A stretch of DNA of 34,567 bases from Acidobacteriota bacterium (GTDB taxonomy: Bacteria; Acidobacteriota; Terriglobia; Bryobacterales; Bryobacteraceae). The DNA lies in contig JAGWQP010000020.1 of NCBI GenBank assembly GCA_028876805.1, positions 1 to 34,567 on the forward strand. The letters are read 5' to 3'. Both the position numbers and the translations under genes were made by a program. The notes under the pieces were generated by a model. It was not told where the DNA came from. It searched no databases and was given only the letters and a program-made list of their open reading frames with translations. Shown here one piece after another: positions 1 through 34,567 of the stretch. The stretch's first letter is position 1, and the number at the start of each line of letters is the position of its first letter.

Positions 1-71
1 CACCCCGACGCGCGGCGCAGCTCTCCATCCGCCATGCCCTACAATAGAGATACGGTTACTCGTTCCGCCCC

Positions 72-764
72 ATGCCAAAGCGAATCGCCATTGTGGAAGA
101 CGAAGCGGAACTTGCCTCTTTGATCGACTACAATCTGACCCGGCACGGCTTTGAAGCGCGGGTGCTCGGCGGCTCCGAGGGGACTCTGAAATCGCTCGAG
201 GGGCTGAAACCCGACCTCATCCTGCTCGACGTGATGCTTCCCGAGATGGATGGCTTCGAGCTGTGCCGCCAGATTCGCGGGTCTTCGGCGCTGGCGCGCA
301 CGCCGATCCTGTTTCTCACGGCCCGCTCCGACGAGGTCGACCGCGTGCTCGGTCTCGAGATCGGCGGCGACGACTACATGACCAAGCCGTTCAGCCCCCG
401 AGAGCTGGTCGCCCGCGTCAAAGCCCACCTCCGCCGCGAAGAGCTGGACGCTGAGCCGACCGTTTTCAACATCGGGCCGTTCAAGCTCGACCGCAGCGCC
501 CGCCGCGTGTTTCACGCGGATCGCGAGTTGACCCTGACTTCCACCGAATTCAATCTTCTGGAATTCTTCCTGACGCATCCCGGCCGCGCTTACAGCCGCG
601 ATCAGCTTCTGGAATCGGTTTGGGGTGAACAGCGCTTCGTGACGCCGCGCACCGTCGATGTGCACGTCCGCCGCCTGCGCGAGCAGATCGAAGAACAGCC
701 CGACAGCCCGCGCTACCTCACCACGGTTCGCGGCTTCGGCTACCGCTTCGAGGAGGCCCCGTGA
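72..764 (+). CDS. OmpR/PhoB-family response regulator
   Basis: Two-domain DNA-binding response regulator of 230 aa, the usual length for the OmpR/PhoB family. The receiver domain (about residues 3-118) has the acidic pocket VEDE, phospho-acceptor Asp53 in LLDVMLPEMDG, the switch Thr83 and Lys105 in TKPFSPREL. The C-terminal winged helix (about 130-228) ends in the typical VRGFGYRFE strand. It should bind direct-repeat operators once phosphorylated by its partner kinase. The stop codon overlaps the GTG start of the downstream histidine kinase (GTGA), so the two are translationally coupled. ATG 72 follows the sequence best, but no clear Shine-Dalgarno is visible. The closest known style is PhoB of the phosphate regulon; the regulon cannot be deduced from the protein alone. 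Confidence 0.93.
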   Translation: MPKRIAIVEDEAELASLIDYNLTRHGFEARVLGGSEGTLKSLEGLKPDLILLDVMLPEMDGFELCRQIRGSSALARTPILFLTARSDEVDRVLGLEIGGDDYMTKPFSPRELVARVKAHLRREELDAEPTVFNIGPFKLDRSARRVFHADRELTLTSTEFNLLEFFLTHPGRAYSRDQLLESVWGEQRFVTPRTVDVHVRRLREQIEEQPDSPRYLTTVRGFGYRFEEAP

Positions 765-2224
765 CCGGGCGCATCTTTTTCAAGCTGATTGTGGGCATGT
801 TTGGCCTGCTGCTGGTCGCCATTGTCCTGGTCGATTACTTCGCCACCCAGGTGGCGAGGGATGCCTATATCGCGAACTTGCGGCGCCAGCTGGCCGACAA
901 AGGCCGGATGCTGGCATTATCCTTTCCCGAGCCCGCCCGCTTTCCCGCCGTCGGCGCCCGCGAGATCGCCCAGGCGGCTGGCGGCCGGGTCACGGTGATT
1001 CGATCCGACGGGCTGGTGCTGGCAGATTCGGAGGCCAACCCTCGGGAAATGGAGAATCACCGCAACCGACCGGAGCTGATCGACGCCTTCCGCGGTGTCG
1101 TCGGCTCCAGCATCCGGCGCAGCGCCACCATCGGTGTCGACTTCCTCTATGTCGCCGTGCCGATTCACGGCGGCGCCATTCGCATCGCGGTGCCGCTCTC
1201 TGCAATCAACCGCCAGGTCTCCGAGGTCCGGGCGAAGATTCTCTCCGGCACTGCGCTCGCCTTCCTGCCCGCCGTTGTCATCGCCGCGCTGCTCGCCCGC
1301 TGGGTCTCGCGGCGCTTCGGGAGCATCCTGGCATACGCCGGGGAACTGGCCAAGGGCAATTTTCGCGCCCGGCTGCCCAGCACGGGCGGCGCCGAGTTCG
1401 GAACCCTGGCACGCACGCTCAACGAAACGGCCGGAAATCTCGAGCAGACCATGGCGCAGCTCCAGCACGAGCACACCGAGCTTGAAAAGGTCGAGCGCAT
1501 CCGCAAGGATTTTGTGATCAATGTGTCACATGAGCTGCGCACGCCGCTTGCTTCCATCCAGGGCTACACCGAAACGCTCATCAGCGGCGCGCTCCAAGAT
1601 CCCCAGTACAACATGCGTTTTCTACGCATCATCCGCCATAACGCCGAGCGCCTAGCCCGCCTCACCGAGGACCTGCTGACGCTGTCCCGCATCGAGCAGA
1701 AGCGGCAGAAGTTCGAATTCGAAGCACACCGCGTCAACGATCTTCTGCGCGACGCGGTGGAGCTAATGACTCCCCTCGCCGAGAAGAACCAGATCCGCAT
1801 CTGGGAAGAGCCGGCACCGAGCGGCGTCGAAGTGTGGTGTGACAGCGAAGCGGTCTCCCAGATCCTGAGCAATCTTCTGGACAACGCCATCAAACACACA
1901 CCGGTGGGAGGCGCGATTACTGTGGGCGGGCGCGAGTCGGGGCGCTTCTTCGAGCTCTACGTCCGCGACACCGGGGTGGGCATCCCCGCCGAGGAACTGC
2001 CGCGGCTGTTCGAGCGCTTCTATCGCGTCGACAAAGCCCGCTCCCGTGAGCTAGGCGGCACCGGTCTGGGTCTTGCCATCGTCAAGCACCTGGTGGCCGC
2101 CCACAATGGAACGGCGCGCGTCGAAAGCCGCGTGAATGAAGGCTCCACGTTCTTTTTCACGCTGCCGGGGAGCGAATCCGAGCTCGGCGGCGAGCGTCTT
2201 AATCCCGAATTCACAGCGCTTTAA
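761..2224 (+). CDS. PhoR-like membrane sensor histidine kinase
   Basis: Sensor kinase of 487 aa starting at a GTG that overlaps the response-regulator stop. One membrane helix lies near residues 7-27, an extracytoplasmic sensing region of about 130 residues follows, and a second helix is near 158-180. A HAMP linker (about 180-235) leads to the HisKA dimerisation helix with phospho-accepting His257 in VSHELRTPLASIQGYTETL. The HATPase_c domain carries the N box (NLLDNAIKH, Asn375), the G1 box DTGVGIP (403-409), the F box LFERFYRVDKARS and the G2 box GGTGLGLA. The sequence around the H box is characteristic of PhoR kinases. It presumably phosphorylates the upstream regulator and perhaps also the regulator immediately downstream. 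The periplasmic signal is unknown. Confidence 0.93.
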   Translation: MTGRIFFKLIVGMFGLLLVAIVLVDYFATQVARDAYIANLRRQLADKGRMLALSFPEPARFPAVGAREIAQAAGGRVTVIRSDGLVLADSEANPREMENHRNRPELIDAFRGVVGSSIRRSATIGVDFLYVAVPIHGGAIRIAVPLSAINRQVSEVRAKILSGTALAFLPAVVIAALLARWVSRRFGSILAYAGELAKGNFRARLPSTGGAEFGTLARTLNETAGNLEQTMAQLQHEHTELEKVERIRKDFVINVSHELRTPLASIQGYTETLISGALQDPQYNMRFLRIIRHNAERLARLTEDLLTLSRIEQKRQKFEFEAHRVNDLLRDAVELMTPLAEKNQIRIWEEPAPSGVEVWCDSEAVSQILSNLLDNAIKHTPVGGAITVGGRESGRFFELYVRDTGVGIPAEELPRLFERFYRVDKARSRELGGTGLGLAIVKHLVAAHNGTARVESRVNEGSTFFFTLPGSESELGGERLNPEFTAL

Positions 2225-2251
2225 CGGTCCTGTAACGCGCGGGCTGTTAAC
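2221..2251 (+). repeat. TTAAC/TGTAAC/TGTTAAC repeated motif before second regulator
   Basis: Three similar words occur between the kinase stop and the next regulator: TTAAC (overlapping the TAA stop), CTGTAAC and CTGTTAAC. The first two are 11 bp apart in register and the third is shifted by about 15 bp. Winged-helix regulators of the PhoB/PhoP class bind direct repeats of this general kind spaced by one helical turn. This is a candidate operator for either neighbouring regulator, by pattern only. Confidence 0.25.
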
Positions 2252-2272
2252 TTGAGGAAGCCGAGGCCTGGA

Positions 2273-2974
2273 ATGAAAAAAATAATTCTTATCGAGGACG
2301 ACTCGGACCTGTTCGCACTCCTCCAATACAACCTCGAAAAAGAAGGCTTTGTCCTCACCGGATTACAGACCGGTCGCGGAGCCATCGAACTCTGCCGCCA
2401 GGTGCGGCCCGATCTGATCCTGCTCGATATCATGCTGCCCGACTCCGACGGGCTTGACATCTGCAAAGGTATCCGCAAGGATCCGGACTTGGCCGCCACT
2501 CCCATCATCTTTCTGACCGCGCGCGCCGCGGAAACCGACCGTATTGTCGGGTTGGAAGTCGGCGCCAACGACTACGTGGTCAAGCCCTTCTCCATCCGCG
2601 AGCTGATTGCTCGGATCAAGCTCCAGTTTCGCAATCAGGCGAGGCCGTCGCGCGTGCTCGAAGCCGGCGGGATTGAGCTCGACCGCACCAGCTGCCAGGT
2701 TCGCGTGAATAGCGTGCCGCTCGCACTCACCGCCACCGAGTTTCGCCTGTTGGAGTTTCTGATGAGCCGTCCCGGGGTAGTCTTCAGCCGCGAGCAATTA
2801 TTGAACGCCGTGTGGGGCCAGGACCGCGCCATCACCGACCGCGCCGTCGACGTCTACGTCCTCCGCCTCCGCCAGAAAGTCGAGCGCGACCCGGCCAATC
2901 CCCTTCTGATCCATTCGGTGCGCGGCTTCGGTTACACCTTCGAGCCCAGCCGCGACCGCGCCGTCACCGCGTAA
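2273..2974 (+). CDS. Second OmpR/PhoB-family response regulator
   Basis: A second full-length response regulator, 233 aa from the ATG at 2273. The ORF track begins at an in-frame TTG 21 nt upstream, but MKKIILIEDD is the normal family N-terminus and AGGAAG lies about 12 nt upstream. The receiver has IEDD, phospho-Asp52 in LLDIMLPDSDG, and the Lys of VKPFSIREL. The C-terminal winged helix ends VRGFGYTFEPS. It resembles the first regulator of the cluster throughout, which suggests an old duplication. It lies 48 nt after the kinase and is probably cotranscribed, giving an RR-HK-RR arrangement. Its last 11 nt overlap tail-to-tail with the end of the Sua5 gene on the other strand. Confidence 0.92.
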   Translation: MKKIILIEDDSDLFALLQYNLEKEGFVLTGLQTGRGAIELCRQVRPDLILLDIMLPDSDGLDICKGIRKDPDLAATPIIFLTARAAETDRIVGLEVGANDYVVKPFSIRELIARIKLQFRNQARPSRVLEAGGIELDRTSCQVRVNSVPLALTATEFRLLEFLMSRPGVVFSREQLLNAVWGQDRAITDRAVDVYVLRLRQKVERDPANPLLIHSVRGFGYTFEPSRDRAVTA

Positions 2975-3863
2975 CTTTCTCCGCGGCGGCACGCCTCAGC
3001 CGGTCCAGCACGCCGGCCCAATCCGGTCGATCGGGGGGCGGCTCCACCGCGATCCAGTCGAGCCCGCGCCGGTCGAGTTCGTGCAATTTCTCATAGAGGG
3101 ACGCGGCATATTCGGCTGCGTTCTGGGGCATCTCAAGTCCCAGCCGCAGCCACGCGCCATGGCCCGCCGGGGGCGGTGCCTCACGGCCCAAAAGAACCAG
3201 CGGAGTGCTCGGCCGGTAGTGCCGTAGGTGCATTCCCGGCGCCGGGTGCGCACCGCGACCGACGCCTGAGGAGACCTCGACCGGCCCAACGAGGGCTTCG
3301 ATCTCCGGCAGCGGAATCACGCCCGGCCGTAAGAGTTCCGCTCGACCCGCAAGCGAGAGCACGGTCGATTCGATTCCCACACGGGCGGGGCCTCCGTCCA
3401 GCACGAAGTCCGCCAGGTGTTCGGCGACATGTTCCGCCAGTGTGGGCGAAAGCTCTGTGAACCGGTTCGCGCTCGGCGCCGCAATCGGGGTGCCGGAGGT
3501 GCGAATCAATTCGAGCGCCACCGGATGCGCCGGCATCCGCAGCCCCACTGTCGGCAATCCCGCGGTGACGATGTCGGGAATTCGTGACGCCTTCGGAACC
3601 ACCAGCGTTAGCGGTCCTGGCCAATAGCGCTCGGCCAGGGTCTCGGCGGCTTCCGGCCATTCGGCCGCAAGCCGGCGCGCCATCTCCACCGAATCCACAT
3701 GAACAATCACAGGACTCGTCGACGGACGCCCCTTGGCCGCAAAAATTCGGGCCACGGCCTCAGCGTCAAGCGCGTTCGCGCCCAGCCCATAGACGGTTTC
3801 GGTTGGAAACGCGACCAGCCGTCCCGCGCGAATCAATGCCGCGGCCCGCTCGATATCGCTCAC
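2964..3863 (-). CDS. L-threonylcarbamoyladenylate synthase, long Sua5 form
   Basis: Makes threonylcarbamoyl-AMP from threonine, bicarbonate and ATP, the first step of the t6A modification at position 37 of ANN-decoding tRNAs. The YrdC/TsaC fold occupies about residues 5-190, with the substrate loop PTETVYGLGANA, the KGRPSTSPVIVHV nucleotide motif, SANRFTELSPT and IESTVLSL. A C-terminal Sua5 domain follows, joined by a linker containing the APGMHLRHYRP signature, so this is the two-domain Sua5 form and not the short TsaC. The ORF track extends to 4196 by running through the prfB gene in another frame. The true start is the GTG at 3863, whose last two bases are the first two of the prfB TGA (GTGA overlap). 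That gives 299 aa and implies translational coupling to prfB. Confidence 0.9.
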   Translation of the reverse strand: MSDIERAAALIRAGRLVAFPTETVYGLGANALDAEAVARIFAAKGRPSTSPVIVHVDSVEMARRLAAEWPEAAETLAERYWPGPLTLVVPKASRIPDIVTAGLPTVGLRMPAHPVALELIRTSGTPIAAPSANRFTELSPTLAEHVAEHLADFVLDGGPARVGIESTVLSLAGRAELLRPGVIPLPEIEALVGPVEVSSGVGRGAHPAPGMHLRHYRPSTPLVLLGREAPPPAGHGAWLRLGLEMPQNAAEYAASLYEKLHELDRRGLDWIAVEPPPDRPDWAGVLDRLRRAAAEKVTR

Positions 3864-5006
3864 TCCGGGGCGCCCTCGGAGCCTTCGTCTTTGCCGTCGC
3901 CGGCAGTCCTGCCGGTCTTTCGCCACACCAGATACGCATGGATCATTGGTTCCAAGTCGCCTTCCAGCACTCGGTCCACGTCTCCTAAGGCGAGCTTGCT
4001 GCGCAGGTCCTTTACCAGCCGGTACGGCGCCAGCACATAATTTCGGATCTGACTTCCGAAGTTGATGTCGAGCTTCGCATCTTCGGTCTTGCGGGTTTCC
4101 TCGCGCTTCCGTTCGAGCTCGTGCTCGTACAACCGCGCCCGCAATTGCTTGAAGGCGCTGTCGCGGTTCTTGTGCTGCGACCGCTCGTTCTGGCACTGCA
4201 CCACGATTCCAGTCGGAAAGTGCGTGATCCGCACCGCGGAATCGGTCATATTCACGTGCTGCCCTCCGGCGCCCGAGGAGCGAAAGGTGTCGATGCGCAG
4301 GTCCTCGGGCCGGATCTCGATCTTGATCTCGTCGTCCACCTGCGGATAAACGAACACGGAGGCAAACGAAGTGTGGCGCCGCGCGTTCGCGTCAAACGGC
4401 GAGATCCGCACCAAGCGGTGCACGCCGATCTCCGACTGCAGCAGCCCATAGGCATTTTCGCCATTCACCTCGAAGGTCGCCGACTTGATGCCCGCGCCTT
4501 CTCCCTCCAGCCGGTCGGTGATCACGGTGCCGAAACCCTGGCGTTCCGCCCACCGCAGGTACATACGCAGCAGCATCTCGGCCCAGTCCTGGCTCTCTGT
4601 GCCGCCCGCTCCGGGGTGAATGGTCACGATCGCGCTGCGCACGTCGTTTTCGCCGGAGAGCAGCATCGTGGTTTCTAGCTTCTCCAGCAGGTCTTGGTAC
4701 GCTTTCATCTCACGCGCAATGTCGGTGTGGACATCCTCGCCCTCGCGCGCCAGTTCGAATAGCGTGTCGAGGTCCTCGGTGAGGGCGCGCACGCGCTCGT
4801 CGCTTGTGATCGTCTCCTCCAGCCGCTTCCGGTCCTGCATGACTTTCTGGCTTTTTTCCGGCTGGCTCCAGAAATCCGGAGCGGCGATCTGCTGTTCGAG
4901 TCTAGCTAGTTTTTGTTTTTGCGCTGGAGCGTCAAAGATACCTCCGCACAGCCAACGCCTGCACGCGGAGGGGAACATATTCGCGGTCCAGTTCTTCTAC
5001 GGTCAT
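3860..5006 (-). CDS. prfB: Peptide chain release factor 2 with programmed +1 frameshift
   Basis: Class I release factor RF2, which recognises UGA/UAA and triggers peptide release. The full product is 381 aa made from two frames. A 24-codon leader runs from ATG 5006 and ends RRYL before an in-frame TGA at 4934-4932; the ribosome then slips +1 and continues with DAPAQKQKL. The main frame holds the SPF anticodon-like tripeptide in RISPFDAN, the catalytic GGQ in SSGAGGQHVNMTDSAVR and the family signature NERSQHKNRD. The ORF track's 372-aa version starts at an out-of-frame false methionine and lacks the true N-terminus. The ATG directly abuts the phosphoesterase stop (TAAATG) with GGAG just upstream, and the gene end overlaps the Sua5 start, so all three are one operon. 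Confidence 0.93.
4931..4946 (-). promoter_or_regulatory. prfB programmed +1 frameshift site
   Basis: On the minus strand the sequence reads CGGAGGTATCTTTGAC. It combines an internal Shine-Dalgarno-like GGAGG, the slippery CTT codon and the UGA stop followed by C, with the same spacing as the classical RF2 autoregulatory site. When RF2 is scarce, slow termination at UGA lets the peptidyl-tRNA slip from CUU to UUU and synthesis continues. RF2 thus controls its own level. Confidence 0.92.
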
Positions 5007-5612
5007 TTACTCCAATTCTAACAAATACCCCTTTTTGCCCACATTCATCGCGCGCGTCCGGCCCATCTCGATCGTGACGCCTTCGGCCTCATGGATGTGG
5101 CCGCAGAAGAAGTATTCCGGCTGGTGCTTTTCGATGAACTCCCGCACTGAATGGGATCCAGCGTGCACGCCGTTGCGGACCTCGTCGAGCGCTGTCCCAA
5201 ACGGCGGCGCATGACAGATCAGCACCAGCGGGGTGAGACCGGCAAACCGCTGCAACCGTTCGCCGATCTCGAGCTCGCTATACTCGCCGGGAGTATCAAA
5301 CGGCGTCGGATTCGAATATCCTAGCCCGGCGACGCGCCACTTTCCCACCTGTATATGACGCTCGTGGAAATTGTGCAGTCCAAAGCGCGCGCACATGGTA
5401 TCCACCAGTTCGGCCGATTCATGATTCCCCGGGAGCACGTAAACTTTGTCGCCGCGCGCCTCTAAGATTTCACCGCAACGCTCGATGCCTTTGGCCCAGC
5501 TCACCTGATCACCCGCGGCGATATAGTAGTCGGCCTCGAGCGCCAGCAGTCTTTCGAGCGTCTTCCAATCGTTGTGAATATCGGAGAAGATGACGAGCTT
5601 CACAGACCGCAT
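5007..5612 (-). CDS. Calcineurin-like metallophosphoesterase
   Basis: Dimetal phosphoesterase of 201 aa with the ordered family motifs: SDIHND near the N-terminus (DxH), AAGDQVSW (GD), LPGNHES (GNHE), ICHAPPFGT (metal-binding His) and FCGHIHEAEG (GHxH). No signal peptide or membrane segment is seen, so it is cytoplasmic. The size and layout match the small YfcE/MJ0936-like and Icc-like members, for which phosphodiesterase activity is known, but the physiological substrate here cannot be told. The start at 5612 gives MRSVKLVIFSDIH; a GTG three codons later would also fit. It is the first gene of the operon with prfB and the Sua5 gene, and it is divergent from the PilT-like gene. Confidence 0.85.
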   Translation of the reverse strand: MRSVKLVIFSDIHNDWKTLERLLALEADYYIAAGDQVSWAKGIERCGEILEARGDKVYVLPGNHESAELVDTMCARFGLHNFHERHIQVGKWRVAGLGYSNPTPFDTPGEYSELEIGERLQRFAGLTPLVLICHAPPFGTALDEVRNGVHAGSHSVREFIEKHQPEYFFCGHIHEAEGVTIEMGRTRAMNVGKKGYLLELE

Positions 5613-5653
5613 CTTAACCCAGACCCGATATACTTTTGGATGCCGGACCGGTC

Positions 5654-6805
5654 ATGGGCGACTACGACAGCGAGCTGTCCCGCATTGTCGAGGAACTGAA
5701 CCGCGCGGCGCCCAGTCAGAAGTCGGCGCCGGGCACGCCTGGGTCGACGGCATCGCTCGATCAACTGCTGGACTTCGCCACCAAACGCAACGCCTCCGAC
5801 ATCCTGCTGGTGGCGGGGGCCCCCCCGGTTCTGCGGGTCAACGGAGCGCTGGCGCCCAACCTGGGCGCTGCTCTCGGCCCGGAAGACGTCCGCACCCTCA
5901 TGCTGCCGTTGCTTGCACCTTCGCAGATCGAGGAGCTCCAGAAACGCAGATCCGTCGACTTCGGGTTTGTCCGCGAAGGCGTTGGTCGTTTCCGCGTGAA
6001 CATCCATCACCAGCGCGGTACACTCGCGGCGAGCATCCGCCTGCTCCCCTCCCGCATCCCGTCGCTCGAATCCCTGCACCTTCCTGGGTCCCTCGCTAAG
6101 CTGGCCGAGCGCCGCCAAGGTCTAGTCCTGGTTACTGGCGCCACAGGCTGCGGCAAGACTTCGACGCTCGCTGCCTTGATCGACCTCATCAACACCCGCC
6201 GCGCCGCACACGTGGTCACCATCGAGGACCCGGTCGAATACCAGCACGTCAACCGCGCCGCCATCATCGAGCAGATCGAACTCGGCCGTGATACCCCCGA
6301 TTTCACCGGCACCCTCCGCAGCATTGTCCGCCAGACTCCGGACGTGATCCTCATCGGAGAAATGCGCGATACCGAAACCGTCGCCACCGCCCTGACCGCG
6401 GCCGAGACCGGCCACCTGGTCCTGTCCACACTGCACACCAACGACGCCATCCAGGCCGTCAGCCGGATCCTCGATTCTTTCCCCACCGCCAACCAGCCGC
6501 AGATCCGCCAGCAGCTGTCGCTTGCGCTGCTGGCCATCATCGCCCAGCAGTTGGTGCCCGGCACAGACGGCCAATCTCGGTGGCCGGCCACCGAGATCAT
6601 GATTGCCACCGACGCGGTGCGGGCCCTCATCCGGAAAGGCGACGACCATCAACTCCGCAGCCAGATCTCAGTCGGCCGCGCCGACGGCATGATGACCATG
6701 GAGCAGTCGCTCGCCGAGCTGGTGCGCACCGGCCGCATCCACCGGGAAACCGCCCTCGCGCATTGCTTTCGCGTCGAGGACCTCCGCCATTACCTCGGAT
6801 CGTAA
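5654..6805 (+). CDS. PilT-like type IV pilus retraction ATPase
   Basis: Hexameric secretion-type ATPase of the PilT/PilU branch, 383 aa from ATG 5654; an in-frame TTG at 5636 is possible. The N-terminal PAS-like region contains the DILLVAGAPPVLRVNG stretch typical of PilT. It is followed by Walker A GATGCGKTS, the Asp box VTIEDPVEYQH, Walker B VILIGEMRDTET and the His box HLVLSTLHTND. The C-terminal segment GMMTMEQSLAEL matches PilT and not PilB, which also carries a tetracysteine zinc site that is absent here. It would power pilus retraction at the inner membrane (twitching motility, DNA uptake). No other pil genes lie in the window, so it is an isolated copy. It is about 30 residues longer than the usual PilT, the excess lying at the N-terminus. 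Confidence 0.88.
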   Translation: MGDYDSELSRIVEELNRAAPSQKSAPGTPGSTASLDQLLDFATKRNASDILLVAGAPPVLRVNGALAPNLGAALGPEDVRTLMLPLLAPSQIEELQKRRSVDFGFVREGVGRFRVNIHHQRGTLAASIRLLPSRIPSLESLHLPGSLAKLAERRQGLVLVTGATGCGKTSTLAALIDLINTRRAAHVVTIEDPVEYQHVNRAAIIEQIELGRDTPDFTGTLRSIVRQTPDVILIGEMRDTETVATALTAAETGHLVLSTLHTNDAIQAVSRILDSFPTANQPQIRQQLSLALLAIIAQQLVPGTDGQSRWPATEIMIATDAVRALIRKGDDHQLRSQISVGRADGMMTMEQSLAELVRTGRIHRETALAHCFRVEDLRHYLGS

Positions 6806-6858
6806 TCGGCTTTTTCCCTGCCCGTGCCTGCCGGGCTATCATGTTCAGGAGGTCTACC

Positions 6859-7668
6859 GTGCCTGTTCGTTTCCCGGCCTCCCTGACCACGACCGCGGTG
6901 ATAACGGCGCTCTCGTTTGCGGCCGCCGCGCAAGATGATTTCGACGGCAAGCAGGTGGCCGCCGCGCTTACTCGCAACAACATTGCTCCCGCTCCGCGCC
7001 TGGGAGATGGCCATCCCGATCTGGGCAATGCGACAGGTTCCTGGGTCCCTCCCGGGGTCGGCGATATGGCGGGCACCCACGGCGGCTTTGCTGGCAGCGC
7101 ACAACCCGAAAGGAAGCAGGACATCCCCTTTCTCTCCTGGGCCAAGACCCTCTTTGAACAGCGCAACGCCAACGTCACCAGAGACGACCCGGAGGGATTC
7201 TGCTTGCCGCCTGGAGGCCCGCGCCTGTACGCCACTTCTTTTCCGTTCCAGATCTACCAACTCCCCAACCGCATCCTCTTTGTCTTCGAAGGTGGCGCCC
7301 ACATGTGGCGGGTCGTCTACATGGACGGGCGCAAGCACACGCCAGCCGACCGTTTGAATCCCACGTATCTGGGCGAAGGTATCGGACATTGGGAGGGCGA
7401 CACTCTGGTTGTCGACGTCACCGGCTTCAACAATCGCACTTGGCTCGATGCCGCCGGCCATCCCCACACCGAACAACTCCACGTCGTTGAGCGCTTCACT
7501 CGCGTGAATCAGTTGATTCTCCATTACGAAGCGACCATCGAGGATCCTGGCGCTTACACCGGTCCCTGGACCACCAGCTGGAACATCCTGTTCCACCCAG
7601 GCATGGAGCCCTACGAATACGTCTGCCAGGAGAACAACGCCGACCTCAAACACCTGGTCGGGAAGTAG
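6859..7668 (+). CDS. Exported HWEGDTLVVD-family protein, paralogue 1
   Basis: Uncharacterised secreted protein of 269 aa. The GTG at 6859 is chosen because AGGAGG lies 6 nt upstream; the ORF track start at 6580 runs back through the PilT gene. A signal peptide covers about residues 1-26 (ALSFAAAAQ). The conserved core reads PGGPR, then FQIYQLP, WRVVYMDGR, GHWEGDTLVVDVTGF, LHVVERFTR, ATIEDPGAY, and finally YEYVC. A cysteine just before PPGGPR and the cysteine of YEYVC are shared with all five other copies in this window. I know the family as a common acidobacterial group without assigned function. No enzyme motif is recognisable, and the abundance of conserved Trp, Asp and Gly suggests a beta-rich periplasmic domain. 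It is first in a run of four same-strand copies. Confidence 0.75.
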   Translation: MPVRFPASLTTTAVITALSFAAAAQDDFDGKQVAAALTRNNIAPAPRLGDGHPDLGNATGSWVPPGVGDMAGTHGGFAGSAQPERKQDIPFLSWAKTLFEQRNANVTRDDPEGFCLPPGGPRLYATSFPFQIYQLPNRILFVFEGGAHMWRVVYMDGRKHTPADRLNPTYLGEGIGHWEGDTLVVDVTGFNNRTWLDAAGHPHTEQLHVVERFTRVNQLILHYEATIEDPGAYTGPWTTSWNILFHPGMEPYEYVCQENNADLKHLVGK

Positions 7669-7709
7669 CATCGCGCGCCTGGCTGCAGCTCGACGTCCGC
7701 CACCCCCGC

Positions 7710-7738
7710 TTGACACCGGATTCGTCGACAGGTACGAT
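7710..7738 (+). promoter_or_regulatory. Sigma-70-type promoter of the 7769 gene
   Basis: TTGACA at 7710-7715 matches the -35 consensus exactly. A 17-nt spacer is followed by TACGAT at 7733-7738 as the -10. Transcription would begin near 7745, about 24 nt before the ATG at 7769. It is the best textbook promoter in the window. Confidence 0.6.
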
Positions 7739-7768
7739 CAACCGCAAACCATCTTTGAGAACGGCGCT

Positions 7769-8590
7769 ATGCGAAACCGACTTCGAGACTTGATGATCGT
7801 TTGGACTGCTCTGGCTGGCCTTGGGTCACTGGCCGCCATGCTGGCCGTGGCGCAGGCCCCGGCGTACCGGGCGCCGCGGACTGCCGATGCAAAGCCCAAC
7901 TTGAACGGGATCTGGCAAGCGCTCAACACAGCGGATTGGGATCTCCAAGGCCATGCGGCCGCACAAGGACCGGTACTTTTGCTCGGAGCGGCCTTCTCGG
8001 TCCCGCCCGGCTTGGGCGTCGTCGAAGGCGAGGAGATCCCGTACCTGCCGGCGGCAGCGACCAAAAAGAAGGAGAATCAAGCCAACTGGGCCAAGCTCGA
8101 CCCGGAGGTCAAATGTTATCTGCCGGGCGTGCCCCGCGCCACCTATCTCCCTTATCCCTTCCAGATCATTCAGTCCCAGAAGGTGATTATGATTTCGTAC
8201 GAGTTCGCGGGGGCGGTTCGCACCATCAATATGGAGGCTCCGACAAAGGCACCTGCCGACAGTTGGATGGGGTGGTCGAACGGTCATTGGGAGGGCGAGT
8301 CGCTGGTGGTTGACGTCACCAGCCAAAATGACCAAACCTGGTTCGACCGGGCCGGTGATTTTCATAGCGACGCCCTGCACGTGGTGGAGCGCTACACACC
8401 GCGCAGCGCCGACACGCTGACCTACGAAGCGACGATCGAGGACTCCAAGACTTTTTCGCGGCCCTGGAAGATCAGCATGCCGCTTTATCGTCACGTGGAG
8501 AAAGACGCCCGGATGCTGGAATACAAATGTGTCGAGTTCAGTGAAGAGTTGTTGTATGGGCATCTGCGGAAGAAGCCCAGCAACCCGTAA
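7769..8590 (+). CDS. Exported HWEGDTLVVD-family protein, paralogue 2
   Basis: Secreted protein of 273 aa with a signal peptide ending near AAMLAVAQA (about residue 29) and then an N-terminal motif (PNLNGIWQALNTADWD) related to the PDLxGxWT stretch of the two following genes. The core is slightly divergent: CYLPGVPR replaces CxPPGGPR, then FQIIQSQ, GHWEGESLVVDVTSQND, LHVVERYTP, EATIEDSKTF and LEYKCVEF. Both invariant cysteines are kept. It has its own strong promoter and a gap of about 100 nt from the preceding copy, and is followed after 13 nt by the third copy. Function unknown. Confidence 0.75.
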   Translation: MRNRLRDLMIVWTALAGLGSLAAMLAVAQAPAYRAPRTADAKPNLNGIWQALNTADWDLQGHAAAQGPVLLLGAAFSVPPGLGVVEGEEIPYLPAAATKKKENQANWAKLDPEVKCYLPGVPRATYLPYPFQIIQSQKVIMISYEFAGAVRTINMEAPTKAPADSWMGWSNGHWEGESLVVDVTSQNDQTWFDRAGDFHSDALHVVERYTPRSADTLTYEATIEDSKTFSRPWKISMPLYRHVEKDARMLEYKCVEFSEELLYGHLRKKPSNP

Positions 8591-8603
8591 GGATGGAGGC
8601 GCC

Positions 8604-9629
8604 ATGACCCGTCGTTTGCTTGCTTTCACAACGGCTTTCGCGGCCACAGTATTGGTTCTGCTGCTTGGCGAGACCCCTGCACGGGCTCAATCGCCGGCGA
8701 AGAAAGCAGCCCCGGCCGGCAAGTCCTGGACCCCACCACGCACGCCGGACGGCACCCCGGACCTGCAGGGAATCTGGACCGACTCCACGCTGACGCCTTT
8801 GGAAAGGCCCAAGGGTCTGGGGGCCAAAGAGTTCTACACCGAAGAGGAATTTGCCAAACTTTCGGCGCGGGTCCGCCAAGGCGAAGTGGGCGAGGAAGGC
8901 GATTTGGGCGCCGCCCGCGAGCAAACCCTCCGCTACGATCTCAGCCTGTACGGATTTGACATCACCAAGGCGCGGTTCGCGTCCAACCGGCGGACTTCTC
9001 TCGTCGTGGGACCGGAGGGCGTCGTGCCTCCCATGCTTCCCGAGGCGAGAAAGAGGAACGCCGAACGCACCGCGAAAAACAAGGGACACGAATTCGACAG
9101 TTACGAGAACCGGCCCCTGAGCGAGCGCTGCATCCTGATGAATCAGGAGCGGATTCCGATGCTTCCCGGAGCCAACGACAACAACCTTCTACAGATTGTG
9201 CAAGGCCCGGGCTACGTAACCCTGCTTCACGAGATCGACCATGACACGCGCGTCATCCCCACTGATGGGCGCCCCCATGTGCCGCAGAACATCCGCCTTT
9301 ACCAGGGAGACTCGGTGGGCCATTGGGAAGGCGATACGCTGGTGGTGGACACCACCAATTTCACGAACCTGACAGCCTTCCGGGGATCGAGCGACAGGCT
9401 GCATTTGGTGGAACGCTTCACGCGCACGGCGGAGGACACGGTCGCGTACCGCTTCACAGTGGAAGATCCCACTACCTGGGACAGACCCTGGACCGCGGAG
9501 GTTCCGATGACCAAGACACAAGGACCGGTGTACGAGTGGGCCTGCCATGAGGGGAATTCGATGATCTCCACCATCCTCAATGGAGCGCGCGTCACCGAGG
9601 CACAGGGCGCCGAGAAAGCAGGGAAATAA
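8604..9629 (+). CDS. Exported HWEGDTLVVD-family protein, paralogue 3
   Basis: Secreted protein of 341 aa. ATG 8604 is preceded by GGAGG at 8595-8599, which is preferred over the ORF-track start inside the previous gene. The signal peptide ends near PARAQS (about residue 29). This copy and the next form a longer subfamily. After SWTPPRTPDGTPDLQGIWT there is a charged insertion of about 100 residues with FYTEEEF, then RTSLVVGPEGVVPP, RPLSERC, LQIVQGPGYV, IPTDGRPH, SVGHWEGDTLVVDTTNFT, LHLVERFTR, FTVEDPTTWDRPW, YEWACHEGN and LNGAR near the end. The two conserved cysteines are present (SERC and YEWAC). Function unknown. Confidence 0.78.
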   Translation: MTRRLLAFTTAFAATVLVLLLGETPARAQSPAKKAAPAGKSWTPPRTPDGTPDLQGIWTDSTLTPLERPKGLGAKEFYTEEEFAKLSARVRQGEVGEEGDLGAAREQTLRYDLSLYGFDITKARFASNRRTSLVVGPEGVVPPMLPEARKRNAERTAKNKGHEFDSYENRPLSERCILMNQERIPMLPGANDNNLLQIVQGPGYVTLLHEIDHDTRVIPTDGRPHVPQNIRLYQGDSVGHWEGDTLVVDTTNFTNLTAFRGSSDRLHLVERFTRTAEDTVAYRFTVEDPTTWDRPWTAEVPMTKTQGPVYEWACHEGNSMISTILNGARVTEAQGAEKAGK

Positions 9630-9647
9630 GGACTTATGGGAGGGAAA

Positions 9648-10676
9648 ATGAGCCGTCGATCGTTCGCTGTAACGGCCGCGCTGGCGGCGTTCACCTTCTC
9701 GGTCGGCACGCCGCCCGCCGCCGGTCAGGCGTTGTCACCGGCTGCGAAACCGGCCAAAGAGGCGAAGTCCTGGACCCCGCCGCGTACTCCCGACGGCGCC
9801 CCGGACCTCGAAGGGGTCTGGACCAACAACACGGCCACGCCCTTGCAACGGGCGAAGAATTTGGCGGGGAAGGAGTTCTATACCCAGGCCGAATTGGAAG
9901 GCCTGGTCAAAGGCGAAAAAGATCGCCTCGCGAAGAACGAAGAGGAAGGGCGTCCCACCGAGCCGGGAACCGCCGAGGACGTGCATTACGATTTCAGCGA
10001 GTATGGCCTCGACCGGGGGCAGTCCAAGCTCGTCTGGAACCAGCGCACGTCGATCATCGTGGGACCGGACGGGAGGATTCCTCCGCTGACACCCGAGGCG
10101 CGCCAGAGACTGGCCGAACGCCGTGCCAAAGAAAAGGGACATGAATTCGACGGCCCGGAAAGCCGGCCGCTCGGGGCGCGGTGCCTGGCTCGGGCGAACG
10201 TGGGACCGCCGCTGCTGCCCACCGCTTACAACAGCAATCTCCAAATCGTGCAGGGTACCGGATACGTCGCAATCGAGACCGAGGAGATCCACGACGCTCG
10301 GCTCATTCCCACCGACGGACGCCGGCACGTGCCCAGTACTATCCGACAATGGATGGGCGATTCAGTGGGCCATTGGGAAGGGAACACGCTGGTGGTCGAT
10401 ACCACCAATTTCACCGATCTGAATCCCTTCGAGGGAGCCCAGAACCTGCACGTCGTCGAACGGCTCACCCGCGTCGATGCCGAGACGATCCTCTACCAGT
10501 TCACGGTGGAGGATCCGGGGATGTGGACCAAGCCGTGGTCCGGAGAAGTGCCGATCTCCAAGATTCAAGGCCAGCTTTACGAGTACGCGTGTCACGAGGC
10601 GAATTATGGCCTCGCCAACACGCTCCGCGGCGCTCGCGTGGCCGAGGAAGAAGCCGGCAAGAAGACCGCCAAGTAG
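9648..10676 (+). CDS. Exported HWEGDTLVVD-family protein, paralogue 4
   Basis: Secreted protein of 342 aa, evidently a tandem duplicate of the preceding gene: the same SWTPPRTPDGAPDLEGVWT opening, FYTQAELEG, RTSIIVGPDGRIPPLTPEARQR, LGARC, LQIVQGTGYVA, SVGHWEGNTLVVDTTNFTD, LHVVERLTR, FTVEDPGMW, YEYACHEAN and LRGARVAEE. The ATG at 9648 follows GGGAGGG and is preferred; ATG 9636 in the same frame also has a weak AAGGA. The signal peptide is about residues 1-27. The 18-nt gap to the preceding gene indicates one transcript. Function unknown; the pair may act on similar substrates or form a heteromer. Confidence 0.78.
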   Translation: MSRRSFAVTAALAAFTFSVGTPPAAGQALSPAAKPAKEAKSWTPPRTPDGAPDLEGVWTNNTATPLQRAKNLAGKEFYTQAELEGLVKGEKDRLAKNEEEGRPTEPGTAEDVHYDFSEYGLDRGQSKLVWNQRTSIIVGPDGRIPPLTPEARQRLAERRAKEKGHEFDGPESRPLGARCLARANVGPPLLPTAYNSNLQIVQGTGYVAIETEEIHDARLIPTDGRRHVPSTIRQWMGDSVGHWEGNTLVVDTTNFTDLNPFEGAQNLHVVERLTRVDAETILYQFTVEDPGMWTKPWSGEVPISKIQGQLYEYACHEANYGLANTLRGARVAEEEAGKKTAK

Positions 10677-10707
10677 TGACGATGAACCGAAGCGAAAGAG
10701 GTAACCG

Positions 10708-11121
10708 ATGAAGACGAGACTGTACGTTATGCTGGCCGGCGCCGGCCTGCTTCTGGCAGCCATGCCCGTTCGGGCGCATCACGCGTTTGCCGCGGAATTT
10801 GATCAGACGAAACCGCTCAAACTACACGGAACCGTCGTCAAGTGGGAAGTAAGCAATCCGCACTCCTGGATTCACATGGATGTTAAAGGCGACGATGGCA
10901 AAACGGTTACTTGGATGATTGAAGGCGGCAGCCCGAACAACCTCTACCGGCTCGGGTTCACGAAGGATTCTTTGCCGCCCGGCGCCGAGATCCTGGTCGA
11001 GGGCTACCAGGCTAAGGACGGATCCACTCGGGCGGTCGGCAAAAACGTTACCTTCGCAGACGGCAGAAGGTTATTCCTTGGTCTGTCGGCGTTGGAGAGT
11101 GACCCGAACGCGAAAAAGTAG
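10708..11121 (+). CDS. Small exported protein resembling DUF6152
   Basis: 137-aa secreted protein. The signal peptide is about residues 1-23 (cleavage near PVRA), followed immediately by the signature HHAFAAEFDQTKPLKL and then the small beta-barrel-like sequence GTVVKWEVSNPHSWIHMDV, TWMIEGGSPNNLYRLGF and LPPGAEILVEGYQAKDG. The mature N-terminal His-His pair is typical of this family and could bind a metal; that is an inference. It closes the plus-strand run (32 nt after the previous gene, AGAGG upstream). A second copy lies at 14649-15044 and a third is fused to an HWE-type domain at 15054-16163, so the two families appear functionally linked. Confidence 0.75.
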   Translation: MKTRLYVMLAGAGLLLAAMPVRAHHAFAAEFDQTKPLKLHGTVVKWEVSNPHSWIHMDVKGDDGKTVTWMIEGGSPNNLYRLGFTKDSLPPGAEILVEGYQAKDGSTRAVGKNVTFADGRRLFLGLSALESDPNAKK

Positions 11122-11186
11122 CCGCCCACGGTGTTTCGCTTTCCGCGTGGAGGCGCCGGCGCTCCCGGGAGAGGGCCGGTTGCCCT

Positions 11187-12416
11187 CTATCGGGGTTTAA
11201 GCGGCGCGGGTCTGCCGAATTTGGCCTCGTCAATCGGAACGTTAGTCTTGATGTCGGTCAACTCGATCGAATCACGTCCGTCGAGCCACGCGTAGGTGAT
11301 GCGGAACGGCAGTTTGATTCCGTTGACGTCGCGATAATTGCCGTAGTCGATTTGCGTGGGAACGCGGCCGATGGGCGAGTTGCCGTAGCGCAACTCGCGC
11401 AACAGCAGGCCGTTCTGTCGGTCGAAGTACAAAGTGACGAGAAGACCGCGCGGCCCGGTTCCCTGTACGACGTCGCACTCGTGACTCTGCCCCAAGGCCA
11501 GATCCTGCTGGAGCGAAGTTTGGCTGGATGGGCCCGGAAGATCCATGATCGAGGTCGGCGGACCGGTCTTCAGATTCGTGAGAATCTGCTTGATCTGTCC
11601 CGGAAACGAGAGTTGCGCGTCGAATCTCGCGCCGTCCAGATCGCCTCCACTTAACTGAAATTCCCCGAGCACATTGAGCGGTGTTCTCACCCAACCGGTA
11701 CGGCCATTGTAGCTGCGGATCTGGTCGCCCCGGCCAGTCTCAGCCTTAAACAAGATGATCGTGGAGCGCTGATCCGGGACCTTCGCATCGATTTCGACGT
11801 CGCCACCACCGCCGAATCCTCCGAAGCCTACGCTGGTCCCTTTGCCCACAAAGCTGGTGAGACCGGCCAACCGCTGGGCTCCGCCGGATGCCTCGATGTA
11901 CTTGTCGAGAATCGACCCGGGCGCAGCGAGTCCGGGAGGCGAGACGATGACGTCATCCGGCTCCAAGCTGGGCGTGGTGTAAATGGCCTCCATCGTCGGT
12001 GTCACGAGCGGCCGGTCGCGGTTCCGATGGCACGTCCAACAGGTCACCATTTGACGGCCTCCGAAATTGTCCTTGTTGATGGTGGCCACCATGGCCACCA
12101 TGCGGCGCGCCGTCCGCTTCCGCGGAGTGTCCGCTGCCCAGTCGACCCGGTCGGTGCCGGCATTGGCATGACAATCCGAGCAGTCGAACTGCAGGGCGGC
12201 CGTCATGATCCCCATCGTCTCCATGAAATCGTCGACGGGAATCCCTTTAAGCACCTGGATGTTCTTGAAGACTTGTTCCGCCAGGAGGGGTTTGTCTGGT
12301 GCGGCGGGTTGGGCGACCGCCAGCCCGGCGCTGATCAGCGCGACAGCCGCAATCCCGGTGGCCGCGAGCGCCGCTCGTCCGGACCCTGACCTGATCGTTC
12401 GTCCCCTTAGACTCAT
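11187..12416 (-). CDS. Dihaem reaction-centre-type cytochrome c with C-terminal LolA-like domain
   Basis: Exported 409-aa protein. The signal peptide is about residues 1-36 (AGLAVAQ). Residues 45-140 resemble half of the tetrahaem cytochrome subunit of photosynthetic reaction centres: two CxxCH haem sites, CSDCH (79-83) and CWTCH (126-130), each preceded by a helix with candidate axial methionines (MGIMTAAL and MVAMVATIN). Residues 160-409 form a beta-rich domain (ILDKYIEASGG, YNGRTGWVRTP, YGNYRDVNGIKLPFRI) like the LolA/LppX lipoprotein-carrier fold. Such fusions are frequent in non-phototrophic acidobacteria and are presumed periplasmic electron carriers. The start ATG 12416 is preferred over 12455 because a TATAAT lies at 12459-12464. 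It is convergent with the plus-strand run and divergent from the selenoprotein candidate. Confidence 0.8.
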   Translation of the reverse strand: MSLRGRTIRSGSGRAALAATGIAAVALISAGLAVAQPAAPDKPLLAEQVFKNIQVLKGIPVDDFMETMGIMTAALQFDCSDCHANAGTDRVDWAADTPRKRTARRMVAMVATINKDNFGGRQMVTCWTCHRNRDRPLVTPTMEAIYTTPSLEPDDVIVSPPGLAAPGSILDKYIEASGGAQRLAGLTSFVGKGTSVGFGGFGGGGDVEIDAKVPDQRSTIILFKAETGRGDQIRSYNGRTGWVRTPLNVLGEFQLSGGDLDGARFDAQLSFPGQIKQILTNLKTGPPTSIMDLPGPSSQTSLQQDLALGQSHECDVVQGTGPRGLLVTLYFDRQNGLLLRELRYGNSPIGRVPTQIDYGNYRDVNGIKLPFRITYAWLDGRDSIELTDIKTNVPIDEAKFGRPAPLKPR

Positions 12417-12458
12417 ATGCGTCGTTGTGCCTCCTAGGAGCGGGTGGAAAGTCACATA

Positions 12459-12464
12459 TTATAG
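12459..12464 (-). promoter_or_regulatory. -10 box of the dihaem cytochrome gene
   Basis: The minus strand reads GGGCTATAATATGTG, a perfect TATAAT. No convincing -35 sits at 17 nt (TTGCGC is at 15 nt). The predicted start near 12452 leaves a leader with AGGAGG (12436-12431) and the ATG at 12416. The leader resembles that of the minus-strand operon starting at 16566. Confidence 0.45.
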
Positions 12465-12502
12465 CCCCTTGGCCTCCGGCGCAAGCCTGAAACCTGCCGT
12501 CG

Positions 12503-12508
12503 TATCCT
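12503..12508 (+). promoter_or_regulatory. Possible -10 box for a leaderless transcript of the selenoprotein candidate
   Basis: TATCCT ends 6 nt before the ATG at 12515, and the only purine-rich stretch (AAAGG) is 1 nt from the ATG, too close to act as a Shine-Dalgarno. The pattern fits leaderless initiation, but no -35 element is evident. Weak. Confidence 0.25.
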
Positions 12509-12514
12509 AAAGGT

Positions 12515-13114
12515 ATGGACCGACTGACGGGTGTCACCCCCGCCCGCGCGGGCTGGGTGGCGAAGCTGATTTACCGTGGAATCAACAAGCGGATCGGGCG
12601 CGTTCCCAAAGGCAAAACGCTTCAGGCATACGATACGGGGATGCTTGTCGCTTCCACGTGGATGGATGCCGTCGGCGCGAAAGCCAGGACGATTCCGCCC
12701 GCTCTCAAAGAACTGGCGCAACTGAAGGTCGCCGCGCTGGTCGGTTGTCCGTTTTGAATCGATCTTCATTCTGCCGTAGGCAGAAAAACTGGCATCACCG
12801 AGGCGCAGTTGCGCGACCTGGCGCGATTTGAGCAAAGTGCCGCGTTCAGCCTGACCGAGCGTCTGGTGTTGCGGCTGGCTGTCGCGCTGACGCGGACGCC
12901 GGCTTCGGTCGATGATGCGTTCTTCGCGGAGCTGCGCCGCGAATTTAGCGAACCACAACTCGTCGAATTGGCTTCCGCCATTGCTTGGGAAAACCATCGC
13001 GCGCGTTTCAACCGCACTTTCGGAATCGGCTCTGAAGGGTTCTCGGAAGGCGATTTTTGCCCAATGCCGGAGAGCTCCTCATTGGCCGGCGAAGCGAGTC
13101 CTTCCCACCGGTGA
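12515..13114 (+). CDS. CMD/AhpD-like selenoprotein candidate, in-frame TGA at codon 81
   Basis: The ORF track splits this gene into an 80-aa ORF and a downstream 101-aa ORF in the same frame. Read through the single TGA (12755-12757), it is a 199-aa protein of the carboxymuconolactone decarboxylase/AhpD family. The TGA falls exactly on the second cysteine of the redox motif: KELAQLKVAALVGCPF-U-IDLHSAVGRK. Glu66, Cys78, U81 and His85 have the same spacing as Glu118, Cys130, Cys133 and His137 of mycobacterial AhpD. The 118 codons after the TGA are intact and keep family features (LTERLVLRLAVALTRTP, AIAWENHRARFN, GFSEG). A hairpin of bacterial SECIS type follows. The likely role is a thiol/selenol peroxidase or disulfide reductase in the cytoplasm. 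Alternatives are a TGC-to-TGA nonsense mutation or a sequencing error; both leave the hairpin to chance. No selA/B/C/D genes lie in the window. Confidence 0.75.
12755..12757 (+). other. In-frame TGA, predicted selenocysteine codon
   Basis: The TGA replaces the second Cys of the CxxC motif (CPF-U) and the reading frame continues cleanly for a further 118 codons to a TGA at 13112-13114. A single-base change from TGC or TGT would make it a normal cysteine homologue. Confidence 0.7.
12769..12785 (+). promoter_or_regulatory. SECIS-like hairpin downstream of the TGA
   Basis: TTCTGCC-GTA-GGCAGAA forms a perfect 7-bp stem with a 3-nt loop. The loop begins 18 nt after the TGA, and its first base is G. 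The bacterial SECIS model, as I recall it, requires a stem of 4-16 bp, an apical loop of 3-14 nt with a G in the first two positions, and a UGA-to-loop distance of about 16-37 nt; this hairpin meets every point. It would be bound by SelB. Confidence 0.65.
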
Positions 13115-13153
13115 ATTCCCTATGGGTCGACCGGTTTCTGGTAGGCTGGGGCG

Positions 13154-13885
13154 ATGATGAGACGAGCAGGATCGGCGCGACTTTTAGCAGGCCTTATTCT
13201 CGCAAGTCTCGGCGTCCTGGCTCAGCCTGCTTCCAAAGCTTCCGGGCACTGGGAAGGCACTCTCGAAGCGCCCAATCAGAAAGTGGGCATTGTCGTGGAT
13301 CTTTCAAAGAGTGCTGCCGGACTCTGGACGGGCTCGTTCAGCATCCCGCAGGCCAACACCCGCGACATCCCCGTTGAAAAAATCTCCGTGGAAGATCCGG
13401 TTGTGCGTTTTGTGGTCCCCGGTTTTCCGGGCAGCCCTTCGTTTGAAGGAAAACTCTCCGCTGATGGAATGAGCCTTGCGGGCACAGCCACCGCGCGGAA
13501 TACCCCGATCCCGTTTCAGCTGAAGCGGACGGGGGAAGCGAAGGTGAATCTGCCGCCGCCCAGCAGCGTCCTGCCGAAGGACTTTGAAGGCACGTGGGAA
13601 GGCACGCTCGATGCCAACGGCAACCAGTTGCGGATCGTGGTGAAGCTGGCGCCGGCGACCAACGGCGCCGCCACCGGCGCACTGATCAGCGTCGACCAAG
13701 GCAACCAGCCAATCCCAATCGATACCATCACCATCAAAGGCAGGCAGTTGAAATTCGAGGTGCGCCTGGTGGGGGGAACCTTCCTGGGAGCGCTGGGCGC
13801 GAATGGCGAGATCTCGGGCAATTGGAGCCAGGGCCCCAACTCCCTGCCGCTCACTCTGAAACGCGCGGCCGCTTCCACGCCGTAA
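13154..13885 (+). CDS. Exported protein with two tandem WEGTL beta repeats
   Basis: 243-aa protein with a signal peptide (about 1-24, ending near GVLAQP). The mature part is two copies of one domain of about 95 residues: GHWEGTLEAPNQKVGIVVDL to PIPFQLKRT, and GTWEGTLDANGNQLRIVVKL to LPLTLKRA. Each copy has a central IPVEKISVE or IPIDTITIK strand and a GKLSADGMSLAGT or GALGANGEISGNW turn. I know this module as the N-terminal domain of many acidobacterial exported alpha/beta hydrolases and beta-lactamase-like proteins; here it stands alone and duplicated, with no hydrolase attached. It starts 39 nt after the selenoprotein candidate and could be cotranscribed with it. Binding or scaffold role inferred only. 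Confidence 0.75.
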   Translation: MMRRAGSARLLAGLILASLGVLAQPASKASGHWEGTLEAPNQKVGIVVDLSKSAAGLWTGSFSIPQANTRDIPVEKISVEDPVVRFVVPGFPGSPSFEGKLSADGMSLAGTATARNTPIPFQLKRTGEAKVNLPPPSSVLPKDFEGTWEGTLDANGNQLRIVVKLAPATNGAATGALISVDQGNQPIPIDTITIKGRQLKFEVRLVGGTFLGALGANGEISGNWSQGPNSLPLTLKRAAASTP

Positions 13886-13907
13886 GCGGGAGGATGGCGC
13901 TCGGACT

Positions 13908-14645
13908 CTAGCGCGCGTCCTGGCAGATGTATTCGAACAGTTCGCCCCCGGCAATCCAGGAGGAGGGCGTCTTCTCCCCGATGGTCCAATGAAGCGACCA
14001 CGGCTTCGTGTAGGCGCCGGGATCGTCGATCGTGGCATCGTAGTTGAGCGTCTTTAGATTCGGACGCGAAATCCGTTCCGTGAGATGCAGCTGCGATGTG
14101 GTCGGGTAGGCCCCGGCAATCCACTGCTTTTCGTTGAACCCGACCGTGTCGATCACCAGCGCATCGGCTTCCCAGTGCCCCACGGAGTGGCCGAAGAAGG
14201 TCGGACGCAGATCGTCCCCGGCCGGGTGCGCGCGGCCGTCCATATAGACGACGCGCCAGGAGTGCGGACCGGCAATATCGAGGAGAAAGACGCTCTTGAG
14301 TTCGGGAGTGTCTACGATCTCAAATCCGGGAGGATTGAAGAAGGACGGACCGCCCGCCGGTTTGCACGCGACCAGTGGCGGATACAAATCCTTCTTGGAA
14401 CTCCGGTACTGATACAGAGCCTTGGCCCACGGCTGGAAGGGCACGTCGGCGGCTCGCGGCATCCCTCCGAGACCCGGCCTCACTTCCCAATAGCCCCTCT
14501 TTTCCGGCGTGGATCCCAGGTTCACGTGGCCATCGGGCCAGCGCGGTGTCTCGAAATCCGCCGGCGCCTGAGCCCAGCAACACACAGCCAGCAAGCACCC
14601 GGCGGCGCTGGTGATCGCGGCTTTCGTAAGAAACCAGGTGAGCAC
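13908..14645 (-). CDS. Exported HWEGDTLVVD-family protein, paralogue 5
   Basis: Secreted protein of 245 aa from GTG 14645 (GAGG about 8 nt upstream). The signal peptide ends near CCWAQA; the preceding SAAGC is not a good lipobox. The mature N-terminus PRWPDGHVNLG is shared with the fusion protein upstream in the operon (PRWPDGQVRLG). The core follows: LVACKPAGGPSFFNPPGFEI, WRVVYMDGRAHP, VGHWEADALVIDTVGFNEKQW, LHLTERISRP, ATIDDPGAYTKPW and FEYICQD. The HWEGD motif is relaxed to HWEAD. Both invariant cysteines are present. It is the last gene of a four-gene minus-strand operon. Function unknown. Confidence 0.75.
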   Translation of the reverse strand: MLTWFLTKAAITSAAGCLLAVCCWAQAPADFETPRWPDGHVNLGSTPEKRGYWEVRPGLGGMPRAADVPFQPWAKALYQYRSSKKDLYPPLVACKPAGGPSFFNPPGFEIVDTPELKSVFLLDIAGPHSWRVVYMDGRAHPAGDDLRPTFFGHSVGHWEADALVIDTVGFNEKQWIAGAYPTTSQLHLTERISRPNLKTLNYDATIDDPGAYTKPWSLHWTIGEKTPSSWIAGGELFEYICQDAR

Positions 14646-14648
14646 CGG

Positions 14649-15044
14649 CTACCTCATCGGCAACTTCTGACCGCTCGCAAGGATCATCGCGGTGGTGGGC
14701 ATCGAGCCGCCGCCGTTGCTTCCGTCTTTGGCGAGCGCTGCCCCCTGAACGGTTACCTTGTCGCCAATCCTGACCGTGTCCCGCTTCCAGCCGCCGCGGA
14801 CCAGGGCGTACGGAGGCCCCATTTCCACCTTGAAACTCCGCACCGTGCCGTTTTCGTCCTTCGCATCAAGGTAGACAAAGGCGTGGGGATTGATCCAATC
14901 GAGCTTCGTTACAATTCCCGTAACCGTGAACGGCTTCGTCGAATCGTACTCCGCATCAAACGAGTGATGTGCCATCGCGAGCGCCCCATTCAGAACGATC
15001 GCCCCGCATCCCATCAACCAAGTCGCGGTAGGTTTCATCGTCAT
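14649..15044 (-). CDS. Small exported protein resembling DUF6152, second copy
   Basis: 131-aa secreted protein; ATG 15044 has AAGGAG 7 nt upstream. The signal peptide ends near GALAMA, so the mature chain begins HHSFDAEYDSTKPFTVTG, followed by IVTKLDWINPHAFVYLDAKD, FKVEMGPPYALVRGGW and IGDKVTVQGAALAKDGS, which is the classic form of the family. It is a paralogue of the 10708-11121 gene and of the N-terminal half of the next gene upstream. It lies 9 nt after the fusion gene and 3 nt before the paralogue-5 gene, firmly in one operon. Function unknown. Confidence 0.78.
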   Translation of the reverse strand: MTMKPTATWLMGCGAIVLNGALAMAHHSFDAEYDSTKPFTVTGIVTKLDWINPHAFVYLDAKDENGTVRSFKVEMGPPYALVRGGWKRDTVRIGDKVTVQGAALAKDGSNGGGSMPTTAMILASGQKLPMR

Positions 15045-15053
15045 TTCCGCTCC

Positions 15054-16163
15054 TTATCGGACGAATGTTGATTCCGCGCTGTCCTCGCAGAAGTATTCTT
15101 GAATCTCTTCGTCGGGAACCCACTGGACAGTCCAACCGCCCTTCCAGGGCCGGGTGTAGGTTCTGGGATCGTCGACCGTGACCTGGTACGTCAAGGTGTT
15201 CAGGTCCGGCCTGGAAAAACGTTCCGTCAAATGAAGCGCCTCGGTATGGGGAAGCCCCCCTGGCGCGAGCCAGAAGCGCTCATTAAAGCCGACCGAATCC
15301 ACCACGAGCGTATCGGTTTCCCAATGGCCGACCGAGGTTCCGTAATAGCTAAGGACGGTTTCTGCGGCTTGAGCCAGGGGCCGCTTGTCGGTATAGATGA
15401 TGCGCCAGTTGCGATCGCCCCCGCCCAGCAGGACCAGAATGCGGCCTAGTTCCCGCTGCTCCACGAACTGGAATCCGTGCGGCGTTAGGAACTGGCGCGG
15501 GCCGCCGGGCGGAACGCAGCGCGCGATCGGATCATCCTGCAACCGCCGGCGTTGGCGGTACAGGTAGAGCGCCTTGGCCCACGGCAGAAAGGGCGCCACC
15601 CGGTCGGCATCGGAGAGGTTCAACAAGAGACCGTCATCGTCGATCGCGATCGTGGCGCCGGTATTTTCGACCAAGGCTTTGAAGCTCGCGGCTCCCCAAT
15701 ATCCTTTTTTGCCCGGAGGCGGTCCCAAGCGGACCTGACCGTCCGGCCAGCGCGGAGCCGGGTCGGGCGGCGCGGACGCACGGTGCGTAACCGACGGGGC
15801 AAACAGTCGCTTGCCAGTCCGTGTCAACACCACGGATTTGGCCAAAACCTGCCTCGCCTGGCCTCTGGTTGGAATTCCTTCCACCACCACCACATCACCG
15901 ATCCCGAGGGCGCTCGGTTTCCAACCGTCGCGATCCAGATCGAGCGGGTTCCCAAATTCCACGGCCCAATTGATGATCGCGCCGGATGGATCGCGCACAT
16001 CGATAAACAGGTAGGCGCGCGGGTTCACCCAATCGATCCTCGTGACCGGCCCCTCTAATTTCACTTGGCGGTCGCCGTCATAGGTCGCCGAAAATGGGGC
16101 TTGCGCGGAGGCCGAGGCCATAACCAGAAGCACGGCGAAGGGCGCCCTGACGAGGTGATTCAT
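15054..16163 (-). CDS. Natural fusion of DUF6152-like and HWE-type domains, paralogue 6
   Basis: 369-aa secreted protein with two parts. Residues 1-125: a signal peptide ending near ASASAQA, then FSATYDGDRQVKLEGPVTRIDWVNPRAYLFIDVRD and LDRDGWKPSALGIGDVVVVEG, i.e. a DUF6152-like domain in which the initial His-His is lost. Residues 140-369: PRWPDGQVRLGPPPGKKGYW, then RCVPPGGPRQFLTPHGFQFV, WRIIYTDKRP, VGHWETDTLVVDSVGFNERFW, LHLTERFSRPDLNTLTY, TVDDPRTYTRPW and EYFCEDS, the same domain as paralogue 5. The start ATG 16163 comes one base after the stop of the upstream gene (TAACATG) without a visible Shine-Dalgarno, so translation is probably coupled. Confidence 0.78.
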   Translation of the reverse strand: MNHLVRAPFAVLLVMASASAQAPFSATYDGDRQVKLEGPVTRIDWVNPRAYLFIDVRDPSGAIINWAVEFGNPLDLDRDGWKPSALGIGDVVVVEGIPTRGQARQVLAKSVVLTRTGKRLFAPSVTHRASAPPDPAPRWPDGQVRLGPPPGKKGYWGAASFKALVENTGATIAIDDDGLLLNLSDADRVAPFLPWAKALYLYRQRRRLQDDPIARCVPPGGPRQFLTPHGFQFVEQRELGRILVLLGGGDRNWRIIYTDKRPLAQAAETVLSYYGTSVGHWETDTLVVDSVGFNERFWLAPGGLPHTEALHLTERFSRPDLNTLTYQVTVDDPRTYTRPWKGGWTVQWVPDEEIQEYFCEDSAESTFVR

Positions 16164-16164
16164 G

Positions 16165-16566
16165 TTAATCTCGCGTGATCCGGAAGTCGCCTTGTGCCGT
16201 GCCTTGGTGCCAGGTGCCTTCGATCCTCCGATGGTACGAGCTCAGGTCTTCCAAGCGGCCTTCGGCCGCGATGTGCACCGCCTTGCCAGACGGATCCTTG
16301 GTGTCGGCCTCTATGCGAACCGTCCAATTCGTTACGTCCAGGTAGACGCTCGCGAGCGGAATCGCATCCGGCCCCGGGTTGATGGTGCCGCTGATGTTCT
16401 TGCCGTCCCAGTTCATCACCAGGGTCAGGTGCGTGCGCTGGGTGATCGTCGGCCCCCAGTCTCCGGCCCAGGTGCCGGTTAACGGATGGCCTTCCTGAGC
16501 GAGCAATGACAGGATGGCGATTACCCACCCCAGAGAGCCAATCAGATGGTACGCTCGTCTCGGCAT
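16165..16566 (-). CDS. Exported GTWAGDWGP-type small protein, operon head
   Basis: 133-aa secreted protein, first gene of the four-gene minus-strand operon. ATG 16566 has AGGAGG 4 nt upstream. The signal peptide is about residues 1-23. The mature chain reads LTGTWAGDWGPTITQRTHLTLVMNWDG, GTINPGPDAIPLASV, VRIEADTKDPSGKAVHI and IEGTWHQGTAQGDFRITRD. This is a single beta-rich domain that I have seen repeatedly beside DUF6152-like genes in acidobacteria, always without assigned function. Its general design (GTW at both ends, alternating strands) resembles a lipocalin-like or WEGTL-type barrel. Function unknown. Confidence 0.72.
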   Translation of the reverse strand: MPRRAYHLIGSLGWVIAILSLLAQEGHPLTGTWAGDWGPTITQRTHLTLVMNWDGKNISGTINPGPDAIPLASVYLDVTNWTVRIEADTKDPSGKAVHIAAEGRLEDLSSYHRRIEGTWHQGTAQGDFRITRD

Positions 16567-16603
16567 GGCCCCTCCTAGACCTCTGAACCGGTGAAGTATG
16601 CGT

Positions 16604-16609
16604 ATTATA
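16604..16609 (-). promoter_or_regulatory. -10 box of the four-gene operon
   Basis: The minus strand reads GACGTATAATACGC, a perfect TATAAT 38 nt upstream of the ATG at 16566. No good -35 is visible. The downstream leader shares TATAATA-(T/C)-G, ACTT, CACC and TAGGAGG with the leader of the dihaem cytochrome gene. Confidence 0.4.
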
Positions 16610-16689
16610 CGTCAGACGCTCGGTCCGCTCTTTCTCTCGTCGGGATGTATACTGTTCAAAGCCATCCCGATTCCGCCAGCGACCTAACC

Positions 16690-18060
16690 ATGGAACCAAT
16701 CACCAAGGTCGATATCTCGGACTTCATCGACCGTTCCAGGATCGGCACATTTCAAGTAGGCATCTTCATCTTGTGCGGCCTGTGTTTGATCATGGACGGC
16801 TTCGATGTGCAGGCCATCGGCTATGTCGCCCCCGCCTTGCGCCAGGAGTGGAAGATCGCCCCGGCCGTGCTCGGCTCGGTTTTGAGCGCCGCGCTCTACG
16901 GCGTACTGTTCGGATCGATTCTGTTGAGCATGCTCGCAGACAAGATTGGGCGCCGTCCGGTGTTGGTGGGAGCGTGCCTGTTCTTCGCCACCGTTTCGAT
17001 TCTGACGGGGCTCACCGGGAGCGTCCCGCAACTGCTGGCGATGCGTTTCATCGCGGGTCTGGCGCTGGGCAGTATCATGCCGAACGCCATGGCGCTGGTC
17101 GGAGAATACGCACCGCGGCGCGCGCGCGTCGCACTTATGATCGTCGTGGGGAACGGCTTTACCGCCGGGGCAGCCATCGGAGGCTTTGTCGCCTTCTGGC
17201 TGATTCCCCGCTTCGGCTGGCGTTCGGTGTTCTACTTTGGCGGCGCGGTGCCTCTGGCGATCGGGATTTTCATGTTCTTTATGCTCCCGGAGTCCCTGCA
17301 GTTCCTGACGCTGCATGGGAAAGACCCGCAGAAGCTGGGACGGTGGCTCCGCCGCATCGACGCGGCTGCCCCGGCGGGAGGCGCCGTCCAATACGTTGTC
17401 CCCGAACAGCGGCGCCGCGGCACCCCTGTGGTGAAACTGTTCCAGAACCAGCTGGCTTCGCGGACAATTCTGCTGTGGACCGTCTATTTCATGAATCTGC
17501 TGAACCTCTATTTCCTGTCAAGCTGGCTGCCCACGGTTGCGACTCCGCTGGTCCAGGCCGCGGGAATCTCCGGCGCCTATGCCTTGCTGCTGGGCACTGT
17601 GTTGCAAATCGGCGGTGTGGCCGGATCGCTGGGGCTTGGCTGGTTCGTGCAACGCTCGGGCTTTGTGGGCGCGTTAATGACATGCTTCGTTTTGGCCGGC
17701 GTGAGTATCGCCTGGATCGGCCAGCCGGGGATCTCCCTGGTTGGCTTGTTCGGCGTGGTTTTCGTGGCCGGCATCGGCATTGTGGGCGGCCAGTCGGCCC
17801 TCAATGCCTTGGCGGCGACACTCTACCCGACCGACCTCCGCTCCACCGGAATCGGCTCCGGCTTGGGCATCGGCCGTATCGGTTCAATCGTGGGACCGAC
17901 CCTGGCCGGTATTCTGCTCAGCCTGCACTGGACCACCCATCAGCTCTTCCTGGCGGCCGCCGTGCCCGCCTTCGTTTCCGCGGTGGTGATGATCGGAATG
18001 CGCGGAGTGATCCGGGCCAATGCTCACGCCGGACGCGAGCACCAAGTGATGGTGCACTAG
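16690..18060 (+). CDS. MFS transporter, AAHS (aromatic acid:H+ symporter) type
   Basis: Inner-membrane secondary transporter with about 12 hydrophobic helices, 456 aa from ATG 16690. TM1 contains the AAHS hallmark LIMDGFDVQAIGYVAPAL. The loop between helices 2 and 3 carries the MFS signature GSILLSMLADKIGRRPVLVG, and the motif GSIMPNAMALVGEYAPRR lies on helix 4. These are typical of PcaK/BenK/MhpT-like carriers for benzoate, 4-hydroxybenzoate and related acids, with proton symport. The ORF track starts at 16591; ATG 16648 is also possible, but the conserved family N-terminus begins near MEPITKVDISDFID. No aromatic degradation genes lie nearby, although the MFS gene is divergent from the exported-protein operon. 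The substrate is uncertain. Confidence 0.85.
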   Translation: MEPITKVDISDFIDRSRIGTFQVGIFILCGLCLIMDGFDVQAIGYVAPALRQEWKIAPAVLGSVLSAALYGVLFGSILLSMLADKIGRRPVLVGACLFFATVSILTGLTGSVPQLLAMRFIAGLALGSIMPNAMALVGEYAPRRARVALMIVVGNGFTAGAAIGGFVAFWLIPRFGWRSVFYFGGAVPLAIGIFMFFMLPESLQFLTLHGKDPQKLGRWLRRIDAAAPAGGAVQYVVPEQRRRGTPVVKLFQNQLASRTILLWTVYFMNLLNLYFLSSWLPTVATPLVQAAGISGAYALLLGTVLQIGGVAGSLGLGWFVQRSGFVGALMTCFVLAGVSIAWIGQPGISLVGLFGVVFVAGIGIVGGQSALNALAATLYPTDLRSTGIGSGLGIGRIGSIVGPTLAGILLSLHWTTHQLFLAAAVPAFVSAVVMIGMRGVIRANAHAGREHQVMVH

Positions 18061-18089
18061 CGCTCGCGCTCCGGCGCAACGCGACTCCC

Positions 18090-18701
18090 TTACATCCGGA
18101 CGGTTACCGGCTGGCGCAAGGCCACCGTAAGACGGGTTTCGGGCGCGAGGTGAACGTTTCGTATGCCCGTAGCTAATGCGCCGGTGGTGCCCACTCCGGC
18201 ACCGGCTCCCGTGCCGACCAGGGCCCCTACGCTCCCAGCGGTAGCGGCTCCGATCGCCGCGCCGGCACTCGCGATTCCCCCGATGAGCAGCAGGTTCCGC
18301 TTCTTATGATCCTTGCTGACGCGCGCGGCCGTCGAAGTCGTCACTCGGTAGGCCTTTCCTTGCCGTTCCACCGAGTCAATGGCGACGCCCATCACGGCGC
18401 GGCCGCGTAGGCGCCCGGACTGTTTTGATTCGACCACGTGCCCACGGCAAACCGCTCCCTGCGGCAGAATCACCACGCCGTTGCGGCTGACCGGCGCCGC
18501 CAAGTGGGCCGTGAACCGCGTCCCCGCCCGGTCGCGCCGGGTATCGAGCGCCTGCGCCAACCGGACGGTAATTTGCGTGCCAGCCGGCAGAACAGTTTCG
18601 GGCTGCGTGGGAGTGCTGGGAGCGGACTTAGGAGCTCCCGCAGCCAGCAACGGAGAACAAACGGCGAACACCAAACCGATTCGGACAAGACATTTTTTCA
18701 T
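18090..18701 (-). CDS. Exported glycine-zipper protein, copy 1
   Basis: 203 aa from ATG 18701; ATG 18716 and GTG 18722 are in-frame alternatives and none has a clear Shine-Dalgarno. The signal peptide MKKCLVRIGLVFAVCSPLLAAGA is followed by a beta domain: VLPAGTQITVRLAQALDTRRDRAG, FTAHLAAPV, LPQGAVCRGHVVESKQSGRLRGRAVM. A glycine-rich hydrophobic segment (IGGIASAGAAIGAATAGSVG, about 145-180) resembles the glycine zippers of SlyB/OmpA-like envelope proteins. The end is PETRLTVALRQPV. A paralogue with the same order lies at 25686-26474. It is likely periplasmic or outer-membrane associated; the function is not assigned. Confidence 0.75.
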   Translation of the reverse strand: MKKCLVRIGLVFAVCSPLLAAGAPKSAPSTPTQPETVLPAGTQITVRLAQALDTRRDRAGTRFTAHLAAPVSRNGVVILPQGAVCRGHVVESKQSGRLRGRAVMGVAIDSVERQGKAYRVTTSTAARVSKDHKKRNLLLIGGIASAGAAIGAATAGSVGALVGTGAGAGVGTTGALATGIRNVHLAPETRLTVALRQPVTVRM

Positions 18702-18732
18702 AGGTGTTTCGTTCATGGGCACGGCTCATACC

Positions 18733-18752
18733 AGTGTGCGACTACGCACACT
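18733..18752. repeat. Perfect 8-bp inverted repeat, 4-nt spacer
   Basis: AGTGTGCG-ACTA-CGCACACT lies about 30 nt upstream of the glycine-zipper start. It could be an operator or a leader hairpin for that gene. No U-run follows on either strand, so it is not an intrinsic terminator. Confidence 0.5.
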
Positions 18753-19297
18753 TGAGCGTCTAGTCGGCACAGCCCTTGGGCGGTACCGCCGGCCAGGGCA
18801 AACCCGTTCCGTGACCCTTACCTGGCTGAAATCAAGAAACTTAGTGGCGGAACTCGCCGGCGCCCTTGCGCCCGAGGCCGGCGACCCGACACCTTCGGCT
18901 CAATCGTCGGCATCGGGAGGCTTGGCGGGGATCGCAAGTGCGAGATCATATCGAAGCCTTCGATACCGAGTCTGCTTCCGGACCCCGTCTACGGAGCAGC
19001 GTGGCGGCCGCAGGTGGTGAGCGTTGGCTTCCTCGATTGGCGGCTCTCGACCGCGCCGGCCGGCTCGCCGTGCTAGGATCGGAGGCACGGCCGATCCGCA
19101 CCTCCGCTTGCGGGCGCCGGACTACTGGTTTCGGGTCGCTTGGCATCTGATCGTGAAGAGTGTCTCTCCGCCTTTGGTATTTCCCGGAAATCACCTCCTG
19201 CTGTTGGCGCTATTGGTCGAATTTCACTCCACCACGAAGGGATCTAGAGCGATCTCTACTGAGCCATTGAAGTCCAACGAATCGGGCTGGCGGTAGA
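18753..19297. other. Intergenic region of about 545 nt without a recognised gene
   Basis: Several short ORFs cross this stretch in all frames, but none has a recognisable domain, signal peptide or ribosome-binding site, and none is supported by a family signature. No tRNA-like T-loop or ncRNA pattern was recognised. It may hold regulatory DNA or a decayed gene. Confidence 0.5.
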
Positions 19298-20224
19298 ATG
19301 GCGGAAGGGCCCCGAAGTCATGTTTCGGCCCGCCGGGCGCCGAACGCCCTCACTAATTTTATGTTCCATACCGTGAAGCAAGTTCGCGCGGCGGTCTCTC
19401 TGGTGAGACCGGAGGCCGTACGCGCACTCGCCTGCCAGCGCATCACCATCGGGCTGGTGGCGGCGAGCCGCGGCGGGTACGCCGAGCTAGAGGATTTTCT
19501 GATTCCCCCGGGAGCGCCGCATGAGGCGCGGTTCGAACCCATGAACACCCTCTACCGCGCGGGAGACCCCGGCACGCCCGAGCACGTCGATCTGGTTCTT
19601 TACGAACACGGCCTGCCGTGCCCGCACGGAGCCTTTCCCTACCGGCGTACCGACCCCCAGTCGACGGTTGCGGAAATTCTGCGAACTAAAGAGGAATTGG
19701 CCCTGCCGCTCGCGCGTCAGTATCCCGTCTTCCGCCGCGCGGTAGTCGAGCGGACCATCCATGCCGTGGCTTGCGAGAACGCGTTGTTCGCGGTCGTCAC
19801 TTCTTTGCCCAACGCGGTTCCCAGCCTGTTTGAACTGCCGTGGGCGGTGGGCGAATTCGCTTCCGACACCGCGTTCCTCACGGTGAACCAGATTCGCATG
19901 GCGTTCATGATTGCCGCCGCCTGTGGCAAAGAGATCGGGTTCGTGCACCAGAAAGCGGAGATGCTCTCGATCGCGGCCGGTGCCTTCGGCTGGCGGGCGT
20001 TGGCGCGCGAGCTGGTAGGCAAGATCCCGCTCGGCGGCGGGATCATCCCTAAAGGAGCTATTGCGTTCGCGGGAACCTTCCTGGTGGGTAAGGGCCTCGA
20101 GGCCTATCATCACGCTCGCGCCCCGCTCACCAAAGCCGAGCGCGACGAGGTGTATGAAGAAGCCTACGAGCGCGGCAAAATGGTAGCCGAGTCGTTTTCA
20201 AAAGAAAGCGCGCGACTGCGCTGA
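19298..20224 (+). CDS. Uncharacterised protein with DUF697-like hydrophobic C-terminal region
   Basis: 308 aa. The N-terminal half (residues 25-150) is soluble: VKQVRAAVSLVRPEAVRALACQRITIGLVA, PPGAPHEARFEPMNTLYRAGDPG. The C-terminal half (about 170-275) has several amphipathic or hydrophobic segments: ENALFAVVTSLPNAVPSLFELPW, VNQIRMAFMIAAACGKEIGF, FGWRALARELVGKIPLGGGIIPKGAIAFAGTF. This arrangement resembles the DUF697 region found C-terminal to Era-like GTPases, but no GTPase motifs are present here. It ends in a charged helix (RDEVYEEAYERGKMVAESF). No signal peptide. ATG 19298 lacks a strong Shine-Dalgarno, so an internal ATG near 19361 is possible. Its 3' end is 13 nt from the convergent PilZ-like gene. 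Confidence 0.6.
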   Translation: MAEGPRSHVSARRAPNALTNFMFHTVKQVRAAVSLVRPEAVRALACQRITIGLVAASRGGYAELEDFLIPPGAPHEARFEPMNTLYRAGDPGTPEHVDLVLYEHGLPCPHGAFPYRRTDPQSTVAEILRTKEELALPLARQYPVFRRAVVERTIHAVACENALFAVVTSLPNAVPSLFELPWAVGEFASDTAFLTVNQIRMAFMIAAACGKEIGFVHQKAEMLSIAAGAFGWRALARELVGKIPLGGGIIPKGAIAFAGTFLVGKGLEAYHHARAPLTKAERDEVYEEAYERGKMVAESFSKESARLR

Positions 20225-20237
20225 ATCCGCGGCGGCC

Positions 20238-20648
20238 TCAGACGTGGGCTCGGAGAACCGGGTGGGTGGCGCCGGTGATCGGGATCACCCGCATCGGGCG
20301 AGCACACGGTTCGAGCGAGTTGGCGGCGATCGACAGACCGCGAGTCCGAAAATGATATTTCACCACTCCGAGTGTGACTCGATCGCCGTCTACACCGATC
20401 ACGCGGCCTTCGATTATGAGCTGTAACTTCACCCGGTCGTCCAACAGAACCGGCCACGCGACCGAGACCTGCAGCCGGGCGGCGACCTGGAGGGCCGGTT
20501 CGGCGATGAACACGACTCGCCGGCTGCCAAACCGAGTGGTTCGGCCGCTGCCTGTCTCGACCGGCCTGCCGTCCGATAGAACCTGGTAATGAAGGTCCAG
20601 CGTAATCGGGTAGAGGGGCGGGTAACGCAACTTGTCCTGCCGTCTCAC
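20238..20648 (-). CDS. Degenerate PilZ-like domain protein
   Basis: 136 aa from GTG 20648, chosen because GGAGG lies 4 nt upstream (GGAGGAACCGTG); the ORF track extends further without support. The body resembles acidobacterial PilZ domains: RYPPLYPITLDLHYQVLSDG, GSGRTTRFGSRRVVFIAE, LQVSVAWPVLLDDRVKLQL, IIEGRVIGVDGDRVTLGVVKYHFRTRG. The two c-di-GMP-binding motifs are not intact: the first arginines are spaced RxxxxR, and the (D/N)xSxxG turn reads RFGSRR. It may therefore be a structural PilZ that does not bind c-di-GMP. No signal peptide or membrane helix. Confidence 0.65.
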   Translation of the reverse strand: MRRQDKLRYPPLYPITLDLHYQVLSDGRPVETGSGRTTRFGSRRVVFIAEPALQVAARLQVSVAWPVLLDDRVKLQLIIEGRVIGVDGDRVTLGVVKYHFRTRGLSIAANSLEPCARPMRVIPITGATHPVLRAHV

Positions 20649-20727
20649 GGTTCCTCCAAGATCCACACCAATAGAGTGAATCGGAGAGCAACGCCGTTTC
20701 AGGCGGGAGCACCGGCGGTGCGGCAGT

Positions 20728-20853
20728 CTAGAGTGCGCCGGCGCCCAGTATGCTGAACACCGCACTATTGGCCCCAATGGAGAGCGCGAGGATCAGCAAG
20801 GCAACCGATGTAAAAAGAGGTGACCTGATCCGTAGGCAGAATGCATATCGCAT
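20728..20853 (-). pseudogene. 41-aa remnant resembling the N-terminus of a MacB/FtsX-like permease
   Basis: A short ORF starting 3 nt after the CHAT gene stop (TGAGCCATG), too short for the ORF track. It encodes MRYAFCLRIRSPLFTSVALL followed by ILALSIGANSAVFSILGAGAL and a stop. The pattern RYAxRxLxRSPxFTxVAxLxLALxIGANxAxFS is the first cytoplasmic turn and membrane helix of MacB_PCD-type permeases, including the large orphan permeases common in acidobacteria. Nothing like the rest of such a permease (about 800 aa) follows. It is either an amputated gene or a small membrane protein that has been kept as part of the CHAT operon. Confidence 0.55.
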
Positions 20854-20856
20854 GGC

Positions 20857-23325
20857 TCAGTTGATTGCGCCAGTATAAACCTGGAATGGAGCCCAGTAGT
20901 AAGGCTTGGCGTAAGAACCGCCACCGCGAACGAGGGACAGCTTGGCAGCACGCAAGGCATCGGCTGGGGTGGAACCGCGTGCGATCTCGGCGTAAAGACC
21001 CGACATTAGTTGCGCAGTCGAGCGGTCGTTCACATCCCACAAGCCGGCAATCACATTGCGCGCGCCGGCGCGAAGGAAGGCCCAGGCGAAGCCGACCGGA
21101 CCTTCACCCGCGTAGGTTTTCGCTCCGGCGCTTCGGCACGCGGAAATGGTCACCAGTTCGGCGGTAAGCGGGACGGACATCACGTCGCGCGCAAAGAGCT
21201 TGCAGCGGTCCGCTGGACCGGACAGGATGACGGCCGAATCGAGCGGACTCTGCGTGTTGGCCGCCGCGTGGGCAGAAAAGTGGATGAATTCGAAGCTCCC
21301 CGGCTGGGTGCCGACATATGAATCCGGGCGGGCTTCCGGCCCTCGCAAAACCTTCGAGTCGGAGTCGCCCATCGTGGAGCGGATGCTGTCGATTTCGCGC
21401 GCGGCGAACTCTAGCCTGGGATACTCCTGGAGGACCTGCGCAGGGTCTCCCATCAGGAGCAGTCCCTTTCCCTTGTGGAAGTATGGATGGCGGCTAGTGT
21501 CCACCAGGTAATCGAGCGACGGCGCAATCTCCACGTTCGCCTCTTCGATCCAGAACTTGTTACTATCGCTGCTAGCCGGAAAGCTTTCGAAGTTGAATGA
21601 GTACAAATCCTCGTCCGGCACAAGGATAACCCGGCAGCCCGCACACAGATCTTCGGCTGCCGGAGCCACCAGCGTGTCATACAACTTGCGGCCGACGTCG
21701 CCCGCGGCATCCAGCGGATTGCGCTGCCCGAGCACAATGTTGCGATAGGCTTCGACGAGGGCGCGGATCGTTTTCGCCGGTGGCAGTGTGTAATTGCCAA
21801 TCCGCTCTGCCGTAATCACCCAAAGGTACGATTGATTCTCACCGAGCCAGTATTCGAGCAACACCGCTTGGGCTTGCTGTGCCAACTTCTGGTAAGCCTT
21901 CGCTGCGTGCGACTGAGCGGGCGTCGGACGGCCACTCCGCTGGGCGAGCACGTGCGACCGGCTCGACTCGGCCACTTCAAGAGCCCGCTGGGACTGATGG
22001 TTGGCGACCAGAAAGTCGACGTACTTGCGATAGAACCGGATCAAACTCGCAAGGTAGGCGAACCTGTAGTCGTCTTTGATCAGCTGAGAACTCAGCCGTT
22101 CAATGGCTGAGACCGTGATCCTGAACTCCGCATCGGCACGCACGGTACGATGGCTCTGAACATAAACATCGGCAAGACCAGTGTGTGCTTCCAGGGCCAC
22201 GCTGGGGTCTTCGGCCGGCCCGCTCATCGTCGAGCGGAACAAGGATTCCGCCTTGGCAAGCTGGCCCCGGCCGAGAGCGATTCGACCCGCGTTGAGGAGC
22301 GAAGACGCTTCGAAGAGCGTATTTCCGAGGCTCCTCTTCAGCGCCAGCGCCTCATTGTTGTATTGCTCGGCAGCATCCCAGTCTTGCAATTGGATTGCGT
22401 TGTTCGCCAGATCGGTCAACCAGCGAGAGGCCCAATCGTCGTTCGGCACCTGGCGCGCTACTTGCAGTGCATGGCGAAATGCGGCCTTTGCTTCGGTGTA
22501 GCGGCCTGTATCCTCCAGGACGTTCCCGTCATTTCCGGTCCAGATTTGCTCTTCGAACTGGTTGCTTGCCCTGGCGAAGCCAGTTTGCGCGTGCTCATAA
22601 TAAAGCCGAGCCTTGTCATAATCCCCCAGGCGGTAGTAACAGGTCCCCAAATTGCCGTCGTCGCGTGCAACTGATTCATTCGCGTGCAATTGCGTGTGGA
22701 GCATTCTTGCTCTCTCTAGCCAAATAATCGCCTCGTCGAACCGGGCGGCGGTTAGCAAGGTGTAACCTAGGTTCCCTGTGGCAGTCGCCTCCAAGTAAAA
22801 CTCTTGTAGGGCGGATGCCTCTTTGATCACTCGGCGTAGTGAAGCTTCTGCTTCATGGAACCGAACCTGCTTCACCAACAGTAGGGCGCGGCGGAGCTCT
22901 ATCTCAGTGGCTAGACCATTGGAATCCGATTGGTGTGCCCGTTCAGCAGCTCGATTGAGTAGATCTTCAGCCTCCGCGTAGCGCGCCATGATGTAAGCTG
23001 CAAAAGCTCGCAGCAGAAGCGTTTTTCCACGAGCCTCTGCCCATTCGGGCCTATCAGGAGGATCCTCATTCAGAACAGCTAGAGCGGCAGAGGGCTTGCG
23101 TTGCGCCAACAGGATCTCTGCTTTCAAGAGGCGAAAACGCCACTCGAAAGTCAAATCTTTCGCTTGCCTGGCGCGAGAAAGCCCACGCTCAGCCTTACTG
23201 AGGGCCAGGAGATGTTGGTCAGATTCTAAAAGATTGATCGCAGCACGATAATCCCCACTGAGACTGCGCGGCTGGGTCACACAGCCGACAAGCAGTAGTG
23301 CCGTGAGCGACAGCAATACACGCAT
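20857..23325 (-). CDS. TPR-CHAT caspase-like protease, predicted lipoprotein
   Basis: 822 aa. The N-terminus MRVLLSLTALLLVGC is a signal peptide with lipobox LVGC (Cys15), so the protein should be exported and lipid-anchored. Residues about 30-450 form tetratricopeptide-type helical repeats (ATGNLGYTLLTAARFDEAIIW, GNLGTCYYRLGDYDKARLYY, SSLLNAGRIALGRGQLAKAE). Residues about 500-820 are a CHAT domain (caspase family clan CD): SYLWVITAERIGNYTLP, ILVPDEDLYSFNFESF, catalytic His686 in HFSAHAA and catalytic Cys730 in TISACRSAGAKTYAGEG, then AFLRAGARNVIAGLWDVND and YWAPFQVY. The dyad is intact, so a protease is expected. It closes an operon with an ECF sigma factor, an anti-sigma factor and an unknown protein. 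Confidence 0.88.
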   Translation of the reverse strand: MRVLLSLTALLLVGCVTQPRSLSGDYRAAINLLESDQHLLALSKAERGLSRARQAKDLTFEWRFRLLKAEILLAQRKPSAALAVLNEDPPDRPEWAEARGKTLLLRAFAAYIMARYAEAEDLLNRAAERAHQSDSNGLATEIELRRALLLVKQVRFHEAEASLRRVIKEASALQEFYLEATATGNLGYTLLTAARFDEAIIWLERARMLHTQLHANESVARDDGNLGTCYYRLGDYDKARLYYEHAQTGFARASNQFEEQIWTGNDGNVLEDTGRYTEAKAAFRHALQVARQVPNDDWASRWLTDLANNAIQLQDWDAAEQYNNEALALKRSLGNTLFEASSLLNAGRIALGRGQLAKAESLFRSTMSGPAEDPSVALEAHTGLADVYVQSHRTVRADAEFRITVSAIERLSSQLIKDDYRFAYLASLIRFYRKYVDFLVANHQSQRALEVAESSRSHVLAQRSGRPTPAQSHAAKAYQKLAQQAQAVLLEYWLGENQSYLWVITAERIGNYTLPPAKTIRALVEAYRNIVLGQRNPLDAAGDVGRKLYDTLVAPAAEDLCAGCRVILVPDEDLYSFNFESFPASSDSNKFWIEEANVEIAPSLDYLVDTSRHPYFHKGKGLLLMGDPAQVLQEYPRLEFAAREIDSIRSTMGDSDSKVLRGPEARPDSYVGTQPGSFEFIHFSAHAAANTQSPLDSAVILSGPADRCKLFARDVMSVPLTAELVTISACRSAGAKTYAGEGPVGFAWAFLRAGARNVIAGLWDVNDRSTAQLMSGLYAEIARGSTPADALRAAKLSLVRGGGSYAKPYYWAPFQVYTGAIN

Positions 23326-23328
23326 CTA

Positions 23329-24153
23329 CTAGTACGGGCTACCGCCATCGTCCGCCGCGACGGCCATAACGTCCCCTTCGACAGGTGAGCCCAGATTCAC
23401 ATGGATCATCGTCAGTCTACGGGTCTTTTTGCTGAGCTGCAACTCGGCGAGTTGAATCGTCCCAAAACCTTCAACATGGACGACATGCCCAAAGCACTTG
23501 TATTCAGGAGGGCGCTCCGGTTCTAGAGTGCGCAGTAAGGAGACGCAAGTGATGCCTTTCGTATGTGGCATCTCGGCATCATCCACGGCCGGGCGGTGAA
23601 ACCATCGTTGCACCCTTTCTGGCACTTCATGCAGTCGATGCTTTAGCGTAATACGATCAAAAAGGCTCCGGAATTCCTTTTCGGTCCGATATGCATCTGC
23701 AACTTGCTGATGCGTGTGCAGCCGGTCAAAGACATCCAGACAGAGATCCACGTTCACCGGGACACCAGCAATTTTCAGATTCTCAAACCGCGTTCCAGCA
23801 AGTTTGATCGAGGGCTGGCTGTCGGGACCGCCGTCATGGGTCGAGACTAGGTTTGCAACCACGCGATCAGCCGTGAGCATACCCATGATGTTGAGACCCT
23901 CGATTGTAGACTTGATCAATGTGTTAAAGACCATCCCGCCATCTCCGTTGCTCTTCGAGCCGGCAACTTCGCTATGAGCTACGTCGAACTGGAGGATTTC
24001 GCGATAACGGAAGTCCCGCGAACGAGCCGTGCCGTAGCCGCCAATCTCCGGCAGAGCGGCCGCCGCCTGGATTTCAATGATCTCTTGAAACGGATTGTGA
24101 ATACGGCCGCCCGCACCGATGGCATGTCCGCTAAAACGGTACCGACTAGGCAA
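23329..24153 (-). CDS. Uncharacterised protein of the sigma/CHAT operon
   Basis: 274 aa, family not recognised with a name. The start is a TTG at 24153 preceded by GAGG 6 nt upstream. No signal peptide or membrane segment is evident. The sequence is beta-rich. The first part, RYRFSGHAIGAGGRI to FNTLIKSTIEGLNIMGMLTADRVVANLVSTHD, resembles repeating beta strands with glycine turns. A middle segment (VNVDLCLDVFDRLHTHQQVADAYRT) is helical. The last part again has strands (GITCVSLLRTL, IQLAELQLSKKTRRLTMIHVNLGSPVEGDV). It lies 3 nt upstream of the CHAT gene and 11 nt after the anti-sigma gene. The tight linkage suggests a partner, target or effector of the CHAT protease. I cannot assign a biochemical role. 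Confidence 0.65.
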   Translation of the reverse strand: MPSRYRFSGHAIGAGGRIHNPFQEIIEIQAAAALPEIGGYGTARSRDFRYREILQFDVAHSEVAGSKSNGDGGMVFNTLIKSTIEGLNIMGMLTADRVVANLVSTHDGGPDSQPSIKLAGTRFENLKIAGVPVNVDLCLDVFDRLHTHQQVADAYRTEKEFRSLFDRITLKHRLHEVPERVQRWFHRPAVDDAEMPHTKGITCVSLLRTLEPERPPEYKCFGHVVHVEGFGTIQLAELQLSKKTRRLTMIHVNLGSPVEGDVMAVAADDGGSPY

Positions 24154-24164
24154 CGTGCACCTCG

Positions 24165-24842
24165 CTAATAGAATTCGAAATGAAACAGGTAGGTAGCAAT
24201 CTTACCATTCTCGGGCCCGTTTTCCCCGAAAATTGTAAGTTCGTAGTCTCCGGAGGACAGTTTCCCGGCCGGCACCAGGACGGTGATGGGCTGCGCGCCG
24301 GCCGGCGCAGGCCCTGTAACCTCAAATATATTTTGGCCAGCTCGCGTCAGCACGCAACGGTAATCTGAAGACCGCACGTCGGGCGGAATGTCCGCCGAAA
24401 GCGGCACAAAGGGCGCGCCCCGCGGAACGCGGATGGGTGCAGCCTCGCCGCGGGAAGCGCCGGCCAACTGAATCGCCGGCAGCACCACCGGGTTCTCGAG
24501 GAGGTGCTCGAGGCGCGGGATTACGATTGCGCCTTCATACAAGGCAACGCCGGCGAACGCAAAGGCTGCCGCTGATGCGAGAGCAAACGCCCATTGCAGC
24601 TGCAACGAGAAAAACCGGAATGGTTTTCGCGGCACGGGCGGGCTTGCCGGCGCCGCGAGCCGGCTCGGGCGACCCATCACGGCTCGGGCGTTGGCGATGA
24701 ACACACCACCCGATTCCACGGCTTCCGCGCAGTCGGTGCATTCGAAATAGTGTTGTTCGAAATCCTCTGCTTCGGAGGCGGACAATTCGCCGAGCAAGTA
24801 CCGTTCAGCGGCTTGTGTTCCGATGGCTTGAGAATGGTCCAT
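24165..24842 (-). CDS. Zinc-finger anti-sigma factor, single membrane helix
   Basis: 225 aa from ATG 24842. The N-terminal ZAS-type zinc finger has the HxxxCxxC motif at His31, Cys35 and Cys38 (EQHYFECTDCAEAVE) after the helix YLLGELSASEAEDFE, the classic cytoplasmic domain that traps ECF sigma factors. One membrane helix lies at about residues 82-104 (LQWAFALASAAAFAFAGVALY). The C-terminal portion, about 120 residues, should be periplasmic and beta-rich (SSDYRCVLTRAGQNIFEV, ITVLVPAGKLSSGDYELTIFG). It sits 53 nt after its cognate sigma factor. The periplasmic domain is on the same side of the membrane as the lipoprotein CHAT protease of the operon, so it could be a proteolysis target (inference). 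Confidence 0.85.
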   Translation of the reverse strand: MDHSQAIGTQAAERYLLGELSASEAEDFEQHYFECTDCAEAVESGGVFIANARAVMGRPSRLAAPASPPVPRKPFRFFSLQLQWAFALASAAAFAFAGVALYEGAIVIPRLEHLLENPVVLPAIQLAGASRGEAAPIRVPRGAPFVPLSADIPPDVRSSDYRCVLTRAGQNIFEVTGPAPAGAQPITVLVPAGKLSSGDYELTIFGENGPENGKIATYLFHFEFY

Positions 24843-24895
24843 CAATTTACGCCCTCATGGTTACAGTGAAGCGCCTGCCGATTCCGTTTCGCAGC

Positions 24896-25438
24896 CTAGA
24901 CCTCGCCACCCGCCGCCCCCCGGGCTCCGGATTCGAGGAGCTGAGCTTTGAAGCGCAGCCGGGCTCGATGCAGAAGGACCCTCAGATAATTGCGGTCGAT
25001 TTGTAACTCCCGGCACACCAAATCCTTATCCTCCTCCTCGAGAAGCACGCGCCGCAGCAGTTCGCGGTCTTTTTCAGGTAATTCCCCTAGAATTCGTCGA
25101 ACGACGCTGGTGCGCTCCTCCGAGATCATTCGCCCCTCCGCGCTGGGCGAGCGATCGGTCGGATCCTCAACCGTTTCCGGCACTTGATCGTGGCGCGTAT
25201 GGATACGAAGAAACTCCCGGGCAATGTTGCGGCACACAGAGTGGACGAACCCCGGCAGGCTGGCCGGATTCTCGAGCGTTTTGCCGGAGCGGAAATACGA
25301 CAACACTCGAAGGAACGTCTCCTGGGAGGCATCCTGGATCAATTCGGGGGATCGCAACCGGGCCCGGAGTTTCAACTGTACCGGACGGTAGAAGTGTGAC
25401 ACCAGGACATTTTCGGCGCGAGCATCGCGATCGGCCAA
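24896..25438 (-). CDS. ECF-type RNA polymerase sigma factor
   Basis: 180 aa as given by the TTG at 25438. The sigma-2 region (ELIQDASQETFLRVLSYF, with LPGFVHSVCRNIAREFLR) recognises the -10 element. After a linker, the sigma-4 helix-turn-helix (ILGELPEKDRELLRRVLL, LVCRELQIDRNYLRVLLHRAR) recognises the -35. Upstream of the TTG the same frame stays open and encodes LFDYNFLRSLADRDARAEN, which looks like genuine sigma N-terminus, back to a CTG at 25465. There is no ATG, GTG or TTG in that extension. A promoter predicted at 25490-25518 and a GAGGAGG at about 25480 favour the longer product. It is the first gene of the operon with anti-sigma, unknown and CHAT genes. Confidence 0.85.
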   Translation of the reverse strand: MADRDARAENVLVSHFYRPVQLKLRARLRSPELIQDASQETFLRVLSYFRSGKTLENPASLPGFVHSVCRNIAREFLRIHTRHDQVPETVEDPTDRSPSAEGRMISEERTSVVRRILGELPEKDRELLRRVLLEEEDKDLVCRELQIDRNYLRVLLHRARLRFKAQLLESGARGAAGGEV

Positions 25439-25489
25439 GGATCGCAGGAAATTGTAATCGAACAGGAGCCTTCGGTCCTCCTCAGCACG

Positions 25490-25518
25490 ACTATATCATT
25501 CAGGGTGAGCGCGCCCAA
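25490..25518 (-). promoter_or_regulatory. Promoter of the sigma/anti-sigma/CHAT operon
   Basis: The minus strand reads TTGGGC (25518-25513), a 17-nt spacer, then TATAGT (25495-25490). The predicted transcript starts near 25483 and begins with GAGGAGG, leaving only a short leader before the CTG at 25465. Confidence 0.45.
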
Positions 25519-25547
25519 GATCTTGAAACTGAATGCGGAACTGCTTT

Positions 25548-25579
25548 TGCCTGCGAACTCATACCAGACCGCGCAGGCA
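25548..25579 (+). repeat. 8-bp inverted repeat with 16-nt loop, leader element
   Basis: TGCCTGCG and CGCAGGCA are exact complements separated by 16 nt. In the plus-strand leader of the second glycine-zipper gene this would form a stem-loop just upstream of the terminator-like hairpin. It also lies upstream of the divergent sigma operon, so it might instead be an operator. Confidence 0.45.
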
Positions 25580-25594
25580 CCATAGCTTCGGTTT

Positions 25595-25619
25595 GGGGTG
25601 TTTTCGCCCCGATTTTTTT
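25595..25619 (+). terminator. Intrinsic terminator within the leader of the 25686 gene
   Basis: GGGGTG-TTTT-CGCCCC pairs over 6 bp (one G-T) and is followed by GATTTTTTTG. The orientation is plus strand. No plus-strand gene ends upstream, so it would act on a transcript that starts inside this intergenic region, as an attenuator or the end of a small RNA. Confidence 0.6.
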
Positions 25620-25623
25620 GCGC

Positions 25624-25673
25624 CCAACGACGACGTTGGTACGTCTTACAATCAAGGAGGGGAGTCGCCCCTC
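25624..25673 (+). promoter_or_regulatory. Two further leader hairpins upstream of the 25686 gene
   Basis: CCAACG-ACGA-CGTTGG (25624-25639) and GAGGGG-AGTCG-CCCCTC (25657-25673) are perfect 6-bp stems. The second hides an AGGAGGGG ribosome-binding-like sequence; a second GGAG at 25674-25677, 8 nt before the ATG, stays free. The leader may modulate translation. Confidence 0.45.
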
Positions 25674-25685
25674 GGAGTAACAAGT

Positions 25686-26474
25686 ATGCGTTTGATTTAT
25701 ATTGGACTGACGGTAGTGCTGGCGGGAAGCGCTTGGGCTGACACGGTGACCTTGCGCAGCGGTCGGGTGATTCAAGGCACGTACTTGGGAGGCTCCGCAC
25801 GCCAGGTCCGAATCGACTCTGGGGACCAGGTTCAGACCATCGACGTGGGCGATATCGCAAAGATTGAGTTTACGGCGACGGAGGCGTCGCAGCCCGCGCC
25901 CCTCGCGCCGCGCGCCGATTCCGGCAAGGTGTTCCGCCCCGACGCGAGCAGCACGGCTGCGGTTCGGTCGGCGGCCGAACTGCCAGCCGGAACCAACATT
26001 GTCGTTAGGATGATCGACGGAGTGGACTCCCAAACCAACTCGGTGGGGCAGACGTTCGCGGCAAGCATCGATGAACCGGTGATGCTGAACGGCGATACGG
26101 TGATTGCGCGTGGCGCCGACGTCGTGGTCAAGCTCGTGGACTCCAAAGAATCCGGTAAGCTCACGGGGCGGTCGGAACTAACGCTGGATCTGGTTTCGGT
26201 CAAAGTCAACGGCAGGCCGGTGGATATCAACACGCAGACCGTCTCGCGCGAGAGCGCGTCGCGCGGCGAGCGCACAGCGAAGGTGGCGGGAGGGGCGGCA
26301 GCGCTTGGCGCCATCATCGGGGCGATTGCCGGGGGCGGAAAAGGCGCGGCCATCGGAGCTGGCGCGGGCGCCGCGGCCGGGGCCGGAGCCGAAGTGGTCA
26401 CCAAGGGGCAGCGGGTGAAGATTCCTTCGGAAACGCGGTTGACTTTCGTCCTGGATACGCCGGTTCGACTCTGA
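25686..26474 (+). CDS. Exported glycine-zipper protein, copy 2
   Basis: 262 aa from ATG 25686 (GGAG 8 nt upstream); the ORF track start at 25533 is not supported because it would run through the leader hairpins. The signal peptide is about residues 1-18 (LAGSAWA). A first small domain TVTLRSGRVIQGTYLGGSAR to IDVGDIAKIEF resembles an Sm-like or NfeD-like beta barrel seen at the start of such proteins. It is followed by the domain shared with the 18090-18701 gene: LPAGTNIVVRMIDGVDSQ, FAASIDEPV, ARGADVVVKLVDSKESGKLTGR, the glycine-rich GAIIGAIAGGGKGAAIGAGA and SETRLTFVLDTPV. Probably an envelope protein. It is divergent from the sigma/CHAT operon and could be one of its targets. Confidence 0.78.
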   Translation: MRLIYIGLTVVLAGSAWADTVTLRSGRVIQGTYLGGSARQVRIDSGDQVQTIDVGDIAKIEFTATEASQPAPLAPRADSGKVFRPDASSTAAVRSAAELPAGTNIVVRMIDGVDSQTNSVGQTFAASIDEPVMLNGDTVIARGADVVVKLVDSKESGKLTGRSELTLDLVSVKVNGRPVDINTQTVSRESASRGERTAKVAGGAAALGAIIGAIAGGGKGAAIGAGAGAAAGAGAEVVTKGQRVKIPSETRLTFVLDTPVRL

Positions 26475-26478
26475 CCGG

Positions 26479-27978
26479 CTAGCGGCCGTCGGCGAGATCC
26501 AGATCCTGCTCCAGGTCTTGGGCCTGCTGAACCCGGAGAATCTTCGCTTTGGTCGATTCTAGCGGCGCATCGGACACCTCGACATCGAAGGAGCTGAGCA
26601 GGCGGTAGCTGCCCGGCGCCAGATCGGTAAATTGATATTGGCCTTGGGCATCGGTGCGGGTCACCTGGGGATCCTTGACCCGGCGGGCGGCCTGATCATA
26701 CGCCTCCAGGTACACGGGAGCTCCAGCTACTGGCTGGTGGCTCGATCCGGTGACCATGCCATGCACCGCTCCCGGCATGGCGGAGAGCTGAAAATGAACC
26801 GTCTCGGAGGTGCCCGCGAGCAGGACTTCGTTCCAACCGTCCGCACGGCCGGTGTTGCCGCCCTGAGACCGTGTGCCGGAAAAACCCGCCACAAAATACC
26901 CGGGTACGGGCGCGAGCGCAAGATCCCATCGTCCGGGCAGAAATTGGAGGCGATCGCCGGCTAGTTGAAGAGTTTGGGTCTTGCCGGTGCCGGCGAGATC
27001 TTTGCGGCGGGCGAGCACCAAAACCATACGGGCATCGACCGGCTGGCCCTGACTGTCCTTCAACACGAACTGCACGTCCGGCAGCGGGCGCAACTCCACA
27101 CGGATGTCGCTACGATCGCGATTCACCACCATCGGTTGGTAGGCTGCCTGAATGACACCCGTCCGCGGATCGGCGGGACCTTGAGCATAGAGTTCGTACT
27201 GGCCGGAAGATGTGGGATTGAAGTAGAAATTCCCGGAGGCGTTGGAGGCCGTCGTCTCCGCGCCCGTATCGGACACCAGGGTCACGTTGACCTGCGCGGG
27301 AGGATAGATCTGGCCCGAGAGACTGAGCAGGTTGCCGGCGAGCGGACGAATGTTGATGTCATCGGTCTGTTGATCGAGTGTGACCTCGATCGAGGTGGCG
27401 TCGTCGGCGCGCAGAGTGTCCCGGTAAAACGTCGGGAGGTAGCCGCCGTCTTCATACTGCCGCGCCACCGTCCGGATGTAGTATTTTCCGGGCTCCAGAC
27501 CGGCGATGCGGTAGCGGCCGCGCTCATCGGAACGGGAGCGGGCTACCAGTTCAAGTGGCCGGGCCACCCGATACGCCACCACGTCGTGCTCGGGCAGCCC
27601 CACGTCGCTTTCGTCCAGCACCGTTCCGGCGATAGACCCAAAACGCGGCAGGGGGATGTTCAGGACCTTCGATTCTCCGGCCTGGACCACAATCGGGATC
27701 CCCGACGCTCGCCAGCGTTTCTGTCCGTAATTCACCGGCGCGAAGCCCGGCCGCGAAACCGCCATCAAGTAGGCGCCGCCGGGCAGTCCAGAGAACTCAA
27801 ACGTGCCGAACTGGTTCGTGCGAGTCGACGCGGTTCGTTCGGCGACGCCGGACACCGGTTCGAGAACCACTAACGCGCGGGCCAGCGGACGCCCCGTCTG
27901 ATTTTCGACCACCGTGCCGCGGATGGCCGCGGCTTGAAGGGAGCCGGCGCCGAGCGCGATTAGCAACCATCTCCGCAT
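26479..27978 (-). CDS. Exported carboxypeptidase-regulatory-like multi-domain protein
   Basis: 499 aa with a signal peptide (about 1-18, SLQAAA). Several Ig-like/transthyretin-like modules follow. The first is clear: IRGTVVENQTGRPLARALVVLEP to FSGLPGGAYLMAVSRPGF (about 20-85). Others are GSIAGTVLDESDVGLPEHDVVAYR to IAGLEPGKYYIRTV (about 110-170), a SGNFYFNPTSSGQYELYA segment (about 245-265) and GMVTGSSHQPVAGAPVYLEAYDQ to FTDLAPGSYRLLSSFDVEV (about 405-470). These CarboxypepD_reg-type modules occur in acidobacterial outer-membrane and secreted proteins and are generally adhesive or structural; no protease domain is present. It is convergent with the glycine-zipper gene (4 nt apart) and 66 nt after the DUF420 gene. 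Confidence 0.8.
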   Translation of the reverse strand: MRRWLLIALGAGSLQAAAIRGTVVENQTGRPLARALVVLEPVSGVAERTASTRTNQFGTFEFSGLPGGAYLMAVSRPGFAPVNYGQKRWRASGIPIVVQAGESKVLNIPLPRFGSIAGTVLDESDVGLPEHDVVAYRVARPLELVARSRSDERGRYRIAGLEPGKYYIRTVARQYEDGGYLPTFYRDTLRADDATSIEVTLDQQTDDINIRPLAGNLLSLSGQIYPPAQVNVTLVSDTGAETTASNASGNFYFNPTSSGQYELYAQGPADPRTGVIQAAYQPMVVNRDRSDIRVELRPLPDVQFVLKDSQGQPVDARMVLVLARRKDLAGTGKTQTLQLAGDRLQFLPGRWDLALAPVPGYFVAGFSGTRSQGGNTGRADGWNEVLLAGTSETVHFQLSAMPGAVHGMVTGSSHQPVAGAPVYLEAYDQAARRVKDPQVTRTDAQGQYQFTDLAPGSYRLLSSFDVEVSDAPLESTKAKILRVQQAQDLEQDLDLADGR

Positions 27979-28044
27979 AGCGTAAAGATTATTGACGCAC
28001 TACCGGCGGAAAAAGCGCAACCCACAGGCCGACCGGGAAATCCC

Positions 28045-28458
28045 TTAAAGGTGGTAAAGCATCGCATACACGACGACACCGGTCACGCTGACGTAGAGCC
28101 AGATGGGCAGCGTCCACCGCGCCAGCTGGCGATGCTTCTGGTAGCGTCCGGCGCGGCCGCGGCGTAGCGTAATGATGGCCAGAATCGGCACCAGCGCCGC
28201 CAGCACCGTATGGCTTGCCAAGATGCTCAAGTATATCGTGCGGATTGCGCCGGTTTTCGGAAACCGCACCGAGCCCACCTGGTAGTGATACACCAGGTAC
28301 GAGACTAGGAACAGGCAGGAGACCACAAACGCCGTCTGCATGACCTTGCGATGGGTTGTGATGCGCTTCCGCCGGATCAACCGATAGCCCCATACGAGCA
28401 GCACGGCGGCAGTCGCGTTCAGCAAAGCGTTCACCGTGGGCAGCAGCGGCGTCGTCAT
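28045..28458 (-). CDS. DUF420 membrane protein, cytochrome oxidase assembly-linked
   Basis: 137 aa with four to five hydrophobic helices: LLPTVNALLNATAAVLLVWGY, VMQTAFVVSCLFLVSYLVYHY, IYLSILASHTVLAALVPILA and LPIWLYVSVTGVVVYAMLYHL. Conserved His residues (THRKVMQ, YLVYHYQ, LASHTVLA, KHRQLARW) match DUF420, a family usually found with cytochrome c oxidase biogenesis genes (YozB-like/CtaM-related by memory). Its ATG overlaps the SCO1 stop (ATGA). It is the last gene of the ctaB operon. The exact role is unknown; haem or copper handling during oxidase assembly is inferred from context. Confidence 0.85.
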   Translation of the reverse strand: MTTPLLPTVNALLNATAAVLLVWGYRLIRRKRITTHRKVMQTAFVVSCLFLVSYLVYHYQVGSVRFPKTGAIRTIYLSILASHTVLAALVPILAIITLRRGRAGRYQKHRQLARWTLPIWLYVSVTGVVVYAMLYHL

Positions 28459-29036
28459 TTCTCGCGCTCCAACCGGCGGACATCGGCGAGCAGCCGACTG
28501 GGAAAGTCCCGTTCCGAGAAGCCATAGTAGCCCCGGATGCGCCCCTTCCGATCAATGAGGGTGAAGCGGGTGCTGTGGTCCAGGCGGCCGTCCACCCGAT
28601 TCAGATGGAACACGTTGAGCCCCAGGTGATCGAGCCGGACCGGTTCACCGGTCAAGAAAAACCAGCGTCCGGGGGGCGCCAGAAAGTGCTTCGCGTAAGC
28701 GTCGAGCACCGGCGGCGTATCGCGGGCCGGGTCCACGGTGAAAGAAACCAGCCGCACGTCCGCGAGATCTCGGGTCTCGGTTTCGACCTGGCGCATCCGC
28801 TCGCTCATCATCGGACACGGACCGGGGCAGTGGGTGAAGATGAAGTCAGCCACCCAGATGCGGCCGTTGAGTGAATGGCTGTCGAAGGCGTAGCCATCCT
28901 GCCGAGTGAGCTCGAACGGCGGAACCCCGCCCAGCACCGGTAACGCGCGCCCTCCGCAGCCAATGAATGCGCCGAGCAAAGCAGCGACAACGAGACCCCC
29001 GACTCCTGGCCCCCGAGTTCCGGCTCCGACCCTCAT
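28455..29036 (-). CDS. SCO1/SenC-type copper chaperone lipoprotein
   Basis: 193 aa from ATG 29036, which overlaps the permease stop (ATGA). The ORF-track start at 29327 lies inside the permease. The signal peptide has a lipobox FIGC (Cys27), so the protein is an outer-leaflet lipoprotein with a periplasmic thioredoxin fold. The copper site is complete: Cys70 and Cys74 in FTHCPGPCPMMSERM, and His154 in DHSTRFTLID. SCO proteins deliver copper to, or reduce cysteines in, the CuA site of cytochrome c oxidase subunit II. It belongs to the ctaB-ABC-SCO-DUF420 operon; the oxidase structural genes are outside this window. Confidence 0.9.
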   Translation of the reverse strand: MRVGAGTRGPGVGGLVVAALLGAFIGCGGRALPVLGGVPPFELTRQDGYAFDSHSLNGRIWVADFIFTHCPGPCPMMSERMRQVETETRDLADVRLVSFTVDPARDTPPVLDAYAKHFLAPPGRWFFLTGEPVRLDHLGLNVFHLNRVDGRLDHSTRFTLIDRKGRIRGYYGFSERDFPSRLLADVRRLEREK

Positions 29037-29773
29037 GCCGCGCTGCGCGTCGTTTTCTGCTTGGCCATCATGCCGCACAGCAGCAACAGGCCGAGTCCGA
29101 ACGCGAGGGTGACCAGCAGGCTTTCGGCCCCACCCGGAGTGATGTTCGGCAGACGCAGCGTGTGATTTAACAGCGAAAGCGCGTACGTCAGCGGATTCAC
29201 CCGCATGATCAACTTCATCCATCCCCGCGCCTCGGAAAGCGGAAACAGCGCGCCCGACACCATCCACATCGGCATCAGCAGCAGATTCATGATGGCGTGA
29301 AATCCAGCGGTCGAATCCATCTTCCAAGCGATGGCGAAACCCAGGCCGGTCAGCGTAAACGAAATCAGGAAAACCGCCCCCACTACCGGGAGCACTTCAC
29401 CCGCCTGAAGACTCATACCGGCGAGCGGGGCGAAGGCCAGAAAAATCACGCCTTGAATCCATGCCAGGGTGGCGGCGCCTAGAATCTTGCCCAATACCAT
29501 GCTGGTCCGCGGTGCCGGCGAGACGAGCATCGACAACAGAAAGCCTTCGCGCCGGTCTTCGATGATCGAAATCGTGGAGAAGATCGCCGAGAACATCACG
29601 GTCAGCACCAGCGCGCCGGAAAAGAAACGCCCGAGAGTGTTGGAACCGTAGCCGATCAACAGCCAGATCACGAGCGGCGACGCGATGACGCCGAGTAGGC
29701 GGCTCTTCTGGCGCCAGAAGCGGATTAGCTCGCGTTGCCAAAGCGTCGCGGCGGGGAGAAAGAAACTACTCAA
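29033..29773 (-). CDS. ABC-2 type transporter permease
   Basis: 246 aa from TTG 29773 (GGAG 7 nt upstream), overlapping the end of the ATPase gene; the ORF-track extension to 29860 is a shadow of the ATPase. Six hydrophobic segments: VIASPLVIWLLIGYG, FFSGALVLTVMFSAIFSTISI, LAWIQGVIFLAFAPLAG, LPVVGAVFLISFTLTGLGFAI, AIMNLLLMPMWMVSGALFPL and SLLVTLAFGLGLLLLCGMM. The EDRREGFLLSMLVSPAPRTSMVLGK stretch is typical of ABC-2 permeases. It forms a transporter with the preceding ATPase. In several acidobacteria and related groups this pair sits between ctaB and sco genes, so a role in oxidase cofactor or assembly transport is plausible; the substrate is unknown. Confidence 0.87.
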   Translation of the reverse strand: MSSFFLPAATLWQRELIRFWRQKSRLLGVIASPLVIWLLIGYGSNTLGRFFSGALVLTVMFSAIFSTISIIEDRREGFLLSMLVSPAPRTSMVLGKILGAATLAWIQGVIFLAFAPLAGMSLQAGEVLPVVGAVFLISFTLTGLGFAIAWKMDSTAGFHAIMNLLLMPMWMVSGALFPLSEARGWMKLIMRVNPLTYALSLLNHTLRLPNITPGGAESLLVTLAFGLGLLLLCGMMAKQKTTRSAA

Positions 29774-30674
29774 TGGAGGCTCCTGTCTCGCGAACGAAGA
29801 CGTCTTCGAGCGTCGGCTTGTGCAGGCCGACGGATTCAATGGCGCCCGGGAAAGCCTCAACCACTTCGGTGATGAAGCGGTGGCCGTTTTGGATCTCGAC
29901 CCGCACCAGACCGTCCATCACCTTGGGTTTGAGGCCGAAGCGCTGCTCGATTCGCCCGGACAGCGATGAGGTGTCGTTCGCCTCGAGCACCACCACGTCG
30001 CCGCCGATGCGAGACCGGAGCTCGCGCGGGCTGCCGTGGGCGACGATCCTTCCCTGGTGCAGCAGCACCAGCCGGTCGCAGCGGTCCGCTTCTTCCAAGA
30101 TATGGGTGGTCAGCAGAATCGTGACACCCTCGCGGCTGCGCAGGTTTTCCACGTGGAGAGAAAGGTCGCGGCGAGCCGCCGGATCCAGGCCCGTCGAAGC
30201 TTCATCCATCAGCAATACCGGGGGCCGGTGCAGGAGCGCCTTGGCGATCTCGACGCGGCGACGCAGGCCGCCGGAGAGCGTCTCCACCAGATCCTTGCGG
30301 CGGTCGGCGAGGCCGAGTTGGTGCATGGCGTGCTCCATCCGCTCGCCGAGCGCCGCTCCGCTCAGCCCGTGCAAGTGACCCTGGCTGCGCAGGTTCTCTT
30401 CGACCGTGAGCGCTTTGTCCAGGCTCTGGGTCTGGAACACGACTCCCACGTGGCGCCGCACCTGGGCCGGTTCGCCGACGACGTCGTAACCGGCTACGAC
30501 GGCCCGGCCGTCGCTTGGAACCATCATGGTCGAAAGAATCCGGAATAGGGTGCTCTTGCCGCCACCGTTTGGCCCCAACAGCCCGAAGATCTCGCCTGGT
30601 TTCACATCGAAACTGATCTCGGAGAGGGCCACCCGCTCGCCGTAACGATGAGTCAGGTTTTGGACTTCAATCAC
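29766..30674 (-). CDS. ABC transporter ATP-binding protein
   Basis: 302 aa from GTG 30674, overlapping the ctaB stop (GTGA). Walker A is GPNGGGKST, the Q loop is VVFQTQSLDKALTV, the ABC signature is LSGGLRRRVEIAKAL, Walker B is PPVLLMDEASTGLDP and the switch His lies in TTHILEEADRC. A C-terminal extension of about 80 residues (VVVLEANDTSSLSGRIEQRFG to TLEDVFVRETG) is typical of the DrrA/NatA-type drug- and lipid-exporter ATPases that pair with ABC-2 permeases. It is cytoplasmic and powers the adjacent permease. It lies in the middle of the oxidase-biogenesis operon. Confidence 0.9.
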   Translation of the reverse strand: MIEVQNLTHRYGERVALSEISFDVKPGEIFGLLGPNGGGKSTLFRILSTMMVPSDGRAVVAGYDVVGEPAQVRRHVGVVFQTQSLDKALTVEENLRSQGHLHGLSGAALGERMEHAMHQLGLADRRKDLVETLSGGLRRRVEIAKALLHRPPVLLMDEASTGLDPAARRDLSLHVENLRSREGVTILLTTHILEEADRCDRLVLLHQGRIVAHGSPRELRSRIGGDVVVLEANDTSSLSGRIEQRFGLKPKVMDGLVRVEIQNGHRFITEVVEAFPGAIESVGLHKPTLEDVFVRETGASIE

Positions 30675-31591
30675 AGCCCCGGCCTATCCAGGATCATCAG
30701 GCCGTAGATGAGCGGCAGGTAAAGCACGGACGTCATCAAGACACTGCGCGCACGCAGGATGTTGCGGTCCAGCGCCACGCGTACGCCCGAATACAAAAAC
30801 CACAGCCCGAGAACCAGCGCGCCCAGACCGTAGACGATCCCAGACATCCCCATCAACGCCGGAGTGAGGCTGACAGGAATCAAAGCCATGCCGTACACCA
30901 CGATTTGCCGCGCGGTCGAGCGGCCATCGGGCTCAACCACCGGCAGCATTCGAATGCCGGCCCGCGCGTAATCCTCTTTGTACATCCACGCAATGGAGTA
31001 AAAGTGCGGGAACTGCCACAAAAACAGAATCGCCCCCAATACCCACGCTTCTCGGCTCACCGCGCCCGCCGCTGCGGCGTAACCGATGACGGGCGGCATG
31101 GCACCCGGAATCGCGCCTACAGTCGTCGACCACCACGTTCTTTGTTTGAGCGGCGTATACAGAAACAGATAGCTGGCTAGCGTGAAGGCACCGATCACAC
31201 CCGAAAGCAGGTTCACCCCTAGCCATAACTCCACAAAGCCCGCGATTGAAAGCGCAACGCCAAACGCCAGTGCGCGCTCGGCCGAGAGCCGCCCGGCTGG
31301 AAGAGGGCGGCGAGCGGTGCGGCGCATGCTGCGGTCCGCGTCGCGCTCGTACCATTGATTGAGCGCCGCCGTGCCGGAGGCGATGAGGCAGGTGCCGACG
31401 ATCGTATGCACGAGGGAAACGAGATGGATCGTTCCCAGCAACGCGCGCCAACCCGAAGAGCGTGGCAGCCCGAAAAAGTAACCGATCGCTGTGCTCATCA
31501 GGATCAGCCAGGTAATGCGGGGCTTGGTAAGTTCGACGTAATCGCGTACGAGATGACCGGTCTGTGGTTTGGAAGTCAACCCGGGAACCAT
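30671..31591 (-). CDS. ctaB: Protohaem IX farnesyltransferase (haem O synthase)
   Basis: 306 aa, integral membrane prenyltransferase of the UbiA superfamily. It attaches a farnesyl group to haem B to give haem O, the precursor of haem A in cytochrome oxidases. The Asp-rich motif NQWYERDADRSMRRTARRPLPAG is diagnostic of CtaB/CyoE. The second loop motif is AWMYKEDYARAGIRMLPVVE. About seven to nine membrane helices follow from ITWLILMSTAIGYFFGL to LYLPLIYGLMILDR. ATG 31591 is the first gene of a five-gene operon in which each gene overlaps the next by 4-8 nt. It is divergent from the TonB-dependent receptor gene. Confidence 0.92.
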   Translation of the reverse strand: MVPGLTSKPQTGHLVRDYVELTKPRITWLILMSTAIGYFFGLPRSSGWRALLGTIHLVSLVHTIVGTCLIASGTAALNQWYERDADRSMRRTARRPLPAGRLSAERALAFGVALSIAGFVELWLGVNLLSGVIGAFTLASYLFLYTPLKQRTWWSTTVGAIPGAMPPVIGYAAAAGAVSREAWVLGAILFLWQFPHFYSIAWMYKEDYARAGIRMLPVVEPDGRSTARQIVVYGMALIPVSLTPALMGMSGIVYGLGALVLGLWFLYSGVRVALDRNILRARSVLMTSVLYLPLIYGLMILDRPGL

Positions 31592-31688
31592 GTGGAAAAG
31601 CCGGTGCCTTTATTGTAAACGTTTCCGAGCGCCCCCGCCAGGTTGCGGAAGGGCGTGGCCGGTGAGCCATATGCGTCCTCGGGCAGTC

Positions 31689-31717
31689 TTGCTTTTTGTG
31701 CAGTTCGGGAGCATAAT
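31689..31717 (+). promoter_or_regulatory. Candidate promoter of the TonB-dependent receptor gene
   Basis: TTGCTT (31689-31694), a 17-nt spacer and CATAAT (31712-31717). The leader would be about 110 nt and contains a short AGGTT/AACCT inverted repeat near 31797-31815. It lies in the 244-nt divergent region between ctaB and the receptor, where no gene is seen. Confidence 0.4.
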
Positions 31718-31835
31718 TTCCTCTATTCGCATCATTCCTCTCTGATCTCTGGGAGCCCTGTCGGCGCGGCACGGTTTGAGCGAAATCGGAATTTTAGGTT
31801 AGTAGACAGAACCTTTGTAGCGAGGAGAGGTGAAC

Positions 31836-34567
31836 ATGCGTTCCTTTAAGCGGTTTTCTGGCTTTCGGCCGGTAGCTTCATTCGGGGTTTTCGCCCTGTG
31901 CCTGGGGACTCTCGTCGGCTTCAGCGCCCCGCCGGTGTGGGCACAGAACGCCGCGGGCGGCGTTATCTCCGGCCAGGTGACCGATCAGCAGGGAGCGGCC
32001 GTACCAGGCGCCAGCATCAGGCTGACGGAGACTTCAACCAACTCCACGACCAACACTACCACCAACGACGCGGGCCGCTATACGTTTCCGACGGTTTCTC
32101 CCGGCGTCTACGACCTGGTGGTGACCAAGGAGGGTTTCGCGCTGACGCGGATGCCTGCGCAGAAGGTAGACGTGGGCCTCGCGCTGACCATCAACGTCGC
32201 GCTGCAACTCGGCCAGCCCTCGACCATCGTCGAAGTCTCCGCTGCCGCAGGCGCAGATCTGCAGACGATGAACTCCACGGTCGGCTCGACCATCTCCGGC
32301 GACGCACTGCAGTTTCTGCCCAATCTTGGACGCGATGCCTCGACTCTGGCCACGCTGCAGGTGGGCGTGACGGCGTTCGGAAATACCGGCGGAGCCAATC
32401 AGGATCAGAACAGTTTCCAGCTCGACGGCGGCAACAACAGCAACGATATGGATGGCAATCAAAGGACTTATACGCCCAGTAACGGCTACACCGGCACTAG
32501 TTCGACCGGGGGCTCTCCCTCGGGGGTGATGCCGACTCCCGTCGAGAGCATCGAGGAATTCAAGATTGGGAGCAGTAACCAGACGGCGGACTTCGCCGGC
32601 GCAGCGGGGAGCCAGGTCCAGATGGTTACCAAACGCGGGACCAATTCCTTCCATGGCGCCGCCTACGAACACTACTTCGCAGCCAATGTTGGCGCCGCGA
32701 ATCTATGGAAGAACAATCACACTCCGTCTGGAGGCCTGCCTTATACACCCCTGCCCGCCACTCACCGCAACCGCTTTGGTTTCGCCGGAGGCGGTCCGAT
32801 CAGCCCGAAATTCTGGGGAGGCAAGACCTATATCTTCGCCAACTACGAAGGCTTTCGTTTCCCGCAGACTACTACCTTCGAGAAGGCCGTCCCATCGGTG
32901 CTGTTGCGAAACGGAATTATTCAGCTCCCGGACGCTAACCGCGTCTATCAGGCCTATAACCTGAACAACGTCCCGGTTACCGTGAATGGCGTCACCTATC
33001 AGCCGGCCACCTGCTCGAACGGCTCTTTTTGCGATCCGCGAGGGCTTGGGTTTAATCCGATCGTGAAGCAGATCTGGAACACGATGATGCCGTTGCCGAA
33101 CGATCCCCAGTACATCGTCGCGAACGGCGTTTCCGACGGCGTGAATCAACAGGGTTATCTGGCGAATATCCGACTGCCGCAGAGCTCCGATTTCCTCGTG
33201 GTCCGGCTGGATCATGACTTCGGCGATAAATGGAAATTCATGTCGAGCTATCGCTACTATCGCTTCCTGCAGTTAGCGACCACGCAGGTTGACATCGGCG
33301 GGGTGCTGCCAGGCGACCAATTCGGCGTTCCTTCATCGTCGGCACCGCGGCCGCAGAAGCCCTCGTTTTGGGTGGCCGGGTTGACGGGCACCATCACGCC
33401 GAATCTCACCAACGACTTCCATGTGAGTTACCTGCGTAACTTCTGGCAGTGGTCGACTGTCGGCGGCCCCCCTCAGCTTCCTGGCCTCGGCGGCGCGCTA
33501 GAGATGGGTGGTGAAGGCGCCGCGGTGAATGCCCTGATTCCTTACAACGTGGACTCGCAAAATACCCGCAAACGGTTCTGGGATGGGCAGGACTGGCTCT
33601 TGCGCGACGATCTCAGCCTGCTCCATGGCAATCACCTGTTCCAGTTCGGCGGCTCCTACCAGCGCAACTTCGACTATCATCAACGCAATGACAACGGTGT
33701 CGGCATCGATACGTCCCTCACCTATCAGCTCACGAACGGAACCGGCATCAACTTTACCAGCCAGCCGGCCGGTCTGCCCGCCACCCAAGTCACTAACTGG
33801 CAAAACCTCTACGCCCAGGTGCTGGGCCTGGTCAGCCAACCCCAGGTGATGTACACACGCAGCGGCTCGAATCTAACTTTGAATCCGCCGGGAACACCCG
33901 GTTTCGATCAAAGCGTGATCCCGACGTACAACGTTTACGTGAGTGACACCTGGCACATGAAGCCGACCTTCACCTTGACCTATGGACTGGCCTACACGCT
34001 CGAGATGCCGCCCTACGAGCTCAACGGGAAACAAGTCGGCCTCACGGACCCGTCCGGCAAGCCGATTGTGTTAACCGACTTCCTCGCTGAAAAGCAAAAG
34101 GCGGCGCTGGCGGGTCAGGTTTACGACCCGACGGTCGGGTTTGCGACCATCCGCAATATGAGCCCCTCGCTCAAGTATCCGTTCGACCCCTTTTATGGAG
34201 GACTGAGCCCGCGAATCGCGGCGGCCTGGAATCCCAGTTTTGACAGCGGCCCTCTCGCGAGCGTGTTTGGCCATGGCAAGACGGTGATCCGGGGCGGGTA
34301 CAGTCGCATCTACGGCCGGCTCAATGGCGTGGGCTTGGTTCTGGTACCTCTGCTCGGCACCGGGTTGTTGCAACCGGTGTCCTGTATTGGCGCCAGCGCA
34401 ACCGGCCAATGCCTCGGAAACGGCGGGGTCGATCCAATCACCGCGTTTCGGATCGGCGCCGATGGCATGACGGCACCGCTGCCGGCGGCTTCCCAGACTC
34501 TCCCACAACCGTACCTGCCCGGCGTGAACGGCAGTGCGGCGGCCGGTGACGGCTCGCAGCTCGATCC
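31836..34567 (+). CDS. TonB-dependent receptor with N-terminal carboxypeptidase-regulatory domain, 3' end outside window
   Basis: The frame is open from ATG 31836 to the right edge (about 910 residues), so the ORF track does not list it; GGAGAGG precedes the ATG. The signal peptide is about residues 1-37 (SAPPVWAQ). A CarboxypepD_reg domain (about 42-125) reads ISGQVTDQQGAAVPGASIRL to FPTVSPGVYDLVVTKEGF. The plug domain (about 135-265) contains QNSFQLDGGNNSNDM, VESIEEFKIGSSNQTADF and GSQVQMVTKRGTNSFHGAAY. The barrel strands then begin (FGFAGGGPIS, KTYIFANYEGFR, FLVVRLDHDFGDKWKFMSSYRYYR). This is the oligosaccharide/peptide-type OmpA-related receptor form greatly expanded in acidobacteria. The ligand is unknown, although the family usually imports polymers or glycans across the outer membrane. 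Confidence 0.9.
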   Translation, partial: MRSFKRFSGFRPVASFGVFALCLGTLVGFSAPPVWAQNAAGGVISGQVTDQQGAAVPGASIRLTETSTNSTTNTTTNDAGRYTFPTVSPGVYDLVVTKEGFALTRMPAQKVDVGLALTINVALQLGQPSTIVEVSAAAGADLQTMNSTVGSTISGDALQFLPNLGRDASTLATLQVGVTAFGNTGGANQDQNSFQLDGGNNSNDMDGNQRTYTPSNGYTGTSSTGGSPSGVMPTPVESIEEFKIGSSNQTADFAGAAGSQVQMVTKRGTNSFHGAAYEHYFAANVGAANLWKNNHTPSGGLPYTPLPATHRNRFGFAGGGPISPKFWGGKTYIFANYEGFRFPQTTTFEKAVPSVLLRNGIIQLPDANRVYQAYNLNNVPVTVNGVTYQPATCSNGSFCDPRGLGFNPIVKQIWNTMMPLPNDPQYIVANGVSDGVNQQGYLANIRLPQSSDFLVVRLDHDFGDKWKFMSSYRYYRFLQLATTQVDIGGVLPGDQFGVPSSSAPRPQKPSFWVAGLTGTITPNLTNDFHVSYLRNFWQWSTVGGPPQLPGLGGALEMGGEGAAVNALIPYNVDSQNTRKRFWDGQDWLLRDDLSLLHGNHLFQFGGSYQRNFDYHQRNDNGVGIDTSLTYQLTNGTGINFTSQPAGLPATQVTNWQNLYAQVLGLVSQPQVMYTRSGSNLTLNPPGTPGFDQSVIPTYNVYVSDTWHMKPTFTLTYGLAYTLEMPPYELNGKQVGLTDPSGKPIVLTDFLAEKQKAALAGQVYDPTVGFATIRNMSPSLKYPFDPFYGGLSPRIAAAWNPSFDSGPLASVFGHGKTVIRGGYSRIYGRLNGVGLVLVPLLGTGLLQPVSCIGASATGQCLGNGGVDPITAFRIGADGMTAPLPAASQTLPQPYLPGVNGSAAAGDGSQLD

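Follow-up and report, generated by a model that had tools for sequence, protein, structure and literature searches.

A natural fusion of two exported families, DUF6152 and HWE, in an acidobacterial genome and the periplasmic module it may represent

A histidine at the N-terminus of a protein is a natural metal chelator. CusF-type proteins are periplasmic copper chaperones with an OB fold, and the ligands of CusF are Met, Trp and His residues within the barrel. The TctC/Bug solute-binding proteins occur as tens to hundreds of exported paralogues per genome, which share a few membrane partners. Metal binding has recently been demonstrated for a number of uncharacterised exported families that carry an N-terminal histidine (DUF4198, DUF6702, Ang-1, Ang-2; PMC12537917). 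DUF6152 (Pfam PF19649), an uncharacterised family, is not among the families named in that work. Canonical DUF6152 proteins resemble these metalloproteins in the apparent cleavage of the leader before a conserved histidine and in possessing a further conserved histidine. Some of the known N-terminal-His metalloproteins and histidine-brace copper proteins (LPMO, CopC) likewise have membrane partners. DUF6152 differs from all of these in its predicted OB fold (rather than a β sandwich), its two consecutive histidines, its pairing with a second family, HWE, and its massive amplification; the metal site is in this case predicted from sequence. The likeness to CusF would lie in export, a predicted OB fold and a conserved motif of metal-binding type; the ligands differ. 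Pfam scans of the window proteins and of DUF6152 members gave no match to CusF. HWE recalls TctC/Bug in its amplification and shared membrane partners; the sequences and partners are unrelated and a ligand-binding role for HWE is a guess.

Here we analyse a DUF6152 member that lacks the near-invariant His-His (HH) and Asn-Pro-His (NPH) of its family and is fused to HWE. It is encoded in a 34,567-nucleotide stretch of acidobacterial DNA, which we call the window. A literature search for DUF6152, DUF6644 or the motif GHWEGDTLVVD found no paper, and a PDB sequence search with DUF6152 and HWE found no relatives.

The fusion protein and its operon

The fusion and the genes around it are as follows.

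16165–16566 (−): X, a 133-residue exported protein directly upstream of the fusion, without Pfam match
15054–16163 (−): DUF6152–HWE fusion protein, 369 residues, ATG start, exported, predicted signal peptide at about residues 1–20
15822–16103 (−): DUF6152 domain of the fusion (PF19649), residues 21–114, predicted OB fold
16098–16103 (−): residues 21–22 of the fusion, Gln-Ala where the family has His-His; lost putative metal site
16017–16019 (−): residue 49 of the fusion, Arg in place of the His of Asn-Pro-His (His in 53 of 54 rows)
15078–15764 (−): HWE domain of the fusion, residues 134–362, predicted β barrel; assigned by blastp and profile, without Pfam or NCBIfam model
14649–15044 (−): D3, the separate DUF6152 of the fusion operon, AHHSF and NPH intact (PF19649, 97.3 bits)
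14649–14651 (−): TAG stop codon that ends D3, 3 nt before the GTG of the HWE gene downstream, with which it shares a frame
13908–14645 (−): the separate HWE of the fusion operon, in the paralogue group closest to the fused HWE domain (blastp, HWE tree)

Translation of the open reading frame 15054–16163 (−) gave an intact protein. The preliminary description had matched its first part to two small neighbouring proteins and the remainder to five neighbouring paralogues, and blastp bears this out. The N-terminal part matches the products of 14649 (40% identity, E 1e-19) and 10708 (30%, 2e-14). The C-terminal part matches that of 13908 (40%, 3e-60) and those of 6580, 7769, 8529 and 9636 (44% to 32%, 3e-47 to 2e-17). 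By this measure the matches of both parts far exceed chance. The genes at 7769, 8529, 9636 and 10708 belong to a second cassette, of the H-H-D type, and are listed here with the HWE paralogue at 6580.

6580–7668 (+): HWE paralogue (blastp, profile), true start probably the ATG before MFRRSTVPVRF
7769–8590 (+): HWE paralogue (blastp, profile)
8529–9629 (+): HWE paralogue (blastp, profile), true start probably downstream of 8529
9636–10676 (+): HWE paralogue (blastp, profile)
10708–11121 (+): DUF6152 (Pfam), HH (His24-His25) and NPH intact

Adjoining this cassette is a gene for an exported protein with a CytoC_RC-type haem domain (11187–12455 (−); PF02276, E 2.2e-12), relatives of which lie near the cassette in five other loci (L061, L062, L100, L123 and L128). 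Elsewhere in the window, 18090–18722 (−), which has no Pfam match, and 25533–26474 (+) encode exported paralogues, around 37% identical over 162 residues, with a glycine-rich membrane-like stretch. The stretch 20857–25438 (−) resembles a sigma-regulated CHAT module: a CHAT-domain TPR protein comes first, then a zinc-finger protein of anti-sigma-like kind and a gene like those for sigma factors.

The names given to the two domains require some adjustment. The N-terminal domain had been called DUF6152-like; residues 16–102 score 72.7 bits against PF19649 (E 2.7e-20) where the cut-off is 27, and the domain is DUF6152 proper. Score, predicted fold and leader peptide all make the fusion a member of the family, though it is without HH and NPH. 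The C-terminal domain had been called HWE-type. The family assignment stands, and the name is a nickname from the motif GHWEGDTLVVD, the histidine of which occurs in only 35 of 66 members. The HWE part scores 346.5 bits over positions 3–222 of the 223 in our HWE profile (A2), a value inflated by the inclusion of the fusion itself in the profile. It carries the two cysteines, the glycine and the aspartate that are invariant in the family.

The single stop between D3 and the HWE gene, which share one frame, raises the question of whether faulty assembly or a frameshift has merely joined two neighbouring genes. Each of the other four genomes of the genus, independently assembled, has a full-length orthologue (67–73% identity) free of stops, and fusions exist elsewhere; we regard an artefact as refuted, its probability being vanishingly small. 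Several of these congeners and the window's own genome (at C425) have a second fused paralogue of about 50% identity. The fusion is therefore not restricted to a single genome, and counting across genomes extended it further: the fusion profile finds 32, 65, 24 and 56 matches in four proteobacteria, nearly all of them full-length fusions among the matches listed. DUF6152–HWE fusions thus occur in both Acidobacteriota and Proteobacteria, and DUF6152 precedes HWE in all 60 fusion rows read.

The operon order X–[DUF6152–HWE]–DUF6152–HWE is conserved. The last three genes keep this order in eight genomes. Operons of the C425-type fusions are arranged likewise, some of them with a second DUF6152 gene. 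In each of the ten fusion operons examined X immediately precedes the fusion (52–66% identity); it is absent from the 80 other DUF6152 loci examined. The exported product of 13154–13885 (+), with two similar GTWEG...GNWSQG-type repeats and no Pfam match, is like X in style, not significantly in sequence.

The fusion, D3 and the operon's HWE gene share one reading frame, with only the TAG and one codon between the latter two; judged from the reading frame, losing a stop of this kind would yield a fusion. Fused HWE domains of the window type form a clade in the HWE tree (support 99), and the operon's own HWE forms the partner group (together 99). Since the frame is shared and the fused HWE groups with that of the operon, we infer that the fusion would have arisen by tandem duplication of an in-frame DUF6152–HWE pair, the first copy of which lost its stop codon. 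In the DUF6152 tree, which rests on few alignment columns, AU tests leave a single fusion clade unrejected (p 0.77 and 0.52).

Association of DUF6152 with HWE

Similarity to a single DUF6152, together with a search pattern that includes AHH, served to select 80 loci, which come from Acidobacteriota, Gemmatimonadota and Proteobacteria. It had been conceivable that the families are mostly unlinked elsewhere. They are not: for 104 of the 112 DUF6152 genes in these loci of several phyla, an HWE gene lies no more than 600 bp away on the same strand. The same holds for 33 of 43 in the window's own genome, where about 4% is expected, since less than that share of the genome lies so close. The H-H-D cassette is the commonest arrangement in the 80 loci, and cassettes on sphingomonad plasmids repeat the DUF6152/HWE arrangement. 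The cultured sphingomonad Novosphingobium humi has a single DUF6644–DUF6644/HWE/DUF6152 cluster. One of the plasmids (Croceibacterium atlanticum, L168) carries two DUF6152 genes, an HWE gene and a TonB-dependent receptor gene in a row between two genes for G8-domain proteins. A locus titled 'MAG: Bordetella parapertussis' (L069, CALQCC020000009.1) has a fusion operon and H-H-D cassettes of the kind usual in Bryobacterales; the record is almost certainly an acidobacterial MAG under the wrong name.

The linkage is stronger in one direction than in the other, as many HWE genes are without a nearby DUF6152; in the window's genome a DUF6152 lies within 3 kb of just 55 out of 120. About 140 HWE matches, some of them fragments, are present in its 4.9 Mb among the matches listed.

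The distribution of DUF6152 is rare and bimodal. Only three of 60 Acidobacteriota genomes drawn evenly contain it, with 43, 34 and 1 copies, the window's own genome being one of the rows. Draft genomes of the window's genus each contain 40–49 copies (43 in the window's genome). Among 27 genomes, HWE is present in exactly the five that have DUF6152 and absent from the 22 that lack it; kinship ignored, the chance of this all-or-none pattern is one in 80,730. Copies of the two families increase in step: the ratios of HWE to DUF6152 in the five are 2:1, 13:4, 15:4, 13:5 and 87:34, and about 140:43 in the window's genome.

Neighbouring paralogues of the two families also diverge together. In the window's genome the distances between DUF6152 copies correlate with those between the neighbouring HWE copies in two gene orders (r 0.42, p 0.002 and r 0.52, p 0.0002) and over all gene orders (0.29, p 0.0004). 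Species history cannot act within one genome, so this correlation is unconfounded by it. The linkage, the recurrent fusion, the all-or-none co-occurrence and the correlated divergence of paralogues lead us to conclude, as the preliminary description proposed, that DUF6152 and HWE very probably work together.

The partnership need not be a lasting one. DUF6152 and HWE might act one after the other on a shared substrate, or take part in a common response, with fusion and operons securing only co-expression and equal dosage. HWE greatly outnumbers DUF6152 (about 140 to 43 in the window's genome) and under half of its genes lie near DUF6152, as would be the case if HWE perhaps works alone. The repeated fusion, tight spacing, co-divergence and total co-occurrence favour a lasting partnership, and we consider the looser association rather unlikely.

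Predicted folds and the putative metal site

AlphaFold2 models the fused chain with mean pLDDT 81 and pTM 0.79. The predicted strands of its DUF6152 part (residues 34–46, 49–57, 63–71, 91–99 and 105–114) suggest an OB-type five-stranded barrel. A Foldseek search with this part returned OB folds (Stn1, PriB, SSB and LysRS, lysyl-tRNA synthetase; best E 1.1e-3). An immunoglobulin-like or cupredoxin-like β sandwich, as in LPMO and CopC, was considered for DUF6152 and set aside, the model matching OB folds instead.

Canonical DUF6152 proteins have a hydrophobic leader (median 23 residues) with Ala or Gly directly before His-His (111 cases). The sequence at this point is of the type AxA followed by HH, and the placing of histidine at the mature N-terminus is a prediction from it. 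His-His is found in 53 of 54 aligned rows, with the window fusion the only exception. The fusion is likewise the only exception among the 31 copies found by the Pfam model in its own genome, the other 30 of which keep both HH and NPH. All 16 copies from two other genomes keep both. Because the search pattern for the 80 loci contains AHH, conservation was re-counted there on copies that do not match the pattern, and all 25 keep HH and NPH. Since an N-terminal histidine is a natural chelator and HH and Asn-Pro-His are near-invariant, a metal site is probable; we think it moderately likely that canonical DUF6152 binds metal.

These residues might instead serve another purpose, the OB fold binding a small molecule, a peptide or a glycan through the conserved HH and NPH. 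The range of ligands bound by OB folds is wide, some DUF6152 members show weak similarity to DUF5666 in Pfam scans, and the fused copy has been conserved without its histidines. Yet N-terminal-His metal sites are known by just such a signature (PMC12537917, PMC10952591), three co-conserved histidines of which two stand where the mature chain apparently begins, and we find a role without metal doubtful.

The fused copies of the window lineage have fared differently from their neighbours. Across eight orthologous operons the fused DUF6152 has lost HH in seven, whereas the separate DUF6152 keeps HH and NPH in all eight. One orthologue (G004) retains all three histidines and another (G002) has lost HH only; the rest have lost HH, most having NPR as well. 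With the separate copy intact throughout, the fused DUF6152 of this lineage appears to have kept the fold and lost the site, like the inactive member of paired active/inactive subunits. The window fusion, unlike the histidine-brace copper proteins, has no histidine at its mature N-terminus. It lacks the proposed ligands, and this copy therefore does not depend on binding a metal. The proteobacterial and C425-type fusions keep HH and nearly all also keep NPH.

HWE is a very large paralogous family, with up to 65 matches to the fusion profile in a genome of 2.6 Mb, for which we found no Pfam or NCBIfam model, similar solved structure or paper. Scans of 66 members against Pfam and NCBIfam gave nothing above chance. 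The name clashes with that of the HWE histidine kinases; Pfam gave no sign of a relation to these, with no kinase family matching any of the 66. Cys68, Gly126, Asp182 and Cys215 are invariant. AlphaFold2 predicts a mainly β structure for the single HWE domain encoded at 13908 (pLDDT 84, pTM 0.85). Foldseek with HWE alone gave no match in the PDB at E ≤ 0.001, the best lead being a streptavidin-type barrel (probability 0.89, E 0.05). The model suggests that HWE is a β barrel, perhaps stabilised by a disulfide; given the lack of a PDB match at that threshold, we can only guess that the barrel serves binding.

A proposed periplasmic module

Two further families were considered as partners. DUF6644 (PF20349) proteins are four-helix membrane proteins, usually encoded two side by side, which flank many of the cassettes. 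Kinship ignored, DUF6644 is present in 13 of 13 genomes with DUF6152/HWE and in none of 19 without. Its number stays at 2 to 11 per genome while DUF6152 and HWE multiply. A single histidine is invariant in DUF6644, as are Asp, Arg and Lys residues. In the smallest case (G064), two HWE genes, one DUF6152 and two DUF6644 lie in one place. PQQ dehydrogenases, which would hint at redox chemistry, occur in 20 of the 80 loci. In the window's genome they are not clearly enriched near HWE (9 of 45 within 3 kb, around 11% expected), and this candidate was dropped, the association there not being significant. That genome has about 45 PQQ-type β-propeller genes, a large exported family weakly associated with HWE.

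We propose that DUF6152 and HWE together make up a single module in the periplasm, probably dependent on metal, each family supplying one half; the window fusion would be one chain of such a module. Signal peptidase is predicted to cleave DUF6152 between AxA and HH, exposing the N-terminal His-His. This, with the histidine of Asn-Pro-His, would bind a transition metal; copper is the most likely, the identity of the metal being a guess. The HWE barrel would bind a substrate or partner and give each paralogue its specificity, so that amplification would widen the substrate range. The pair of DUF6644 proteins would act as the shared membrane partner. Because its metal ligands are gone, the fused chain is most likely a structural or recognition subunit, and the intact DUF6152 encoded at 14649 would carry the metal. 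Taken as a whole, a module with DUF6152 as the metal OB subunit, HWE as the recognition barrel and DUF6644 as the membrane partner is in our judgement slightly short of an even chance; its reaction, substrate and physical contacts are guesses.

Such a module need not be an enzyme. An N-terminal-His periplasmic protein that co-occurs perfectly with a four-helix membrane partner bearing one invariant histidine might also describe a device for metal scavenging or delivery, in which DUF6644 would be the membrane permease; CopC/CopD and the 'anglerases' would be its counterparts. Tens to more than 100 diverged copies would be unexpected for metal uptake and seem a better fit to substrate diversity. 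We therefore hold metal delivery to be distinctly unlikely.

The three families could even constitute a metal-dependent enzyme system of the periplasm that belongs to a class of its own, so far undescribed. This would comprise an OB-fold N-terminal-His protein, more than 100 interchangeable HWE specificity subunits per genome and a shared membrane partner, with one fused lineage serving as a pseudo-subunit without the metal site. So specific a proposal is, as it stands, unlikely to be right in full. Through the fusion, the cassettes and the exact co-occurrence of HWE with DUF6152 and DUF6644, three families that had each been a separate puzzle can now be tested as one system. The minimal version, with two HWE, one DUF6152 and two DUF6644, is small enough for knockout and expression, and the predicted N-terminal His-His site provides a direct first experimental handle.
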